Below are positions 1 to 64,000 of a stretch of DNA of 64,000 nt, piece by piece. Location of the stretch: positions 62,001-126,000 of the forward strand of contig NZ_JQKB01000002.1 in NCBI RefSeq assembly GCF_000745835.1. Direction: 5' to 3'. A model generated the notes under the pieces. It was not told where the DNA came from and made no database searches. It saw nothing but the letters and a program-made list of their open reading frames with translations. Position numbers and translations under genes: made by a program. The stretch's first letter is position 1. Each line of letters opens with the position of its first letter. This DNA is from Belnapia moabensis DSM 16746. Its GTDB lineage: Bacteria > Pseudomonadota > Alphaproteobacteria > Acetobacterales > Acetobacteraceae.

Positions 1-93
1 GTCCACCATGCGCAGGGCTATTTGGTCAGCCGGCCGCTCCCGGCCGATGCGCTGGCGCGGTGGCATGGTCGGTGGCGAGGCACGGGGCATTAG
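1..93 (+). CDS. C-terminal end of an EAL-domain protein (partial)
   Basis: Reading frame 1 is open from the first base to the TAG at 91-93 and encodes about 30 residues. The stretch QGYLVSRPLPADAL followed by a Trp-rich tail is the usual end of EAL domains (c-di-GMP phosphodiesterases), where QGY-x(3)-RP closes the barrel. Only this tail is in the window, so the rest of the protein and its catalytic residues cannot be judged. It is convergent with the alcohol dehydrogenase that follows, with about 20 bases between stop codons. Confidence 0.7.
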   Translation, partial: VHHAQGYLVSRPLPADALARWHGRWRGTGH

Positions 94-114
94 CCTGCCC
101 CTCCCCTTCCGCGG

Positions 115-1284
115 TCAGGCATAGACCCGGCGATAGAGGTCGACGATCTCCGCCTCGCTCGGCACCCGCGGGTTGTTGGCCGGGCTGCCGGAGGCGAGGG
201 CCTGCTTCGCCATCAGCGGCAGCAACCCTTCCCACCGGTTGCCGCCGATGCCGTAATCCTTCGGCGTCGGCACGCCAAGCTCCTGATTGAGGGCGCGCAG
301 CTCCTCCAGCAGCCTGGAGGCTGCGGCCTCGTCGCTGTCCTCACGGGTGGCGACGCCCATGGCCCGCGCCGCCTCGGCATAGCGCGGCAGGGCGTCGTTC
401 AGGCCGAATTCCGTCACCGCCGGCAGCAGCATCGCGTTGGAGAGGCCGTGCGGCACATGGAAATGGGCGCCGATTGGCCGGCTCATGCCATGCACCAGCG
501 CGACCGAGGAGTTGGAGAAGGCGAGGCCGGCCTGCATGGCGCCGAGCATCATCGCCTCGCGCGCTGCGGCATTCTTCGGCTGGTGGTAGGCGGGGCGGAG
601 ATGCCGGCCGATGAGCTGCATGGCGGAGAGCGCCAGGCTGTCGGCATGCGGGTTGGCGCGCTTCGAGACATAGGCCTCCAGCGCATGGGTCAGGCTGTCG
701 ATGCCGGTATCGGCAGTGGTGCGGGGCGGGACGCTGAAGGTCAGCTCGTAATCGACGATGGCGGCGAGCGGCAGGGCGCCGAGGCCGGCGATCAGCATCT
801 TCTCGTCGGTCTCGGTGTCGGTGATGACGGTGAAGCGCGTCGCCTCCGAGCCAGTGCCGGCCGTCGTCGGGATGCAGATGATGGGGACAAGGCCGCGATC
901 CGCCTGGGCGGGCACCTTGAAGTCGCGCATCTTCGCCCCGGCGGGCGCGGCGGCGAGGATGGCCATGGCCTTCGCCGTGTCCATCGGGCTGCCGCCGCCG
1001 AAGCCGATCAGGCAGTCGAATTCTCCACCCCGCAGCAGGGCGGCGCCGGCCTCGATGACGGTGTCGGTCGGGTCGGGGACGGTTTCGCTGAACACCTCCA
1101 GGCGGAGGCCGGCGGCGCGCAGCGGGGCGAGGAGCGCGCGCTCGATGGTGCCGGAGGAGACCATCCATGGGTCGGTGACGACGAGCGGGCGGGAGAGGCC
1201 GAAGAGGCCGAGCACCTCGGCGGCCTGGGCGACGCTGCCGCCGCCGATGCGCATCAGGCGCGGCGAGACGATGGTGGCGGTCAT
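115..1284 (-). CDS. Iron-containing (group III) alcohol dehydrogenase
   Basis: The 389-aa protein is full length for the Fe-ADH family, cytoplasmic NAD(P)-dependent enzymes that interconvert alcohols and aldehydes or reduce maleylacetate. The nucleotide-binding motif FGGGSPMD lies at residues 95-102 and the PTTAGTGSEAT stretch at 139-149. Candidate metal ligands are Asp196 and His200 (DSLTHALEAY region), His265 (VHGMSRP) and His279 (HVPHG). All four positions are filled, so it is probably active. It stands alone between the EAL tail and the lipoprotein pair, so the substrate cannot be deduced from context; maleylacetate reductase is an alternative within the superfamily. Confidence 0.9.
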   Translation of the reverse strand: MTATIVSPRLMRIGGGSVAQAAEVLGLFGLSRPLVVTDPWMVSSGTIERALLAPLRAAGLRLEVFSETVPDPTDTVIEAGAALLRGGEFDCLIGFGGGSPMDTAKAMAILAAAPAGAKMRDFKVPAQADRGLVPIICIPTTAGTGSEATRFTVITDTETDEKMLIAGLGALPLAAIVDYELTFSVPPRTTADTGIDSLTHALEAYVSKRANPHADSLALSAMQLIGRHLRPAYHQPKNAAAREAMMLGAMQAGLAFSNSSVALVHGMSRPIGAHFHVPHGLSNAMLLPAVTEFGLNDALPRYAEAARAMGVATREDSDEAAASRLLEELRALNQELGVPTPKDYGIGGNRWEGLLPLMAKQALASGSPANNPRVPSEAEIVDLYRRVYA

Positions 1285-1340
1285 GGCTGGGCTCCTCCCC
1301 CGGAATTGGCGCGGAGGATAGGCGGGGCCGCGAGGCGGGG

Positions 1341-1967
1341 CTAGTAGCCCACGCCGCTGCCGCCGAGGCCGAAGGTGGTGATGTTGACGCCGCTGGTCTC
1401 CGCCTGGCGGGTGCCGTTCCAGCCGCTTTCGGCGTCGAGCTGCGCGATCTGCTGGGCCAGCAGTGCGGTCGCGTTGGACGCCTGGGGCAGTGGGCCCAGA
1501 TCGCCGAGGCGGGCGACCGAGCGCTCGCCGCCGGGGCGGAAGAGCGGCGCGGGCAGCGCGCGGGCGGCGGCCGCCCGGTCATTGGCGCGAAGGGCGCGGG
1601 CGGCGGCGAGCAGTCCGTCGATCACCGGCCGGGGCGGCGCCGACTCCTGCACGCCGAGGGCGTCGCGCAGCTCGGTGCGGGCCAGCTCCATCTGGCGGCG
1701 GATGGCCTCGGGGATGGGGGCGAAGCGCGGGTCGGTCGCCAAGGCGTCGGTCGCGTATTCGAGCCGGGCGGCCGCCATCGCCGCGGCAACCGGCTGGCCG
1801 GAGAGGCCACGGCCGCGATCGGCGAAGGCCTGGGCCGCGCCGCCGATCGCGGCCCGCGCCGGGTCCGAGGCGCTGGCGGCAAGGTCCATTGGCGGCGTCG
1901 GCGGGCGCTGCCGCATCTCCGCGCAACCGGCGGCGGCGAGCAGCAGCAGCAGGCCGGCCCGGCGCAT
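1341..1967 (-). CDS. Putative lipoprotein, downstream member of a tandem paralogous pair
   Basis: The 208-aa product starts with MRRAGLLLLLAAAGC, a lipoprotein signal with lipobox Cys at residue 15. I chose the ATG at 1967 because it places this signal at the N-terminus and overlaps the upstream stop codon (TGATG), indicating translational coupling; a longer open frame upstream carries no signal. The mature part is Ala-rich and predicted helical. It resembles the product of the gene directly upstream over most of its length (R-F/L-x-P-I/S-P-x-x-I-x-x-Q-M-x-x-A-R-x-E-x-R-x-A-L-G pattern), so the two arose by duplication. No known family recognised. A cell-envelope role is inferred only from the lipobox. 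Confidence 0.75.
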   Translation of the reverse strand: MRRAGLLLLLAAAGCAEMRQRPPTPPMDLAASASDPARAAIGGAAQAFADRGRGLSGQPVAAAMAAARLEYATDALATDPRFAPIPEAIRRQMELARTELRDALGVQESAPPRPVIDGLLAAARALRANDRAAAARALPAPLFRPGGERSVARLGDLGPLPQASNATALLAQQIAQLDAESGWNGTRQAETSGVNITTFGLGGSGVGY

Positions 1968-2527
1968 CAGAGGCGCAGGCTCGAGCTGGAGTCGCGCTGG
2001 CGGATGGCATCCGTCGCGGTGACGGCGGCGGAGTTGGTCAGCGGCAGGCTGGGCAGCGCCGCGAGGCGGGTCAGCGTCGCCTGCCCGCCCTGCGGGAAGA
2101 CCGGGCTGCTGAGGGCGGCGGCCGGGTCGCCCTGCTGCGAGCTGAGCGCCCGAGCGGCGGCGTAGAGGCTGTCGATGACGGGCTGGGCCTCCGCATCCGG
2201 GGCGATGCCGAGGGCGGCGCGCCATTCGGCGCGGGCGGCCGTCATCTGCCCGATGATGCTGGGCGAGACGCTGGTGAGACGCGGGTTGGTCGGCATCTCG
2301 ACCGCCAGCCATTCCATCTGCGCCACGGCGCGGGCGGCCTGGGCAGGGCGGCCGGCGAGCAGCGCCGGGCTGGAGAAGGCGACGGAGGTATTGGCGACGG
2401 CGCTGCGCAGCGGATCGCCGGCGCCGATCACCGCATCGGCGGGCAGGCTGGCGGTCTCCGGCGGCGGCGGCAGGGTGCAGGCGCCGAGGGCAAGCAGGGC
2501 GGCGAGCGGCAGGGCGGTGCGGATCAT
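1967..2527 (-). CDS. Putative lipoprotein, upstream member of a tandem paralogous pair
   Basis: The 186-aa product begins MIRTALPLAALLALGAC, with lipobox LALGAC and lipidation Cys at residue 17; the ATG at 2527 was chosen because it starts exactly at this signal rather than 14 codons earlier. The mature sequence is helical and Ala-rich and matches the downstream gene, for example in the stretch ending IIGQMTAARAEWRAALGI compared with IRRQMELARTELRDALGV. The stop codon overlaps the next start by one base, so the two are probably one operon. Function unknown; no enzyme motif is visible. Confidence 0.75.
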   Translation of the reverse strand: MIRTALPLAALLALGACTLPPPPETASLPADAVIGAGDPLRSAVANTSVAFSSPALLAGRPAQAARAVAQMEWLAVEMPTNPRLTSVSPSIIGQMTAARAEWRAALGIAPDAEAQPVIDSLYAAARALSSQQGDPAAALSSPVFPQGGQATLTRLAALPSLPLTNSAAVTATDAIRQRDSSSSLRL

Positions 2528-2677
2528 CAAGCGTATCCCCCAAGCTGGGCGGTCGAGGCCCGGCGCCATCGCCGGCGCCCTACCTCGCGGTCGTGTCGCC
2601 GCCGGGACGGACTATGGACCGGCGGCGGCGGCGGCACAATCGCGGCGCGACGACGGCGCCGCACCCCAAGCTTCGGC

Positions 2678-3651
2678 TCAGTAGCAGCCGGCGAGGCGCG
2701 CCCGCGTCCGCAGCAGGGCGAGTACGGTGCGGCAGGTGGGCGCCGGGCGATCGACCAGTTCCGACAACTCGACGATGACGCCGAGCAGCGCGTCGATCTC
2801 CATCGGCCGGCCGCGCTCCAGGTCTTGCAGCATGGAGGTCTTGTGCGCGCCGACCCCGGCGCCGCCGGCGATGCGCTTGTCGACATCGATGGCGAAGCGG
2901 GTGCCGAGCGCCTCGGCGATGGCCTGCGCTTCCAGCATCATGGCGCGGCAGACGGCGCGCAGCTCGCCCTCGCCGGTGATGACGTCGAGCGTCGCGCCGG
3001 TCAGCGCGGAGAGCGGGTTGAAGGCGAGGTTGCCCCAGAGCTTCACCCAGATCTCGTCGCGGATCTTCGGCCGCACCGGCGCCTTGAAGCCGGCCGCGAC
3101 CAGGGCAGCGGACAAGGCCCCTGCCCGCTCGGAGCGGCTGCCATCCGGCTCGCCGAGCGAGAAGCGGTCACCATAGGTGTGGTTGACGACGCCCGGCTCC
3201 GGCACGTCGGCCGCCGGGTAGATGATGCAGCCGAGGACGCGGGAGGGGTGCAGCGCCTCCCACAGCGCGCCGTCGGGATCGACGCTCTGGACGCGGCGGT
3301 CTTCATAGGGGCCGGGCAGCTTGTAGAAGTACCACCAGGGGATGCCGTTGACGGCGGAGACGATGGTGGTCTGCGGCCCAAGCAGCGGTTGCATCGACTG
3401 CGCGACGCCAGGCAGCGAATGCGCCTTCAGCGTGATCAGCACGTAGTCCTGCGGCCCCGCCTCCTCGGCGGTCGCGACGCAGCGCGGGCGGGTGACGCTC
3501 TCCTGCCCGTCGCTGATCAGCTTGAGGCCGTTCGCCTGCATGGCCGCGAGATGCGGCCCACGGGCGATGACCGTCACTTCGGTCTCGCCCTTGGCGGCGA
3601 GCTTCGCCGCCATCAGCCCGCCGATGGCGCCCGCGCCGTAGATGCAGATCT

Positions 3652-3655
<4 letters not shown>
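2678..3655 (-). CDS. panE: 2-dehydropantoate 2-reductase family (ketopantoate reductase)
   Basis: The 325-aa protein has the N-terminal Rossmann motif MKICIYGAGAIGG (glycines 7, 9, 12, 13) and the KAHS and KLWGNLAFNPLSAL segments typical of PanE/ApbA. The family reduces ketopantoate to pantoate with NADPH in coenzyme A biosynthesis, but many paralogues act on other 2-keto acids. Its ATG overlaps the stop of the upstream acyl-CoA synthetase by 4 nt (ATGA), so the two are translationally coupled. That coupling, rather than linkage to panB or panC, leaves open whether this copy makes pantoate or reduces another keto acid. Confidence 0.85.
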
Positions 3656-5169
<1,514 letters not shown>

Positions 5170-5341
5170 GGGGGTGCTTCCTCCGGCGTCTTCGGCCTTT
5201 CTCTGCATCAGCGGCGGGCGGCGAGCAAGTGGGGCCGTGGCGGCGCTTTACACGCTTTTCGTTGATTTACCTCAATTTCCGCCGCAACCCGGGGGTCCAG
5301 ACGCGGTTCCAGGACCGCAACGCATTGCCGGAGAAACGAGA

Positions 5342-6340
5342 ATGCCACCTGCTGGATGCTCCCGCCGTTCGCTGCTGATCGGGGCCGGTGCGGCCGCCCT
5401 CGCCTCTCCCGCCATTGCCCAAAAGGGCTGGGAGCCGACGCGGCCGGTACAGTTCATCGTCCCGGCCGGCACCGGCGGCGGCGCCGACCAGATGGCGCGG
5501 GTCATCCAGGGCATCGTCTCCAAGCACAAGCTGATGCGCCAGCCGATGGTCGTGGTGAACAAGGCCGGCGGCGCTGGGGCGGAGGGCTTTCTCGAAGCGA
5601 AGGGCGCGCGGGGCAACCCGCACATGATCGTCATCACCCTCTCCAACCTCTTCACCACGCCGATGGCGACGGGCGTGCCCTTCTCCTGGCAGGACCTGAC
5701 GCCGGTCGCCATGCTGGCGCTCGACGAGTTCGTGCTCTGGGTCAATGCCGAGTCGCCCTGGAAGACGGCCGCGGAGTTCGTCGAGGCGGCGAAGCGGGAG
5801 CGCCTGAAGCTCGGCGGGACAGGGTCGAAGCAGGAGGACCAGATCATCGCCGTCGCCATCGGCAAGGCGACGGGCGCGCAGCTCACCTACGTGCCCTATC
5901 GCGGCGGCGGCGAGGTCGCGGTGCAGCTTGTCGGCAAGCATGTCGAGGCCACCGTCAACAACCCGATCGAGGCTGTGACGCATTGGCGCTCCGGCGCGCT
6001 CCGTCCGCTCTGCGTCTTCGACAGCCAGCGGCTCTCGGGGACGGAGAAGATGACGGAGACCATGGCCTGGTCCGACATCCCGACCGCGAAGGAAGCCGGG
6101 CTCGATGTCGAGTACCTGATGCTCCGCGGCATCTTCATGCCGGCCGGCGTGCAGCCGGCGCAGGTCGCCTTCTACGAAAATCTTCTCGAGAAGGTGCGCG
6201 AGACGCCGGACTGGCGCGAGCTGATGCAGCAGGGCGCCTTCAACACGACGAGCATGACGGGCGATGCCTTCCGTGCCTGGCTGACCAAGGAGGAGGCGCG
6301 GCACCGGACGCTGATGCAGGAAGCGGGGTTCCTGGCGTGA
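5342..6340 (+). CDS. Tripartite tricarboxylate transporter substrate-binding protein (Bug/TctC)
   Basis: The 332-aa periplasmic binding protein has a twin-arginine-like leader (SRRSLLIGAGAAALASPAIAQ) and the Bug family start W-x-P-x-R-P-V-x-F-I-V-P-A-G-x-G-G-G-A-D. The ATG at 5342 fits the leader and follows GGAGAAACGAG. It begins a tctC-tctB-tctA operon; its stop overlaps the tctB GTG. TctC proteins bind small carboxylates in the periplasm and hand them to the TctAB membrane complex. The divergent acyl-CoA ligase suggests that the imported acid may be CoA-activated, but the ligand cannot be read from the sequence. Confidence 0.9.
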   Translation: MPPAGCSRRSLLIGAGAAALASPAIAQKGWEPTRPVQFIVPAGTGGGADQMARVIQGIVSKHKLMRQPMVVVNKAGGAGAEGFLEAKGARGNPHMIVITLSNLFTTPMATGVPFSWQDLTPVAMLALDEFVLWVNAESPWKTAAEFVEAAKRERLKLGGTGSKQEDQIIAVAIGKATGAQLTYVPYRGGGEVAVQLVGKHVEATVNNPIEAVTHWRSGALRPLCVFDSQRLSGTEKMTETMAWSDIPTAKEAGLDVEYLMLRGIFMPAGVQPAQVAFYENLLEKVRETPDWRELMQQGAFNTTSMTGDAFRAWLTKEEARHRTLMQEAGFLA

Positions 6341-6825
6341 GCGCCGAACGCGGCTTGCGCATGAGCATGGTGGAGGCCGGCACCGCACTGGCCTTCGCGC
6401 TGGCCGGGATGGCGGCGATCGGCGACAGCCTCCGGCTCGGCACGGGCTGGGGGGATGACGGGCCGAAATCCGGCACCTTCCCCTTCTGGATCGGCCTCAT
6501 CCTCGTCGCGGCGAGCGCGGGGACGCTGGCGCAGGCGGTGCGCGCGCGGTCAGGGAGCGGGCTCTTCGCCAGCTGGGAGCAGCTGCGGCTCGTCGCCTCC
6601 GTGCTGGTGCCGACGGCGCTCTATGTCGCGGCGATTCCCTTCACCGGCATCTACCTCGCCTCCGCCGCGCTGGTCGCCTGGTTCATGCACCGGCTGGGCG
6701 GCTTCGGCTGGGCGCGGTCGGCGGCGGCGGGCCTCGCCGTCGCCGTCACCTGCTTCCTCGTCTTCGAGATCTGGTTCCTGGTGCAGCTCCCCAAGGGGCC
6801 GCTTGAAACCTCGCTGGGGTATTGA
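6337..6825 (+). CDS. Tripartite tricarboxylate transporter small membrane subunit (TctB)
   Basis: The 162-aa protein has about four hydrophobic segments and the typical TctB features: a first helix followed by D-S-L-R-L-G, then G-x-F-P-F-W-I-G-L-I-L before helix two. I chose the GTG at 6337 because it overlaps the tctC stop by 4 nt (GTGA); ATG codons at 6361 and 6367 are alternatives that would shorten it by 8-10 residues. It sits between tctC and tctA with 3 nt to the next start, the standard order of these operons. It forms the small inner-membrane part of the carboxylate importer. Confidence 0.85.
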   Translation: MSAERGLRMSMVEAGTALAFALAGMAAIGDSLRLGTGWGDDGPKSGTFPFWIGLILVAASAGTLAQAVRARSGSGLFASWEQLRLVASVLVPTALYVAAIPFTGIYLASAALVAWFMHRLGGFGWARSAAAGLAVAVTCFLVFEIWFLVQLPKGPLETSLGY

Positions 6826-6828
6826 GAG

Positions 6829-8346
6829 ATGGAAGAACTCGGCCTGCTGATGCAGGGCTTCGCCGTGGTAATGGAGCCGCAGAACCTGCTGCTGATGCTG
6901 GTGGGCATCGCGCTCGGCGTGCTGATTGGCGTGCTGCCGGGGCTCGGCGGTGCGAACGGCATAGCCATCCTGCTGCCGCTGACCTTCGCCATGCCGCCGG
7001 TCTCGGCGATCATCATGCTCTCCTGCATCTATTGGGGCGCGCTGTTCGGCGGGGCCATCACCTCGATCCTGTTCAACATCCCCGGCGAGCCATGGTCGGT
7101 CGCCACCACCTTCGACGGCTATCCAATGGCGCAGCAGGGCAAGGCCGCCGAGGCGCTGACGGCCGCCTTCACCAGCAGCTTCGTCGGCGCCTTCGTCGCC
7201 ATCGTCATGATCACCTTCATCGCGCCGGTGATCGCGGGCTTCGCGCTACGCTTCGGGCCGCCTGAGTTCTTCGCGGTGATGTTCCTCTCCTTCGCCAGCT
7301 TCATCGGCATGAGCAAGGGGCCGGCGCTGAAGACCGTCTGCGCCATGATGCTCGGCTTCCTGCTCGCGGCCGTCGGCATGGACACCGTCACCGGCCAGCT
7401 GCGCATGACCTTCGGCAGCACGGAGATGATCCGCGGCTTCGACTTCCTCGTCGCCGTCATCGGCCTCTTCGGCATCAGCGAGATCCTCTGCTCCATCGAA
7501 GACGGGCTGCGCTTCAAGGGCGAGCGGGCGAAGATCGACGCCAAGGTCGTGCTGAAGGTCTGGGCCACCCTGCCGAGGCACTGGTGGCTGGCGCTGCGCT
7601 CCTCGCTGATCGGCTGCTGGATGGGCATCACCCCGGCCGGCGCGACTCCCGCGAGCTTCATGTCCTATGGCGTGGCGCGGCGGATGTCGAAGAACGGCGC
7701 GAGCTTCGGCAAGGGGCGGATCGAGGGCGTCATCGCCCCGGAGACGGCGGCGCATGCGGCCGGCACCTCGGCCTTGCTGCCGATGCTGACGCTCGGCGTG
7801 CCGGGCTCGCCGACGGCCGCCGTGCTGCTCGGCGGGCTGATCATGTGGGGGCTGCAGCCGGGGCCGATGCTTTTCGTCGAGCAGAAGGACTTCGTCTGGG
7901 GCCTGATCGCCTCGATGTATCTCGGCAATGTCGTCGGGCTGATCGTGGTGCTGGTGGCGGTGCCGTGGTTCGCTGCGATCCTTCGCGTGCCCTTCTCGAT
8001 CATCGCGGCGATCATCCTCGTTGTCTGCGCGATCGGGGCCTTCACCGTCAGCAATGCCGAGTTCGACATCACGCTGATGCTGCTCTTCGGCATCATCGGC
8101 TACGTGCTGAAGAAGCTCGACTACCCGCTGGCGCCGCTGGTCCTCGCCCTGGTGCTGGGCGACCGGGCGGAGGAGGCCTTCCGCCAGTCGCTGCTGATCA
8201 GCCAGGGGAGCCTCGGCGTGTTCTTCTCCAACTGGCTGGTGAGCGGCATCATGGCGATGGGCTTCGCCCTGCTGCTCTGGCCGGCGATCACCTGGGTGCT
8301 GGGGCGCCTGCCGGGCCGCCGCATCCGCGGCCCGGCGACGGCCTAG
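6829..8346 (+). CDS. Tripartite tricarboxylate transporter large membrane subunit (TctA)
   Basis: The 505-aa polytopic protein of the TctA family begins with the conserved G-V-L-P-G-L-G-G-A-N-G (residues about 33-43) and has 10-12 hydrophobic segments and the conserved LTLGVPGSPTAAVLLG loop about two thirds along. It is the channel-forming subunit that uses the ion gradient to import the carboxylate delivered by TctC. The gene starts 3 nt after tctB. Its stop codon overlaps by a few bases the stop of the convergent carbonic-anhydrase-like gene. Confidence 0.92.
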   Translation: MEELGLLMQGFAVVMEPQNLLLMLVGIALGVLIGVLPGLGGANGIAILLPLTFAMPPVSAIIMLSCIYWGALFGGAITSILFNIPGEPWSVATTFDGYPMAQQGKAAEALTAAFTSSFVGAFVAIVMITFIAPVIAGFALRFGPPEFFAVMFLSFASFIGMSKGPALKTVCAMMLGFLLAAVGMDTVTGQLRMTFGSTEMIRGFDFLVAVIGLFGISEILCSIEDGLRFKGERAKIDAKVVLKVWATLPRHWWLALRSSLIGCWMGITPAGATPASFMSYGVARRMSKNGASFGKGRIEGVIAPETAAHAAGTSALLPMLTLGVPGSPTAAVLLGGLIMWGLQPGPMLFVEQKDFVWGLIASMYLGNVVGLIVVLVAVPWFAAILRVPFSIIAAIILVVCAIGAFTVSNAEFDITLMLLFGIIGYVLKKLDYPLAPLVLALVLGDRAEEAFRQSLLISQGSLGVFFSNWLVSGIMAMGFALLLWPAITWVLGRLPGRRIRGPATA

Positions 8347-8864
8347 CCGAGCGAGGCGCGGTGCCGGGCGGAGAGTTCCACATAGTGGGGCGCCGTCCGG
8401 TCGAAGCCGGCCCGCTGCTCGAGGGTGAGCAGGCGTACCGGCTTCGCCGGGTTGCCCATCCAGAGCTCGAGCGAGGCGATGCGCTTGCCAGGCGGCAGGA
8501 CGGAGCCGGCGGCGAGCACGCCGCCCTCCTCGATCACCGCATCGTCCAGCACCGTCGCCCCCATGCCGACGAAGGCACGGTTCATCAGCGTGCAGGCATG
8601 GATGATGGCGGCATGGCCGACCGTCACGTCATCGCCGATATTGGTCGCCTGCTTGCCCGCATTGACGTGGATGATGGTGCCGTCCTGGATATTGGAGCCG
8701 GCGCCGATGCGGATGTAGTTGGTGTCGCCACGCAGGACGCAGTGATACCAGATGTTCGAGCGCGGCCCGATGGTGACGTCGCCGATGACGGCGGCGGTGG
8801 GTGCGACCCAGGCCTCCGGATCGACCTGCGGCAGCTTGCCCTCGAAGGGGTAGAGCGGTCCCAT
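8343..8864 (-). CDS. Gamma-class carbonic anhydrase family protein
   Basis: The 173-aa protein consists of left-handed beta-helix hexapeptide repeats (from about residue 22: A-V-I-G-D-V-T-I-G-P-R-S-N-I-W). Three histidines in the positions of the gamma-carbonic-anhydrase zinc site are present: His66 (IIHV), His84 (VGHA) and His89 (IIHAC). Such YrdA/PaaY-like proteins may hydrate CO2 or be acyl/thioesterase relatives, and many have no proven activity. The ATG at 8864 has GGGAGGACAGG upstream. The gene lies 11 nt after argC on the same strand and is probably co-transcribed with it. Confidence 0.88.
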   Translation of the reverse strand: MGPLYPFEGKLPQVDPEAWVAPTAAVIGDVTIGPRSNIWYHCVLRGDTNYIRIGAGSNIQDGTIIHVNAGKQATNIGDDVTVGHAAIIHACTLMNRAFVGMGATVLDDAVIEEGGVLAAGSVLPPGKRIASLELWMGNPAKPVRLLTLEQRAGFDRTAPHYVELSARHRASLG

Positions 8865-8875
8865 TCCTGTCCTCC

Positions 8876-9823
8876 CTATTCGGCCGCCGCCGGCAGCCGC
8901 GTCTCGACCGCGATGCCGAGCATCAGGCCGATATTCTGCACCGCCGCGCCGGATGCGCCCTTGCCGAGATTGTCGAAGCGCGCGGTGAGCACGGCTTGGC
9001 CCAGGGCCTCGTTGCCGTGGACGCGCAACTCCAGCAGATTGGTATTGTTGAGCGCCTGCGGCTCCAGCTTCGGCGTCGCCGGTACGACACGCACATACTC
9101 GCTGCCGGCATAGCGCGCGGCGAGCAGCGCCTCGATATCGGCCGGCTTCGGCCGGCCCGGCAGGGTGTCGAGGTGGAGCGGGATGCTGTCGATCATCCCC
9201 TGGCGGTAATCGGCGACGGAGGGGATGAAGATCGGGCGGCGCGTCAGGGCGCTGTAGTGCTGCAGCTCGGCGACATGCTTGTGGGTGAGGCCGAGGCCGT
9301 AGAGCTCGAAATCGGGCGCGCGGCGAGCCTCGTAATCGGCGATCATGGCATTGCCGCCGCCGGAATAGCCGGACACGGCGTTGATGCAGACAGGGTAATC
9401 GGGCGGCAGCAGCCCGGCATCGACCAGCGGGCGGAGCAGCAGGATGGCGCCCGTCGGGTAGCAACCGGGGTTGGCGACGCGCGGCGCGGCGGCGATCAGC
9501 GCAGGTTGGTCCGGCGTCAGCTCCGGCAGGCCATAGGCCCAGTCGGGGTTGACCCGGTGGGCGGTGCTGGCGTCGAGCAGCCGCGGGGCGTCGGCGCCGA
9601 GCGAGGCGGCGAGCGCCGTGCTCTCCTTCGCGGCGTCGTCGGGCAGGCAGAGCACGACGAGGTCGACCTCGGCCATCAGGGCGCGGCGGGCCTCCGGGTC
9701 CTTGCGGCGGGCGGGGTCGATGGAGCGGACCTCGATGCCGGGCAGGATCGCCAGCCGCTCGCGGATTTGCAGGCCGGTGGTGCCGGCCTCGCCATCGATG
9801 AACACCGTCGGGGTCTTCGCCAT
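8876..9823 (-). CDS. argC: N-acetyl-gamma-glutamyl-phosphate reductase, short class
   Basis: The 315-aa enzyme of arginine biosynthesis reduces N-acetylglutamyl-5-phosphate to the semialdehyde with NADPH. The N-terminal [14 protein letters not shown] motif identifies the short ArgC class common in alphaproteobacteria. The catalytic Cys is residue 121 in NPGCYPT. I used the ATG at 9823 because an upstream in-frame extension has no family similarity and runs through the rpsI terminator. It follows rplM-rpsI on the same strand, an order seen in many alphaproteobacteria, but a strong terminator lies only about 50 nt upstream. Confidence 0.93.
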
Positions 9824-9870
9824 CGTCCTGGCCCTCTCAGCCTCGGGGACAGTGCCGCCCAATGCGGCCC

Positions 9871-9909
9871 AAAAAGCAAGAGGGGCGGACCCGCGCGGGC
9901 CCGCCCCTC
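9871..9909 (-). terminator. Rho-independent terminator of the rplM-rpsI operon
   Basis: Read on the minus strand, a perfect 9-bp arm pair (GAGGGGCGG at 9880-9888 with CCGCCCCTC at 9901-9909) encloses a further CCC/GGG pairing, and the helix is followed by TTGC and five Ts (complement of 9871-9875). It starts 45 nt after the rpsI stop and ends about 48 nt before the argC start codon. Confidence 0.88.
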
Positions 9910-9954
9910 CTCGTATGACAGCCATGTGGCTGGCGCCGACCGGCGCCCGCCCGG

Positions 9955-10446
9955 TCAGCGCTTGCTGAACTGGAAGGAACGTCGTGCCTTCGCCTTGCCG
10001 TACTTCTTCCGCTCGACGACGCGCGGGTCGCGGGTCAGGAAGCCGGCCTTCTTCAGGATCGGCCGCAGCTCCGGCTCGAAATTCGTCAGCGCGCGGCTGA
10101 TGCCGTGGCGCACTGCGCCGGCCTGGCCGGAGAGGCCGCCGCCGACCACGGTCGCGATCACGTCGAACTGCTGGTAGCGGTCAGCCACCAGGAAGGGCTG
10201 AGAGAGCAGCATCCGCAGCACCGGCCGGGCGAAATAGGTCACCACGGGCTTACCGTTGACGGTCATCTCGCCCTTGCCGGGCTTCACCCAGACGCGGGCC
10301 ACGGCGTCCTTGCGGCGGCCGGTGGCGTAGGCGCGGCCGAAGGCGTCGCGCTTCGGCTCGCGGGGGGCCGGGGCCTCGCCGGTGATGGCACCGGACTGCA
10401 CCAGGCTCTTCAGATCGGCGAGCGTGCCGGTCGTCTGCTCGCTCAT
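9955..10446 (-). CDS. rpsI: 30S ribosomal protein S9
   Basis: The 163-aa protein carries the S9 core ([17 protein letters not shown], then [15 protein letters not shown]) and ends RRSFQFSKR, the invariant C-terminal tail whose last Arg reaches the ribosomal P site. An N-terminal extension of about 40 residues precedes the core, common in alphaproteobacterial S9. It starts 2 nt after the rplM stop, the universal rplM-rpsI operon, and is followed by a clear terminator. Confidence 0.98.
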
Positions 10447-10448
10447 GC

Positions 10449-10922
10449 TCAGAGCACCTTGTTCTTGCGGTTCATGGCGGCAATGTCGAGCGCCACCGGC
10501 TGCTGGCCGGCATGCGGATGCTCAGGGCCGGCATAGACGTGGAGGTTTTCCATCTGGCGGCGGCCGAGCGGCCCGCGGGTGATCATCCGCTCCACGGCCT
10601 TCTCGATCACGCGCTCGGGGTACTTGCCCTCGAGGCGCTCACGGACCGTGCGCTCCTTGATGCCGCCCGGGAAGCCGGTGTGCCAGTAGAAGATCTTCTG
10701 CTCGGCCTTCTGGCCGGTGACGCGCACCTTCTCCGCGTTGACGACGACGACATGGTCGCCGCAATCGACATGCGGTGTGAATTGCGGCTTGTGCTTACCG
10801 CGGAGGCGATTGGCGACGATGGTGGCGAGGCGGCCGAGGACGAGGTCCTGCGCATCGACCACCACCCAAGCCTTCTTGACCTCGGCCGGCTTCAGCGAGC
10901 GCGTCTGGGTCTGGAGTTGCAT
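10449..10922 (-). CDS. rplM: 50S ribosomal protein L13
   Basis: The 157-aa L13 shows the family motifs [16 protein letters not shown] near the N-terminus, L-R-G-K-H-K-P[12 protein letters not shown], [10 protein letters not shown] and [11 protein letters not shown]-like segments (here [15 protein letters not shown]). It is the first gene of the rplM-rpsI operon and has a sigma-70-type promoter about 35 nt upstream of its start. Confidence 0.98.
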
Positions 10923-10957
10923 GGGAATGGGCTTTGTCCGGTCTGAAAGAGGCGCGG

Positions 10958-10986
10958 GTTATGCCGTCCGACCGGCCGGAGGTCAA
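10958..10986 (-). promoter_or_regulatory. Sigma-70-type promoter for rplM-rpsI
   Basis: On the minus strand a -35 hexamer TTGACC (complement of 10981-10986) is separated by exactly 17 nt from a -10 hexamer CATAAC (complement of 10958-10963). Transcription would start near 10951, giving a leader of roughly 30 nt before the rplM ATG at 10922. Both hexamers are close to consensus, as expected for a ribosomal operon. Confidence 0.7.
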
Positions 10987-11097
10987 GGGTAAAGCTCGGG
11001 TTTTAGGGCGCGGTATCCGATTACCGCATCAAATCGGCAGGTTGCCAGCCACCCTGGCGGAGGGCAGGCTCGGCGCAACGATACGGGAGCGGCGGCC

Positions 11098-12066
11098 ATG
11101 GCGAAGATCGGACGGCGAGGGTTGATCGCGGCGGGCGGGGCAATGGCGGCGCCGGCCCTGGCCCAGGCGCCATGGCCGGCCGCGCAGACCGTCGCGGTCG
11201 TCATCCCCTATGCGCCGGGCGGGGCCTCGGACGTGATCGGCCGGCTGGTGACGCAGACCCTGTCGGAGCGGCTGGGCGGCACCTTCGTCATGGACCACAA
11301 GCCCGGCGCCTCGACCAGCCTCGCCGCCCGGCTCGTGGCGCGGGCGAAGCCGGACGGGATGACCCTGCTGCTCGGCACCATCGCCACCTTCACCCTGACG
11401 CCGCTGGCGCTGCGCAACCCGGGCTATGACCCGCTGGCCGATTTCGTCCATGTCACCCAGGTCTGCGAGACGCTCTCCGTGCTCGTCGCCCATCCGCGCT
11501 GGGCGAGCTTTGAGGCGCTGATCGCGGCTGCCAGGGCGAAGCCGGACTCCCTCTCCTACGCCACCTGGGGCGTCGGGACGACGGCGCACCTGCCGATGCT
11601 CGACCTGCTTGGCCGGGTCGGGGCGGAGATGCTGCACGTCCCCTATAATGGCTCGCCGCCCGCGATGACGGACACCATCGCCGGGCGGACGGATTGCATG
11701 TTCGCCCTCTATGCCGCCTGCAAGGGCCATCTGGAGGAAGGCCGGCTGAAGGGCCTCGCCCAGCCCGTCGCCACGCGCCCGGCGGCGATCCCCGACGTGC
11801 CGACCTTCGCCGAGCTCGGCATCCCCGATTTCGTCTATACCGGCTGGTACGGCGTGCAGGCCCCGGCGGGCACGCCGCGCACCATCACAGAGCGGATCGA
11901 GCGGGCGCTGACCGAGGGCCTGGCCGAGCCGCGCATCCAGGCCTTCATGGCGACGCAGGGAATCGGGCCCTCCCCCATGGGCGGCGCCGCGGCCGTTGCG
12001 CGGATCGAGCGCGAATTGCCACAGAACCGCACACTGATGCAGCGTGCGGGCCTCAGCCCGGAGTAG
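11098..12066 (+). CDS. Bug/TctC-family periplasmic solute-binding protein (orphan)
   Basis: The 322-aa protein has a Tat-like leader (GRRGLIAAGGAMAAPALAQA) and the Bug fold markers V-V-I-P-Y-A-P-G-G-A-S-D near residue 37 and MLHVPYNGSPPAMTDTIAGR in the second half. It is not accompanied by tctA/tctB, as is usual for the many orphan Bug proteins of Acetobacteraceae and Burkholderiales, which may share a membrane complex or act as sensors. It is followed 4 nt later by an IlvD/Edd-family dehydratase, so a sugar acid is a reasonable guess for the ligand. Confidence 0.9.
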   Translation: MAKIGRRGLIAAGGAMAAPALAQAPWPAAQTVAVVIPYAPGGASDVIGRLVTQTLSERLGGTFVMDHKPGASTSLAARLVARAKPDGMTLLLGTIATFTLTPLALRNPGYDPLADFVHVTQVCETLSVLVAHPRWASFEALIAAARAKPDSLSYATWGVGTTAHLPMLDLLGRVGAEMLHVPYNGSPPAMTDTIAGRTDCMFALYAACKGHLEEGRLKGLAQPVATRPAAIPDVPTFAELGIPDFVYTGWYGVQAPAGTPRTITERIERALTEGLAEPRIQAFMATQGIGPSPMGGAAAVARIERELPQNRTLMQRAGLSPE

Positions 12067-12070
12067 TCCC

Positions 12071-13771
12071 GTGACCAAAGCGCCCCATGGCCTGTCCCGC
12101 AACGCCGCCAATTACGGCGACCGGGAATTCGCCTTCTACCTGCGCCGCAGCTTCGCCGCCTCCATGGGCTATTCCCGCACCATGCTGGAGAAGCCGGTGG
12201 TCGGCATCGCCGATACCGCCTCGGACTACAACAACTGCCACCGCAACGTCCCCGAGATGATCGAGGCGGTGAAGCGCGGCGTGCTGGCGGCGGGCTCCCT
12301 CCCCCTCGCCTTCCCGACGGTCAGCCTCTGCGAGCCCTCGCTGACGCCGACCTCCATGCACTACCGCAACCTCATGGCGCTCGACACAGAGGCGATGCTC
12401 TCCGCCCAGCCGATGGATGCGGCGGTGCTGATCGGCGGCTGCGACAAGACCGTGCCCGCCCAGCTCATGGCCGCTGCCAGCGCCGACATCCCCTGCGTGA
12501 TGCTCGTCACCGGCCCGATGCTGGCGCAGCGCTTCGAGGGTGAGCGCCTCGCCGCCTGCACCGACTGCCGCCGCTACTGGGCGCGCTACCGGGCGGGCGA
12601 TGTCTCCGCCGAGCGCATCGGCCAGATCGAGGGCAAGCTGGCGACGAGCGCCGGCACCTGCGGCGTGATGGGCACCGCCTCCACCATGGCCTGCATCGCC
12701 GCCGCGCTCGGCTTCATGCCGCTGATGGCCGCCTCGGCGCCCGCCGTGCATGCCGACCGCCTGCGCTTCGCCGAGGAGGCCGGGGAACTCGCCGTCCGCC
12801 TCATCACCCATCCGGTGAAGCCCTCGCAGCTCATCACCGAGAAGAGCGTCGAGAATGCGCTCCGCGTCCTGCTGGCGCTCGGCGGCTCGACCAACGCGCT
12901 GATCCACCTGACGGCGATCGCCGGCCGGGCGGGCGTGAAGATCGACCTCAAGCGGCTCGATGCCCTCTCCGAGGAGACGCCGGTGCTGGTCGACCTGAAG
13001 CCGACCGGCGAGGGCTATATGGAGGACTTCCATGCCGCCGGCGGCATGGTCGCCCTGCTGCGCGAACTCAAGGATCTGCTCCACCTCGACTGCATCGACA
13101 TCACCGGCCAGACGCTCGGCGAGGCGATCGATGCCGGCACGCCCTATGTGGATCGCGCCATCATCCGCGCCCGCGGCGAGCCGGTGAGCCCGGTCGGCGG
13201 CCTCGTCTCGCTCTTCGGCAGCCTGGCGCCGGAAGGGGCGATCCTCAAGCGGAGCGCCGCCACCCCGGCCCTCTTCGAGACCGAGGCGCGCTGCATCGTC
13301 TTCGACGGCCTCGCCGACCTCGCCGACCGGATCGACGACGACGCCCTCGACGTGACGCCGCAGGACATCCTCATCCTGAAGAATGCCGGGCCGCTGACCC
13401 CGGCCGGGATGCCGGAGGCCGGCTACCTGCCGATCCCGAAGAAGCTGGCGCGGGCCGGCGTCAAGGACATGGTACGGATGAGCGACTGCCGCATGTCGGG
13501 GACGGCCTTCGGCACCATCGTGCTGCACATCACGCCCGAGGCGGCAGCGGGCGGGCCGCTGGCGCTGGTCGAGACGGGGGACCGGGTGCGGCTCTCGGTC
13601 GCGGAACGGCGGCTCGATCTGCTGGTCGAGGAGAGCGAGCTTGCGCAGCGGCGCGCGAAGTGGACGCCGCCGGAGCGGCCGAAGCGGGGGTGGGACAAGC
13701 TCGTCCACGAGCAAGTGTTGCAGGCGACGGAGGGGGTGGATCTGGCCTTTCTCCGGCCCGAAGGGGTGTAG
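12071..13771 (+). CDS. IlvD/Edd-family dehydratase (sugar-acid dehydratase type)
   Basis: The 566-aa iron-sulfur dehydratase has the three Cys positions of the family cluster: Cys56 (NNCH), Cys124 (GGCDKTVPAQLM) and Cys197 (GTCGVMGTASTM). The family includes dihydroxy-acid dehydratase (IlvD), 6-phosphogluconate dehydratase and pentonate/hexonate dehydratases that make 2-keto-3-deoxy sugar acids. The pairing with a Bug binding protein rather than branched-chain amino-acid genes favours the sugar-acid branch, but this is inference. The GTG at 12071 is used because it follows the upstream stop by 4 nt; no closer ATG is in frame. Confidence 0.85.
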   Translation: MTKAPHGLSRNAANYGDREFAFYLRRSFAASMGYSRTMLEKPVVGIADTASDYNNCHRNVPEMIEAVKRGVLAAGSLPLAFPTVSLCEPSLTPTSMHYRNLMALDTEAMLSAQPMDAAVLIGGCDKTVPAQLMAAASADIPCVMLVTGPMLAQRFEGERLAACTDCRRYWARYRAGDVSAERIGQIEGKLATSAGTCGVMGTASTMACIAAALGFMPLMAASAPAVHADRLRFAEEAGELAVRLITHPVKPSQLITEKSVENALRVLLALGGSTNALIHLTAIAGRAGVKIDLKRLDALSEETPVLVDLKPTGEGYMEDFHAAGGMVALLRELKDLLHLDCIDITGQTLGEAIDAGTPYVDRAIIRARGEPVSPVGGLVSLFGSLAPEGAILKRSAATPALFETEARCIVFDGLADLADRIDDDALDVTPQDILILKNAGPLTPAGMPEAGYLPIPKKLARAGVKDMVRMSDCRMSGTAFGTIVLHITPEAAAGGPLALVETGDRVRLSVAERRLDLLVEESELAQRRAKWTPPERPKRGWDKLVHEQVLQATEGVDLAFLRPEGV

Positions 13772-13772
13772 A

Positions 13773-13821
13773 GCGGGGGCTCTGCCCCCGCGCCCCCGCC
13801 GGGGGGAAAGCTTCCCCCCGG
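13773..13821. repeat. Double-hairpin intergenic element (REP/BIME-like), copy A
   Basis: Two perfect hairpins with 3-nt loops stand side by side: GCGGGGGC/GCCCCCGC (13773-13780 and 13784-13791, loop TCT) and CCGGGGGGAA/TTCCCCCCGG (13799-13808 and 13812-13821, loop AGC), with a 7-nt spacer. There is no T-tract, so this is not a classical terminator, although it may end transcription of the dehydratase gene. A similarly built element lies at 61531-61586. Confidence 0.6.
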
Positions 13822-13872
13822 GCCCCGCCGTCAGTATAGCTGCGCGATAATATTCGACCGGGGCGCAGAGAC

Positions 13873-15048
13873 ATGCCGATCCTCAACCGCATCGCCGACT
13901 TCCATGCCGAGATGACGGCCTGGCGGCGGGACTTCCACGCCCATCCCGAGATCGCCTTCGAGGAGGTGCGCACCAGCGGCATCGTCGCAGAGAAACTGCG
14001 TGAATTCGGCTGCGACGAGGTCATCACCGGCATCGCCAAGACCGGCGTCGTCGGCGTCATCCACGGCCAGGGCGGGCCGGGCCGCGCCATCGGCCTCCGC
14101 GCCGACATGGACGCGCTGCCGATCCAGGAGCAGACCGGCCTGCCGCACGCCTCCACCTCCCCTGGCAAGATGCACGCCTGCGGCCATGACGGCCACACCA
14201 CCATGCTGCTCGGCGCCGCCAAGTACCTCGCCGAGACGCGCAATTTCCCCGGCACCGTCTACGTCATCTTCCAGCCCGCCGAGGAGGCCGGGGGCGGCGG
14301 CAACGTCATGGTGCAGGAGGGGCTGTTCGAGCGCTTCCCCATGGAGCGCGTCTTCGGCATGCACAACTGGCCGGGCGCGCCGGAGGGCAGCTTCTGGTGG
14401 CGCGAGGGGCCGATCATGGCGGCGACCGCGCAGATCGAGATCGTCGTCACCGGCAAGGGCGCGCATGGCGCCATGCCGCACCAGGGCAACGACCCGGTGG
14501 TGGTCGCGGCGCAGATCGTCACCGCGCTGCAGTCCATCGTCGCCCGCAATGTCGAGCCGGCGGAATCGGGCGTCATCACCATCGGCCGCATCCAGGGCGG
14601 CGACACCTGGAACGTCATCCCCGAGCAGGTGACCCTCTTCGGCACCGCCCGCTGGTTCAAGCCCGAGGTGGGGGACCTGCTGGAGCGGCGCTTCCTCGAG
14701 ATCGCGACCGGCATCGCGACAGCCTTCGGCGCCACGGCGAAGGCCGTCTTCGACCGCGGCTACCCCGCGACGATCAACGAGCCCGTCAGCACGGCGCTGA
14801 CCGTCGAGGCGGCGCGCGCCATCGCCGGCGAGGCGAAGGTGCAGGAGATGCCGAAGCCCACCATGGGCGGCGAGGACTTCTCCTTCATGCTGAACGCCAA
14901 GGACGGCAGCTACATCATGCTCGGCGCCGGGCGGGGGCCTGCCGATCCGCAGGTCCACCACCCGAAATACGACTTCAACGACGCCGTCCTGCCGATCGGC
15001 GCCAGCTACTGGGCGCGACTGGCCGAGGACGTGCTGGCGAAGGCTTAA
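13873..15048 (+). CDS. M20D-family amidohydrolase (hippurate hydrolase/IAA-amino-acid hydrolase-like)
   Basis: The 391-aa metallopeptidase starts with W-R-R-D-F-H-A-H-P-E (residues 17-26) and has the M20D signature KMHACGHDGHT at 99-109, with Cys103 and His105, the general base pair PAEEAGGGG at about 135-143, and GMHNWPG thereafter. The family hydrolyses N-acyl amino acids such as hippurate or N-acetyl amino acids. No signal peptide, so cytoplasmic. It is preceded by the double-hairpin element and a GCAGAGAC sequence before the ATG; the convergent GST gene overlaps its end by 4 nt. Confidence 0.92.
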   Translation: MPILNRIADFHAEMTAWRRDFHAHPEIAFEEVRTSGIVAEKLREFGCDEVITGIAKTGVVGVIHGQGGPGRAIGLRADMDALPIQEQTGLPHASTSPGKMHACGHDGHTTMLLGAAKYLAETRNFPGTVYVIFQPAEEAGGGGNVMVQEGLFERFPMERVFGMHNWPGAPEGSFWWREGPIMAATAQIEIVVTGKGAHGAMPHQGNDPVVVAAQIVTALQSIVARNVEPAESGVITIGRIQGGDTWNVIPEQVTLFGTARWFKPEVGDLLERRFLEIATGIATAFGATAKAVFDRGYPATINEPVSTALTVEAARAIAGEAKVQEMPKPTMGGEDFSFMLNAKDGSYIMLGAGRGPADPQVHHPKYDFNDAVLPIGASYWARLAEDVLAKA

Positions 15049-15656
15049 GCCTTCGCCGAAGGCCGCGCGGCCATCATCGCGTGATGCGCGGTGATGGCCC
15101 CGAGCTTCGGGTCGATCGGCTGGCCGACCCCGGCGCCGAAGTCGAGGAAGGCGAAGAGCATGATGTCGGCGAGGCTGAACCGGTCGCCGCACACATAGCG
15201 CCGCCCGGCGATCAGCCCGTCGAGCCAGGCCAGCCGCTCCCGCGCGGTCGCCTTCAGGTCGTCGGCGGCCTGGGGGATGCAGCGGATCCGGTTCTCGAAC
15301 AGCTTCAGCCCCTCGGCGAAGCGGAAGCCGTTGAGCATCGGCTCGACGATGTTGAGGTCGATGCGGCGCGTCCACATCCGCGTCTCGGCCCGCTCCAGCG
15401 GCGTCGTGCCGATCAGCGAGGCGCCGGGGGTGACCTCGTCGAGGTATTCGCAGATGGCGGTGATTTCGGCGAGCACCGTGCCGTCGTCGAGTTCGAGGCA
15501 GGGCATCTGCCCGGCCGGATTCTTCGCCAGGTAAGGCGGCTGGCGGTTCTCGCCGCCGCGCAGGTCGACGGTGGTCTTCGGCAGCTCGATGCCGCGCTCG
15601 GCCATGAAGATGCGGACAACGCGCGGATTCGGCCCGATCGAATCGTGAAGCAGCAT
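15045..15656 (-). CDS. Glutathione S-transferase family protein
   Basis: The 203-aa protein has a thioredoxin-like N-terminal domain (S-I-G-P-N-P-R-V-V-R-I-F-M-A-E, with the NPAGQMPCLELDDG cis-Pro segment and E-I-T-A-I-C-E-Y-L at about 63-71) and an all-helical C-terminal domain containing the D-R-F-S-L-A-D-I-M N-cap motif. It resembles the bacterial GST group active in detoxification or isomerisation with glutathione; the substrate is unknown. GGAGG precedes the ATG closely. It stands alone, converging with the M20 gene. Confidence 0.9.
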   Translation of the reverse strand: MLLHDSIGPNPRVVRIFMAERGIELPKTTVDLRGGENRQPPYLAKNPAGQMPCLELDDGTVLAEITAICEYLDEVTPGASLIGTTPLERAETRMWTRRIDLNIVEPMLNGFRFAEGLKLFENRIRCIPQAADDLKATARERLAWLDGLIAGRRYVCGDRFSLADIMLFAFLDFGAGVGQPIDPKLGAITAHHAMMAARPSAKA

Positions 15657-15835
15657 GTGTTTCTATCCTCCCTTGGTGAATCAGATCAGACGACCGGATA
15701 AGGTCATCTGGTCGACGGAACCTGCTCATTGAAACGCCGACCTGAACTGCACTCCGTGCGCCGGTGCGAACGGGGCGCGCTTTCGTAACCGGGTAACTCG
15801 CCGGTGACGAGTTCGTCCTATAGTTGAGAAACGTC

Positions 15836-17827
15836 ATGATGTTCCTCAGACCGAACACCAGCCCGGCCGGCGCCATCTTAACCCCACCCCTGCACGGGGC
15901 GGAAAGCGGGGGGAATGCCGCGTCCTGGCAGGAGGATGAGGCGGCCGCGCTGGCCGCGCCGCTCTTCGACCGGCTGGCCTCGCTCTGCGTCGGCCATGTC
16001 GCGCCGCTGTCGCTATGCCTCTTCGTCACCACGCGGACGGAGAGCACCTGGCCCTACGCCTGCCTGGTGCTCGACCTGCTGCTGCTGCTGCTGCGCGTCG
16101 CCGTGGTGGTCGGCTACCGGCGGCAACCGTCGCCGAGCCCGGCCGAAACGCTGCGGGCGGCGCGGCGCTACTTCGCCGTGGGCATCGCCTGGGCTTTGGC
16201 GACGGGGGCTTTCTGCAGCCTTTCCTATCTCCTCGTCGACGACGAAGCGACGCGCATCCTCTCCGCCACGCTCTCGATGGGCACGGTCGGCGGCATCGCC
16301 TCGCGCAACGCGACGACGCCGCGCTTCGCCATCGCCCAGATCACCTCCCTGCTGCTGCCGCAAATGGCCGTCGATATGTCGCTGGGTGGCTGGTACTGGA
16401 CCAAGGTGACGATGGAGGCGATCTATTTCATTGCCCTCTGCTCCATCGTCCGCCGGCACCATGCGGATATCCGCCGGACCTTGCAGGCGCAGCGCGAGCG
16501 GGCGGAGCTGGCGCGGCGCAGCGAGCACCTCGCGCGGCATGACGCGCTGACCGGCCTGCCCAACCGGGCCATGTTCCAGGACGCCATGGCGCGGGCTGTG
16601 GGCGGGCTGCCGGAGGCCGGCTTCGCCATCTTCTATCTCGATCTCGACCGGTTCAAGGAGGTGAACGACAGCCTCGGCCATGCCGTCGGCGACCGGCTCC
16701 TGCGCGAGGTGGGCGCGCGGATCCGAACATGCCTGCGCCCAGGCGACCTGGTGGTGCGGCTGGGCGGCGACGAATTCGCCGCACTCCTGCCCGGTGCCCC
16801 GGCGGAGGCGATCACGGCCCTGGCGAGGCGGCTCATCGAGGCGGTCGGCGAGGACTACGCCATTGACGGCAACCGCGTCGCCGTCGGGGCCAGCATCGGC
16901 ATCGCCCTGGCGCCGCGGGATGGGCAGAATGCGGACCTGCTGCTCCGCCATGCCGACATGGCGCTCTATGCGGCGAAGGAGGCGGGGCGGGCCACCTGGC
17001 GCTTCTTCGACCCGGGCATGGCGGAGCGGCTGAAAGCCCGGCGCAGCCTCGCCGCCGATCTGCGGCAGGCGCTGCCACGGGGGGAGCTGGAGCTGTATTT
17101 CCAGCCGGTGCTGCGCATCGATGGCGGGCTGCTCGGCTTCGAGGCGCTGCTGCGCTGGCGGCATCCGCAGCGGGGCATGGTGCCGCCCGGGGAGTTCATC
17201 CCTCTGGCCGAGGAATGGGGCCTCATCGCCGGGATCGACGCCTGGGTGCTGCGCCGGGCCTGCGCCGAGGCGGCGCATTGGCCGGCGCCCTACCAAGTCG
17301 CCGTCAACCTCTCGCCGGCGCAGCTCGATGGCCGAGATCTCATCGGCATTGTCGCCGCGGCGCTGGCGGGTTCGGGGCTGGCACCGTCGCGCCTGGAGCT
17401 CGAGATCACCGAGGCGGTGGTTCTGGGCGAAAGCCAGCGTACGATCGACCTGCTGCGGCGGCTGCGCGAGATGGGCGTGCGGGTGGCGCTCGACGATTTC
17501 GGCACCGGCTACTCCTCGCTCGGCTATCTGCGCAGCTTGCCGCTCGACACGCTGAAGATCGACCGCAGCTTCGTCCGCGATCTCGGCCAGTCCGGGACGG
17601 CGGCGCCGATCCTACGGGCCATCGCCAGCATGGCGGAGACGCTGGGGCTGGCGACCACCGCCGAGGGGGTGGAAACCGAGGCACAGCTCGCGCAGCTGCG
17701 GGAGCTCGGGGTGGCGCAGGTGCAGGGCTACCTCTTCGGCCGGCCCTGTCCGACCTCGGATGTGCCCGGGGTGATCGCGGCCCTGACCAGGCCGGTGGCG
17801 CTTCGCGTCGAGGCCGGGGCGGGTTAG
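15836..17827 (+). CDS. Membrane-bound GGDEF-EAL protein (c-di-GMP synthase/phosphodiesterase)
   Basis: This product of about 663 aa has four to five hydrophobic segments in its first 210 residues, a short helical linker, then a GGDEF domain and an EAL domain. The synthase motif GGDEF is intact at residues 310-314, preceded by an RPGD sequence in the place of the inhibitory I-site (RxxD five residues upstream). The EAL motif is intact at 436-438, with DDFGTGYSSL and LKIDRSFV further on, so both activities are possible. Start uncertain: ATG at 15836 or 15839, or TTG at 15824; no strong ribosome-binding site is visible. Confidence 0.9.
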   Translation: MMFLRPNTSPAGAILTPPLHGAESGGNAASWQEDEAAALAAPLFDRLASLCVGHVAPLSLCLFVTTRTESTWPYACLVLDLLLLLLRVAVVVGYRRQPSPSPAETLRAARRYFAVGIAWALATGAFCSLSYLLVDDEATRILSATLSMGTVGGIASRNATTPRFAIAQITSLLLPQMAVDMSLGGWYWTKVTMEAIYFIALCSIVRRHHADIRRTLQAQRERAELARRSEHLARHDALTGLPNRAMFQDAMARAVGGLPEAGFAIFYLDLDRFKEVNDSLGHAVGDRLLREVGARIRTCLRPGDLVVRLGGDEFAALLPGAPAEAITALARRLIEAVGEDYAIDGNRVAVGASIGIALAPRDGQNADLLLRHADMALYAAKEAGRATWRFFDPGMAERLKARRSLAADLRQALPRGELELYFQPVLRIDGGLLGFEALLRWRHPQRGMVPPGEFIPLAEEWGLIAGIDAWVLRRACAEAAHWPAPYQVAVNLSPAQLDGRDLIGIVAAALAGSGLAPSRLELEITEAVVLGESQRTIDLLRRLREMGVRVALDDFGTGYSSLGYLRSLPLDTLKIDRSFVRDLGQSGTAAPILRAIASMAETLGLATTAEGVETEAQLAQLRELGVAQVQGYLFGRPCPTSDVPGVIAALTRPVALRVEAGAG

Positions 17828-17857
17828 GCTGCTCGCTCCCAAGGGAGGACCAAGGCG

Positions 17858-18184
17858 ATGATCCATGAGCTGCGCATCTATCACTGCGTGCCCGGCCGGC
17901 TGCCGGCGCTGCTGAAGCGCTTCGAGACCATCACGCTGAAGCTCTGGGAGAAGCACGACATCAGGCAGGCCGGCTTCTGGACGGTGCTGGTCGGCTCCTC
18001 CAACCAGGACCTCTACTACCTGCTGCAATGGGACAGCCTCGCCGAGCGCGAGCAGAAGTGGAACACCTTCGCCACCGACCCGGAATGGCTGACGGCGCGG
18101 GCGAAGACCGAGGAGGACGGCCAGATCGTCGCCTCGGTCGAGAACCTGCTGCTGGCGCCGACCGCATTCTCGGCGGTGAAGTAG
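17858..18184 (+). CDS. NIPSNAP-family protein
   Basis: The 108-aa protein is a dimeric alpha-beta barrel of the NIPSNAP family: it begins MIHELRIYHCVPGRLPALLKR and contains the G-F-W-T-V-L-V-G-S-S-N-Q-D-L-Y-Y-L-L-Q-W pattern in the middle. Family members have no agreed biochemical function. AAGGGAGGACC precedes the ATG at good distance. Its stop is 1 nt before the ureohydrolase start, so the two are one transcription unit, which may point to a linked role in amine or guanidino-compound metabolism (inference). Confidence 0.88.
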   Translation: MIHELRIYHCVPGRLPALLKRFETITLKLWEKHDIRQAGFWTVLVGSSNQDLYYLLQWDSLAEREQKWNTFATDPEWLTARAKTEEDGQIVASVENLLLAPTAFSAVK

Positions 18185-18185
18185 C

Positions 18186-19091
18186 ATGGCGGGCCCGCCG
18201 ACCTTCGCCACCCCGCCGGGCTTTCTCGGCATCGAGCGGCGGGAGGCGGGCGCGACCTATGTGGTGGCGGGGGTGCCGATGGATATCGGCACCACCAACC
18301 GCGCCGGCACGCGCGACGGGCCGGCGGCGATCCGACGCGCGAGCCGCATGCTGGTGGACGGCGTGCATCCTGCGCATTGGGTCGATCCCCGCGACCTCGA
18401 CATCGCCGATATCGGCGAGTTCGCCATCGCGCTCGGCGACATCCCCGGCAGCCTCGCGTTGATCGAGCGGCAGGCGGCTTCCTGCCGGCACCTTGTCGCG
18501 CTCGGTGGCGAGCATGGCATCACCCTGCCCCTGCTGCGGGCGCTGTCGAAGCGGCTCGGCGGGCCGGTCGGGCTGCTGCATTGCGATGCCCATGTCGATA
18601 CCTGGGCGGATAATTTCGGCCAGGCCTATGCCCATGGCTCGCCCTTCTATCATGCGATCCGCGAGGGGTTGGTCGATCCGAGCCGGATGATACAGGTGGG
18701 AATCCGCTCGCCGGTGGACCGGGCGACCTGGGACTGGACCATCGGCCATGGCGTCACCATCGTCACCGGGCAGGAGGCGCAGGAGCTGGGGCCGGCGGCG
18801 CTCGCCGAGCAGGTGCGCGCGGTGCTCGGCGCCGGGCCTTCCTACCTCTCCTTCGACATCGACTGCCTTGACCCGGCCTTTGCCCCGGGGACGGGCACGC
18901 CCGAGATCGGCGGCCTCGCCTCCTGGCAGGCGCAGGGGCTGATCCGGCGGCTGCGCGGCATCGATTTCCGCGGGATGGATGTAGTCGAGGTCTCGCCCGC
19001 CTATGACGACGGCGAGATCACGGCGCTGGCGGCGGCGACGCTGGCCTGGGAATATCTCGCCTTGCAGGCTCTCGACCGGCAAGATTCCTGA
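18186..19091 (+). CDS. Ureohydrolase (agmatinase/arginase family)
   Basis: The 301-aa enzyme has all manganese-site motifs of the family: GGEH (107-110), DAHVD (134-138) and S-F-D-I-D-C-L-D-P-x-x-A-P-G-T-G-T-P-E (222-240). It hydrolyses a guanidino compound to urea and an amine; agmatine to putrescine is the most likely reaction given the decarboxylase and homospermidine synthase that follow, but guanidinobutyrase or guanidinopropionase activity cannot be excluded. It is directly preceded by the NIPSNAP gene. Downstream is a 347-nt leader before the next gene. Confidence 0.9.
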   Translation: MAGPPTFATPPGFLGIERREAGATYVVAGVPMDIGTTNRAGTRDGPAAIRRASRMLVDGVHPAHWVDPRDLDIADIGEFAIALGDIPGSLALIERQAASCRHLVALGGEHGITLPLLRALSKRLGGPVGLLHCDAHVDTWADNFGQAYAHGSPFYHAIREGLVDPSRMIQVGIRSPVDRATWDWTIGHGVTIVTGQEAQELGPAALAEQVRAVLGAGPSYLSFDIDCLDPAFAPGTGTPEIGGLASWQAQGLIRRLRGIDFRGMDVVEVSPAYDDGEITALAAATLAWEYLALQALDRQDS

Positions 19092-19438
19092 AAGCTTTCG
19101 CCCTTCCCGGCGGCCATGCCGGCAGAACGGGCGAGCCCCGGAAAAAAGACATGGCAATCCGGGGCGGAAGCCACTATTTATCCGGTCGCGGTCGCTGAAG
19201 GGCGGCCGCTGGCGCTATCGCACGTGCCGCGAGCCCCAGCCGCCTGATGGCCGGGGCACAGCAACGACGGGACGCGTCCTTTTCGTCCATGCCGGCCGCA
19301 GGGGTTGTTCCCTTTGGCCGGGGCCGTGAGGGATCTGCCTATGTTGCTCGAACGGGTCGCCGCGATGCGAAGTCCGCTGCGCATCGCCTGAAGCCGGGCC
19401 CAGCCCCCGTCTCCTCTCGCTCTCCAGGATCGCGCCAC
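19092..19438 (+). promoter_or_regulatory. Long structured leader upstream of the decarboxylase gene
   Basis: This gene-free stretch of 347 nt contains two clear hairpins: CCCCGGA (19136-19142) with TCCGGGG (19158-19164), and CCGGCC/GGCCGG (19292-19297 and 19316-19321) closing an inner AGGG/CCCT stem with a GTTGTT loop. Alphaproteobacterial ornithine decarboxylase genes often carry the speF RNA motif in their leader, so this is the expected place for it. I cannot confirm the motif by eye, so the identity is a hypothesis. Confidence 0.35.
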
Positions 19439-20671
19439 ATGTCCCTGCTCCGCACCCGTGCGGCGGTCGCCCCGCTGCGCCGCCGCCTCGACGACGCCCT
19501 GACCGCCCTGCCCTCCGTCGATGCCCTGGTCGCCGTCGAGCGGCCGGAGGAGCCGATGCACTGCCTGCGCCCGGCCGCCATCGCCGAGGCCTCCGCCGCC
19601 TTCGTCGCCGGCTTCCCGGGCGAGGTGCTCTATGCGGTGAAGTGCAACCCGGAGCCCGCCGTGCTGCGCGCAGTCTGGGAGGGCGGCGTGCGCCACTTCG
19701 ACTGCGCCTCGGCCAATGAGGTGGCGCTGGTGCGGGCGATGTTCCCCGAGGCCGGCATCCATTTCATGCACCCGATCAAGGCGCGCGGGGCCATCCGCGC
19801 CGCCTGGGGCGAGCATGGCGTGCGCGACTTCGTGCTCGACAGCGCAGCGGAGCTCGACAAGATCCTCGCCGAAACCGGCGTGGGCGCGGCGGAGGGCCTC
19901 GGCCTCTTCATCCGCCTCGGCCTGCCGAAGGGCACGGCGATGCTCGACCTCTCCGGCAAGTTCGGCGCCGAGCCGGAGGAGGCGGTGGCCCTGCTGCGCG
20001 CCGCGCGTCCCCATGCCGCGCGCCTCGGCCTCTGCTTCCATGTCGGCTCGCAGATGATGGACCCGCTCGCCTGGCGGCAGGCCATGGCGCTGGCCGGCGA
20101 GGTCATCCGCGAGGCCGGCGTACCGGTGGAGGTGATCGATGTCGGCGGCGGCTTCCCGGTCGCCTATCCAGGCATCGAGCCGCCCCCGCTCGGCGCCTTC
20201 TTCGCCGAGATCGAGGCGAGCTTCGAGGCGCTGGACCTGCCGGGCGCCGTGCTCTGGTCCGAGCCGGGCCGCGCCCTGGTCGCCGGCGGCGGCTCGGTCG
20301 TGGTGCAGGTGCAGGGCCGCCGCGGGCGTGACCTCTACCTGAACGACGGCGTCTACGGCGCGCTCTCCGATGCCGGCGTGCCGGGCTTCACCTTCCCGGT
20401 GCGGCTGATCCGCCTGGAAGGCCCGGCTCCCGCCCCGGCGGCCGAGGATTTCGTCTTCTTCGGCCCGACCTGCGACAGCGCGGACCGGATGAAGGGCCCC
20501 TTCCCGCTCCCCGCCGATATCCGCGAGGGCGACTGGATCGAGATCGGCCAGCTCGGCGCCTATGGCGCCTGCCTGCGCACCGCCTTCAACGGCTTCGACC
20601 GGGCCCGCCTGGTCGAGGTCCGCGACCGGCCGATGATCGAGGCCGACGCGGAAGTTTCACTGGCCGCCTGA
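19439..20671 (+). CDS. Type III ornithine/lysine decarboxylase (PLP, Orn/DAP/Arg family 2)
   Basis: The 410-aa enzyme of the alanine-racemase fold has the PLP-binding Lys68 in YAVKCNP, FHVGSQ, the glycine loop VGGGFP, EPGRALVAGGG and the second-active-site Cys345 in GPTCDSAD. It decarboxylates ornithine to putrescine or lysine to cadaverine. The size and motifs fit ornithine/lysine decarboxylase rather than diaminopimelate decarboxylase. The ATG at 19439 is chosen because the in-frame extension upstream is leader sequence. With the homospermidine synthase downstream it forms a polyamine unit, although a terminator separates them. Confidence 0.9.
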   Translation: MSLLRTRAAVAPLRRRLDDALTALPSVDALVAVERPEEPMHCLRPAAIAEASAAFVAGFPGEVLYAVKCNPEPAVLRAVWEGGVRHFDCASANEVALVRAMFPEAGIHFMHPIKARGAIRAAWGEHGVRDFVLDSAAELDKILAETGVGAAEGLGLFIRLGLPKGTAMLDLSGKFGAEPEEAVALLRAARPHAARLGLCFHVGSQMMDPLAWRQAMALAGEVIREAGVPVEVIDVGGGFPVAYPGIEPPPLGAFFAEIEASFEALDLPGAVLWSEPGRALVAGGGSVVVQVQGRRGRDLYLNDGVYGALSDAGVPGFTFPVRLIRLEGPAPAPAAEDFVFFGPTCDSADRMKGPFPLPADIREGDWIEIGQLGAYGACLRTAFNGFDRARLVEVRDRPMIEADAEVSLAA

Positions 20672-20700
20672 GCCAGGCTGCGCGTTCTCCCCCTGACGAC

Positions 20701-20740
20701 CCGGCCCCCCTCCCTTGCGGAGGGGACCGGCCCTTTTGTT
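20701..20740 (+). terminator. Rho-independent terminator after the decarboxylase gene
   Basis: CCGG-C-CCCCTCC pairs with GGAGGGG-A-CCGG around a short CTTGC-type loop (20701-20730) and is followed by CCCTTTTGTT. It lies 30 nt after the stop codon and just before the homospermidine synthase ribosome-binding site (AAGGAG), so part of the transcription may continue. Confidence 0.75.
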
Positions 20741-20766
20741 GCGTGCCTCGAAGGAGTCCTCCCCCG

Positions 20767-22185
20767 ATGATCCATGCCCGCTTCCCCGGCCGCCTCGTCA
20801 TGCTCGGCTTCGGCAGCATCGGCCAGGGCGTCCTGCCGCTGATCCTCCGCCACATCGACATCAAGCGGGAGGACATCACCATCGTCACCGCCGAGGAGCG
20901 CGGGCGCGAGGTCGCGGCGGAATACGGCATCCGCTTCGTGGTGGAGGCGGCGACGCGCGAGAACTACCGCGACCTGCTGACCCCGCTGCTGCGTCGCGGC
21001 GACTTCCTGCTCAACCTCTCGGTCGACGTCTCCTCCGTCGCGCTGATGCAGCTCTGCCAGGAGCTCGACGTCCTCTATCTCGACACCGTCATCGAGCCCT
21101 GGACCGGCGGCTACACCGACACCTCGCTCACCCCTTCGCAGCGCTCCAACTACGCGATGCGCGAGTCAGCGATCGCGTTGCGCGAGGCGGCGCAGGGCGG
21201 GCCGACCTCGGTGACGGCGCATGGCGCGAATCCCGGCCTGGTCAGCCATTTCGTCAAGCAGGCGCTGCTCGACATCGCCCGCGACACCGGCGCGCCCATC
21301 GCCGCGCCGCCGCCGGCCGCCGACCGCGCCGCCTGGGCGCGCATCGCGCACGACCTTGGCATCAAGGTGATTCACATCGCCGAGCGAGACACCCAGGTCG
21401 CCGACCGGCCCAAGAAGCCGGGCGAGTTCGTCAACACCTGGTCGGTGGACGGCTTCGTCGGCGAGGGCTGCCAGCCGGCCGAGCTCGGCTGGGGCACGCA
21501 TGAGAAGGCGCTGCCAGCGGACGGCCACCGCCACGGCTTCGGCTGCGACGCCGCGATCTACCTGATGCGCCCCGGCGCCAGCACGCGCGTCCGCACCTGG
21601 ACGCCGCTGGAGGGGCCCTTCCACGGCTTCCTCATCACCCATAACGAGAGCATCTCGCTCGCCGACTACTACACGCTGCGCGACGAGGCCGGACAGGTCG
21701 TCTACCGCCCGACCGCCCACTACGCCTACCACCCCTGCGACGACGCCGTGCTCTCCGTCCACGAGCTGGCCGGCAAGAACTGGGAGATGCAGCCCGAGAA
21801 GCGGCTGATGACGGACGAGATCGTCCGTGGCATGGACGAGCTGGGCGTGCTGCTGATGGGCCACAGGAAGGGCGCCTACTGGTACGGCTCCCGCCTCACC
21901 ATCGAGGAGGCACGCAAGCTCGTCCCGCACAACAACGCCACCTCGCTCCAGGTGACGGTCGCCGTGTTGGCCGGCGTCATCTGGGCGATGGAGAACCCGC
22001 GCCGCGGCGTCGTCGAGGCGGACGAGATCGACCACCAGCGCGTGCTGGAGATCGCCCGGCCCTATCTCGGCGAGGTGGTCGGTGCCTATTCCGACTGGAC
22101 GCCCTTGCAGGACCGCGCCCGCCTCTTCCCCGAGACGCTGGATACGGAGGACCCCTGGCAGTTCTCCAACATCCGCGTGGCCTGA
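20767..22185 (+). CDS. hss: Homospermidine synthase
   Basis: The 472-aa NAD-dependent enzyme condenses two putrescines, or putrescine with another diamine, to sym-homospermidine, the main triamine of many alphaproteobacteria. The Rossmann motif GFGSIGQG is at residues 14-21, followed by the family segments DTVIEPWTGGYTD, GANPGLVSHFVKQ, THNESISL and LMGHRKGAYWYGSRL. The ATG at 20767 has AAGGAG about 10 nt upstream; an earlier in-frame start adds only eight unrelated residues. The gene follows the ornithine/lysine decarboxylase and ureohydrolase that can supply putrescine. Confidence 0.95.
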   Translation: MIHARFPGRLVMLGFGSIGQGVLPLILRHIDIKREDITIVTAEERGREVAAEYGIRFVVEAATRENYRDLLTPLLRRGDFLLNLSVDVSSVALMQLCQELDVLYLDTVIEPWTGGYTDTSLTPSQRSNYAMRESAIALREAAQGGPTSVTAHGANPGLVSHFVKQALLDIARDTGAPIAAPPPAADRAAWARIAHDLGIKVIHIAERDTQVADRPKKPGEFVNTWSVDGFVGEGCQPAELGWGTHEKALPADGHRHGFGCDAAIYLMRPGASTRVRTWTPLEGPFHGFLITHNESISLADYYTLRDEAGQVVYRPTAHYAYHPCDDAVLSVHELAGKNWEMQPEKRLMTDEIVRGMDELGVLLMGHRKGAYWYGSRLTIEEARKLVPHNNATSLQVTVAVLAGVIWAMENPRRGVVEADEIDHQRVLEIARPYLGEVVGAYSDWTPLQDRARLFPETLDTEDPWQFSNIRVA

Positions 22186-22191
22186 GCGGGG

Positions 22192-23523
22192 TCAGCGCGC
22201 CGGCAAGGTCAGCCGGGCGCGCAACCCGCCCGACGGCGCGGCCTCCAGCGCGAGGCCGCCGCCATGCAGCTCGACGAGGTCGCGGACGATGGCAAGTCCG
22301 AGTCCACTCCCCGGCGCTGCCTCGTCCAGCCTGACGCCGCGCGCCAGCACCCGCTCGCGCTCATCCTCCGGCAGGCCCGGCCCGTCATCCTCGACGGCAA
22401 CGGCCACCGACCCGCCCTCACGCGCGACATGCAGCGCCACCGCCCGCCGGGCCCACTGGCAGGCATTCTCCATCAGGTTGCCGAGCATCTCGGCGAGGTC
22501 CTGCGGATCGACGCCGACGCGGGCGCGGGCATCGCCCCCGGCCTCGATCGCCAGCCCCTCGTTGCCCGGCAGCCGGCGAAGGGCCCGCGCGATGTCCTCG
22601 CCGATGGCGAGCGGCAGCGCGCCCGGCCCATGCGCGCCGGACAGCGCCGCGGCCCGCGCCCGGCGCAGATGGTGCTGCACCAGCCGCTCCATCGCCAGCG
22701 CCTCGCCGCGCAGCACGGCGAGGTCCGGCGGCGCGGCATCGAGCGCGGCCCGCTGCACCGCGAGCGGCGTTTTCAGCGCATGCGCGAGGTTGCCGAGATG
22801 CGCCCGCGCGCGTTCCACCGTCGCCCGGTTCTGGCGGAGCAGCGCATCGATCTCCTCCAGCAGCGGCGCGATCTCGCTCGGCGCGGCGAGCGCGGCAAGA
22901 TCCTCCCGCTCGCCCGCACGCAGTTCGGCGACCGCCTGCCGCGCCTGCCGCAGCGGCCTCAACCCCAACACCACCTGCAGCACCGTCCCTGCCACCAGCC
23001 CGAGCCCGAGCAGCCCGAAGCCGAGGCCGATCAGCCAGCGCAGCCGCCGCACCTCGCCATCGACGCGCCCCCGCGCCATGGCGGCCTGGACCAGCAGCGG
23101 CGGCCCGCCATCCGGCGTCACAACCGCCCGCTCGGCGAGGCGCAGCGGCTCGCCGCGCGGCCCCGTCACGTCGCGGAGGCGCGGCCCGGCCTCCGCCGCC
23201 GCCTCGAACTCCGGCAGATGCGCATCCCAGAGCGAGCGCGAGGCCGCACGGCCGCCACCGGGCGTGGCGATCTGCCAATAGGCGCCGGCGAAGGGCTGCT
23301 CCAGATCGGGGTCGGAAACCGGCCGCTCCAGCCGCGGCCGCCCATCCGGCCCACGCGCGGCCGCCCCCGCCACGCGGTCGAGCAGCCCGAGCACCCGCGC
23401 ATCGAAGCCGCGCAGCACCTGGTCGCTGGCGATGCCGAGGATCAGCCATCCCGCCACCACCAGCCCGAGCGCCACCCAGAGCGCCGACAGCGCCGCGAGG
23501 CGCAGGGTGAGCGAGCGGAACAC
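22192..23523 (-). CDS. Sensor histidine kinase (PhoQ/FeuQ-like layout)
   Basis: The 443-aa inner-membrane kinase has TM helices at about 9-31 and 163-187 flanking a periplasmic domain of about 130 residues. The phospho-acceptor His248 is in NLAHALKTPL, the N-box Asn353 in LMENACQWA, and the ATP lid in DDGPGLPEDERE (379-390) and GSGLGLAIV (405-413). It starts with GTG, 5 nt after the response-regulator stop. The PepSY gene, response regulator and kinase read in one direction, so it probably senses an envelope signal, with the PepSY protein as a possible modulator. It converges with hss, 6 nt apart. Confidence 0.92.
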   Translation of the reverse strand: MFRSLTLRLAALSALWVALGLVVAGWLILGIASDQVLRGFDARVLGLLDRVAGAAARGPDGRPRLERPVSDPDLEQPFAGAYWQIATPGGGRAASRSLWDAHLPEFEAAAEAGPRLRDVTGPRGEPLRLAERAVVTPDGGPPLLVQAAMARGRVDGEVRRLRWLIGLGFGLLGLGLVAGTVLQVVLGLRPLRQARQAVAELRAGEREDLAALAAPSEIAPLLEEIDALLRQNRATVERARAHLGNLAHALKTPLAVQRAALDAAPPDLAVLRGEALAMERLVQHHLRRARAAALSGAHGPGALPLAIGEDIARALRRLPGNEGLAIEAGGDARARVGVDPQDLAEMLGNLMENACQWARRAVALHVAREGGSVAVAVEDDGPGLPEDERERVLARGVRLDEAAPGSGLGLAIVRDLVELHGGGLALEAAPSGGLRARLTLPAR

Positions 23524-23528
23524 CGCGC

Positions 23529-24188
23529 TCAGCCGGCCGCCAGCCGGTAGCCCTGGCCGCGCAGCGTCTCGATCAGCGCCGGGTCCAGCTTCCGCCGCAG
23601 CCTTCCGACCACGACTTCCAGCGTGTTGGAGTCTCGGTCGAAGTCCTGGGCGTAAAGATGCTCGGTCAGCTCCGTCTTGGAGACGACGCGCCCGGGCCTA
23701 TGCGCCAGATAGGCCAGCAGGCGGAATTCCAGCGCCGTCAGCCGCACCGGCATGCCCTGCCAGGCGACGCTGCCCGCCGCGGTGTCGAGGCTGAGGCCGC
23801 CGACCGCGATCATCGGCTGGGCGAGGCCGTTGGCGCGGCGGACGAGCGCACGCAGCCGGGCCAGCAGCTCCGCCATGGCGAAGGGCTTGGCGAGGTAGTC
23901 GTCCGCTCCGGCATCGAGGCCGGCGACCTTCTCCGTCCAGCTGTCGCGGGCAGTGAGGATCAGCACCGGCATCGCCCGCCCGCCCGCCCGCCAGCGGCGC
24001 AGTACGGAGAGTCCGTCGAGCCGCGGCAGGCCGAGATCGGGCACCACCGCGTCATAGGCCTCGGTGTCGCCGAGGAAGTGTGCCTCCTCCCCATCCGGCG
24101 CGACATCGACGGCGAAATGCGCGGCGACCAGTGCCTCGCGGAGCTGCGCGGCCAAGGCTGCGCTGTCCTCGGCGACGAGCACGCGCAT
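23529..24188 (-). CDS. OmpR/PhoP-family response regulator
   Basis: The 219-aa regulator has a receiver domain (acidic pair around residue 8, phospho-acceptor Asp51, Thr79, Lys101) and a C-terminal winged helix (residues about 125-219, RLTALEFRLLAYLAHRPGRVV and N-T-L-E-V-V-V-G-R-L-R-R-K-L). The residue before Asp51 is Pro where Leu or Met is usual (VVPDLGLP), which is uncommon but does not remove the acceptor. Its start overlaps the PepSY stop by one base and it precedes its kinase, the normal order of such pairs. Confidence 0.93.
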   Translation of the reverse strand: MRVLVAEDSAALAAQLREALVAAHFAVDVAPDGEEAHFLGDTEAYDAVVPDLGLPRLDGLSVLRRWRAGGRAMPVLILTARDSWTEKVAGLDAGADDYLAKPFAMAELLARLRALVRRANGLAQPMIAVGGLSLDTAAGSVAWQGMPVRLTALEFRLLAYLAHRPGRVVSKTELTEHLYAQDFDRDSNTLEVVVGRLRRKLDPALIETLRGQGYRLAAG

Positions 24189-24493
24189 CAGCGGCGCTCC
24201 TGCACGGGGCCGCGGGTCTCGGTCACCGCGCCGGTCGCGGCATCCATCTTCACCCGGTACATGCGGCCGGAGGGCGGCAGCAGCTTGAACTCGTAGACCC
24301 AGCGCCCATCGTCGCGGTCGAGGACGGTATCGACCACCTGGCCGACGAAGCGCCGCTCCAGCTCGGCGAGGATGCGCGAGAGCGGGCGGATCTCGCCACG
24401 CTCGACGGCGGCGCGGGCGCGGTCCTGGTCGTCGTCATCCGCGCGCGCGGCCAGCGGCAGGAGCAGCAGGGCGAGGAGGCTTCGGCGCAGCAT
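24188..24493 (-). CDS. Small periplasmic PepSY-domain protein
   Basis: The 101-aa protein has a Sec signal (MLRRSLLALLLLPLAARA, cleavage after Ala18) and then a single PepSY domain, seen in the E-R-R-F-V-G-Q-V-V-D-T-V-L-D and W-V-Y-E-F-K-L-L pattern ending A-A-T-G-A-V. The ATG at 24493 was chosen because it starts the signal. It is the first gene of the operon with the response regulator and kinase (TGATG overlap). In other alphaproteobacteria small periplasmic proteins next to such pairs modulate the kinase; that role is inferred here from position. Confidence 0.85.
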   Translation of the reverse strand: MLRRSLLALLLLPLAARADDDDQDRARAAVERGEIRPLSRILAELERRFVGQVVDTVLDRDDGRWVYEFKLLPPSGRMYRVKMDAATGAVTETRGPVQERR

Positions 24494-24607
24494 CGCGCGA
24501 GGCTGCGGCGCCGAAGCTGAACCGCGGCTGAACGGCCGGCTCAGCCCCGGTTCAGCCAGCGGATGCGAGAAGCACGTCATCGAATGCCCCACCGGGAGAT
24601 ATCCACC

Positions 24608-24853
24608 ATGACCATGATCGATCCGGCGATGCTCGGCCTCGGCCTTTTCCTCCTCGCCTGCGGCGCGGTGCCGGCGCTGCTGGCGCTGCGGGCGGAGCGG
24701 GCGGGGCTCACGCCGCGAGCGCCCGCAGCCGCGCCGCCAGCGCATCCTGCGCCTCGGCCAGCTCGGCCGCATAGCGCAGCGCGAGCCGGCGCGAGGCTAG
24801 TCGCAATTCCCGGCGGAAGGCCTCGCTCGCACGGTATTCCCGCATCAGCGTGA
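24608..24853 (+). CDS. Possible small membrane protein (doubtful)
   Basis: An 81-codon frame starts at an ATG preceded by GGGAG and begins with one good hydrophobic segment (MLGLGLFLLACGAVPALLAL). Only the first 34 codons lie in otherwise empty sequence; the rest overlaps the convergent glycosyltransferase gene and has the Pro/Ala/Arg composition of an antisense shadow. It may be a real small protein divergent from the PepSY operon or chance; I give it low weight. Confidence 0.22.
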   Translation: MTMIDPAMLGLGLFLLACGAVPALLALRAERAGLTPRAPAAAPPAHPAPRPARPHSAARAGARLVAIPGGRPRSHGIPASA

Positions 24854-25829
24854 CCAGCGCCGCGGCATCGGCGCAGCGATGGCCGGGATGCTCGGCATTG
24901 AGGCCGGCGAAGGCATCCGCCGTGCCGAGCACCGGGTTGCCGAAGGCCAGCGCCTCCACCGTCTTCACCTTGAGGCCGGTGCCACCGGCCATCGGGTTCA
25001 GCACGCAATCGACGGCCGCATAGAAGGCGGCCACCTCCGCCACATGGGGCATCAGCCGCGGCCGGGAGGCGAGGCGGATATCCTGGCGGCGAAGGACGCG
25101 GCCGGCCAGCAGCCAGGGCAGCTCCGGCGCCCCGGCCAGCGCCGTGTCGAGGGCGCGGAGCGCGGCAAGGTTCCACGGATTGGCGCTGCCGAGATAGCCG
25201 AAGGGGACCAGCGGCTCCGGCTGCGGCCCGGCGAGGAAGCGGAGCGGCGGCATATGGCCGAGCACCGCGACCTCCGCCCCGCCGCGCCGGCGCAGCTCCT
25301 CCGCCTCCTCCCCCTGGATGGCGAGCACGAGGTCGGCCCGGTCGAGCCCGCGGCGTTCCTCGGCGATGGTGGTGAAGAACCAGGAGGGATCGAGCCCCTG
25401 CGCCCGCGCCACCGCATCGCGCCCGCCGAACAGGTCATGCGTGTCGAGGATGCGGAAGGCGCCGCCCGCCCCCTCCAGCGCGGCGGAGAGCCAGACATAG
25501 TTCACCAGCACCGCATCGTAGCGGCGGACGCGCTGCAGGGCGGCGAGCCGCTCCGCCAAGTCCGGCGGGCACCAGTCGTCGATGCCCCAGCCGCCGGGCA
25601 GGCTCGGCTCGCCGATGACGGCGGGCGGCAGCTCGTGGAAACCGTGCCAGAAGCCGGCCATGGCGGCGCGCTGGCCCGGCGTGCTGCCCTCCGTGGCGAA
25701 GTGGAGGAATTCGCAGCGGATGCCCCGCGCCATCAGCGCCGTGCCGAGCGCCTGGATACGCGCCGCATTGCCCTGGTCCGCAGGGTGGGAGGCGATGGGC
25801 GAGAGGATGAGCAGGCGCGGCGCCCTCAT
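24708..25829 (-). CDS. Glycosyltransferase, GT4-like (group 1)
   Basis: The 373-aa protein has the GT-B layout: the N-terminal half starts RLLILSPIASHPADQGNAARI and holds DTHDLFGGRDA; the C-terminal half has the sugar-nucleotide site D-C-V-L-N-P-M-x-G-G-T-G-L-K-V-K-T-V-E-A-L-A (E at the end of the conserved helix). The ATG at 25829 overlaps the upstream stop by 4 nt (ATGA), so I prefer it to the GTG two codons earlier. It is the last gene of a coupled LysR-GT-unknown-GT operon. Donor and acceptor are unknown. Confidence 0.85.
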   Translation of the reverse strand: MRAPRLLILSPIASHPADQGNAARIQALGTALMARGIRCEFLHFATEGSTPGQRAAMAGFWHGFHELPPAVIGEPSLPGGWGIDDWCPPDLAERLAALQRVRRYDAVLVNYVWLSAALEGAGGAFRILDTHDLFGGRDAVARAQGLDPSWFFTTIAEERRGLDRADLVLAIQGEEAEELRRRGGAEVAVLGHMPPLRFLAGPQPEPLVPFGYLGSANPWNLAALRALDTALAGAPELPWLLAGRVLRRQDIRLASRPRLMPHVAEVAAFYAAVDCVLNPMAGGTGLKVKTVEALAFGNPVLGTADAFAGLNAEHPGHRCADAAALVTLMREYRASEAFRRELRLASRRLALRYAAELAEAQDALAARLRALAA

Positions 25830-26713
25830 GGCCACCCCTCCAACGTGACGAGACGGAGGCCGGGCGGCGCGCCATCGCGCCAGGCGAGGCCGAGCACGGG
25901 CGCGCGGCCCGCCGGCGTCTCGATGCTGGCGACGAGGCCGCCGGGGACGGCGCGGGCCGGCACCCGCAACCCATCGAGGAAAAGCCCTGCCGGCCCCGGT
26001 TCCGCCCCGGTGAAGTTCAGTCGCAAGCGCCAGCGCCGCGGCAGCAGCGCGCCGGGCAGCAGCCGCAGCTGCCGGACGCCGCCGAGCGGCAGCCCCTCCG
26101 GCCCACCGAGTTCCGCGAGGTCATGCGGCATGGCGGCGGCGGGCAGCAGGAGGTCGGGGATATGGCCCGGCGGGGGTGCGAGCAGCAGCAGGCTCGCATG
26201 GCGGGCGGAGAGTCTGCGCCCACCCAGCTGCCATCCCGGCCCGGCAAGGCTGGCAGCGGCAGCGCCCAGACGGTCGAAGACCTCGGCCAGGCGCAGCTCG
26301 GACAGCAGCAGGTCGAGGCGTTCCGGCGCATCCTCGCGCCCGACGACGAACAGGATGCGGCCGAGCCCCTCCGGTAGGGGCGCCTCGCCGGCGCCGCCGA
26401 CCACCAGGGTGAGGCTGGCACCCGGCACCGGGGCGGCAACGGGCGTCCAGGCGACGCGGTCGCGGGCGGCCTCCCAGGCGGGGTCGGGCTCGGCATCGGC
26501 GACGGGGTCGAGGCCGAGCAGTGGGCGCCCCTGCTGGCGGAAGCGGCCGAGCAGGGCGCGTTCCGCCGGGTCGAGCGCCGCCGCATCCGCGATGCCGGCC
26601 CTGGTGCCGGGCAGCCATGGCAGCAGCGCCCCGAGCGGCAGGCCAAGGTCGCGGGCGACGAGGCCCGGCAGGGCGCGGGCCAGCAGGGCGGCAAGCAGCG
26701 GCGCAGCGCTCAT
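25826..26713 (-). CDS. Unrecognised 295-aa protein between two glycosyltransferases
   Basis: I do not recognise a family. The sequence is rich in Ala, Leu, Pro and Gly with no clear membrane segment beyond a weakly hydrophobic N-terminus. The N-terminal half is alpha/beta-like (strand LTLVVGG, later RILFVVGRED, then a Leu-rich helix with LLLSELRLAEVFDRLG), and the C-terminal 90 residues look like a beta-sandwich (RRWRLRLNFTG, GLFLDGLRVPARAVPGG). The downstream glycosyltransferase ends in a comparable beta-rich tail. Both ends overlap the neighbouring genes by 4 nt (ATGA), so it is translated with them and probably takes part in the same glycan pathway (inference). Confidence 0.75.
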   Translation of the reverse strand: MSAAPLLAALLARALPGLVARDLGLPLGALLPWLPGTRAGIADAAALDPAERALLGRFRQQGRPLLGLDPVADAEPDPAWEAARDRVAWTPVAAPVPGASLTLVVGGAGEAPLPEGLGRILFVVGREDAPERLDLLLSELRLAEVFDRLGAAAASLAGPGWQLGGRRLSARHASLLLLAPPPGHIPDLLLPAAAMPHDLAELGGPEGLPLGGVRQLRLLPGALLPRRWRLRLNFTGAEPGPAGLFLDGLRVPARAVPGGLVASIETPAGRAPVLGLAWRDGAPPGLRLVTLEGWP

Positions 26714-28101
26714 GCCGGCAGCTGGAGGTCGAGCAGCAGCCCCCTCCCTTCCAGTCTGACGCCACGAAGCTCCGCGCCGGGCGGCAGCAGGGCCTCGGCA
26801 AGGCCGCCGGGGGCGAGGCTGAGCGCCGCCAGCGCCGCGGGATCATCGAGCTCGAGGCGCAGCCGGCACGGGCCCGAACGGCCGTCGAGGGCGGCGGCGA
26901 TCAGCACCCGGTCGGCGGCGAGACGAAGCAAGGTCGGAGGCTCGGCGGCCGGCGGCGGGCGGCCCTCCGCGGCGCCGATCGCGGCCCGGTAGCGGGCGGC
27001 GACGGCAGGGAGCGCCATCTCCGCCTCGGCATGGGCACGGCCGGCGGCGCCGATGGCGCGGGCCCGCTCCGGCGCGGCGGCCAGCGCCGCCAGGGCCTCG
27101 GCCAAGGCCCGGGCACCGCCGGCCAACGGCAGATGAAGCACCGCCTCGCCCGGCAGCTCGGCGAAGGCGCCGGTGCGGGAAACGATGCAGCAGGTGCCGG
27201 CCGCCAGCGCCCGGGCGAGCGAGCCAGAACTCTCGCCGGTCGAGGGGAAGCGCAGGTTCACCAGCACATCGGCGGCGGCGATATGCGCATCGAACTCATC
27301 GCCCGGCAGGTGGCCGGTGACGTGGGAACGGCTGCCGATGCGTCCGGTGAGCGCGGCCGGCACCTCGCCGGCATGGATCCAGCGCAGAGCGGGCAGCCCC
27401 TCCAGCGCCGCCAGCACCCAGTCGAGGCGCTTGGCCAGCGAGGCGAAGCCCGCGGTGACGACCAGGAACTCCCCCGCGCCGATGCCGAGCCGGGCGCGCG
27501 CCTCGGCACGCGCCGGCGGCCTGCCGGGCGGCAGCAGGTGGGGGATGACCTCGACATGCGCCGTCGCCGCCTCGCCATGGGTCAGGCGCAGGCGCCTGCG
27601 AGCGAAGCGGGAGTGGACGATGACCGCACGCGACCGCGCCAGCACCTCCCCGGCCAGGTCGAAGAGCAGGTGGTTGGCACGGGTGGAAAGGCCATGCTCC
27701 CGCAGCTGCCGCGCATAGGTCGCGGCGAGGCCGGGCACCGCATGGCGCATTCCGGCGAGGATGGTCGCGCGATCCTCCCCCGTCGACTCATAAAGATGCA
27801 GCAGGCCCGGATCGTGCAGGACGGTAACGCCGGGCCGCGCCCGCAGCGCCTGCAACACGAAGCCATGGCCGGGATTGTTGCCGATCTGGTAGAGGCGCCG
27901 CCGCCCCTCCCCCGGCAGGCGATGGGCCAGCGCCATATCGACCACCGGGATGCCGGCAGGGGCTTCGGCCAGCCAGTCCTCGCCCGCGGCGGCGCAGTCG
28001 TAATGCGCGGCGAGGCCGGGGAGCAGCGCGGCGGCGTAGTCGGCGATGCCGTTCCGCGCCGGCGGCAGCGGGCTGACCATCAGGAGGGGCGGGCGATCCA
28101 T
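26710..28101 (-). CDS. Glycosyltransferase, GT4-like, with C-terminal beta-rich extension
   Basis: The 463-aa protein starts PPLLMVSPLPPARNGIADYA, the N-terminal glycine loop of GT-B enzymes, and has HDPGLLHLYES, V-I-V-H-S-R-F-A-R-R-R, and the donor-site stretch L-R-F-P-S-T-G-E-S-S-G-S-L (E-x7-E region) in the second half. About 65 residues after the transferase core (from TLLRLAADRVL) form an extra beta-rich piece. The ATG at 28101 overlaps the lysR stop (TGATG). Substrate unknown; it is coupled to the unrecognised 295-aa gene and a second transferase. Confidence 0.85.
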   Translation of the reverse strand: MDRPPLLMVSPLPPARNGIADYAAALLPGLAAHYDCAAAGEDWLAEAPAGIPVVDMALAHRLPGEGRRRLYQIGNNPGHGFVLQALRARPGVTVLHDPGLLHLYESTGEDRATILAGMRHAVPGLAATYARQLREHGLSTRANHLLFDLAGEVLARSRAVIVHSRFARRRLRLTHGEAATAHVEVIPHLLPPGRPPARAEARARLGIGAGEFLVVTAGFASLAKRLDWVLAALEGLPALRWIHAGEVPAALTGRIGSRSHVTGHLPGDEFDAHIAAADVLVNLRFPSTGESSGSLARALAAGTCCIVSRTGAFAELPGEAVLHLPLAGGARALAEALAALAAAPERARAIGAAGRAHAEAEMALPAVAARYRAAIGAAEGRPPPAAEPPTLLRLAADRVLIAAALDGRSGPCRLRLELDDPAALAALSLAPGGLAEALLPPGAELRGVRLEGRGLLLDLQLPA

Positions 28102-28976
28102 CACCGGCCATTTGCCTGCGAAGGCGGCACTTCGCCAAGGCTCGCGCGCAGGCCGGCGGCGAGCGCCCGGATCGCCGCGGCCAGGGCGGGCGACCCGCTG
28201 CGGGCAAGCATGACGATCTCCGAAGGCGGCAGCGCCGGCAGGCCGAGCGCCGGGCCGCGATCCGGTGCCCCGCCGGCGGCGATGCGGCCCATCGGCGCGA
28301 TGCCGAGCCCGGCCTCGGCCCCGGCCACCAGCGCCGCGCAGCTGCCGCCCACGAAGCTTTCGCGCCAGGGCAGGCCGGCGCGGTCAAGCGCGCGGATGGC
28401 GGCGCTGCGCACCCCGCAGGCCGGGCCAAGGGTGGCCAGCGGCACCGGCTCTCCGGGGGCAAGGCGCAACCCCTCGGCACCGCGCCAGCCGAGCGGGTCC
28501 TGCCCAAGCACTTCCCCATCCGCGCCGGCGGCTTCCCGGCGGACCAGCGCGGCATCGCAGTCGCCGGCCTCGAAGCGGGCGTGGACCTCCTGCGAGAGGC
28601 CGGTGCGGAGGGAGAGGACTGCGCCATGCGGCAGCGCGGCGCGCAGGCGGCGGAACAGCCCCTCCAGCCCGAGGCCGATCGCATGGTCGCTGGCCCAGAG
28701 CGTGAAGCGGAGGGGCGGCGCCTCGTCGAGATTGAGGGCCGCGTCATGCGCGGCGAGCAAGGCGCGGGCAGGTCCGAGGAAGGCGCTGCCGGCGGCGGTC
28801 GGGCGGACGAAGCGTGGGCTCCGTTCCAGCAGGCGGCGGCCGAGCCGGCCTTCGAGCGCCTTCAGCCGCTGGCTCACCACGGGCTGCACCGTGCCTGCGG
28901 CTTCAGCGGCGCGGGTGAGGCTGCCGAATTCGACGGCGAGGAGGAAGAGACGGACGGACTCAAGGTCGAGCATCAT
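28101..28976 (-). CDS. LysR-family transcriptional regulator
   Basis: The 291-aa protein has the N-terminal winged helix-turn-helix (residues 1-62: S-V-R-L-F-L-L-A-V-E-F-G-S-L-T-R-A-A-E-A-A, then V-S-Q-R-L-K-A-L-E) and a periplasmic-binding-protein-like effector domain. It is the first gene of the glycosyltransferase operon and is divergent from a tautomerase-like gene. A perfect interrupted palindrome of LysR type covers its own start codon, suggesting autoregulation together with control of the divergent gene. LysR genes are usually not co-transcribed with glycosyltransferases. Confidence 0.92.
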   Translation of the reverse strand: MMLDLESVRLFLLAVEFGSLTRAAEAAGTVQPVVSQRLKALEGRLGRRLLERSPRFVRPTAAGSAFLGPARALLAAHDAALNLDEAPPLRFTLWASDHAIGLGLEGLFRRLRAALPHGAVLSLRTGLSQEVHARFEAGDCDAALVRREAAGADGEVLGQDPLGWRGAEGLRLAPGEPVPLATLGPACGVRSAAIRALDRAGLPWRESFVGGSCAALVAGAEAGLGIAPMGRIAAGGAPDRGPALGLPALPPSEIVMLARSGSPALAAAIRALAAGLRASLGEVPPSQANGR

Positions 28977-28992
28977 AGAGTTTTACTATGAT
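28972..28992. promoter_or_regulatory. Palindromic LysR-type operator over the lysR start codon
   Basis: ATCATAG (28972-28978) and CTATGAT (28986-28992) form a perfect 7-bp inverted repeat around AGTTTTA, and the site contains T-N11-A (28976 and 28988), the core pattern of LysR boxes. The left arm includes the lysR ATG itself. A second short repeat, ACGCT/AGCGT, follows at 29000-29013, toward the divergent gene. Confidence 0.65.
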
Positions 28993-29076
28993 AGAAAGTA
29001 CGCTACATAGCGTTTCGATAGGGGAGACGCCGGCGCAGATTGGCCTTCGGGATCACCAACTGAAGGAGACCATCCC

Positions 29077-29481
29077 ATGCCCATGATCGGCATCCGCTAC
29101 GTCACCCCCTCCCCCCGCTCCGGCCTGCAAGCCGAGGTGGCGGCGCTGGCTGCCCGCCTCGCTGCCGAGCATCTCGGCAAGGATCCCAGCGTCACCGCCG
29201 TCCTCGCCGAGCCGGCGCGGCCGGAGGACTGGTTCATCGCCGGGCAGCGGCCGGCCGAAGCGGGGCTCGGCGCCTTCTGGCTCGACATCAAGGTGACCGC
29301 GGGGACCAACACCAAGGCGGAGACGACCCGCTTCGTCGCCGCCGCCTTCGCCGGCATGGCGGCGCTGCTCGGGCCGTTGCACAAGGAGAGCTATGTCCTC
29401 GTCCATGCCGCGGATGGCGACGCCTATGGCTATGGCGGCCGCACCCAGAACGGCCGCTGGGCGGCTGCGAACCCGGGGTGA
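29077..29481 (+). CDS. Tautomerase-superfamily-like small protein
   Basis: The 134-aa protein begins MPMIGIRYVTP; a Pro directly after the initiator Met is the catalytic base of 4-oxalocrotonate tautomerase/MIF enzymes, and the strand-helix order (sheet, A-A-L-A-A-R-L-A-A-E-H helix, W-F-I-A-G strand, second repeat with K-A-E-T-T-R-F-V-A-A-A) fits a double beta-alpha-beta unit. GAAGGAGACC precedes the ATG. The gene is divergent from lysR and probably under its control. The substrate is unknown; the family call rests on pattern, not on an alignment. Confidence 0.6.
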   Translation: MPMIGIRYVTPSPRSGLQAEVAALAARLAAEHLGKDPSVTAVLAEPARPEDWFIAGQRPAEAGLGAFWLDIKVTAGTNTKAETTRFVAAAFAGMAALLGPLHKESYVLVHAADGDAYGYGGRTQNGRWAAANPG

Positions 29482-29521
29482 TCGCTGGACGCGCCGCGCG
29501 GCTGAATGGTAGCGACGCCGT

Positions 29522-30808
29522 GTGACGGATGATGCAACGCCTCCCCTGCTGGTGGTCGGCGCCGGCCGGGACGGGCTGCGGCTGCGGGCGCTGAGCCCCT
29601 TCCGGCCAGAGGCGCCGGTCCGCGCCTGGTGCCGCGGGATCGAGGTGGGCAGCCTCGCTCTCGCCGCGCCGGTCGAGCCGGGCACGGTGCTCACCCTGCC
29701 CATCGCCCGCCTCCCATGCGTGCCGCTGCCCGCGATGCTGCGCATCGCCGCCGCCGTCGAGGGGCCGGAGCTGGCCGACCCCTGGCCCGTGGCCACACCG
29801 GCCGAGGCCGCGGCGCTGCTCGGCCCCTCGCGCCCGCGAATCGAGGATCTACGCCTCGACTACGGCATGCTGCGCGGGACCGGCATCGAGCGGGTCAACG
29901 GCCTGCTGCAGCCGGCGCTGCATGCCGTCATCAATGGCGGCACGGTGCGGACGGTGCAGGCGGAAGCGCCGGTGCCGCTGGCCGAGGGCGGCTGCGCCTT
30001 CCGCTTCGCCCTCGCCCTGGAGCCGGCCGACCTCACCAGCAGCGGCATCGAGGTGACGCTGCATGCCACGGGCGGCCAAGCCGTGCTGGCGCGCTTCGCC
30101 CTCGGGCCGAGCCTGCCGGGGGCAGAGCGGCTGGCCGAGATCGAGGCGCGGTTGCTGCGGCTGGAACAGGCCGGGGAAGCGGTCCTGTTGGCCGGGCAGG
30201 CGATGCTGGAGCGGCAGTTGCGGATGCAGCAGGACCGCATCGACGCCTTCATCGATGCCGCGGCGACGCTGCTGCTCGACCGCCTGGCCGGCGACGAGAC
30301 GCCCGCCGCCGCGCTCCGCCGGCTGATTGCCGCCGCCACGCCCGAGCCGGTCGAGGATGCCCCGGCCACCGCCATCGGGGGAACGGAGGCGGTGCTGGCG
30401 CCCCGCGACCCGGCCTTCGACCTCGGCTGGCATGGGGCGGAGGAGGATGCGGAGGGCCCGTTCCGTTGGATGACCTTGCAGGGGCTGCTGCGCAACCCGG
30501 CGCCGCTGCGCCCGGTCGCCTTCGCGGTGCTGGAGGTCGGGCACCTCTACGGCGCCCCGGCGCCGGTGCTGGAGGCGAGTTTCGACGGCACGCCCTGCCT
30601 GGTCGAGGCCAAGCGGCGCGGTCCGCACCACTTCTCGCTCCGCATCGCGCCGCCTGGGGGGCCGATGCCCTGCCGCGTGCTGCGGCTGCAATCCCGCGCC
30701 GGCGGCTCGCCGCTGGAGGATGGCGTCAGCGGGGATGAGCGGGTGCTCTCCATCGCCGTCACGGGCGCCGCCTTCCACTATGCCGAGGCCCCGGCCACGC
30801 CGCGTTGA
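29522..30808 (+). CDS. Unrecognised 428-aa protein with a central coiled coil
   Basis: I do not recognise this protein. It starts with GTG 40 nt after the tautomerase-like gene, so co-transcription is likely. Residues 1-215 look beta-rich with Ala/Pro linkers; residues about 217-262 form a strongly helical, heptad-like stretch (A-E-I-E-A-R-L-L-R-L-E-Q-A then M-L-E-R-Q-L-R-M-Q-Q-D-R-I-D-A-F); the last 150 residues are again beta-rich. No signal peptide or membrane helix is visible. The two beta-rich parts recall the tails of the nearby 295-aa protein and glycosyltransferase, so it may belong to the same glycan-related set (inference only). Confidence 0.72.
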   Translation: MTDDATPPLLVVGAGRDGLRLRALSPFRPEAPVRAWCRGIEVGSLALAAPVEPGTVLTLPIARLPCVPLPAMLRIAAAVEGPELADPWPVATPAEAAALLGPSRPRIEDLRLDYGMLRGTGIERVNGLLQPALHAVINGGTVRTVQAEAPVPLAEGGCAFRFALALEPADLTSSGIEVTLHATGGQAVLARFALGPSLPGAERLAEIEARLLRLEQAGEAVLLAGQAMLERQLRMQQDRIDAFIDAAATLLLDRLAGDETPAAALRRLIAAATPEPVEDAPATAIGGTEAVLAPRDPAFDLGWHGAEEDAEGPFRWMTLQGLLRNPAPLRPVAFAVLEVGHLYGAPAPVLEASFDGTPCLVEAKRRGPHHFSLRIAPPGGPMPCRVLRLQSRAGGSPLEDGVSGDERVLSIAVTGAAFHYAEAPATPR

Positions 30809-30861
30809 CCGGCCGCCGCTTTGGGCCGACCCTGCCGATCCTGGACGGAGGAGACGGAGCG

Positions 30862-32097
30862 ATGCCGCCGGAGGGCGAGACGCGGGAGAGCCTGGCCGAG
30901 GCGACGCCGACGGTCGCGGCACGGCATGCCGAGCCGGGCCTGCCGCGCGGGCTCAGGCATATCCTCTCCCTCGACGATTTCGAGCATGCTGCGCGGCGGC
31001 ACCTGCCGCGCATGCTCTACGGCTTCGTCTCCGGCGCGGCCGAGACCGACTCCTCCCTGCGCGACAACCGGGCGGCCTTCGGCGAGCTCGGCTTCGTCAC
31101 CCGCGTGCTGACGGATGTGACCGCGCGGCAGACCGGCCGGGAGGTGCTCGGCCGGCGCTATGCGGCGCCCTTCGGCATCGCGCCGATGGGGGCCTCGGCG
31201 CTCTCGGCCTATCGCGGCGACCTGGTCTTCGCCCGCGCCGCGGCGGCGGCCAATATCCCGATGATCCTGAGCGCCTCCTCGCTCATCCCGCTCGAGGCGG
31301 TGCGTGACGAAGGGCCGACCGCCTGGTATCAGGCCTACCTGCCGGGCGAGCCGGCGCGGATCGAGGCGCTGGTCGACCGGGTGCTGGCCGCCGGCTACGA
31401 CACCTTCGTCCTCACCGCCGACGTGCCGGTCTCGGCCAACCGCGAGAACAATGTCCGCAACGGCTATTCCCTGCCGCTGCGGCCCAACCTGCGGCTCGCC
31501 TGGGAGGGCATCAGCCACCCCCGCTGGCTCCTCGGCACGGCGCTCCGGACGCTGAAGAACCACGGCATGCCGCATTTCGAGAACATGGATGCAACGCGCG
31601 GCCCGCCGGTGCTCTCCTCCAACCTGATCCGGGCGATCGGCCGGCGGGACGGCCTCACCTGGGAGCACCTGTCGCTGATCCGGGCGCGCTGGCCGGGGCA
31701 GCTGCTGGTGAAGGGCATCCTCTCGGCCGAGGATGCGCGCATCGCCCGCGAATGCGGCGCCGATGGCGTCATCGTCTCCAACCATGGCGGCCGGCAGCTC
31801 GACGGCGCCCTCTCGCCGCTGCGGTTGCTGCCGGAGATCGCGCAAGCCGCGGCGGGCATGGCGGTCCTCTACGACGGCGGCATCCGGCGTGGGACGGATG
31901 TGCTGAAGGCGCTGGCCCTTGGCGCCGACTTCACCTTCCTCGGCCGGCCCTTCCTCTATGCGGCGGCGGTCGGCGGCGAGGCCGGGCTGCGGCACGCCAT
32001 CACCCTCCTCTGGGAGGAGATCCACCGCGACATGGCGATGCTCGGCATCACCGATCTCGGGCAGCTCTCGCCCGACTACCTGCGGCGGCTAGGTTAG
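30862..32097 (+). CDS. FMN-dependent alpha-hydroxy-acid oxidase/dehydrogenase
   Basis: The 411-aa protein is full length for the lactate/mandelate dehydrogenase-glycolate oxidase family, TIM-barrel flavoenzymes that oxidise 2-hydroxy acids to 2-keto acids. Family motifs are PFGIAPMGASAL, VKGILSAEDA, the active-site SNHGGRQLDGA and the FMN-phosphate loop Y-D-G-G-I-R-R-G-T-D-V-L-K-A-L. I chose the ATG at 30862 because GGAGGAGACGGAG precedes it; an in-frame TTG 19 codons earlier is less likely. An MFS transporter follows 3 nt later, probably moving the substrate or product. Confidence 0.92.
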   Translation: MPPEGETRESLAEATPTVAARHAEPGLPRGLRHILSLDDFEHAARRHLPRMLYGFVSGAAETDSSLRDNRAAFGELGFVTRVLTDVTARQTGREVLGRRYAAPFGIAPMGASALSAYRGDLVFARAAAAANIPMILSASSLIPLEAVRDEGPTAWYQAYLPGEPARIEALVDRVLAAGYDTFVLTADVPVSANRENNVRNGYSLPLRPNLRLAWEGISHPRWLLGTALRTLKNHGMPHFENMDATRGPPVLSSNLIRAIGRRDGLTWEHLSLIRARWPGQLLVKGILSAEDARIARECGADGVIVSNHGGRQLDGALSPLRLLPEIAQAAAGMAVLYDGGIRRGTDVLKALALGADFTFLGRPFLYAAAVGGEAGLRHAITLLWEEIHRDMAMLGITDLGQLSPDYLRRLG

Positions 32098-32100
32098 GCC

Positions 32101-33285
32101 TTGCGCCTGTCCGGGCTGGGGGCGGCGCTCGCGGCAACGACGGGCGCACAGTCGCTGGCGACGCTCGCCGTCTTCACCCTGCCGGTGCTGGCGACCATGG
32201 CGGCGCGGGACCTCGGCGCCGAGCCGCACTGGCTCGGCTGGCAGGTGGCCTGCACCTATGCCGCGGCCAGCGCGACCTCGATGTTCTCCGGCGGCCTGCT
32301 GCGCCGACTGGGGCCGGCGCGCTGCACCCAGCTGGCGCTGGCGGCGGGGGCGGCGGCCTGCCTGCTGATCGTCGGCGCCGGGCTGCCGGGGGCGGTGCTC
32401 GGCTCCTTCCTCACCGGCATCGGCTACGGGCTGACCAATCCCGCCGCCTCCCAGGTGCTGGCCCGGCTGACGCCGCCCGCGCGCCGCAACCGCGTCTTCG
32501 CCATCAAGCAGACCGGCGTGCCGATCGGCGGCGCGCTGGCCGGGGCCCTGCTGCCCGGCCTCGCCGGCGCGATCGGCTGGCGCGGCGCGATCCTCTCCGT
32601 GGCCGCGGTGATGGCCACGGCGGCGCTCTGCTGCGGCGCCTTCCGCCGGCACTGGGATGGCGAGCGGGAGCCGGGCGCACCGCTCGGCGCGGGCGCGCTC
32701 GGCGGCATCGTGGCCCTCCGCACGCGGCCGGGGCTCGGCGCGCTGGCGGTGATCTCGGCCTGCTTCTCGGGATTCCAGCTCGCCCTCGGCTCCTACATCG
32801 TCACCATGCTGGTCGAGGAAGGCGGATGGGCGCCGGTGGCCGCCGGCTTCGTCGCCGCGGCAAGCCAGGCAGTCGGCATCGGGGCGCGCATCGCCTGGGG
32901 CGTGGTGGCGGATTGGTGGCGCTCGGGGATGAAGACGCTGGCGGCGATCGGCGTCTGCACCTGCCTCGGCGGGGCGGTGCTGCCGCTGGCGCTGGAGGGG
33001 CCGGGCGCCGGGCTCGTCCTGCTGCTCTGCCTGCTCGGCACCTGCGCGGCGGGCTGGAACGGGCTGCTGCTGGCCGAGGCGGCGCGGATGGCCGCATCCG
33101 GCAAGGCAGGCGATGCGGCGGGCGGCGTGCTCTCGGTCGCCTTCGCCGGGGTGGTGGTGGGGCCGTCGCTTTTCGGCGCGGCGGTGGCGCTGACGCAGTC
33201 CTATTCGATGGCCTTCGGGATGCTCGCCGTCTTCCCAGGGCTCGGCGCGCTGATCGCCTGGCGGGCCGCGCTGCGGTCGCGCTAG
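32101..33285 (+). CDS. MFS transporter
   Basis: The 394-aa polytopic membrane protein has about 12 hydrophobic segments and MFS features: a first-half loop L-L-R-R-L-G-P-A-R after TM2, G-x-G-Y-G-L-T-N-P-A in TM4 and the matching R-I-A-W-G-V-V-A-D-W-W in the second half. It starts with TTG, 3 nt after the hydroxy-acid oxidase stop, which is an unusual initiator but fits the spacing; the next in-frame ATG would remove the first helix. The transported compound is unknown; pairing suggests a hydroxy or keto acid. Confidence 0.88.
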   Translation: MRLSGLGAALAATTGAQSLATLAVFTLPVLATMAARDLGAEPHWLGWQVACTYAAASATSMFSGGLLRRLGPARCTQLALAAGAAACLLIVGAGLPGAVLGSFLTGIGYGLTNPAASQVLARLTPPARRNRVFAIKQTGVPIGGALAGALLPGLAGAIGWRGAILSVAAVMATAALCCGAFRRHWDGEREPGAPLGAGALGGIVALRTRPGLGALAVISACFSGFQLALGSYIVTMLVEEGGWAPVAAGFVAAASQAVGIGARIAWGVVADWWRSGMKTLAAIGVCTCLGGAVLPLALEGPGAGLVLLLCLLGTCAAGWNGLLLAEAARMAASGKAGDAAGGVLSVAFAGVVVGPSLFGAAVALTQSYSMAFGMLAVFPGLGALIAWRAALRSR

Positions 33286-33348
33286 GCCCGGATTGCGATC
33301 AGGTCTTGGTGCGGCGCGCTGAGGTGACTCACGTTCCGGATCACCGAG

Positions 33349-33454
33349 CATGATCCGCGATCATCGGATCGCGCATCATGCCCCAGCCTGTCGCCTTGCC
33401 GCCTGATCGAAGCCCGAGGCCGTTCCAGCCCTCGGCGATCATGCGCTGATCGCC
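33349..33454. repeat. GATC-rich inverted repeats between convergent genes
   Basis: Two hairpins lie between the MFS gene and the convergent CBM60 gene. The first pairs 33349-33362 with 33367-33380 (14 bp with one mismatch, loop ATCG); the second pairs GGCGATCA (33434-33441) with TGATCGCC (33447-33454). GATC occurs about eight times in roughly 180 nt. There is no T-tract, so a terminator role is possible but unproven. Confidence 0.5.
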
Positions 33455-33476
33455 ACCCGGCCCGCCGCCCGCGCCG

Positions 33477-35576
33477 TCAGGCGATGGCGTGGTACAGGTC
33501 CAGCACCGGCGCCGCCAGCGCGCGCCCGATCACCGCCGCATCGGCGCTCGACATGTGCGAACTGTTGGAGCCCGCCTCGGGCCCGCCCGCCATGGTGATG
33601 TTCGATCCATAGGCCACCCAGGACAGCTTCGCTTCGAAGGTGGGATCGGCGGACAGCTCCTCCATGCCCTGGCGAATGGCAGGGAAACTGCCGCCATAGG
33701 GATAGCGGACCGGCACGAAGAGGTAGGGCGTGCTGTCGGCGGACTGATGGTCAAGGATGTCGCGCACGGCGGCGGCATCCGCCTGCACCTCCTGCTTCCA
33801 CAGCGACGTCGTCAGCCCGCCGATCTGCTGGTCGTACTCGTTGTGCATCCAGAGGGTGACTGTCCCGTTGTCCTTGATGTCCGCCGGCAGCGCGGTGAGA
33901 TAGTCGTGCATCTTCTTCTGCTGGCCGCCGCTGTCCCAGGTGGTGAAGGCGGTAGCGGAGAACTCCGTCTTGTTGTCGCCGCCGAGGATGTTGATCCTGA
34001 CGCCCGGCAGCGCCTTCTGCAGTTCGGCCTTCAGCGCGTCGTCGCCGCCATACTGGTCGAACAGCAAGGCATTGGACTGGCCGCGGATCAGCACGTTCAG
34101 ATCCGTAAGCCCGTCATGGTTCACCGTGGTGACGGGCGCCGTCGTCACCGGCGTCGTCGTCACCGGCGGCAGCGTTACCGGCGGCGGCGCCGTGGCGGCG
34201 GCTTCGGTGAAGGTGAAATTCGCCTCCGAATTCGTCGCTCCCCCGGTGATGGGCTTGGCGACGCCCATGATCTCCACGCCGTTGTACTTGGCGCCGTCCA
34301 GATAGAGGTTGCGGTCCGCGCCTGACCAGCCGCCATAGGCGTCGTTGAGGAAGCTGATCTTGACCTGATGCGTCCCCGGCCCCCAGTCGCCGGCGATGTC
34401 GATGGTGTCGCTCGCCTTGTTGGCGTGGCTGGCGGTGGTCGTGTAGGTGCCGCCGACCTGCTTGCCGTCCACCGTGACGGTGAACTGCGCGTGGATGTTG
34501 TTGTAGGCCTGCTCCGACATCCGCAGCGTCAGATGGTCCGGGCTCTCGGTGCCGGTCGTCGGCGGCGTCGTGGTCGGCGGCGGCTCGGTCCCGGTCGTCG
34601 GCGGCGTCGTGGGCGGCGGCGGCTCGGTCCCGGTCGTCGGCGGCGTCGTGGTCGGCGGCGGCTCGGTCCCGGTCGTCGGCGACGGCTCGGTCCCGGTCGT
34701 CGGCGGCGTCGTGGGCGGCGGGGTCGTCGTCGTCAGCGGCGTCGTGTCAGTGACCTTGAAGACATGCGGGTCATAAGCCGACCACATGTTCAGCTTGGCA
34801 TTGGGGACGACCACGCCGTTATAGGTTGCGCCGTCTAGGTACAGGTTGCGGTCGCCGCCGGGACCCTTGGCGTCATTGAGGAAGCGGATGTCGACCGAAT
34901 GGTCGCCGCTCGCCCAGTTGCCCTTCAGCGTTACCGTATCGGATTTCCAGCCATGGATGGCGGTCGTCTGATAGGTCCCGCCGACCTGCACGCCATCGAC
35001 GAAGACCGAGAATCGCGCCGGATCGCCGTAGAGGCTCTGGCTCACCTTCAGCACCAGCGTATCTGTCGTGCCGGTGGAGGGCGTCGTGGTCGTCGGAGGC
35101 GGGACCGTCGTAGTCGGGGGCGGGGTCGTGGTCGGCGGTGGGGTCGTCGTCGTCGGGGGCGGGACCGTCGTGGTCGGCGGTGGGGTCGTCGTCGGAGGCG
35201 GGGTCGTTGTCGTCGGGGGCGGCTGCGTCGTCGTGGGCAGCGGCGTCGTATCGGTCAGCTTGAAGGTATTCCGATCATAGGCCGACCACATGTTGAGGAC
35301 GGCGCCGGGGACGGCCACGCCGTTATAGGCCGCGCTGTCGAGGTAGAGATTGCGGTCACCGCCCGCATCCTTGAAATCGTTCAGGTATTTGAGCTGAACC
35401 GTGTGCTCGCCCTTGTCCCAGTCCCCGGTCAGGGTGACCGTATCCGTCCTCCAGCCATGGATGGCACTGGCCTGGTAGGTCCCGCCGACCTGCTTGCCAT
35501 CCACGAAGACCGTGAATTGCGCCGGCACGCCATAGACGCTCTGGCTGACTTTCAGCTGAAGGGTATCGGTTGGCAT
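33477..35576 (-). CDS. Three CBM60-like modules joined by Thr-Pro linkers to an SGNH/CE6-like esterase domain
   Basis: The 699-aa protein reads as CBM60-like domains at about 4-108, 171-279 and 347-457 (each with V-F/T-V-D-G-x-Q-V-G-G-T-Y and G-G/A-D-R-N-L-Y-L-D-G-x-x-Y-N-G), Thr/Pro linkers at 109-170, 280-345 and 458-485, and a C-terminal SGNH-hydrolase-like domain with RGQSNA (Ser501), LWMHNEYDQQ (around 576-585) and NSSH (His674). CBM60 modules bind xylan and related glycans; CE6-type domains deacetylate them. The usual DxxH is NxxH here. No Sec or Tat signal is visible at the ATG (35576) or the TTG seven codons upstream. Its composition is less GC-rich than its neighbours, suggesting transfer. 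Confidence 0.82.
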   Translation of the reverse strand: MPTDTLQLKVSQSVYGVPAQFTVFVDGKQVGGTYQASAIHGWRTDTVTLTGDWDKGEHTVQLKYLNDFKDAGGDRNLYLDSAAYNGVAVPGAVLNMWSAYDRNTFKLTDTTPLPTTTQPPPTTTTPPPTTTPPPTTTVPPPTTTTPPPTTTPPPTTTVPPPTTTTPSTGTTDTLVLKVSQSLYGDPARFSVFVDGVQVGGTYQTTAIHGWKSDTVTLKGNWASGDHSVDIRFLNDAKGPGGDRNLYLDGATYNGVVVPNAKLNMWSAYDPHVFKVTDTTPLTTTTPPPTTPPTTGTEPSPTTGTEPPPTTTPPTTGTEPPPPTTPPTTGTEPPPTTTPPTTGTESPDHLTLRMSEQAYNNIHAQFTVTVDGKQVGGTYTTTASHANKASDTIDIAGDWGPGTHQVKISFLNDAYGGWSGADRNLYLDGAKYNGVEIMGVAKPITGGATNSEANFTFTEAAATAPPPVTLPPVTTTPVTTAPVTTVNHDGLTDLNVLIRGQSNALLFDQYGGDDALKAELQKALPGVRINILGGDNKTEFSATAFTTWDSGGQQKKMHDYLTALPADIKDNGTVTLWMHNEYDQQIGGLTTSLWKQEVQADAAAVRDILDHQSADSTPYLFVPVRYPYGGSFPAIRQGMEELSADPTFEAKLSWVAYGSNITMAGGPEAGSNSSHMSSADAAVIGRALAAPVLDLYHAIA
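34545..34730. repeat. 39-nt minisatellite in the second Thr-Pro linker
   Basis: A 39-nt unit beginning CTCGGT recurs at 34545, 34584, 34623 and 34662, with a shortened 24-nt step to 34686. It encodes a 13-residue linker unit of the type TTTPPTTGTEPPP on the minus strand. The copies are nearly identical, which favours copy-number change by slippage or recombination. Confidence 0.85.
35079..35240. repeat. Short tandem repeats in the first Thr-Pro linker
   Basis: Degenerate repeats of GTCGTCGTCGGGGGCGGG type encode alternating PPP and TTT/TTTT units of the linker at residues 109-170. Two blocks of about 60 nt (PPPTTTTPPPTTTPPPTTTV) are near copies of each other. Confidence 0.75.
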
Positions 35577-35880
35577 GCCTGTTGAGATCCTGTCCAAATA
35601 TTGACGAGCACGGTATGTCTATTTTTTTGTATTGTTGCAAAACTTTTCCATCGTATAAGATTGAAGCCAATATATTTGTGAGGTGGAAACCGCTTCGAAG
35701 AACGATTCATATCGAACGGCAGGGATTGTCGGATGGCCGATCAACCGGAAGGTTGAAGTCCAAGGCCGTAGGCCGGCCACGTCTTGGTCGGCAGCCAGGG
35801 TCAAGGCGGCCGCCACCTCATCCGGCGGTGCCTATTTCCCCGGGTCTAACACCATAATCAGGCAGTTAAGGCGCAGCGGC
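35577..35880 (-). promoter_or_regulatory. AT-rich upstream region of the CBM60-esterase gene
   Basis: This 304-nt gene-free stretch holds the most AT-rich sequence of this part of the window, especially 35595-35680 with runs such as ATTTTTTTGTATTG and AATATATTTG. It is the only place where a promoter of the minus-strand CBM60 gene could be. I could not fix a convincing -35/-10 pair. The half nearest the CoA-transferase gene (35720-35880) is normal GC-rich sequence with nothing recognisable. Confidence 0.4.
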
Positions 35881-37086
35881 TCAGGCTGAAGCCTCGGCCA
35901 GCACGCCGGCGGCGACGAGGGCCGTGATCTCGGCCGCGGTGAAGCCGGCCTCGGCCAGCACCTCGCCATTATGCTCGCCGAGGCACGGCGGCTGGCGGCT
36001 GAGGCCCGCGCGCTCCCGCTCCTCGCCGAATTCGAGCGGCAGGGCGGGCAGGCCGAACATCGCCCCGCCGCCGAGGGCGGAGATCGCCGTCTGCAGCAAC
36101 CCGCCCCCCGCCAGCAGGTGCGGGTCCTCGAACAGGTCGGCCGGCCTGCCGACCGGCGCCCAGGAGATGCCCGCCGCCTCGCAGCGCCGCGCCACCTCGG
36201 CCTGTTCGTGCCGGCGGAACACCTCGGCGAGGGCGGGTATCAGCCAGGACCGCTCCTTCGCCCGCTGCGCATTGGTGGCAAGGCGAGGGTCGGCGGCCAG
36301 CTCCGCCAGGCCGAAGGCCTCAGTGAAGCGCGCCCATTGCTGGTCGCTGGTGACGCCGACGAAGAGTTGCCCCCCTCCCCCCGTTTCGAAGGCATCGTAG
36401 ATGCCCCAGGCGCCGCGCCGCGCCGGCATCGGCGGCGGCGGCTCGCCGGTGGCGGCAAGCCCCGCCATATGGCTGCCCATCAGGAACACCGCGCTCTCGA
36501 ACAGCGCGCTGCTGACGCGCTGCCCCTCGCCGGTCCGGTCCCGCTCGCGCAGCGCCGCCAGCGCCGCGGTGACGCCGAAGACGGCGCCGAGGATGTCGAT
36601 GATCGAGGCTCCGGCCCGCAACGGCCGCCCCGGCGGCCCGGTCATGTAGGCGAGGCCGGACTGGAACTGCACCACCTCGTCGAGCGCCGGCCGATGCTCA
36701 TAGGGCCCGGCGAGGAACCCCTTCAGCGCCAGATAGACTAGTCGTGGATTGACCGCGCGCAGATCCTCCCAGCCGCAACCCAGCCGCTCCATCGTCCCCG
36801 GCCCGTAATTCTCCAGCACCAGATCGGCTCGGACCGCCAGCCGGTGCGCCGCCTGCCGGCCCTCGGGCCGCTTCAGGTCGAGGGCGATGCTGCGCTTGTT
36901 GCGGTTGAAGGTGGCGAAGAAGCCGGCGGCGAAGCCGGGCAGCCGCCTCGTATGGTCGCCGGCCGGCGCCGGCTCCACCTTCACCACATCCGCGCCGAGA
37001 TCGGCCAGCACCAGCCCGGCGCAGGGCCCCATGATGGTATGGCTGAACTCCAGGACGCGCAGCCCCGCCAGCGGCGCCGTGCTCAT
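35881..37086 (-). CDS. Class III (CaiB/BaiF) CoA-transferase
   Basis: The 401-aa protein begins L-A-G-L-R-V-L-E-F-S-H-T-I-M-G-P and has L-A-D-L-G-A-D-V-V-K-V-E-P, N-R-N-K-R-S-I-A-L-D-L-K and G-A-S-I-I-D-I-L-G-A-V-F-G, all standard for formyl-CoA/succinyl-CoA transferases of family III. It moves CoA between carboxylates. The ATG at 37086 overlaps the stop of the HMG-CoA-lyase-like gene (ATGA), so a longer in-frame opening upstream was rejected. The pair suggests CoA activation of a hydroxy-dicarboxylate such as 3-hydroxy-3-methylglutarate and its cleavage by the lyase (inference). Confidence 0.9.
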   Translation of the reverse strand: MSTAPLAGLRVLEFSHTIMGPCAGLVLADLGADVVKVEPAPAGDHTRRLPGFAAGFFATFNRNKRSIALDLKRPEGRQAAHRLAVRADLVLENYGPGTMERLGCGWEDLRAVNPRLVYLALKGFLAGPYEHRPALDEVVQFQSGLAYMTGPPGRPLRAGASIIDILGAVFGVTAALAALRERDRTGEGQRVSSALFESAVFLMGSHMAGLAATGEPPPPMPARRGAWGIYDAFETGGGGQLFVGVTSDQQWARFTEAFGLAELAADPRLATNAQRAKERSWLIPALAEVFRRHEQAEVARRCEAAGISWAPVGRPADLFEDPHLLAGGGLLQTAISALGGGAMFGLPALPLEFGEERERAGLSRQPPCLGEHNGEVLAEAGFTAAEITALVAAGVLAEASA

Positions 37087-38045
37087 GCCGCGGCCGCCCG
37101 GCGGAAGGCGGCGAGGCTCCCGGCGCGGATCAGCTCGCTCGGCAGCTGATGCCCGACGATGCGCTCCGCCAGCCGCCCCACCTCGATCAGCGCGTCGAGG
37201 TCGATCCCCGTGGCGATGCCCATCTCCTCGCAGAGCAGCGCCAGCTCCTCGGTGCAGATATTGCCCGCCGCCCCCTTCTGCCCGGCGAAGGGGCAGCCGC
37301 CGAGCCCGCCCACCGTGCTGTCGAACCTCGTGACGCCCAGCCGCAGCCCCGCATGTGCATTGGCCACGGCCAGCCCCCGCGTATCGTGCAGGTGCAACCC
37401 GATGCGCAAGCCCGGCCACCGCTCCCGCACCGCCCCGACGCCGCGCTCGATGCGGATCGGTGTCGCCCAACCCATGGTGTCGGCCAGCGAGACATCGCTG
37501 ATCGCAACCCCCGCCTCCCCGGCGATGGCGAGGCCGTCGGCGACGGTTTGCACCACCTGCTCCGGCGTGATGTCACCTTGGTAATTGCAGCCGAAGGCCG
37601 CCATGACGCCGATGCGCGGCACCGGCACCCCGGCCTCCAGATGCACCGCCGTCTGCTTGCGCATCGCCTCCAGATTCTCGGCATGGCCCCGGTTGAGGTT
37701 CTTGCGTGAGAAGGCATCCGAGGCGGAGAGCGAGATGGAGCCGGTGATCGTCAGCCGGTCGCGGAAGGCCAGCGCCCGCCGCAGACCGCTCTCGTTGAAC
37801 CAGAGGCCGGTGTAATGGACGCCCGGCTTCGGCCGGAAGCCGCCGGCGACGGCCTCCGCATCCGCCCAGCCCGGCACCAGCCGCGGATTGACGAAGGAGC
37901 AGACCTGGATGTGGCGGAGGCCCGTCTCGGCCAGCGCCTCGACCAGCGCGATCTTGTCGGCCGAGGGGATCGGGCCCGGCTCGATCTGGAAGCCCTCGCG
38001 CGGGCCCTCCTCATGGATGTCCACATGCTGCGGCAGGTCGGCCAT
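37083..38045 (-). CDS. Hydroxymethylglutaryl-CoA lyase-like enzyme
   Basis: The 320-aa TIM-barrel lyase of the HMGL/DRE-TIM family shows V-D-I-H-E-E-G-P-R-E-G-F-Q near the start, the metal-binding LHLHDTRG, and the active-site loop GGLGGCPFAGQKGAAGN with its Cys. In confirmed HMG-CoA lyases the first motif reads GPRDGLQNE; here the metal-ligand Asp is Glu (GPREGFQIE), so specificity for another 3-hydroxy-acyl-CoA is possible. It is coupled to the CoA-transferase and divergent from an enoyl-CoA hydratase. Confidence 0.85.
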   Translation of the reverse strand: MADLPQHVDIHEEGPREGFQIEPGPIPSADKIALVEALAETGLRHIQVCSFVNPRLVPGWADAEAVAGGFRPKPGVHYTGLWFNESGLRRALAFRDRLTITGSISLSASDAFSRKNLNRGHAENLEAMRKQTAVHLEAGVPVPRIGVMAAFGCNYQGDITPEQVVQTVADGLAIAGEAGVAISDVSLADTMGWATPIRIERGVGAVRERWPGLRIGLHLHDTRGLAVANAHAGLRLGVTRFDSTVGGLGGCPFAGQKGAAGNICTEELALLCEEMGIATGIDLDALIEVGRLAERIVGHQLPSELIRAGSLAAFRRAAAA

Positions 38046-38155
38046 GCTCGCGTTCCCTATCGATCGGGGCGGAGACTACTCCTCCGCCACCGCGGCGCCA
38101 GCACCCTTGCCGCGGCGGTCGCGGCCCGGCACAAAACCCCCGACACCGGAGGACC

Positions 38156-38947
38156 ATGATGAGCGCCAGGGATGAGGGCCGCCTGCCGAGCCTCAGCATC
38201 GAGGGCAGCCGCGCCACGCTGCGGCTCAACCGGCCGGAGGTGATGAACAGGGTGCAGCCCGAGGACATCACGGAAGTCCTCCGCATCCTTGAGCAGGTGG
38301 AGGCCGACCCGGCCGTGCGCGTCTTGGTGATCGCCTCCGAGGGCCGCGCCTTCTCCGCCGGCGCCCATCTCGGCGCCATGGCCGAGCAGGCCGAGGGCCG
38401 CGCCAGCGGCGACCAGGCCCAAGGCTTCGAGAGCTTCGTCGACCGGGTGGAGATGCTGCGCATCCCGACCATCGCCCGCCTCCACGCGGGGGTCTATGGC
38501 GGCAGCACCGACCTGGCGCTGGCCTGCGACTTCCGCGTCGGCACGCCGGCCGTGCGCATGTTCATGCCGGCCGCGCGGATCGGCCTGCATTATTACGAGA
38601 GCGGCCTCAGGCGCTACGTCTCCCGCCTTGGCTTCAACAACGCCAAGCGCCTCTTCATGTTGGCCGAGGAGCAGGAGGCCGAAGAGCTTCTCCGCATCGG
38701 CTACCTCACCGACCTCGTCGCGCCGGACGAGCTGGACGCCCGGATCGAGGCCATCGCCGGGCGGCTCGGCGAGCTGGCGCCGCTCGCGGTGCAGGGGGTG
38801 AAGCGCTCCATCAACGAGATCGGCCACCAGGCCCTGGACGTCGCGGCGCTCGAGGCGCGCATGGCCGGTGCCAAGGCCAGCGAGGACCTCCGCGAGGGCC
38901 TCCGGGCCTTCCAGGAGAAGCGGAAGCCGGTCTTCCAGGGACGTTGA
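38156..38947 (+). CDS. Enoyl-CoA hydratase/isomerase family protein
   Basis: The 263-aa crotonase-fold protein has the oxyanion-hole segments AFSAGAHLGAM (about residues 64-74) and G-G-S-T-D-L-A-L-A-C-D-F-R-V (about 116-129), followed by E-S-G-L-R-R-Y-V-S-R-L. The usual catalytic Glu of hydratases in the second helix is not obvious, so isomerase or other crotonase activity is possible. CCGGAGGACC precedes the first of two adjacent ATGs. Divergent from the CoA-transferase/lyase pair, it may supply or remove the CoA ester they use. Confidence 0.88.
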   Translation: MMSARDEGRLPSLSIEGSRATLRLNRPEVMNRVQPEDITEVLRILEQVEADPAVRVLVIASEGRAFSAGAHLGAMAEQAEGRASGDQAQGFESFVDRVEMLRIPTIARLHAGVYGGSTDLALACDFRVGTPAVRMFMPAARIGLHYYESGLRRYVSRLGFNNAKRLFMLAEEQEAEELLRIGYLTDLVAPDELDARIEAIAGRLGELAPLAVQGVKRSINEIGHQALDVAALEARMAGAKASEDLREGLRAFQEKRKPVFQGR

Positions 38948-39027
38948 GCGGTGCTCCGGCAAAGGCGATTGGCGCGGGCGCGGCAAGCGCCACATCTTGC
39001 GCGGGACTGATCTAGGACGGAATCGGG

Positions 39028-40134
39028 ATGGACGAATTCGACTGCGTCGTCGCCGGCGCCGGCGTGGTGGGGCTCGCGGTCGCGCGCGCCCTGGCGCTGG
39101 CGGGGCGCGAGGTTCTGGTGCTGGATGCGGCGGAGGGGATCGGCACCGAGACCTCCTCGCGCAATTCCGAGGTGATCCATGCCGGCATCTACTACCCGGC
39201 CGGCAGCCTGATGGCGCGCTGCTGCGTCGAGGGCAAGCAGATGCTCTACGCTTATTGCGCCGAGCGCGGCATCCCGCACGCCAATTGCGGGAAGCTGATC
39301 GTGGCGACGGACGAGGCGGAGGCGGAGAAGCTGGCCTCCATCCAGGCCCGCGCCGCCGCCAACGGCGTGCCCGACCTCCGGCGCCTCGAACGCGCCGAGG
39401 CGCTGGCGCTGGAGCCGGCGCTCTCCTGCACGGCGGCGCTGCTCTCGCCCTCGACCGGCATCATCGACAGCCATGCCTACATGCTGTCGCTCCAGGGCGA
39501 TGCCGAGAATGCCGGGGCGATCTTCGTCTTCCACGCTCCCGTCACCGGCGGGCGCCTGACCGAGGAGGGCGTCGAGCTCGAGGTCGGCGGGGCGGAGCCG
39601 ATGGCGCTGCGCTGCCGCAGCTTCATCAACGCCGCCGGCCTGCATGCGCCGAAGCTGGCCCGCTCGCTGGCTGGCATGCCAAGCCAGCTGGTGCCCACGG
39701 CCTACTACGCCAAGGGCAACTACTTCACCCTGACGGGGAAGAACCCCTTCTCCCGGCTGATCTACCCGGTGCCCGTCCCCGGCGGGCTCGGGACGCACCT
39801 CACCATTGACCTCGGCGGCCAGGCGCGGTTCGGGCCGGATGTCGAATGGGTGGAGGAGATCGACTACGAGGTCGATCCGCGCCGGGGCGAGAGCTTCTAC
39901 GCCGCCATCCGTCGGTACTGGCCCGAGCTGAAGGACGGCGCGCTGGCGCCGGGCTATTCCGGTATTCGCCCGAAGATCGTCCCGCCGGGCGCGCCGGGGC
40001 AGGATTTCACCCTGCAAGGGCCGCGGACGCATGGGGCGCCGGGGCTCCTGAACCTATTCGGTATCGAAAGCCCAGGGCTCACCGCATCCCTTGCTCTCGG
40101 GCAACTAGCGGTGGAGATTCTCACGGAGGCATGA
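39028..40134 (+). CDS. FAD-dependent oxidoreductase, L-2-hydroxyglutarate oxidase-like (DAO family)
   Basis: The 368-aa flavoprotein begins with the dinucleotide motif [16 protein letters not shown] and has [16 protein letters not shown] (around residues 42-57), which is typical of LhgO-type enzymes, plus the C-terminal [17 protein letters not shown] segment. These enzymes oxidise 2-hydroxy-dicarboxylates to 2-keto acids and pass electrons to the membrane. It follows the enoyl-CoA hydratase by 80 nt on the same strand. Substrate assignment is by family only. Confidence 0.88.
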
Positions 40135-40261
40135 GCGCCTCGGTTCACTTTTATGTAAACTTCCTTTTGTAGGGCCCTGTTCTCTCTACTGTCATCCCAC
40201 CGCGATGGATCGTTCGCCATCCTTCCCGCATTGGGCCGCGGCAATGAGGAAGGACCCTATC

Positions 40262-40579
40262 GTGCACGCCGAGTCTGCCGCCGACCCCGGGATGCTCACC
40301 TATCTGACCGACGCGGCGGATCTCGCCCCCGGCCAGGCCGCCCCGCGCGTCGGGGACGCGGTCGAGCTGCGGCCGCGCCGCGGCGGTGCCGAGATCGAGG
40401 CTTGGTCGGCGGCCGGCATACGGCTCGGCCGGCTGCCTCCGGCGGAGCGGGCGGCGCTCGACGGCCTGCTTGCCGAGGATGGCCGGCCGCTGCGCGGGCG
40501 GATCACCGCCCTGGTGCCGCGGCCGCACCAGCTCGGGGCGGGCCGAATCCATATCAGCGTGACCACCGCCGGCGGCTGA
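40262..40579 (+). CDS. HIRAN-domain-like small protein
   Basis: The 105-aa product has a compact beta-rich core, VGDAVELRPRRG-x(3)-IEAWSAAGIRLGRLPPAERAAL, then a second half ending PHQLGAGRIHISV, the pattern of HIRAN domains (here a stand-alone one), which bind DNA ends or related ligands. I chose the GTG at 40262 because GAGGAAGGA lies 7 nt upstream; ATGs at 40205 and 40244 lack such a site. It stands before the glycan operon, separated by 285 nt, and its function is unknown. Confidence 0.55.
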   Translation: MHAESAADPGMLTYLTDAADLAPGQAAPRVGDAVELRPRRGGAEIEAWSAAGIRLGRLPPAERAALDGLLAEDGRPLRGRITALVPRPHQLGAGRIHISVTTAGG

Positions 40580-40820
40580 GCCCGGCCATTTGCGGCGCCC
40601 GTATTCGGCCGTCCCGGGGAGACCCGGGGCGGCCGACCCGCATTTGACGCCGCCCGATTGCTGGCCTCGGGCGCTTTATCGCGCTCCGGGATCGTTGCTC
40701 TCGCATTCTTGTGCGGTGCCACAATCCGGCCGCAAGCGCGTCGCAATCCCGCACGACCTGGCCCCCATAGTCCGAACGTCCGGAACGGTCTGACCCGTCA
40801 ACCGAACCGGGCAAGGATTA

Positions 40821-40848
40821 CCGGCGCCATCCCCCTACCCGGCGCCGG
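40821..40848 (+). promoter_or_regulatory. Inverted repeat just before the priming glycosyltransferase gene
   Basis: CCGGCGCC (40821-40828) and GGCGCCGG (40841-40848) form a perfect 8-bp stem with a 12-nt loop, ending 5 nt before the AGGAGAG ribosome-binding site (40854-40860). In RNA it would be a leader hairpin close to the start site. Another imperfect stem (CGGCCG at 40606-40611 and 40630-40635) lies in the same 285-nt intergenic region and may end the upstream gene. Nothing else recognisable is in that gap. Confidence 0.4.
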
Positions 40849-40864
40849 GACCCAGGAGAGCCAG

Positions 40865-41578
40865 ATGTCGTCCATGCTTGGCGTTGAGTCCTATCGCGGT
40901 CTGACGCATTCGCAGTCCACCATCGGCCCCCTTGCGGTGCGCCTGCCCCGGCAGGCCACCTCCGGGCCGCAGGCGGTGGCGAAGCGGGCGCTCGATATCG
41001 CCGGCGCCGGTGCGCTGCTTCTGCTCGGCGCCCCCGTCTTCCTGCTGCTCGCCCTGCTGGTCCGCGCTGATGGCGGGCCGGCCTTCTACGCCCATGAGCG
41101 CATCGGCCGCGGCGGGCGCCGCTTCGGCTGCCTCAAGTTCCGCTCCATGGTGGTGGACAGCGCCGCCCGGCTGGAGGCGCTGCTCGCCGCCGACCCCGCC
41201 GCCCGCGCGGAATGGGAGGCGACGCGCAAGCTCCGCCACGACCCGCGCATCACCTGGATCGGCCGCTTCCTGCGCGCCACCAGCCTCGACGAGCTGCCCC
41301 AGCTCATCAACGTCCTCCGCGGCGATATGAGCTTGGTCGGCCCCCGCCCGGTGGTCGCGGCGGAGCTCGCCGCCCATTACGGCGCGGCGGCCGAGCACTA
41401 CCTCTCGGTGCGGCCCGGCATCACCGGCCTCTGGCAGGTAAGCGGGCGGTCGGACACCAGCTACGCCCAGCGCGTTGCCCTCGACGTGCGCTACGCGACC
41501 AATCCCTCGCTGCTTGAGGATGTCCGCATCCTCATCCGCACCCCGGCCGCGGTGCTGCTGCGGCGCGGCGCTTACTAA
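40865..41578 (+). CDS. Polyprenyl-phosphate sugar-1-phosphate transferase (ExoY/WbaP-like)
   Basis: The 237-aa priming enzyme of glycan assembly has one membrane segment (residues about 44-67, ALLLLGAPVFLLLALLVRAD) and the catalytic bacterial sugar-transferase domain: K-R-A-L-D-I-A-G-A-G, L-K-F-R-S-M-V-V-D, G-R-F-L-R-A-T-S-L-D-E-L-P-Q and S-L-V-G-P-R-P. It transfers a hexose-1-phosphate to undecaprenyl phosphate at the inner membrane. The size fits the short ExoY type without the large N-terminal membrane domain. The ATG at 40865 follows AGGAGAG. It is the first gene of a glycan operon reaching to 47880. Confidence 0.93.
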   Translation: MSSMLGVESYRGLTHSQSTIGPLAVRLPRQATSGPQAVAKRALDIAGAGALLLLGAPVFLLLALLVRADGGPAFYAHERIGRGGRRFGCLKFRSMVVDSAARLEALLAADPAARAEWEATRKLRHDPRITWIGRFLRATSLDELPQLINVLRGDMSLVGPRPVVAAELAAHYGAAAEHYLSVRPGITGLWQVSGRSDTSYAQRVALDVRYATNPSLLEDVRILIRTPAAVLLRRGAY

Positions 41579-41644
41579 GCGCGACTTGACCTGAAGCCGC
41601 CGCGCTGGCACGGCGCGGCACAAGGCATCGGAATCATTGCCATC

Positions 41645-43165
41645 ATGGCCGATCCGGCAGAGTCCCGCACCCGCGGCCGAACCATGGTCGCGGGTGTGGT
41701 CTGGAACGGGCTGGGGCGCGGCATCCCGCTCCTCCTCGCCCTGGTCCTCACCCCCATTCTCATTCACCAGCTCGGCCTCGACCGCTGGGCGCTCTTTACC
41801 CTGGCGCTGGCGATGGTCGGCGTCTTCGGCGTCTTCGATTTCGGCGTCGGTCAGGCGCTGACGCGGGCCATCTCGGAGCGCATCGGCACTGGCCGCGGCA
41901 ACGAGGCGGCGGCGCTGGTCGAGGCGGCGCTCGGGACGCTGCTCGGCATCAGCCTCGTCGTGGCGCTCGGCCTCTGGCTCTTCGTGCCCGTGCTGGTCGA
42001 CCGCGTGCTGCAGGTGCCGCCCGGCCTCCGCGAGCAGGCGATCGGCGCGATGCGGGTGCTGGCCGGCGCCGCCCCGCTCGTCGTGTTGAACGCGGCGCTC
42101 TGGGGCGTGCTGGCCGCCTATCAGCGGTTCCGCGCCGCCAATCTCGTCACCATGCCGGTGAACCTCCTCTACTACCTCGGCCCGGTGCTGGTGCTGCTGG
42201 TCTGGGACAGCCTGGTCGGGGTGATGCTGGCCCTCGTCGCTTGCCGGCTGGCGAGCACCCTCTCCTACCTCTGGCTCATTCGGCCGCTGGTGCCGGGGCT
42301 CGGGCTGCGCTGGCCGCGCTTCGCCCTGGTGGTGCCGCTGCTGAGGCTCGGTGGCTGGATGACCGTCAACGGGCTGATGACCCAGGCGCTGCTCTATACC
42401 GACCGCTTCCTCATCGGCGCGTTGCTGAGCCTCTCCGCCGTCGCCTTCTACGCGACGCCGCTCGACCTCGTGCTGCGCGCCTGGATCCTGCCGGTGGCCG
42501 TCGCGCAGACGCTGCTGCCCGCCTTCGCCTCCTCCTTCCTCACCGCCCCGGCCTCGACCGCGACGCTGCTGCGGCGGGGCGGGCTGCTGGTGATGCTGCT
42601 GGTGCTGCCCGCCTGCCTGGTGATCGTCGGCGGCGCGCGCGAAATCCTCTGGCTCTGGCTCGGCCAGGGTTTCGCCGAGGGCAGCGCGCGGGTGCTGCAA
42701 TGGCTCGGCTGCGGCATCTTCTTCTCCTGCGTCGCCTTCGCGCCGCATGCGATGCTGGACGCGATCGGCCGGCCCGACGCCTCGGCGAAATTCGCCGCCT
42801 TGCAAGCCATCATCTTCATCCCGCTGGCGGCCCTGCTGATCCACCTCATCGGCATCGAGGGCGCGGCGATCGCCTGGACGGCACGGGCGGCGACGGATTG
42901 CCTGGGCAAGCTCGCCCTGGTGGCGCGCCTCTTCCCGCCGGCGGCGGATGCGGCCCGGCGCCTTGCCCTGCCCCTCGTGGCGGGCGGCGCCGGCCTGCTG
43001 CTGCTGCTGCCGATGCCGGGTCTCGCGCCGCTGCTGATGGCGGCGGCGCTCGCGGTCGCGGTCTTCGCCCTGGCCGGGCTCCGCGCGCTGGACGACGAGG
43101 AGCGGTCGAATATCGGCGCGCTGATCCGCCAGCCGCGCCTGCTGCTGAAGCCGGGAGCGCCCTGA
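41645..43165 (+). CDS. Lipid-linked oligosaccharide flippase (Wzx/MATE-like)
   Basis: The 506-aa protein has about 12-14 hydrophobic segments throughout and the start V-A-G-V-V-W-N-G-L-G-R-G-I-P-L-L-L-A-L typical of polysaccharide-export flippases, with F-G-V-G-Q-A-L-T-R in the first loop. It would move undecaprenyl-linked repeat units across the inner membrane. The gene lies 66 nt after the priming transferase and overlaps the next glycosyltransferase start by one base (TGATG). No polymerase (Wzy) gene is in the window. Confidence 0.88.
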   Translation: MADPAESRTRGRTMVAGVVWNGLGRGIPLLLALVLTPILIHQLGLDRWALFTLALAMVGVFGVFDFGVGQALTRAISERIGTGRGNEAAALVEAALGTLLGISLVVALGLWLFVPVLVDRVLQVPPGLREQAIGAMRVLAGAAPLVVLNAALWGVLAAYQRFRAANLVTMPVNLLYYLGPVLVLLVWDSLVGVMLALVACRLASTLSYLWLIRPLVPGLGLRWPRFALVVPLLRLGGWMTVNGLMTQALLYTDRFLIGALLSLSAVAFYATPLDLVLRAWILPVAVAQTLLPAFASSFLTAPASTATLLRRGGLLVMLLVLPACLVIVGGAREILWLWLGQGFAEGSARVLQWLGCGIFFSCVAFAPHAMLDAIGRPDASAKFAALQAIIFIPLAALLIHLIGIEGAAIAWTARAATDCLGKLALVARLFPPAADAARRLALPLVAGGAGLLLLLPMPGLAPLLMAAALAVAVFALAGLRALDDEERSNIGALIRQPRLLLKPGAP

Positions 43166-44235
43166 TGATCGCCGTCAATGGCCGCTTCCTGACCCAGCGC
43201 GTCACCGGCGTGCAGCGCTTCGCCGCCGAGATCACCCGCGCGCTGGACGCGATGGCCGCCGAAAGCCTGCTGCCCGGCGCCCGCCTGCTGCGCCCGGCGG
43301 GCGGCGCACCCTCCCCCTTCCCCCATCTCCGCGACGAGCCCTTCGGCCGGCTGCGCGGCCAAGCCTGGGAGCAGATGGAGCTGCCGGCACGGGCGCGCGG
43401 CGCCGTCCTGGTCAACCTCGGCAATGCCGCGCCGCTGCTGGCGGGCGGCCGGCAGGCGGTCGTCATTCACGACGCCGGCGCCTTCGACACGCCGGAGAGC
43501 TACTCGCTCGCCTTCCGCTCCTGGTATCGCGGCATGCACTGGGCGCTGCCGCGGGCGGGCGCCCGGCTGCTGACCGTCTCCGAATTCTCGCGCGGCCGCA
43601 TCGCCCATCATCTCCGCATCGACGCGGCGCAGATCGGCGTCGTCCACGAAGGCGGCGAGCACATCCTCCGCGGGCCGGCCGATGCGGCGGTCCTCGCCCG
43701 CAACGGCCTGCAACCCGGCCGCTTCGCCCTCGTCGTCGGCACCCGCGCCGCGCACAAAGGGCTGGCCGGACTCGGCGAGGCCCAGGCCCTGCTCGCCTCC
43801 CGCGGCCTCACGCTGGCCGTCGCCGGCGCCGCCGATGCCAATGTCTTCCGCAATGCCGGCGACCCGCAAGGCCAGGCCGTGACCCCGCTCGGCCGCGTCA
43901 CCGATGCCGAGCTGCGCGCCCTCTACGAATCCGCCCTCTGCCTCATCTTCCCCTCCCGCTACGAAGGCTTCGGCCTGCCCCCCTTGGAGGCGATGACCTG
44001 CGGCTGTCCGGTGATCGCCGCCCATGCCGCCGCCGTGCCCGAAGTCTGCGGCGAGGCGGCACTCTGGTTCGACAATGACGGCCCGCGCCGCCTGCCCGAC
44101 GCCCTAGCCCGCCTGCTCGACGAGCCCGGCCTCCCCGCGCGCCTCCGCACCGAGGGCCTGTCGCGCGCCGCCCGCTTCTCCTGGCGCGCCGCGGCCGAGC
44201 GTCTGGTCTCGCTGCTGCCGAAGGAGGATGCGTGA
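43165..44235 (+). CDS. Glycosyltransferase, GT4 family
   Basis: The 356-aa GT-B enzyme begins M-I-A-V-N-G-R-F-L-T-Q-R-V-T-G-V-Q-R-F, a start common in mannosyl/rhamnosyl transferases of O-antigen clusters. It has V-V-H-E-G at about 154-158 and the donor site F-P-S-R-Y-E-G-F-G-L-P-P-L-E-A-M near residue 263-278. It is coupled to the flippase and, by a 4-nt GTGA overlap, to the next transferase. The sugar added is unknown. Confidence 0.9.
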   Translation: MIAVNGRFLTQRVTGVQRFAAEITRALDAMAAESLLPGARLLRPAGGAPSPFPHLRDEPFGRLRGQAWEQMELPARARGAVLVNLGNAAPLLAGGRQAVVIHDAGAFDTPESYSLAFRSWYRGMHWALPRAGARLLTVSEFSRGRIAHHLRIDAAQIGVVHEGGEHILRGPADAAVLARNGLQPGRFALVVGTRAAHKGLAGLGEAQALLASRGLTLAVAGAADANVFRNAGDPQGQAVTPLGRVTDAELRALYESALCLIFPSRYEGFGLPPLEAMTCGCPVIAAHAAAVPEVCGEAALWFDNDGPRRLPDALARLLDEPGLPARLRTEGLSRAARFSWRAAAERLVSLLPKEDA

Positions 44236-45341
44236 AGGTCGCCCTCGTCCATGAATGGCTCGACAGCTATGCCGGCTCCGAGCGCGTGCTCGAGCAGTTC
44301 ATCCAGCTCTGGCCGGAGGCGGATGTCTTCGCCGTCTGCGACTTCCTGCCCGAGTCCGAGCGCGGCTTCCTCCGCGGCAGGCCCGTCACGACGAGCTTCA
44401 TCCAGCGCCTGCCCCTCGCCCGCCGCATGTTCCGCAACTACCTCGGGCTGATGCCGCTCGCCATCGAGCAGCTCGACCTCTCCGGCTACGACCTCATCCT
44501 CTCCTCCTCCCACGCCGTGGCGAAGGGTGTCCTGACCGGCCCCGGCCAGCTGCATGTCAGCTACATCCACAGCCCGATGCGCTACGCCTGGGACCTCCAG
44601 CACCAATATCTCCGCCAGGCCCGGCTGGAGCGCGGGCTGAAGGGCGCCTACACCCGCTGGCTGCTGCACCGCCTCCGCCTCTGGGACCGCAGCTCGGCCG
44701 CCGGCGTCGACAGCCTCGTCGGCAACAGCAGCTACATCGCAGAGCGCATCCGCAAGGTCTGGCGGCGCGAGGCGACGGTGATCCACCCGCCGGTGGACGT
44801 GACGCGCTTCGGCCTCGGCACCGCCCCGCGCGGCGACCACTACCTGCTCGCCTCCCGCATGGTCCCCTACAAGCGCGTCGAGCTGCTGGTCGAAGCCTTC
44901 CGCCGCATGCCCGGCCGCCGCCTGGTGGTGACCGGCGACGGCCCCTCCGAGCCTCTGGTCCGCGCCGCCGCACAGGGCGCCCCCAATGTCGAGCTGCGCG
45001 GCCGCGTCCCCCAGGCTGAGCTGATCGCCCTCACCCAGACTGCCCGCGCCTTCGTCTTCGCCGCCGAGGAGGATTTCGGCATCGCCATGGTCGAGGCCCA
45101 GGCCTGCGGCACGCCGCTGATCGCCTTCGGACGCGGCGGCGCCCGCGACATCGTGCGCGAGGGTGAAACCGGCCTGCTCTTCCCTGAGCAAAGCGCCGAG
45201 GCGGTCATGGCCGCCGTCGAGCGCTTCGAGACGCTCCCCACCCCCATCGCTCCCGAGGTCTGCCGCGCCAACGCCCTGCGCTTTTCGGAGGAGGCCTTCC
45301 GCACCGCCATCCGCGCGCATGTGGAGGCGCTGCTGCCGTGA
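44232..45341 (+). CDS. Glycosyltransferase, GT4 family (WbaZ-like)
   Basis: The 369-aa protein starts with GTG and reads V-A-L-V-H-E-W-L-D-S-Y-A-G-S-E-R-V-L, with S-Y-I-H-S-P-M-R-Y-A-W-D in the first domain and A-A-E-E-D-F-G-I-A-M-V-E-A-Q-A-C-G-T in the donor site, the signature of the WbaZ-like mannosyltransferase group. It overlaps both neighbours by 4 nt, so it is translated together with them. Transfer of mannose or a related sugar is a family-based guess. Confidence 0.9.
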   Translation: MKVALVHEWLDSYAGSERVLEQFIQLWPEADVFAVCDFLPESERGFLRGRPVTTSFIQRLPLARRMFRNYLGLMPLAIEQLDLSGYDLILSSSHAVAKGVLTGPGQLHVSYIHSPMRYAWDLQHQYLRQARLERGLKGAYTRWLLHRLRLWDRSSAAGVDSLVGNSSYIAERIRKVWRREATVIHPPVDVTRFGLGTAPRGDHYLLASRMVPYKRVELLVEAFRRMPGRRLVVTGDGPSEPLVRAAAQGAPNVELRGRVPQAELIALTQTARAFVFAAEEDFGIAMVEAQACGTPLIAFGRGGARDIVREGETGLLFPEQSAEAVMAAVERFETLPTPIAPEVCRANALRFSEEAFRTAIRAHVEALLP

Positions 45342-46216
45342 CTTTCTCGCTCGTCGTGGCCACACGCGGACGGGATGCCGAGCTGGCCGCCCTCTTCGAC
45401 AGCCTGCTGGCTCAGGGCCGCGCGGATACCGAGGTCATCGTCGTCGACCAGAATGCCGATGACCGCCTCGCCCCAGTCATCGCCGCCTATGAAGCCCGGC
45501 TCCCCCTGCTCTGGCGCCGCTCCGCCGTCGCCAATGCCTGCCACGCCCGCAACCTCGGCCTCGCCTTGGCGCGCGGCGACATCGTCGGCTTCCCCGACGA
45601 CGACTGCACCTATCCGCTTGGCCTGCTGGACCGCGTGGCCGCCGCCTTCGCTGGCGATCCAAGGCTCACCGTGCTGACCGGCCCGGCCGCCTCGCCCGAG
45701 GGTGGCCTCGGCTCCGGCCGCTGGCGAATGGAGGCAGGCCCGATCACCCCCGCCAATGCCTGGACCAGCGTAATCGAGTTCAACCTCTTCCTCCGCCGCG
45801 AGGTGGCCCTGGCCCTGGGCGGCTTCGACGAACGGCTCGGCCCCGGCACCCCCTACGGCTCGGCCGAGGGCAACGACCTGGTGCTGCGGGCGATCCGCGC
45901 CGGCCATGCCGCGCGCTACGAGCCGGGGCAACTGGTCGTCCATCCCGACAAGCGCCTCACCCCAGTCGCCGTCGAGCGGGCGGCACTCTACGGCCGCGGC
46001 TTCGGCTTCGTGCTGCGGCGCCATGCGGTGCCGGCCGGGGTCTGGCTGCCCTTCCTCATCCGCCCGCTGGGCGGCGCACTCCTCAGCCTCGCGCGCGGAC
46101 GGCTGCTGGCCGCGCGTTACTACTGGGCGACGCTGCGCGGCCGGGTCTCGGGCTTCGCCGCGCCTGGCCCGGCGCAGGGCCTGCCGCTCGCCCCCATGGC
46201 GGAAGCGGCGCGATGA
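45338..46216 (+). CDS. Glycosyltransferase, GT2 family
   Basis: The 292-aa GT-A enzyme starts T-F-S-L-V-V-A-T-R-G-R-D-A-E-L, with the VVDQNADDRL acceptor/donor strand, the metal-binding D-D-D region in GFPDDDCTYP (about residues 86-95) and the E-G-N-D-L-V-L-R catalytic segment. No membrane span is needed for this class; it works at the cytoplasmic face. Start GTG overlaps the previous stop by 4 nt, end overlaps the next ATG (ATGA). Confidence 0.88.
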   Translation: MTFSLVVATRGRDAELAALFDSLLAQGRADTEVIVVDQNADDRLAPVIAAYEARLPLLWRRSAVANACHARNLGLALARGDIVGFPDDDCTYPLGLLDRVAAAFAGDPRLTVLTGPAASPEGGLGSGRWRMEAGPITPANAWTSVIEFNLFLRREVALALGGFDERLGPGTPYGSAEGNDLVLRAIRAGHAARYEPGQLVVHPDKRLTPVAVERAALYGRGFGFVLRRHAVPAGVWLPFLIRPLGGALLSLARGRLLAARYYWATLRGRVSGFAAPGPAQGLPLAPMAEAAR

Positions 46217-47076
46217 GGCTCGCCATCGGCATCGCCACTCGCGGCCGCCCGGCGATCCTGGCCGAGGTGCTGCACGACCTTTCCCGCCAGACCCGCCCCG
46301 CCGACCGCATCCTCGTGTGCCACGCGACGCCGGACGACATCGGCGCACCGCTCCCCGGCATCGAATACTTCACCGCCCCGGCCGGCCTGCCACGCCAGCG
46401 CAACGCCATCATGGACCGCGCGGCGGATTGCGACGTCCTGCTCTTCCTCGACGACGACTTCCTCGCCGCCCCCGACTACGCCGCGGTGACCGAAGCTGTC
46501 TTCGCCGCCCGGCCGGAGGTGGTGGTGACGACGGGCACCGTCATCGCCGACGGCGCCAACGGTCCCGGCTTCCCGGTCGCCGAAGGCCGCCGCCTGCTCG
46601 CCGCCGACACCCCGCCCGCCGACAGCATGGCGGCGCACCCGCATTTCAACGGCTATGGGTGCAACATGGCCTTCCGCATGGCGGTGGTGCGCGCGCATGG
46701 CATCCGCGTCGACGAGGCGCTGCCGGCCTATGCCTGGTACGAGGATCTCGACGTGACCCGCCTGCTCGGGCGCCACGGGTCGATCCTGCGGCTCGAAGGC
46801 GCCCGCGGCGTGCATCTCGGCGCCAAGGTCGGGCGAAGCCCCGGCCTCCGCCTCGGCTACTCGCAGATCGCCAACCCCATCTACCTCGCCCGCAAGGGCA
46901 CCTATCCCTGGAACCGGGCGCTCCGCAGCATGGCGCGGCACTGGGCGATGAACCTCGCCCGCAGCCCCTTCCCCGAGCCCTGGGCCGATCGCTGGGGCCG
47001 CTTCCGCGGCAACATGCTGGCGCTCGCCGACCTGGCCCGCGGCCGGCTGCGCCCCGGCCGGATCGAGGAGCTGTAG
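46213..47076 (+). CDS. Glycosyltransferase, GT2 family
   Basis: The 287-aa GT-A enzyme has R-L-A-I-G-I-A-T-R-G-R-P-A-I-L at the start, the G-L-P-R-Q-R-N-A-I segment, the metal site L-F-L-D-D-D-F (about residues 76-82) and a C-terminal part with W-Y-E-D-L-D-V (about residues 176-182). It overlaps the preceding gene by 4 nt and precedes ydcF by 3 nt. With the three other transferases it would extend the lipid-linked sugar made by the ExoY-like enzyme. Confidence 0.87.
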   Translation: MRLAIGIATRGRPAILAEVLHDLSRQTRPADRILVCHATPDDIGAPLPGIEYFTAPAGLPRQRNAIMDRAADCDVLLFLDDDFLAAPDYAAVTEAVFAARPEVVVTTGTVIADGANGPGFPVAEGRRLLAADTPPADSMAAHPHFNGYGCNMAFRMAVVRAHGIRVDEALPAYAWYEDLDVTRLLGRHGSILRLEGARGVHLGAKVGRSPGLRLGYSQIANPIYLARKGTYPWNRALRSMARHWAMNLARSPFPEPWADRWGRFRGNMLALADLARGRLRPGRIEEL

Positions 47077-47079
47077 GCC

Positions 47080-47880
47080 GTGGAAGACGTGACCTACATC
47101 CTGTCGAAAGTGCTGTGGTTCCCGGCCCGGCCTGGCAATGCGGCGGTGCTGCTCATCGCCATCGGGCTCGCCGCATTATGGCGTGGCCGGCGCTGGGGCC
47201 GCTGGCCTGCGCTCGCCGGCCTCGGCTTCTTCGTCGCGCTGATGGCGCTGCCGCTGCACCAATGGGTCCAGGCCCCGCTCGAGGACCGCTTCGCCCGCCC
47301 GGCGCAGGAGCCGGCGCATATCGACGGCATCCTCGTGCTCGGCGGCGCCGTCGAGCAGAACCTGACCGAGGCGCGCGGCATCCCGGCCCTCAACGGCGCC
47401 GCGGAGCGGATGACGGAGCCCGTCGCCCTGCTGCGCCGCCACCCCGAGGCGCGGCTGGTCTTCACCGGCGGCCAGGGCTCCCTGGTGCATGGCGGCACGA
47501 CGGAGGCGGATGTCGCGGCGCGGCTCTGGCACGACCTCGGCGTGCCGGCCGACCGGCTGGTGCTGGAGCGCGAGGCGCGCAACACCTGGGAAAACGCCAC
47601 CCTCACCCTGAAGCTCCTGCAGCCGAAGCCCGGCGAGACCTGGCTGCTGATCACCTCGGCGAGCCACATGCCGCGATCGATGGGCGTCTTCCGCCGCGCC
47701 GGCTGGACCGGCATCATCCCCTGGCCGGTCAACTACCGCACCGGGCCGACGCTCGCCGCCCAGACCGACGCCTCCTTCCCCGACCGCCTGCGTGAGTTCG
47801 AATGGAGCGTCCGCGAATGGGTGGGGCTCGTCGCCTACCACCTCATGGGGCGGACGGTTGCCGTCTTCCCCGCGCCCTGA
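47080..47880 (+). CDS. YdcF/SanA-family (DUF218) membrane protein
   Basis: The 266-aa protein has two N-terminal hydrophobic segments (about 21-36 and 45-60) and a DUF218 domain with D-G-I-L-V-L-G-G-A-V-E, the FTGGQGSLVHGGTTEAD strand-loop and I-T-S-A-S-H-M-P-R-S. Family members (YdcF, ElyC, SanA) influence envelope polymer or lipid-carrier metabolism; the exact reaction is not established. GTG start 3 nt after the last glycosyltransferase makes it the end of the operon. Confidence 0.9.
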   Translation: MEDVTYILSKVLWFPARPGNAAVLLIAIGLAALWRGRRWGRWPALAGLGFFVALMALPLHQWVQAPLEDRFARPAQEPAHIDGILVLGGAVEQNLTEARGIPALNGAAERMTEPVALLRRHPEARLVFTGGQGSLVHGGTTEADVAARLWHDLGVPADRLVLEREARNTWENATLTLKLLQPKPGETWLLITSASHMPRSMGVFRRAGWTGIIPWPVNYRTGPTLAAQTDASFPDRLREFEWSVREWVGLVAYHLMGRTVAVFPAP

Positions 47881-47956
47881 GCCTTGCCGCTTGCCACGCT
47901 GGCGGGATCACGGTATAGGAATATTCGCTCAAACCCCGCCGCGGCAGGGCGTTCCT

Positions 47957-48022
47957 CCAAGGTACCTAAATAGTTGAAATCCTCAAATCGAGCAGCGGTT
48001 CCGAAGGATTTCAACACCTTGG
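47957..48022. repeat. Long interrupted inverted repeat downstream of the glycan operon
   Basis: The right arm is continuous: AGGATTTCAAC (48005-48015) followed by ACCTTGG (48016-48022). The left arm matches it in two pieces, CCAAGGT (47957-47963) and GTTGAAATCCT (47973-47983), separated by a 9-nt bulge. In all 18 bp pair without mismatch around a 21-nt loop. The region is AT-richer than its surroundings and has no gene. It could be a folded RNA, a terminator without T-tract, or the remnant of a mobile palindromic unit. Confidence 0.6.
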
Positions 48023-48087
48023 ATACCAGCTACTTTAATTCCTGAGCGCAACTGCCCGGTCTCCATCCGTGGCCTTGTGGGGAGGTC

Positions 48088-48255
48088 CTAGCGGCGCCAG
48101 GCATGGACCAGCAAAGGCATCTGCGCCGGCTCGGCCTGCACCTCGGAGCGGCCGATATCCTCGCGGAGTTGCGCATCCCGCGGCTCGGCCGCGGACTCCA
48201 GCCAGCGCTGCCGCATCATCCCCCAAAGCCCGGCAGTCGCCTCCGTCGCCGTCAT
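48088..48255 (-). CDS. Small unrecognised protein of 55 aa
   Basis: An ATG at 48255 preceded by GGGGAGCGAGGA opens a frame ending at 48088. The product starts MTATEATAGLWGMMRQRWLE and is followed by an acidic, then a hydrophobic C-terminus (PLLVHAWRR). Composition is less repetitive than typical antisense frames in this DNA and no other gene overlaps it, so it is a reasonable small gene. No family recognised. It is divergent from the ECF sigma operon. Confidence 0.42.
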   Translation of the reverse strand: MTATEATAGLWGMMRQRWLESAAEPRDAQLREDIGRSEVQAEPAQMPLLVHAWRR

Positions 48256-48561
48256 TCCTCGCTCCCCTTGGTCCCGTGCGATCGGCCCTTCATGCCGATG
48301 CAGGGTCCCGCGGCGATCCCGCTTCGTCGCGTCTGTCGCGGCGCCTGTCGCAACAGGCACGTTGCGTTGCTTGCCCGGACGGATTCCGATGCGCTAACCC
48401 CCGTCCATGAGGACTGAGCCTGAGCCGGTCGAGGGAGCACCGTGGGATGGCGGCTCGCGGGCCGTATCACCCGCCGAGACCCGATGCCCATGCTCCTCGC
48501 ACTCCCTTTCCCCTGGGCCCTCCCGCGCCTCGCGCCCGGCGCCAGGCCGGCGCCGCGCCCG
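48256..48561 (+). promoter_or_regulatory. Gene-free leader before the ECF sigma factor
   Basis: This stretch separates the small minus-strand gene from the sigma-factor gene. It holds one perfect short hairpin, GCCTGT-CGCA-ACAGGC (48343-48358). In-frame alternative starts of the sigma gene lie inside it (GTG 48442, ATG 48484). I found no obvious ECF-type promoter by eye. Confidence 0.3.
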
Positions 48562-49113
48562 ATGACCGACCCGGCATCGAGCGATGCGGCGCTGATGGCG
48601 CTCGCCGGCAACGGGGACCGCGCGGCGTTCAACCTGCTGGTCGGCCGGCATGGCGAGCGGGCGCTCCGCGTCGCGTTGCGCATCCTGGGCGATGCGGCGG
48701 AGGCCGAGGAGGTGGCGCAGGAGGCCTTCCTCCGCGCCTGGCAGGCGGCGGCCTCCTTCGACCCTGCCCGGGCGCGTTTCACCACTTGGCTGCATCGGAT
48801 CGTCGTCAACCTGGCGATCGACCGCACTCGCCGCCGGGCCGGAGCGCCTTCAACCGGGTTGGAAGCAGCCGCGGAACTGGCCGATGCCGCCCCCGGACCG
48901 GAGGCGGATGCCGCCGCCGCCGAGGCGCGGGCGGCGCTCGCCGTGGCGCTCGGGGCGCTGCCGCCGCGCCAGCGCGCCGCCATCGCGCTGGCCTATGAGG
49001 AGGAGTTGAGCGGGGCCGAGGCGGCGGCCGCGCTGGAGGTTTCGGAACGCGCGCTGGAAGGCCTGCTGCGCCGGGCCCGGCAATTCCTGCGCAGCCGATT
49101 GGAGGGCTCATGA
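48562..49113 (+). CDS. ECF (extracytoplasmic function) sigma factor
   Basis: The product of about 183 aa has sigma region 2 (A-A-F-N-L-L-V-G-R-H-G-E-R-A through A-E-E-V-A-Q-E-A-F-L-R-A-W and R-F-T-T-W-L-H-R-I-V-V-N-L-A-I-D) and region 4 (L-P-P-R-Q-R-A-A-I-A-L-A-Y-E-E-E-L-S-G-A-E-A-A-A). Start uncertain: ATG 48562 begins right at the family domain; GTG 48442, which has GAGGGAG upstream, and ATG 48484 would add a hydrophobic, Pro-rich extension not seen in the family. The next gene starts within its stop codon (ATGA). Confidence 0.88.
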   Translation: MTDPASSDAALMALAGNGDRAAFNLLVGRHGERALRVALRILGDAAEAEEVAQEAFLRAWQAAASFDPARARFTTWLHRIVVNLAIDRTRRRAGAPSTGLEAAAELADAAPGPEADAAAAEARAALAVALGALPPRQRAAIALAYEEELSGAEAAAALEVSERALEGLLRRARQFLRSRLEGS

Positions 49114-49535
49114 ATACCGCCCACTTCGCGGAATTGCTCGATCGCCGCGGCCCGGCCCTCGCCCGTTGGCCCGAGGCAGATCGCGCCGCAGCCGCCGGCC
49201 TGCTCGCCGCCTCCGCCGAGGCACGGGCGCGGCTGGAGGCGGCGCTCGCCCTCGATACCCGGCTGCGACGCGACCTGGCGCAACCCGACCCGGCCGCGGT
49301 CGCGCGGCTGCAGGCCGGCATCGCCCGGCAAATCGCCCGCGCGCCGCTGCCGGACCGGCCGGGGCCCCTGCCCCGGCTGCTGGCCCTGCTGCGCCCCGCG
49401 GCTCCGGCCGGCTGGGGTGCGCTGGCCGCGATGGCCTGCTGCGCCCTCTGGCTGGGCCTCGCGCCGCCGCGCGCCGCACCGGAGGATCCCTTCGGTCCCT
49501 TGCAAACCTTGCCCCTCGCGGGAGATGCCTTTTGA
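49110..49535 (+). CDS. Putative anti-sigma factor (single-span membrane protein)
   Basis: The 141-aa protein has a helical N-terminal part (LLDRRGPALARWPEADR) and one hydrophobic segment at about 99-116 near the C-terminus. It overlaps the sigma gene by 4 nt, and the position plus membrane span suit a regulator that holds the sigma factor at the membrane. No zinc-binding anti-sigma motif (HxxxCxxC) is present, so the assignment is by context. It is followed, with one base overlap, by a CpxP-like periplasmic protein. Confidence 0.65.
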   Translation: MNTAHFAELLDRRGPALARWPEADRAAAAGLLAASAEARARLEAALALDTRLRRDLAQPDPAAVARLQAGIARQIARAPLPDRPGPLPRLLALLRPAAPAGWGALAAMACCALWLGLAPPRAAPEDPFGPLQTLPLAGDAF

Positions 49536-49972
49536 TGCGCCGACCCTCCGGCCGGACTCTCATCACCGCGCTCTGCGGTGCCTCGCTGGTGCTGAACCTC
49601 GTCTTCGCCGGGCTGCTCTGGTGGCGGCCCACGCCGCCGCCGCGCGGAGGGCGCGGCTTCGACCGCATGGTGGCGCGGATCGAGGCCAACCTGCCGGAGC
49701 CGGACCGGCCGCTCTTCCAGGCCGTCCTGGCGGCCGAGCGCCCCCGCTATGCCGGAAGCCTCGCCGCCATGCGCGCCGCCAGCGCCGAGGTCGATGCCGT
49801 GATGCGCCGCGACCCCTACGACCCCGTCGCACTGCGCGATGCGCTCGCCGTCTGGGCCGAGCGGATGGTCGCCTTCAACCGCGACTTCGGCGAGACGCTG
49901 GCCGAGGCGCTGGCCGCCGTCTCGCCCGAGGGCCGCGCCCAGATCGCCGCTGCGCGCCGGCCGGGCGGCTGA
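49535..49972 (+). CDS. Membrane-anchored periplasmic sensor, CpxP/heavy-metal-resistance-like
   Basis: The 145-aa protein has one N-terminal hydrophobic anchor (about 9-29) and a helical periplasmic domain containing N-L-P-E-P-D-R-P-L-F-Q and A-L-A-A-V-S-P-E-G-R-A-Q-I near the end, as in the periplasmic CpxP/ZraP/heavy-metal-sensor group where the L-x-P-x-x-R repeat recurs. The metal-binding His/Cys of ZraP are absent. Start ATG overlaps the stop of the anti-sigma-like gene, and the RND outer-membrane gene starts 2 nt after its end. It probably senses envelope stress and acts with the sigma/anti-sigma pair (inference). Confidence 0.7.
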   Translation: MRRPSGRTLITALCGASLVLNLVFAGLLWWRPTPPPRGGRGFDRMVARIEANLPEPDRPLFQAVLAAERPRYAGSLAAMRAASAEVDAVMRRDPYDPVALRDALAVWAERMVAFNRDFGETLAEALAAVSPEGRAQIAAARRPGG

Positions 49973-49974
49973 GC

Positions 49975-51414
49975 ATGGCGCTTCCCTTCCTCCGCCGCGC
50001 GGCACCCGCCGCCGCGGCGCTGCTGCTCGGCGGCTGCTCCTCGCTCGGCGACTGGCTGACGGCACCCGGCACCTCCTCCGGCATCCCCCTGCCCGGGCGG
50101 ATGACGGCAGCCGATGCAACGCAGCCGGTGCAATGGCCCGACCCGTACTGGTGGCGCGGCTTCGGCTCGCCCGAGCTCGACGGGCTGATGGCCGAGGCGA
50201 TGGCGGCGAACAACGACATCGCCGGCGCCATCGCCCGCATCCGCCAGGCCGATGCGCAGATCCGCATCGCCGGCGCGACGCTGCTGCCGGCGATCGACCT
50301 GACGACGCGGGCGAACCGAACGCAGAGCGGCACCGCATCCTCCGCCTCCATCGCCGGCTTCGGCGGCGGCGGCAGCCGGGTGCGGGTCAGCTCCAACAAC
50401 CAGCTCAGCCTCGCGGCCAGCTACGAGATCGACTTCTGGGGCAAGAACCGTGGCCAGGTGGAGGCAGCGCAGCAATCCGCCTCGGCCACCCGCTTCGATG
50501 CGGGAACGGTGACGATCACCACGCAGTCCTCGGTGGCGAACACCTATTTCGCCATGCTGGCGGCACAGGAGACGCTGGCGATCCAGCGGCAGAACCTCGA
50601 CATCGCCCAGCGCGTCGCGCGGGTGATCCGCCAGCGCGTCGCGGTCGGCACGGCGACGGGGCTCGACCTCGCCCAGCAGGAGACGGTGGTGGCGCAGCAG
50701 CAGGCGCAGATCCCGCCGCTGGTGCAGCAGTTGGAGCAGAACCGCAACTCCCTCGGCACCCTCGTCGGCCGGCCGCCAGAGACGCTGAGGCTCGAGGGCG
50801 GCAGCTTCAACCGCCTCGACGTGCCGGCGGTGACGCCCGGCCTGCCGGCCGAGGTGCTGGCCCGGCGGCCCGACGTTCTCACCGCCGAGGCGACGCTGGC
50901 GGCGGCCAATGCCAATATCGTCGTCGCCCGGGCGCAGCTGCTGCCCTCCGTCACGCTGACCGGCTCGGGCGGCTTCGCCAGCCTCGCGCTCGAGAACCTG
51001 CTGCGGCCCGGCTCCGTCGTCTTCACCGTGGCGGCGGGGTTGGCCCAGCCCATCTTCCAGGGCGGGGCGCTGCACGGGCAGGTGGAACTGAACGAAGGCC
51101 GGGCGCAGGAGCTGCTGGCGCTCTACCGCGGCACCATCCTCGCCGCCCTGGTCGATGCCGAGAACGCCCTGGTCGCACTGCGCCAGACGACGGAGCAGGA
51201 AGCCCTGCAGGCCAATGCGGTGCGGATGGCCGAGCGCGCCTATGCGATCGGCGAGGCGCAGCTCCAGGCCGGGACCATCGACCTCGTCACGCTGCTCAAC
51301 ACCCAGCAGACGCTGTTCTCGGCGCGCACTTCCCTCGCCAATACCCGCCTCTCGCGGCTCCAGGCCGCTGTCGGGCTGTTCCGCGCGCTGGGCGGGGGGT
51401 GGAACGGCATCTGA
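49975..51414 (+). CDS. RND efflux outer-membrane lipoprotein (NodT/OprM family)
   Basis: The 479-aa TolC-type channel has a lipoprotein signal (MALPFLRRAAPAAAALLLGGC, Cys21) and the two repeated OEP halves: W-W-R-G-F-G-S-P-E-L-D-G-L, S-Y-E-I-D-F-W-G-K-N-R and later A-E-V-L-A-R-R-P-D-V-L-T-A-E, S-V-T-L-T-G-S-G-G-F. These are typical of CusC/OprM/NodT proteins. ATG at 49975 is 2 nt after the CpxP-like stop, making the sigma operon and the efflux operon continuous. It forms the exit duct for the pumps encoded next. Confidence 0.93.
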   Translation: MALPFLRRAAPAAAALLLGGCSSLGDWLTAPGTSSGIPLPGRMTAADATQPVQWPDPYWWRGFGSPELDGLMAEAMAANNDIAGAIARIRQADAQIRIAGATLLPAIDLTTRANRTQSGTASSASIAGFGGGGSRVRVSSNNQLSLAASYEIDFWGKNRGQVEAAQQSASATRFDAGTVTITTQSSVANTYFAMLAAQETLAIQRQNLDIAQRVARVIRQRVAVGTATGLDLAQQETVVAQQQAQIPPLVQQLEQNRNSLGTLVGRPPETLRLEGGSFNRLDVPAVTPGLPAEVLARRPDVLTAEATLAAANANIVVARAQLLPSVTLTGSGGFASLALENLLRPGSVVFTVAAGLAQPIFQGGALHGQVELNEGRAQELLALYRGTILAALVDAENALVALRQTTEQEALQANAVRMAERAYAIGEAQLQAGTIDLVTLLNTQQTLFSARTSLANTRLSRLQAAVGLFRALGGGWNGI

Positions 51415-51503
51415 GGTTGCAGTTCGTCACCCGAAGCCCCTCATGGGGAAGCCACTCTTCCGTCGTATCATCGAAATCCCTGCCGCGAGGTCCCTGAACC
51501 CAC

Positions 51504-52778
51504 ATGCGCCGCCCTCTCCTTCTCCTGCTCACCCTCGGGCTGATCGGCGGTGCCGGCGCGGGTGCCTGGTATTACTGGCAGCAGCCGGCCGAGGTGCAGG
51601 CCGGGCCGCGGCCCGGTGGCGGCCCGGGCCGGCCCGGCGGCCCGCGGGGCGGCGGGCCGGGCGTGCCGGTGACGGTCGCCGCGGCGCAGCGGCAGGACGT
51701 GCCGATCATGCTCGACGCCATCGGCACGGTGCAGGCCTACAACACCATCACCGTGCGGGCGCAGGTCGATGGCCAGCTCGTCGAAATCGCCTTCCAGGAA
51801 GGCCAGATGGTGAAGCAGGGCGACGTGCTGGCGCGCATCGACCCTCGCAGCTACCAGGCGGCGCTCGACCAGGCGGTTGCCAAGAAGGCGCAGGACGAGG
51901 CGCTGCTGGCCAATGCCCGGCTCGACCTGCAGCGCTACACGACGCTCGCCCGCAACGAGGGCGTCTCGCGCCAGCAACAGGACACGCAACGGGCGCAGGT
52001 CGCACAATACGAGGCGCTGGTCGCCGCCGACCAGGCCGCGATCGACAGCGCGCGGACGCAGCTCTCCTTCACCACCATCCGCTCGCCGATCAATGGCCGG
52101 GTCGGGCTGCGCCTGGTCGACCAGGGCAACCTGGTGCGCTCGGGGGATGCGACGGGCATCGTCACCGTCTCGCAGATGCAACCGATCGCCGTGACCTTCA
52201 CCCTGCCGCAGCAGGAGCTGGGGCGGGTGCTGGAGGCGCTGGAACGCGGCGCGGTGCCGGTGCAGGCGCTGCGCTCGGCCAGCGGCGGCACGCCGCAGAT
52301 CCAGGGCTCGCCGGCACCGTCCGGCGCGCATGGGCCGATCATGGGCGAGTTGCGGACGCTCGACAGCGCGGTCGATGCCTCGACCGGCACCATCAAGCTG
52401 AAGGCGGTCTTCGCCAATGAGGACATGCGGCTCTGGCCCGGCGCCTTCGTCAATGTCCGGCTGCGGATCGACACCGTGCCGGATGCGGTGACGGTGCCGC
52501 TGGTCGCGGTGCAGCGCGGGCCGGACGGTGCCTTCGCCTATGTGCTGAAGGGCGACCAGACGGTGGAGCAGCGCATGCTCCAGCTCGGCGTGCTGACGCC
52601 GGCCGAGGCGGTGGTGCGCCGCGGCGTCGAGGCCGGCGAGAAGGTCGTCACCTCCGGCGCGCTGCGGCTGAGCCCGGGCGCGACTGTCCTCGCCACCGAG
52701 GAGGCGGCGCCGGAGAATGCGCCCGGCCCCGGCCAGCGGCGCCTCCGCCCCCGGCAGGCGGCCGATGCGAGCCGCTGA
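51504..52778 (+). CDS. RND efflux periplasmic adaptor (membrane-fusion protein, MdtA-like)
   Basis: The 424-aa protein has an N-terminal membrane anchor (LLLLLTLGLIGGAGAGAWYYW), a Gly/Pro/Arg-rich linker (residues 34-55), a barrel-sandwich hybrid starting V-P-V-T-V-A-A-A-Q and V-R-A-Q-V-D-G-Q-L-V-E-I-A-F-Q-E-G-Q-M-V, a helical hairpin, and the T-I-R-S-P-I-N-G-R-V-G lipoyl return strand, the MdtA/AcrA plan. It links pump and channel. It lies 89 nt downstream of the outer-membrane gene and 3 nt before the first pump. Confidence 0.93.
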   Translation: MRRPLLLLLTLGLIGGAGAGAWYYWQQPAEVQAGPRPGGGPGRPGGPRGGGPGVPVTVAAAQRQDVPIMLDAIGTVQAYNTITVRAQVDGQLVEIAFQEGQMVKQGDVLARIDPRSYQAALDQAVAKKAQDEALLANARLDLQRYTTLARNEGVSRQQQDTQRAQVAQYEALVAADQAAIDSARTQLSFTTIRSPINGRVGLRLVDQGNLVRSGDATGIVTVSQMQPIAVTFTLPQQELGRVLEALERGAVPVQALRSASGGTPQIQGSPAPSGAHGPIMGELRTLDSAVDASTGTIKLKAVFANEDMRLWPGAFVNVRLRIDTVPDAVTVPLVAVQRGPDGAFAYVLKGDQTVEQRMLQLGVLTPAEAVVRRGVEAGEKVVTSGALRLSPGATVLATEEAAPENAPGPGQRRLRPRQAADASR

Positions 52779-52781
52779 GCG

Positions 52782-55700
52782 GTGAACATCTCCGCCCCCT
52801 TCATCGCACGGCCGATCGCCACCGTCCTGCTGGCGATCGCCGTGCTGCTCTGCGGCGGCTTCGGTTATCTGCGCCTACCGGTCTCGGCGCTGCCCGAGGT
52901 CGACTTCCCGACCATCGAGGTGACGACGAGCCTGCCCGGCGCCTCGCCGGAGACCGTGGCGGTGCTGGTCACTGCCTCGCTCGAGCGCCAGCTCGCGCTG
53001 ATCGCCGGCCTCACCGACATCGTCTCGACCAGCGGGCCGGGGACGAGCCGCATCACCATGCAGTTCACCCTCGGCCGCAACATCGACGATGCGGCGCAGG
53101 ACGTGCAGGCGGCGATCAACTCGGCCCGCGGCACGCTGCCCGCCAACCTGCCCTATCCGCCGACCTATGCGAAGGTGAACCCGGCCGACCCGCCGATCAT
53201 CACCCTCGCGCTGACCTCCGACACGCTGCCCATGCAGCGTCTCGCCGATGCGGCCGATACGCTGCTCGGCCAGCGGCTGAGCCAGGTGAGCGGCGTCGGC
53301 CGCGTGCTGGTGCAGGGCAACATGCGCCCGGCCGTGCGCATCCAGGCGGACCCGGTGCGGCTGGCGGCCTATGGCCTGTCGCTGGAGGACGTGCGGACCG
53401 CGGTCGCCGCCGGCAACGTCAACACGCCGAAGGGCAGCGTCGACGGGCCGCGCCAGGCCAGCACCGTGATGGCGAACGACCAGATCGACCGGCCGGAAGC
53501 CTTCGCCAGCCTCATCATCGCCTGGCGCAACGGCGCCCCGGTGCGGCTGCGCGATGTCGGCACGGCAGTGCAGGACCTCGAGAACACGTTGACCGGCGCC
53601 TGGTACGATGGCGGCCCCGCCGTGCTGATCGACGTGCAGCGCCAGCCGGGGGCGAATATCGTCCAGACGGTCGCCGATATCCGCGAGCAGCTGCCGATGC
53701 TGGAGCGGGCGCTGCCGCAGGGGGCACGGCTGGCGGTCGTCGCCGACCGGACGGGGACGATCAAGGCCTCAGTGCACGACGTGCAGTTCACCTTGGCGCT
53801 CGCGGTGGTGCTGGTGATCGCGGTGATCTTCGTCTTCCTGCGCAGCCTGCGCGCCACCTTCATCCCAGGCGTAGCCCTGCCGCTCTCCATCATCGGTACC
53901 TTCGGGGTGATGGCGCTCTGCGGCTTCTCGCTCGACAACCTGTCGCTGATGGCGCTGACCATCGCCACGGGCTTTGTCGTGGACGATGCCATCGTCATGA
54001 TCGAGAACATCGTCCGCCTGATCGAGGAGGGGAAGCGGCCGCTGGAGGCCGCCTATGAGGGCGCGCGGCAGATCGGCTTCACCGTCGTCTCGCTGACCGT
54101 CTCGCTGATCGCCGTCTTCATCCCGCTGCTCTTCATGCCGGGCGTCGTCGGGCGGCTGTTCCAGGAATTCGCGCTGACGCTGACCATTGCCGTGCTCGTG
54201 TCGATGGTGGTCTCCCTCACCCTGACGCCGATGATGTGCGGCTGGCTGCTGAAGCCGCATGCCGAGGCGCAGCCGGGCCGCCTGTCCCGTGCTACCGAAC
54301 GCGTGCTCGATGCCTGCCGCGACGCCTATGGCCGCAGCCTGCACCGGGCGCTCCGCCATGAGGGGCTGATGCTGATCCTGGCGACGCTGACGGTCGCCGG
54401 CACCGTCTGGCTCTACGTCACTATGCCGAAGGGCTTCCTGCCACAGCAGGACACCGGGTTGCTGGTCGCCAATGTCGAGGCGCCCGACGACGTCTCCTTC
54501 AGCCGCATGTCCGCGCTCCAGCAGGAGGTGGCGGCGCTGATCCGGGAGGACCCGGACGTGACCGGCGTCGCCTCCGTCGTCGGCGCCGGCGTCGTCAATG
54601 CAGCGCAGAATACAGGGCGGATCAGCATCGTGCTGCGACCGCGCGAGGAGCGCGAGGCGGATGCCAAGGCGATCATCGCCCGGCTGCAGCCAAGGCTCGA
54701 CGCGCTGCCGCAGGTGGTGGTGCATCTCCAGGCGGTGCAGGACATCCAGATCGGCTCCCGGCCTGGCAGCACCGCCTTCCAGTACACGCTGATGGACCCG
54801 GATGCGGCGGAGCTCGGCCGCTGGGCGCCGCTGCTGGAGCGGAAGCTCGCCAGCCTGCCGATACTGCGCGACATCGCCTCCGACCAGCGCGACGGCGGCG
54901 TGCGCGTCACGGTCGATGTGGATCGGGACAAGGCCGGGCGGCTTGGCGTCACCATGCAGGCGGTGGACGACGTTCTCTACGACGCCTTCGGCCAGCGCCA
55001 GATCAGCACGATCTACGCCCAGAACAATCAGTACCGCGTGGTGCTGGAGGCCGATCCTGCCATCCGCGATGACCCGGACAAGATCGGCCTGCTGCGCATA
55101 CCGGCAACCGCCGGGCAGCAGACCACGGCGCAGGGGACGCCCGCGACCAGCACAGGCACGGTGCAGGTGCCGCTGTCGGAGCTGGCGCGGATCGGCCGCG
55201 CGGCGGGGCCGCTGACGGTGACGAAGCAGGGGCAGTTCCCGGCCGTGACCATCGGCTTCGACCTCGCACCGGGCGCCTCGCTCGGCGAGGCCATCGCGGC
55301 GATCCGCGCGGCCGAGGCCGAGATCGGCATGCCGGACACCATCGTCGGCCGCTTCGCCGGCGATGCGGCGGAGTTCCAGCGGTCGCTCGCCGGCGAGCCC
55401 TGGCTGATCCTCGCCGCCATCGTCGTCATCTATATCGTGCTCGGCGTGCTCTACGAGAGCGTGATCCACCCGATCACCATCCTCTCGACGCTGCCCTCGG
55501 CCGGCATCGGGGCGCTGCTGGCGCTCAGGCTTTGCGGGCTCGACCTCTCCGTGGTGGGGCTGATCGGCATCGTTTTGCTGATGGGCATCGTCAAGAAGAA
55601 CGCGATCATGATGATCGACTTCGCACTCGAGGCGCAGCGCGACCATGGCAAGGCGCCGCGCGAAGCGATCATCGAGGCCTCGATCCTCCGCTTCCGCCCG

Positions 55701-55934
55701 ATCATGATGACGACGCTGGCGGCGCTGCTCGGCGCCCTGCCGCTGGTGCTGGAGAGCGGCACGGGCTCGGAGCTGCGGCTGCCGCTCGGCGTCTCGGTGA
55801 TCGGCGGGCTGCTGCTGAGCCAGGTCATCACCCTCTACACCACGCCAGTGATCTACCTGGCGATGGAGACGCTGCGCGACCACGCCGTGCGGCTTGTGCG
55901 ACCGCGCCCGCGCGTGCCGCAGCCGGCGGAATAG
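52782..55934 (+). CDS. RND-family drug efflux pump, MdtB-like
   Basis: The 1050-aa inner-membrane pump (GTG start) begins I-S-A-P-F-I-A-R-P-I-A-T-V-L-L. Proton-relay residues are present: the Asp pair in GFVVDDAIVMIENI (TM4) and the Lys in KKNAIMMIDFA (TM10). The length and the S-F-S/S-R-M-S-A-L-Q-Q-E-V periplasmic region are those of MdtB/MdtC rather than AcrB. It uses the proton gradient to export amphiphilic compounds. The second, similar pump follows after 4 nt. Confidence 0.93.
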   Translation: MNISAPFIARPIATVLLAIAVLLCGGFGYLRLPVSALPEVDFPTIEVTTSLPGASPETVAVLVTASLERQLALIAGLTDIVSTSGPGTSRITMQFTLGRNIDDAAQDVQAAINSARGTLPANLPYPPTYAKVNPADPPIITLALTSDTLPMQRLADAADTLLGQRLSQVSGVGRVLVQGNMRPAVRIQADPVRLAAYGLSLEDVRTAVAAGNVNTPKGSVDGPRQASTVMANDQIDRPEAFASLIIAWRNGAPVRLRDVGTAVQDLENTLTGAWYDGGPAVLIDVQRQPGANIVQTVADIREQLPMLERALPQGARLAVVADRTGTIKASVHDVQFTLALAVVLVIAVIFVFLRSLRATFIPGVALPLSIIGTFGVMALCGFSLDNLSLMALTIATGFVVDDAIVMIENIVRLIEEGKRPLEAAYEGARQIGFTVVSLTVSLIAVFIPLLFMPGVVGRLFQEFALTLTIAVLVSMVVSLTLTPMMCGWLLKPHAEAQPGRLSRATERVLDACRDAYGRSLHRALRHEGLMLILATLTVAGTVWLYVTMPKGFLPQQDTGLLVANVEAPDDVSFSRMSALQQEVAALIREDPDVTGVASVVGAGVVNAAQNTGRISIVLRPREEREADAKAIIARLQPRLDALPQVVVHLQAVQDIQIGSRPGSTAFQYTLMDPDAAELGRWAPLLERKLASLPILRDIASDQRDGGVRVTVDVDRDKAGRLGVTMQAVDDVLYDAFGQRQISTIYAQNNQYRVVLEADPAIRDDPDKIGLLRIPATAGQQTTAQGTPATSTGTVQVPLSELARIGRAAGPLTVTKQGQFPAVTIGFDLAPGASLGEAIAAIRAAEAEIGMPDTIVGRFAGDAAEFQRSLAGEPWLILAAIVVIYIVLGVLYESVIHPITILSTLPSAGIGALLALRLCGLDLSVVGLIGIVLLMGIVKKNAIMMIDFALEAQRDHGKAPREAIIEASILRFRPIMMTTLAALLGALPLVLESGTGSELRLPLGVSVIGGLLLSQVITLYTTPVIYLAMETLRDHAVRLVRPRPRVPQPAE

Positions 55935-55938
55935 GCAC

Positions 55939-58900
55939 GTGTCGATCTCCGAGCCCTTCATCCACCGGCCGATCGCGACAGCATTGCTCGCCATCGGCAT
56001 CGCGCTGGCGGGCATCGTCTCCTATTTCGCGCTCCCCGTCGCGCCGCTGCCGAGCGTCGACCTGCCGACCATCGTCATCGGCGCCGGGCAGCCGGGGGCG
56101 GACCCGGCGACCATGGCCTCCTCCGTCGCGGCGCCGCTGGAGCGGAGGCTCGGCGCCATCGCGGGCGTGACGGAGATGACCTCCACCTCCTCGCTCGGCG
56201 CCACCTCCATCGTCGTGCAATTCGACCTCTCCCGCAGCGTCGAGGGCGCGGCGCGGGACGTGCAGGCGGCGATCAACGCGGCGGGCAGCGACCTGCCGGC
56301 GGGACTCGCCATCCCGCCCTATTTCCGCAAGGCCAATCCGGGCGACGCGCCGGTGCTCATCATGTCGCTCGGTGCCGATACGGTGACGCCGGGCCAGGTC
56401 TACGACGCGGCCGACAGCCTGGTCGCGCCGCGCATCGCCCAGGTGCCGGGCGTCGCGCAGGTGCTGATCGCGGGCGCCGAGCAGCCGGCGGTGCGCGTCA
56501 CGGTCGATCCCGCGGCGGCCAGGGCGGCCAGGGTGGGGCTCGAGGACATACGCCGGGCGATCGCCAACAACAACGTCACCCAGGCGACGGGGCTGATCGA
56601 CGGCTCGCAGCAATCCGCCGCCATCGTCGTCAACGACCGGCTGAACACGCCGGAGGAGTTTGCCGGGATCACGCTGAAATCGGCGAACGGCGCCCTCGTC
56701 CGCATCTCCTCCGTCGCCCGCGTCGCGCTCGACGTGCGGGACAGGCGGCAGGGCGGCTCGGTCGATGGCCGGCCGGCGGTGCTGATGATCATCTTCAAGC
56801 AGCCGGACGCCAATGTCATTGAGGTGGTGGACGGCATCCAGCGCCTGCTGCCGGAGGTGGAGCGCTGGCTGCCGGGCGGCGTGCGCATCACCACCATCCG
56901 CGACCGGTCGGAGACGATCCGCGCCAGCGTGCATGAGGTGCAGCTGACGCTGCTGATCTCGATCGCCCTCGTCATCCTGGTCGTGGCGCTCTTCCTCGGG
57001 CGGACCTCGGCCGTCGCGGCGGCGGGCGCTTCGGTGCCGCTCTCGCTGCTCGGCACGCTGGTGGTGATGTGGCTGGTCGGCTACTCGCTCGACAACCTCT
57101 CGCTCATGGCGCTCACCATCTCGGTCGGCTTCGTGGTGGACGACGCCATCGTCATGATCGAGAACATGGCGCGGCTGATGGAGCGCGGCATGAAGCCGCT
57201 GGAGGCGGCGCTCGTGGGCGCGCGGCAGATCGGCTTCACCGTCGTCTCGATCACCGTCTCGCTCATCGCCGTTTTCATCCCGCTGCTCTTCATGGGCGGC
57301 ATCGTAGGGCGGCTGTTCCGGGAATTCTCGGCGACGCTCGCCATCGCCGTCGCCATCTCGGGCGTCATCTCCCTCACCCTGACGCCGATGATGGCAGCGT
57401 GGCTGGCGCGCAGCGGGCCGCACCGGCCGGGGCTCGTGATCCGCCTCGTCGATGCGGGGATGGAGCGGATGACGCGTGGCTATCTCTGGTCGCTGCGGCA
57501 TGTGCTGCGCTTCCGGCGGATCATGCTGGTGTTCACCCTCGCGCTGATCGGGCTGACGGTCTGGCTTTATGTCATTGTCCCCAAGGGCTTCTTTCCCGAC
57601 CAGGATACCGGCCTCATCATCGGCACGACGCGGGCGCCGCCGGATACCTCCTTCCAGACGATGCAGGTGCTGCAGGAACGGGTGGTGCAGGTGCTGATGC
57701 GCGACCCGGCTGTGGCCAGCATCGCCTCCCAGGTCGGCGGCGGCGGGGGCAATTCGTCGGGCAACCAGGGGCGCATCTTCCTCAGCCTGAAGCCGCTGGC
57801 GGAGCGGGACAATGTCTCTGCGGCCCAGGTGATCGACCGGCTGCGGAGGCCGCTGAACGGCATCCCCGGCATGCAAACCTTCCTCCGCGCCGTGCAGGAC
57901 ATCAGCCTTGGCGGGCGGGCGGGGAACGCGCAGTTCCAGTTCGTGCTGCTCTCGCCGGACCTGGAAGGGCTGGAGGCCTGGTCGGAGGTGCTGGTGCAGA
58001 GGCTGCGCACCGTCCCGGGCATCACCGACGTCTCCTCCGACCAGCAGCGCGCCGGGCTCGTCACGCGGCTGGAGATCGACCGGGATGCGGCGGCACGGCT
58101 CGGCGTCAGCGTCTCGGCCATTGCCTCGGCGCTGAACAGCGGCTTCGCGCAACGCCAGGTCTCGATCATCTATCGCGCCCGCAACCAGTACCGCGTGGTG
58201 CTGGAGCTGGAGCCGGGGCTACAGCAATTCCCCGAGCAGGTGGACGATGTCTATGTGCCGGGCGCAGGCGGAACGCAGGTGCCGCTGTCGAGCCTCGTGC
58301 GGTTGAGCCGGACGACGGCACCACTGGCGGTGACGCATCAGGGGCAGTATCCGGCGGCCACGATCACCTTCAACCTTGGCGAAGGGATGTCGATCGGCCA
58401 GGCGGCGGAAGCGGTGCAGCGGGCGGCGCAGGAAGCCGGGCTGCCGGATGGGATGCGGACGGAATTCGCCGGCAATGCCAAGGCCTTCCAGTCCTTCGCC
58501 CGCGACCAGCCGCTGCTGATCCTGGCGGCGCTGTTGACCATCTATATCGTGCTCGGCGTGCTCTACGAGCACCTGCTGCACCCGATCACCATCCTCTCGA
58601 CCCTGCCGACGGCGGGCATCGGCGCGTTGCTGGCGCTGCTGGTGACGGACACGCCCTTCACCGTCATCGCCCTGATCGGCGTGATCCTGCTGATGGGCAT
58701 CGTGAAGAAGAACGCCATCATGATGGTGGACTTCGCCCTGGAGCATGAGCGGAGCGAAGGGATCGGCGGGATGGAGGCGATCATGGCGGCCTGCCGGGAA
58801 CGCTTCCGGCCGATCCTGATGACGACGCTGGCCGCCGTCTTCGGCGCGGTGCCGCTGGCCATGGCCACGGGGGCCGGGTCGGAGCTGCGGCACCCGCTCG

Positions 58901-59034
58901 GCATCACCATCATCGGCGGGCTGCTGCTGTCGCAGCTGCTGACGCTCTATACCACGCCGGTGGTCTACCTGGCGCTCGACGGGGTGGGGCGGCGGAAGCG
59001 GCAAAGCGTGGCGGTGGCGGCGCCGGCGGAGTAG
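55939..59034 (+). CDS. RND-family drug efflux pump, MdtC-like
   Basis: The 1031-aa pump starts with GTG (S-I-S-E-P-F-I-H-R-P-I-A-T-A-L-L), 4 nt after the first pump. The TM4 Asp pair (SVGFVVDDAIVMIEN) and TM10 Lys (IVKKNAIMMVDFALE) are intact. In MdtBC systems two different pump subunits build one heterotrimer (known of the family), and the tandem arrangement here fits that. It ends the RND operon; folE follows 54 nt later with its own ribosome-binding site. Confidence 0.93.
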   Translation: MSISEPFIHRPIATALLAIGIALAGIVSYFALPVAPLPSVDLPTIVIGAGQPGADPATMASSVAAPLERRLGAIAGVTEMTSTSSLGATSIVVQFDLSRSVEGAARDVQAAINAAGSDLPAGLAIPPYFRKANPGDAPVLIMSLGADTVTPGQVYDAADSLVAPRIAQVPGVAQVLIAGAEQPAVRVTVDPAAARAARVGLEDIRRAIANNNVTQATGLIDGSQQSAAIVVNDRLNTPEEFAGITLKSANGALVRISSVARVALDVRDRRQGGSVDGRPAVLMIIFKQPDANVIEVVDGIQRLLPEVERWLPGGVRITTIRDRSETIRASVHEVQLTLLISIALVILVVALFLGRTSAVAAAGASVPLSLLGTLVVMWLVGYSLDNLSLMALTISVGFVVDDAIVMIENMARLMERGMKPLEAALVGARQIGFTVVSITVSLIAVFIPLLFMGGIVGRLFREFSATLAIAVAISGVISLTLTPMMAAWLARSGPHRPGLVIRLVDAGMERMTRGYLWSLRHVLRFRRIMLVFTLALIGLTVWLYVIVPKGFFPDQDTGLIIGTTRAPPDTSFQTMQVLQERVVQVLMRDPAVASIASQVGGGGGNSSGNQGRIFLSLKPLAERDNVSAAQVIDRLRRPLNGIPGMQTFLRAVQDISLGGRAGNAQFQFVLLSPDLEGLEAWSEVLVQRLRTVPGITDVSSDQQRAGLVTRLEIDRDAAARLGVSVSAIASALNSGFAQRQVSIIYRARNQYRVVLELEPGLQQFPEQVDDVYVPGAGGTQVPLSSLVRLSRTTAPLAVTHQGQYPAATITFNLGEGMSIGQAAEAVQRAAQEAGLPDGMRTEFAGNAKAFQSFARDQPLLILAALLTIYIVLGVLYEHLLHPITILSTLPTAGIGALLALLVTDTPFTVIALIGVILLMGIVKKNAIMMVDFALEHERSEGIGGMEAIMAACRERFRPILMTTLAAVFGAVPLAMATGAGSELRHPLGITIIGGLLLSQLLTLYTTPVVYLALDGVGRRKRQSVAVAAPAE

Positions 59035-59088
59035 AGAGGGCGCTTCGGTGCCGGGCGCGGCCCGCATCGCAACCGCCGGAGGTACACC

Positions 59089-59676
59089 ATGTCCATCCCC
59101 CCCGAGCGCCCAAGCCGGGCCGAGGCCGAGGATGCCGTTCGCACCCTGATCCGCTGGGCCTGCGACGACCCGACGCGGGAGGGGCTGCTCGACACCCCTG
59201 CCCGGGTCACCCGCGCCTATGAGGAGCTCTTCTCCGGCTACCAGGTCGACCCGGTGGCGCTGCTGGAGCGGACCTTCGACGAGGTCGAGGGATATGACGA
59301 GATTGTCCTGCTCAAGAACATCCGCCTTGAGAGCTATTGCGAGCACCACATGGTGCCCATCATCGGCCATTGCCATGTCGCCTACCTTCCGGACCGCCGC
59401 GTCGTCGGCATCAGCAAGCTGGCACGGGTGGTGGAGGCCTATGGCAAGCGGCTTCAGATTCAGGAGAAGCTGACGGCGCAGATCGCCAACACCATCGACA
59501 AGGTGCTGCAGCCGCGGGGCGTCGCCGTCATCATCGAGAGCGCGCACCAGTGCATGACGACGCGCGGGGTGCACCAGACGGGCGTGACGATGGTTACCAG
59601 CCGGATGCTGGGCGCCTTCCGCGACAATCCCGATACCCGTCGCGAATTGCTGTCCCTGATCCAGTCCCCCTCCTGA
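59089..59676 (+). CDS. folE: GTP cyclohydrolase I
   Basis: The 195-aa enzyme converts GTP to 7,8-dihydroneopterin triphosphate, the entry to folate and other pterins. Zinc ligands are Cys84 and His87 in SYCEHHMVP and Cys155 in HQCMTTRGV; the catalytic H-C-H-V-A-Y-L-P segment follows. Size is normal for bacterial FolE. CCGGAGGT precedes the ATG. It is downstream of the efflux genes on the same strand, with no visible terminator in between, and 66 nt upstream of the HWE kinase gene. Confidence 0.97.
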
Positions 59677-59742
59677 GCCGAGGCGCTGGCGCTGGGCGTG
59701 TCGGCGACCTAGGCTCATGCGCCCTTGCGAAGGAAACCAGGA

Positions 59743-60717
59743 ATGCCCGAAGGCGATGCCCGGTTCCGCCTTCTCGCCGACAATGCGCCGGTCATGGTCT
59801 GGCGCGCGGACCCAAGCAAGGCCTGCGATTTTGTCAACAGGCCTTGGCTCGATTTCACCGGCCGGACGGTGGAGCAGGAGCTTGGCTTCGGCTGGGCCGA
59901 AGGCGTTCATCCCGACGATTTCGACCGCTGCCTCACGATCTACACGGAGGCTTTCGACGCACGGCGCCCGTTCAGCATGCAATACCGCCTGCGCCGGCAT
60001 GACGGGGCCTGGCGCTGGCTGCTGGACAATGGCAGGCCCTACGAGATTGCCGGCCGCTTTGCCGGTTATTTCGGATCCTGCATCGACGTCACCGAGATGA
60101 AGCAGGCGCTCGACCAGCGGGACGAGCTGGTGGCGGAGCTGACCCATCGCATCAAGAACACCCTCGCCGTGGTGGCCGCCATGGCGGAGCAGACGCGGCG
60201 CAATTCCCGCAGCGCCGAGGAATTCCACCCGAATTTCCTCGGCCGGCTGCATGCGCTGTCGCGCGCCCATGACGCCCTGTTCCGTCAGGGCTGGACCGGA
60301 ACCACCCTCGAGCTGGTCGCACGGGAGGCGTTGGCCCCGCATATCGAGCCGGGGCGGATCAGCATCGCCGGGCCCGATGTCACGTTGCCGGCCAACGGGG
60401 CCGTGGCGCTCGGCATCGCCTTGCATGAGCTGGCGACCAATGCGGTGAAGCATGGCGCCCTCTCCACCGATGCGGGGCGGGTCAGGCTCTTTTGGGGCGA
60501 GGCGGAGACGGATGGCGAGGGCCAGGCCTGGCACCTGCTCCGCTGGGAGGAGAGCGGCGGGCCGCCGGTGCAGGGCCGCCCCGGCCGCCGCGGCATGGGG
60601 ACCCGGCTGCTGGAGGGCGGCCTCGCCGGACAGATCCGCGGGGCGGTGACGCTGGACTTCGCCCCCGGCGGGGTGCGTTGCACCATGCGGCTGCCGGCCA
60701 CTCAGGGCTTGGCGTAG
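59743..60717 (+). CDS. PAS-domain HWE-family sensor histidine kinase
   Basis: The 324-aa soluble kinase has a PAS domain (residues about 6-118: F-R-L-L-A-D-N-A-P-V-M-V-W, then P-D-D-F-D-R and Y-R-L-R-R-H-D-G-A-W-R-W-L-L) and an HWE catalytic part: phospho-acceptor His135 in LTHRIKNTLAVV, His228 and Asn233 in LHELATNAVKHGAL, and the W-E-E motif at 268-270 that gives the family its name. No membrane segment, so it senses a cytoplasmic signal, such as light or redox via a PAS cofactor. ATG chosen after GAAGGAAACCAGG. It converges with the DUF169 gene, overlapping by 16 nt. Confidence 0.92.
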   Translation: MPEGDARFRLLADNAPVMVWRADPSKACDFVNRPWLDFTGRTVEQELGFGWAEGVHPDDFDRCLTIYTEAFDARRPFSMQYRLRRHDGAWRWLLDNGRPYEIAGRFAGYFGSCIDVTEMKQALDQRDELVAELTHRIKNTLAVVAAMAEQTRRNSRSAEEFHPNFLGRLHALSRAHDALFRQGWTGTTLELVAREALAPHIEPGRISIAGPDVTLPANGAVALGIALHELATNAVKHGALSTDAGRVRLFWGEAETDGEGQAWHLLRWEESGGPPVQGRPGRRGMGTRLLEGGLAGQIRGAVTLDFAPGGVRCTMRLPATQGLA

Positions 60718-61463
60718 CTGACGCCCATCCCGGCCGAAGGGTCGTTCTGGATACCGTAGGGCGGGATTGGGTAGCGGAGACCGTTCTTCGCCAGGGCCTT
60801 CATGCCATCGACGGCGCTTCGCAGGTCGGCCGGCTTGAGTGCCATCAGCATCTCCTCGTCGGGGACGCCGCCATAGCGGCGCTCGGCATAGCAGGGGAGA
60901 GAGAGGCTCGGCTCGCCGGTCTTCAACGCACGGCCCCAGCTATCGGCGCAGGCGCTCTCACCGGCAACGCTCCATTCAAACTTCCGGTAGTTGCGATACT
61001 GCAAGCCGTTGATGAGGATGATCATCTGGCCGGGCGTCGCATAGACCAGGGCGATGTCGGGATCGGGGATGCGGCCGGACTCGAGGGGGCTGACCGCCAT
61101 CGCCTGGTAGCGGCCGTGGGGGACGACATCGAGGGCCTCCTGCCGGGCCTGGGCGTCCTCCTGGGTGCCGTGCCAGATGCCGACATATTTCTCGCCGCGG
61201 CGCCATTCCTCGTCCTGTGGGCCGAGGCCGATGACGGCGCGGCATTGCGAGCCGACCAGGTCCTCGCCGGTGATGCCGACAGTCCAGCCGAGGCGGGAGG
61301 CCATGCTGACGATCTGGTCGGTGGCGTGGACCGTCTTCGGGCGGCGGATGCGGGGGATGGCCTCCATCTCGGCGACGGTCTCGTACATCTTCATGCCGAT
61401 GACGGTGGTTCTTAGGCGCAGCAGCGCATTAAGCTCGGCGACAAGGGCTGGCAGGTCCAGCAT
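60702..61463 (-). CDS. DUF169-family protein
   Basis: The 253-aa protein shows the DUF169 pattern: M-L-D-L-P-A-L-V-A-E-L-N-A-L-L-R at the start, a C-R-A-V-I-G-L-G middle segment, and the Cys-containing end S-A-C-A-D-S-W-G-R-A-L then P-S-L-S-L-P-C-Y-A-E-R-R-Y. Conserved cysteines hint at metal or cofactor binding, but the family has no known function. ATG 61463 has GGGGAG at good distance; the earlier in-frame opening was discarded. It is convergent with the HWE kinase. Confidence 0.85.
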   Translation of the reverse strand: MLDLPALVAELNALLRLRTTVIGMKMYETVAEMEAIPRIRRPKTVHATDQIVSMASRLGWTVGITGEDLVGSQCRAVIGLGPQDEEWRRGEKYVGIWHGTQEDAQARQEALDVVPHGRYQAMAVSPLESGRIPDPDIALVYATPGQMIILINGLQYRNYRKFEWSVAGESACADSWGRALKTGEPSLSLPCYAERRYGGVPDEEMLMALKPADLRSAVDGMKALAKNGLRYPIPPYGIQNDPSAGMGVSYAKP

Positions 61464-61530
61464 CGGCGTTTCTCCCCTTTGTGCCGGGCAGAATAGCCCG
61501 CCGCCGGCCCGCCCCCAAACCCAGACCGGT

Positions 61531-61586
61531 CCAGGCCGGGTTCCGGCCTGGCGAGGGGAGCTTGAGGGGAGCAGCGCTCCCCTCAA
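61531..61586. repeat. Double-hairpin intergenic element (REP/BIME-like), copy B
   Basis: Two perfect hairpins with 3-nt loops: CCAGGCCGG/CCGGCCTGG (61531-61539, 61543-61551, loop GTT) and TTGAGGGGAGC/GCTCCCCTCAA (61562-61572, 61576-61586, loop AGC), with a 10-nt GA-rich spacer. It ends 3 nt before the TonB-receptor stop codon on the other strand. Built like the element at 13773-13821, including the AGC loop. Confidence 0.6.
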
Positions 61587-61589
61587 CCG

Positions 61590-63674
61590 CTAGATCGCCC
61601 GCGACAACCCGGCGAAGAACCCCCGCCGCATCCCGTATTGCGGCGCCCCGACGCCGATGCCCGTTCCGTCGCGCAGCTGGTAGCCGCGGTCAAAGAGGTT
61701 GATCACGTCGAAGCGCAGCGTCCAGGCGCCGCCATCCGGCTGGGTCAGGCGCTGCGACACGCCGAGATTGACGGTGAGATAGGGCGTCATCACCTCGCTA
61801 TTGGCGAAGCCCTTCCGCATACCGCTCCCATAGACGAGGGAGCCGGACAGGGTACCGCCTTCCCAGGCCTCGTAGGCGGCGCCGGCCGACCCGGTAAGAA
61901 GCTGGTCATGGTCGGTGCGGACCCATTTCCGGCGGATTTGGGCGAGTTCGTCCGGAGACCAAAAATACTGGTTGGAGACGAGGCCCCTCCCCTCCGAGCG
62001 CGAGATGGAAAGGTTGCCGTAGAGCCGCCAGGGCCCCTGGCGCCAATCGGCCGTCAGCTCCGTGCCGTAGACCCGGCCGCGGCGGTAGTTGTAGGGCGAG
62101 AAGACATAGGCGCGGCCGAACTGCCCGAGATCCTGCATGTCCTCGACTGAGCGGCCATAGGCCTCGATGCCGAGAGTCAGGCTCTCGGTCACTCGACGGC
62201 GGAGTCCGAGATTGAGGTAGTGAGCGCGTTCGGGCTGGACCGGGTCGGCCTGCTGGGTCGCGGGTTGCAGGGTGGTGCCGCGGTAGCGGGCGATGTCGAT
62301 GGTGCCGACCAGCTCCGCCGGCGGCGGGGTGAAGTAGCGGGCATAGCCGAGGGCGATGGTGGTGTCCTCATCCGGCGTCCAGACCAGGTTGGCGCGCGGG
62401 CTGAATTGCGAGGCCTCGACGATGCCGGAGACGATGTCGAACCTCCCGCCGGCATTGAGCGTGACGCGGTCGGTGATGCGCCACTCATCCTGCACATAGA
62501 CGCCGAACAGGGTCTGCCGGACGCGGCCAGCTTCGCGCAGGTTGAAGGGGGCGTCGAAGGCCTGGCCGAAGCCATCGAGCGGCAGCAGCGTGCTGTCGGT
62601 CACGCTGCGCGTGGTGTCCTGGGAGAGGAAAAAGCCGGCGCGCAGCGTGTGCTCGGGATGGAGCCGCCATGCGGCATCGCCCTGGGTGCCGTAGGAGAGG
62701 CTCTCGCGCCCCACCGTGCTCGCCGCACCGTCGAAGAGCAGGTCGCCGAGCCCATCCGGCCGGTAGCGGATGGAGGAGCGGCGAATGAAGGCCGAAAGCT
62801 GCAGATCCGCATCGCCGATGCTGTGCTGGCCGGCGAGGATGGCGAAGCTGTTGCGCTGCACCTGCCGCGCGCGGAGGTCGGCGCTGTCGAAGGCGGATTG
62901 CCCGTAGGCGGTGAAGTCCGGGCGCAGCCCCGGCGTGTTCGGCACCTGATAGGTGGAATACATGCTGCCGGCGATGAGCGAGATGCGGCTGCGGTCGCCG
63001 ACCGGCACGGCGGCATGGATCAGGCCCCGAAGCTGGTTGGTGCGGTTGTGGATGCCATCCGGCCCCGGCGTCGGGTTCTCGAAGCCGCGGTCGCTGCGGA
63101 AGCCGGAGAGGGTGCCGAAATACTCGACCGGCCCGGCGCTGCCGCCATAGCTGGCGCTCGGCTGGATGGTGCCAAAGCTGCCGCCATAGACGCCCAGGCT
63201 GCCACCCGGATCCTCGCGCCCGGAGCGGAGCTGCATATCGACCACGCCCGCCGTGCGGTAGCCGAATTGCGCCGGCAGCGCGCCAGTGATGAGCGAGACG
63301 CTGCGCAGCGCCCGTGCGTCGAAGAGCTGGTTGAAGCCGCTGATCGCCTCCGGCAGCAGCACGCCGTTGACGCGGTACTGCAGGTTGCGGTGGTCGCCGC
63401 GGACATGCAGGTCGCCGAAGGCCTCCTGCACCACACCCGGCGCCTGGAGCAACACGTCGGTCAGGCGGGCATTCTCGCCGCCGGGCAGCTTCTGGATGGT
63501 CTCGCGGTCGATCTCGTAGCGGCTGGCGCCGAGGCTCGGAGCGATGGCGTTGCGCGCCACGTCGAGGCTGCGCGACTGCACGACGAGGTCGGGCAGCTCG
63601 AAGGCCGGCTCCTCCGCCCGCGCCGCATCGGCGAGGAGGAGTGAAACAACTGCGACAACTCGATAGCTGTTCAT
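61590..63674 (-). CDS. TonB-dependent outer-membrane receptor
   Basis: The 694-aa receptor has a Sec signal ending ADAARA at residue 20, a plug domain (P-D-L-V-V-Q-S-R-S-L, then T-D-V-L-L-Q-A-P-G-V-V, V-N-G-V-L-L-P, and G-A-L-P-A-Q-F-G-Y-R-T-A-G-V-V-D) and a beta-barrel with many aromatic-ending strands (FFLSQD, DEWRITDRVTLNAGGRFD, FDVINLFDRGYQL). The last residue is Ile, not the usual Phe. Substrate unknown; no haem or siderophore gene is adjacent. The upstream region is AT-rich; the ATG was picked at the signal peptide. Confidence 0.9.
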   Translation of the reverse strand: MNSYRVVAVVSLLLADAARAEEPAFELPDLVVQSRSLDVARNAIAPSLGASRYEIDRETIQKLPGGENARLTDVLLQAPGVVQEAFGDLHVRGDHRNLQYRVNGVLLPEAISGFNQLFDARALRSVSLITGALPAQFGYRTAGVVDMQLRSGREDPGGSLGVYGGSFGTIQPSASYGGSAGPVEYFGTLSGFRSDRGFENPTPGPDGIHNRTNQLRGLIHAAVPVGDRSRISLIAGSMYSTYQVPNTPGLRPDFTAYGQSAFDSADLRARQVQRNSFAILAGQHSIGDADLQLSAFIRRSSIRYRPDGLGDLLFDGAASTVGRESLSYGTQGDAAWRLHPEHTLRAGFFLSQDTTRSVTDSTLLPLDGFGQAFDAPFNLREAGRVRQTLFGVYVQDEWRITDRVTLNAGGRFDIVSGIVEASQFSPRANLVWTPDEDTTIALGYARYFTPPPAELVGTIDIARYRGTTLQPATQQADPVQPERAHYLNLGLRRRVTESLTLGIEAYGRSVEDMQDLGQFGRAYVFSPYNYRRGRVYGTELTADWRQGPWRLYGNLSISRSEGRGLVSNQYFWSPDELAQIRRKWVRTDHDQLLTGSAGAAYEAWEGGTLSGSLVYGSGMRKGFANSEVMTPYLTVNLGVSQRLTQPDGGAWTLRFDVINLFDRGYQLRDGTGIGVGAPQYGMRRGFFAGLSRAI

Positions 63675-63694
63675 CTCTGCATCATCCACGGCTA

Positions 63695-63723
63695 TTGATA
63701 TGTTCAGGTATTTATTATTTAAT
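63695..63723 (+). promoter_or_regulatory. Possible sigma-70 promoter for the amidohydrolase gene
   Basis: TTGATA (63695-63700) and TTTAAT (63718-63723) are separated by exactly 17 nt, each one mismatch from consensus, about 90 nt before the ATG at 63811. The same AT-rich intergenic stretch (63675-63745) must also hold the TonB-receptor promoter on the other strand, where TATAAC (complement of 63732-63737) is a candidate -10 without a good -35. Confidence 0.45.
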
Positions 63724-63810
63724 TTCAGTATGTTATAGTGAGACGTCGGGGTGGATGGCGCAAGCCGGCGCAATGCGCGATGCTCATGCCGAAGATCGAC
63801 GAGGCGCCCC

Positions 63811-64000
63811 ATGACCGGCACGCTGTTCCGCAATTTCCGCCTGTTCGATGGTCTCGCCGGCCAGCTTGCCGAAGGGATGGAGCTGCTGGTCGAGGGCGAG
63901 CGGATCAAGGAACTCGCCGACCGTCCGATCGCCAGCACCGCGGCGCGCGTCGTTGATTGCGGCGGGCGGACGCTGATGCCGGGGCTGATCGACGCGCATG
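63811..64000 (+). CDS. Amidohydrolase-family protein, N-terminal part (cut by window end)
   Basis: The frame from ATG 63811 is open to the end of the window (63 codons). It begins MTGTLFRNFRLFDGLAGQL, followed by a second strand G-M-E-L-L-V-E-G-E-R-I, and T-L-M-P-G-L-I-D-A-H at the edge, which is the start of the HxH metal motif of amidohydrolases (imidazolonepropionase/prolidase-type organic-amide hydrolases). The rest and the actual substrate class are outside the window. It is divergent from the TonB receptor. Confidence 0.8.
   Translation, partial: MTGTLFRNFRLFDGLAGQLAEGMELLVEGERIKELADRPIASTAARVVDCGGRTLMPGLIDAH

Follow-up and report, generated by a model that had tools for sequence, protein, structure and literature searches.

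In the window (the whole stretch of 64,000 nucleotides of Belnapia moabensis DSM 16746 DNA that was analysed), genes for an ECF sigma factor, a candidate anti-sigma factor and a candidate periplasmic sensor lie directly in front of an RND efflux operon, and this arrangement raises the question of whether the regulators control the pump and what kind of signal they would answer to. The preferred reading, to which a probability of about 0.7 was given, is a CnrYXH-type switch on multidrug-type efflux, the sigma factor of which is predicted to read the promoter P1 and probably also P2 and the promoter of an unlinked adaptor–RND operon. The following features were assigned:

48442..48469, + strand: P1, predicted autoregulatory promoter, GTGGGAT-N14-CGTATCA (motif score, spacer test, shuffles)
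48484..49113, + strand: ECF sigma factor, 209 aa from the ATG at 48484 (PF04542, PF08281, PRK05602, 4cxf)
49110..49535, + strand: single-pass anti-sigma candidate, 141 aa, without known family (position and build)
49535..49972, + strand: membrane-anchored periplasmic sensor candidate, 145 aa (PF13801, CnrX-like model)
49975..51414, + strand: outer-membrane channel, NodT family (TIGR01845)
51443..51470, + strand: P2, possible internal promoter, ATGGGGA-N14-CGTATCA (motif likeness, 3/4 genus genomes)
51504..52778, + strand: periplasmic adaptor, MdtA/MuxA-like (PRK11556, TIGR01730)
52782..55934, + strand: RND permease 1, MdtB/MuxB-like, GTG start (PF00873, PRK10503, motifs)
55939..59034, + strand: RND permease 2, MdtC-like, GTG start (PF00873, PRK10614, motifs)

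The sigma and anti-sigma genes overlap by 4 nt (ATGA; end at 49113, start at 49110), the anti-sigma and sensor genes by 1 nt (TGATG; end and start both at 49535), and a gap of 2 nt separates the sensor gene (end at 49972) from the channel gene (start at 49975). The gene order, the overlaps of 1–4 nt and the 2-nt gap that had been given in an earlier, sequence-only reading were right to the base. The junction of channel and adaptor is a gap of 89 nt, in which a promoter-like element is held. The start of the sigma gene had been placed at 48562, which is probably internal: the first ATG behind P1 (end at 48469) is that at 48484.

All family and structure searches with the sigma factor were performed with the form starting at 48562. 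This form was matched by PF04542 (4.8e-22) and PF08281 (4.7e-12) in Pfam; with the NCBIfam model PRK05602 it reached 203.5 bits, below the cut-off of 208, the probable N-terminal extension being absent from this form. Because it matches this model only from model position 29, the family PRK05602 has an N-terminal extension, which also speaks for an internal position of 48562. CnrH was among the best solved relatives (structure 4cxf, E 1.3e-20). An assignment of the sigma factor to ECF26 was dropped, as the promoters listed for that group differ.

The product of 49110..49535 is an anti-sigma candidate by its position and build. No Pfam or NCBIfam match was obtained; in the structure model four helices lie within residues 3–77 and a membrane helix at about 101–117. 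It contains one histidine, and both of its cysteines (110 and 111) are located inside the predicted membrane helix, so that the zinc motif which had been said to be missing is indeed absent. At the mapped trio loci its profile gave a match in the interval from the sigma to the sensor gene, and about 45 N-terminal residues are absent in three relatives. A fold search returned four matches, the best relevant one being RslA at a weak E of 6.2, and was taken as giving no assignment.

The sensor candidate was matched by PF13801 (Metal_resist; 9.5e-18, 65 bits, above the gathering cut-off of 29.2). In a sample of 385 alphaproteobacterial genomes, 110 encode a sensor that fits the sensor profile. The sensor candidate contains no histidine, and its sole cysteine (residue 14) lies in the membrane helix; among 20 aligned relatives no column holds more than four His/Cys. 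The lack of metal ligands claimed before was thereby borne out. For comparison, the metal ligands of CnrX include H42, H46 and H119, and E63 and M123 are suggested by the titles of PDB mutant entries. The sensor had also been called CpxP-like, a label that proved imprecise: with the model (pLDDT 84.6, pTM 0.64), the first 15 Foldseek ranks were all NccX or CnrX (E 0.013–0.13, no match reaching E 0.001), Spy appeared from rank 16, and CpxP was found only at ranks 22 and 25. NccX, named in a PDB title, belongs to the nccYXH operon, which is grouped with cnrYXH. Alignment with CnrX (VIA-align) gave Z 8.6 and an rmsd of 3.6 over 105 residues, a value to be read against unrelated helical proteins, which reached up to Z 8.0. 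The likeness to CnrX surfaced only in the fold search; when the sensor profile was compared by sequence with solved structures, nothing meaningful was returned and CnrX was absent among the 15 matches listed. The LTXXQ/Spy Pfam family gave no match at E≤0.1.

For the efflux genes, the channel scored 350.3 bits with TIGR01845 (cut-off 210), and the adaptor 256.9 bits with TIGR01730 (cut-off 94.9) and 351 bits with PRK11556 (below the cut-off of 391). RND permeases 1 and 2 scored 1068 and 1007.7 bits with PF00873, 1263.7 bits with PRK10503 (below the cut-off of 1584) and 1207.4 bits with PRK10614 (below the cut-off of 1774), respectively, and both carry the VDDAI and KKN motifs. The CusA/CzcA metal-pump model TIGR00914 gave 382 and 357 bits for the two permeases, below its cut-off of 701, whereas the MdtB/C models gave more than 1000 bits. 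The mdtABC-type genes that had been recognized behind the sensor are thus, by best models, an MdtA-like adaptor and two MdtB/C-like permeases; judged by these scores, the pump is of the multidrug type and not of the heavy-metal (HME) RND type.

Linkage of regulators and pump was followed in 54 mapped loci, from which L156, L157 and L158 (no matches; L157 is not a sensor locus) had been left out. Channel, adaptor and/or RND genes were found behind the trio in 32 of the 54, and the order of trio and pump is the same across genera; the objection that homologues might never be adjacent fails on this count. The pump-linked loci cluster in the tree of sigma factors, on which linkage changes at least five times. 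In the other 22 loci the trio is not followed by an RND pump. A further set was made of pump operons lacking a sensor match: 15 were taken, 4 of these were truncated at contig ends and left out, and 11 remained. In one genome (L043), the same promoter and regulators are followed by an exporter of the ABC type with its adaptor and channel.

Of the 26 pump-linked loci that could be tested, 25 have the consensus GTGGGTT-N14-CGTATCA upstream of the sigma gene with a score of at least 12 out of 14; the pump-linked locus L038 scored only 10. A score of this grade was obtained in none of 1040 shuffles, a test that is partly circular since the loci scored, which are related to one another, are also those that supplied the consensus. 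The spacer is 14: spacers of 12, 13, 15 and 16 gave 0, 1, 0 and 0 of 26. Sites of the P1 type occur at most once per mapped locus, and a relaxed pattern gave exactly two matches in the 64 kb, both in the operon (two were reached by 1 of 100 shuffles). Around all 11 related pump operons without the trio (145,774 bases), sites scoring at least 12 were absent, and so were relaxed matches on the coding strand. Twenty more distant loci, at class level, do not show the motif (best scores 8–11). In the scoring of trio loci, L046 (score 11) was placed outside the pump-linked group, though its sensor gene is followed, approximately 900 nt further on, by adaptor and RND genes. With at most one mismatch, 25 sites were found in 25 genomes: 20 before a sigma gene of the same family, one before the unlinked adaptor–RND operon and four unassigned, the reversed-pattern control giving one. 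Sites in C22 (spacer 16) and in C3, the latter within a frame that looked carboxylase-like by eye, were put down to chance. Predicted co-regulation of regulators and pump is thus well supported by sequence.

P2 is a weaker copy of the P1 type, 33 nt upstream of the adaptor ATG, with three mismatches to the consensus and a score that alone is not beyond chance. It was found in three of four Belnapia-genus genomes, with a diverged spacer; B. mucosa has not retained it. An ATGGG-type pattern gave eight sites in the four genomes, three of them P2 and five elsewhere (control 0). The pump core may therefore have a sigma promoter of its own. Because P2 lies between channel and adaptor, the proposal of one transcript may be too simple; that sensing and efflux genes belong together was upheld, since the unit is conserved and has a predicted autoregulatory element of the ECF type. 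P2 would add to sigma control and would not refute it. A strong promoter and terminator between the sensor and the efflux genes had been named as evidence against a joint unit. Between sensor and channel none was seen by consensus scan: the sigma-70 consensus was not found in 13 kb (0.8 expected), and of five terminator-like sites none lies between sensor and adaptor, such scans being weak evidence. An Rfam scan of 44000–61000 gave nothing over threshold.

Before an unlinked adaptor–RND operon, GTGGG-N16-CGTAT is kept in 8/8 genomes examined, and in the four genus genomes eight of nine GTGGG-N16-CGTATM sites are either P1 (4/4) or this operon (4/4). The reversed pattern gave seven sites in the same genomes; raw counts are not above this control, and therefore only the orthologous positions are telling. 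In 7/8 genomes the unlinked operon has CGTATA, not CGTATC, as its −10 element, so another sigma factor could read it. With this caution, the switch probably also drives the second, unlinked pump. No channel, sigma, anti-sigma or sensor gene was found in its surroundings (four 14-kb loci); our guess would be that it could share the channel of the window operon. An MFS exporter was left out of the core regulon, as the element was present in only 2/4 orthologs of the genus. Genome scans with the strict pattern gave few further sites, a search in which degenerate targets would be missed.

Drawing on what is known of these families, we infer that at rest the anti-sigma candidate and the CnrX-like sensor would hold the ECF sigma factor at the inner membrane, and that the sensor would be changed, and the sigma factor freed, by a signal from the periplasm, which is probably not a metal ion but a harmful organic compound or the damage done by it. 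The sigma factor would then read promoters of the type GTGGGTT-N14-CGTATCA: P1, before its own gene, would give positive feedback through all seven genes, P2 would probably raise the output of the pump core further, and the related promoter of the unlinked operon would probably be read too. A non-metal signal, as suggested previously, is plausible in view of the histidine-free sensor and the drug-type pump.

Three other explanations were weighed. General envelope damage might be sensed in a CpxP/Spy-like or RpoE-like manner, the pump being one output among many; Spy and CpxP among the fold matches and trios without an RND pump in other lineages speak for it, whereas the lack of an LTXXQ/Spy match, the scarcity of further strict sites (subject to missed degenerate targets) and an exporter as the recurrent extra target make it rather unlikely. 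Regulators and pump might also be mere neighbours: the sigma factor would then act on its own gene or on others, and a housekeeping or separate regulator would govern the pump. The 22 loci without a pump and the 11 pump operons without the trio would fit, but the 2-nt gap, the order kept across genera, the clustered linkage, the promoter-like P2 directly before the adaptor and the related element at the unlinked pump render mere neighbourhood quite improbable.

There is likewise only a slim chance that the operon truly confers metal resistance in the manner of Cnr/Ncc, with metal bound by sensor ligands other than histidine and exported by the pumps. The family of the sensor (PF13801, "heavy-metal resistance"), its nearest folds and the Cnr-like module design are set against the scarcity of His/Cys in the sensor and its relatives and against permeases that score far below the TIGR00914 cut-off. 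Beyond the preferred CnrYXH-type switch on multidrug-type efflux, a broader proposal is offered tentatively, at slightly less than even odds: freed from metal sensing, such a switch would be a control unit that can be placed before different tripartite exporters; in one Acetobacteraceae clade it would drive a heteromeric MdtBC-like pump from two promoters and an unlinked RND pump borrowing its channel, and at L043 the ABC-type exporter, other alphaproteobacteria having attached RND pumps independently. If the CnrYXH-type reading is right, a transmembrane sigma switch can move from metal to multidrug efflux by changes in sensor chemistry and output pump with its logic kept; a precise, testable promoter and a small predicted exporter regulon are provided for a widespread, little-studied module.

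Among known systems, MdtABC/MuxABC have the same make-up of one adaptor and two dissimilar permeases as the pump in the window, for which MdtA, MdtB and MdtC are the best models; the window proteins differ in remaining below the equivalog cut-offs (351/391, 1264/1584, 1207/1774) and in having their own NodT channel. In enterobacteria, MdtABC is run by the two-component system BaeSR and not by a sigma switch. No sigma-run multidrug RND operon was found among the literature matches listed, and one may still exist; PMC8552747 and PMC10141476 were, in the parts seen, leads not relevant to it. In the part of PMC12826043 drawn on here, an operon of Azospirillum brasilense Sp7 is described as RpoE8, hypothetical protein and periplasmic heavy metal sensor, upregulated by another sigma factor, RpoE6; it has the same three-gene order, likened by annotation alone, and a pump is not mentioned in that part. 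According to excerpts on Sinorhizobium meliloti, the ECF26 sigma factor RpoE1 activates its own operon and has target promoters with GGGAATA-like boxes (PMC6180224), and RpoE1/RpoE4 govern the sulfite response (PMC3511301). These are likewise alphaproteobacterial ECF sigma factors with an adjacent anti-sigma factor, but the window promoter is GTGGGAT/CGTATCA. The closest design is that of Cupriavidus metallidurans cnrYXH-cnrCBAT, in which, by the sections consulted, sigma factor, membrane anti-sigma factor and periplasmic sensor are encoded directly before an RND operon and CnrH drives both the cnrYXH and the cnrCBAT promoters (PMC4803752, PMC9045368). In the window, a sigma promoter before the regulators (P1) is predicted with good support from sequence, and one before efflux genes (P2) with less. 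The arrangement as such, which had been called unusual, has a precedent in cnrYXH-cnrCBAT, and that label is half right; what does stand out is the gene order (sigma, anti-sigma, sensor instead of anti-sigma, sensor, sigma), a sensor without histidine and a multidrug-type permease pair in place of a metal pump. Further differences are the position of P2 after the channel gene and a second, unlinked pump that may belong to the regulon. A sigma/anti-sigma/sensor module before an RND operon is thus known from Cnr, and its predicted use on multidrug-type efflux would be new.

The gene coordinates and junctions proposed in the sequence-only reading were found to be exact when the window sequence was re-read. 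By domain searches, the first gene product was assigned as an ECF sigma factor (PF04542 and PF08281), the third, the sensor candidate, as a PF13801 match, the channel as NodT-type, and the adaptor as MdtA-like; MdtB and MdtC were the best-matching models of the two RND permeases, and no known family was recovered for the second protein, the anti-sigma candidate. Both permeases carry the motifs VDDAI and KKN, which we take to be proton-relay residues of drug-type RND pumps. The putative sigma start was placed at 48484 because this is the first ATG after the end (48469) of the predicted promoter P1, because many relatives have a start codon giving about 20–45 extra residues ahead of the sigma core (not universal; some relatives, e.g., in locus L048, lack them), and because the match to PRK05602 begins only at model position 29. 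With this start, the leader would be a few bases only.

The mapped set comprised 57 stretches (the window plus 20 plus 36), of which three were without any match and 54 were left. The motif found ahead of sigma in the upstream regions was GTGGGTT-N14-CGTATCA (P1, 48442..48469 in the window). Among the 26 pump-linked loci whose upstream DNA could be read, 25 reached a score of at least 12 of 14, the sole exception being L038 (score 10); 8 of 23 loci of the other group, not counted as pump-linked, also reached it. None of 1040 shuffles scored above 11, and spacers of 12, 13, 15, and 16 in place of 14 gave 0, 1, 0, and 0 of the 26 loci, respectively. With both strands counted together, a single site of score ≥12 was present in 34 of the 57 mapped stretches, and none held two; 33 of these sites lie ahead of sigma, and that of L143 lies farther upstream. 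Because the scoring test is partly circular, three controls were considered. Genome scans allowing at most one mismatch returned 25 sites in 25 genomes (20 ahead of a sigma gene of this family, one, L171, ahead of an adaptor–RND operon, and four unassigned), against one site for the reversed pattern. Around 11 related pump operons without a sigma, anti-sigma, or sensor match (145 774 bases), neither a site of score ≥12 on either strand nor a relaxed-pattern match on the coding strand was found. The relaxed pattern matched the window at P1 and P2 only.

P2 (51443..51470), a possible internal promoter, reads ATGGGGA-N14-CGTATCA and lies in the channel–adaptor gap, with the adaptor ATG 33 nt downstream. 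Both blocks are kept and the spacer has diverged in three genomes of the genus; in B. mucosa the −10 block is missing. In a second genus (L035, L037, and L125), ATGGGA-type versions with scores of 9 or 10 occupy the same gap. L034 has a site of score 11 overlapping the channel gene end, and the remaining loci of this comparison score 7–9 or 10. Four sites with at most three mismatches were observed versus 1.56 expected; the score alone is within chance, so the claim is carried by position and conservation.

A scan of four genomes of the genus for GTGGG-N16-CGTATM gave nine sites, namely P1 (4/4), an unlinked adaptor–RND operon (4/4), and one other, and the reversed control gave seven. Ahead of the unlinked operon, the ten core letters of this pattern are kept in 8/8 genomes, picked beforehand from three genera. 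The four 14-kb loci around it contain adaptor and permease, with no match to channel, sigma, anti-sigma, or sensor; our guess is that this second pump uses the channel of the window operon. Of the four orthologs of an MFS exporter in the genus, two carry a near-perfect site. Separately, a one-mismatch site was seen in L193 (about 1501–2015) ahead of a small protein that looks secreted and matched no Pfam family.

The sensor was found in two same-genus genomes (96% and 75% identity). Across the family, a single-sequence search recovered it from 21 of 150 genomes, and across the order, a profile search recovered it from 45 of 299; a sigma match in an uncultured 'Craurococcus' assembly reached 91% over 169 residues. 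Channel, adaptor, and/or RND genes follow the sensor in 32 of the 54 mapped loci, some of which end at contig edges, and are absent there in 22. The 32 include L046, in which about 900 nt separate the sensor from the adaptor and RND genes and no channel was matched. Among the 22 is L043, in which the sensor is followed by genes for a MacB/FtsX-like permease, for an ABC ATPase most similar to DevA, for an adaptor of the HlyD type, and for an outer-membrane channel, and P1 (score 13) precedes sigma. The sigma tree (76 rows) requires five changes of pump label, of which strongly supported branches impose three or more, and pump linkage was therefore gained or lost several times; one supported group (96/91) unites 28 of 33 pump-linked rows with L043. 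Outside the family, 20 of 118 listed sensor places were fetched, all drawn from the higher-ranked entries; a sigma of the same profile adjoins the sensor in all 20, an anti-sigma is recognisable in 15, and RND or channel genes lie directly beside the trio in four (L274, L275, L278, and L291), with a weak adaptor match in L286. Sigma and anti-sigma relatives were also noticed in the betaproteobacteria Xenophilus and Variovorax (L060, L061, and L063).

The surroundings of the operon in the window contain the following features:
45338–47880, a pair of frames that look glycosyltransferase-like by eye, plus a DUF218 gene (domain search), ahead of the operon
47961–48027, imperfect inverted repeat whose 23-nt arms (78% complementary) are separated by 21 nt, located in the gap ahead of the regulators
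59089–59676, GTP cyclohydrolase I (folE), same strand, starting 54 nt past RND2
59725–60717, PAS/HWE-type histidine kinase-like frame, read by eye

The second glycosyltransferase-like frame and DUF218 also lie upstream in L032–L037. Apart from the window, folE was matched behind the pump in the Belnapia loci L032, L033, and L124 and in none of the remaining mapped loci; we therefore regard it as a probable neighbour rather than a part of the module.

In the predicted structure of the sensor, a membrane helix (6–30) is accompanied by four further helices. Foldseek placed NccX and CnrX at ranks 1 to 15, followed by Spy and CpxP, with no E-value below 0.001; VIA-align against CnrX gave Z 8.6 over 105 residues, with unrelated helical proteins reaching up to 8.0. 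The sensor contains no histidine, and no conserved His/Cys column was present in the alignment of 20 relatives. For the anti-sigma candidate, the model shows a membrane helix at about 101–117, preceded by four helices within residues 3–77. At the B. mucosa and two Siccirubricoccus loci, this protein is about 45 N-terminal residues shorter (two of the three aligned), and its short cytosolic part is presumably CnrY-like in size. In Belnapia sp. F-4-1 (L032/L052), the anti-sigma halves match in different reading frames, through either a sequencing error or a broken anti-sigma; the latter might free sigma.

In the comparison system, cnrYXH-cnrCBAT of Cupriavidus metallidurans, CnrY is a class II anti-sigma factor whose two helices wrap CnrH, according to PMC7406223. 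In PMC4803752, Ni or Co is described as releasing CnrH from its membrane complex with CnrYX, after which the freed sigma transcribes cnrYXH and cnrCBAT alike, and PMC9045368 describes both cnrYp and cnrCp as CnrH-dependent. Judged from sequence and predicted structure, the window operon appears to be built to work in the same way. However, it fails on three defining points, namely the ligands for metal, the type of pump, and the order of the genes, and for this reason we would file it as a variant of the CnrYXH-type kind rather than a member.
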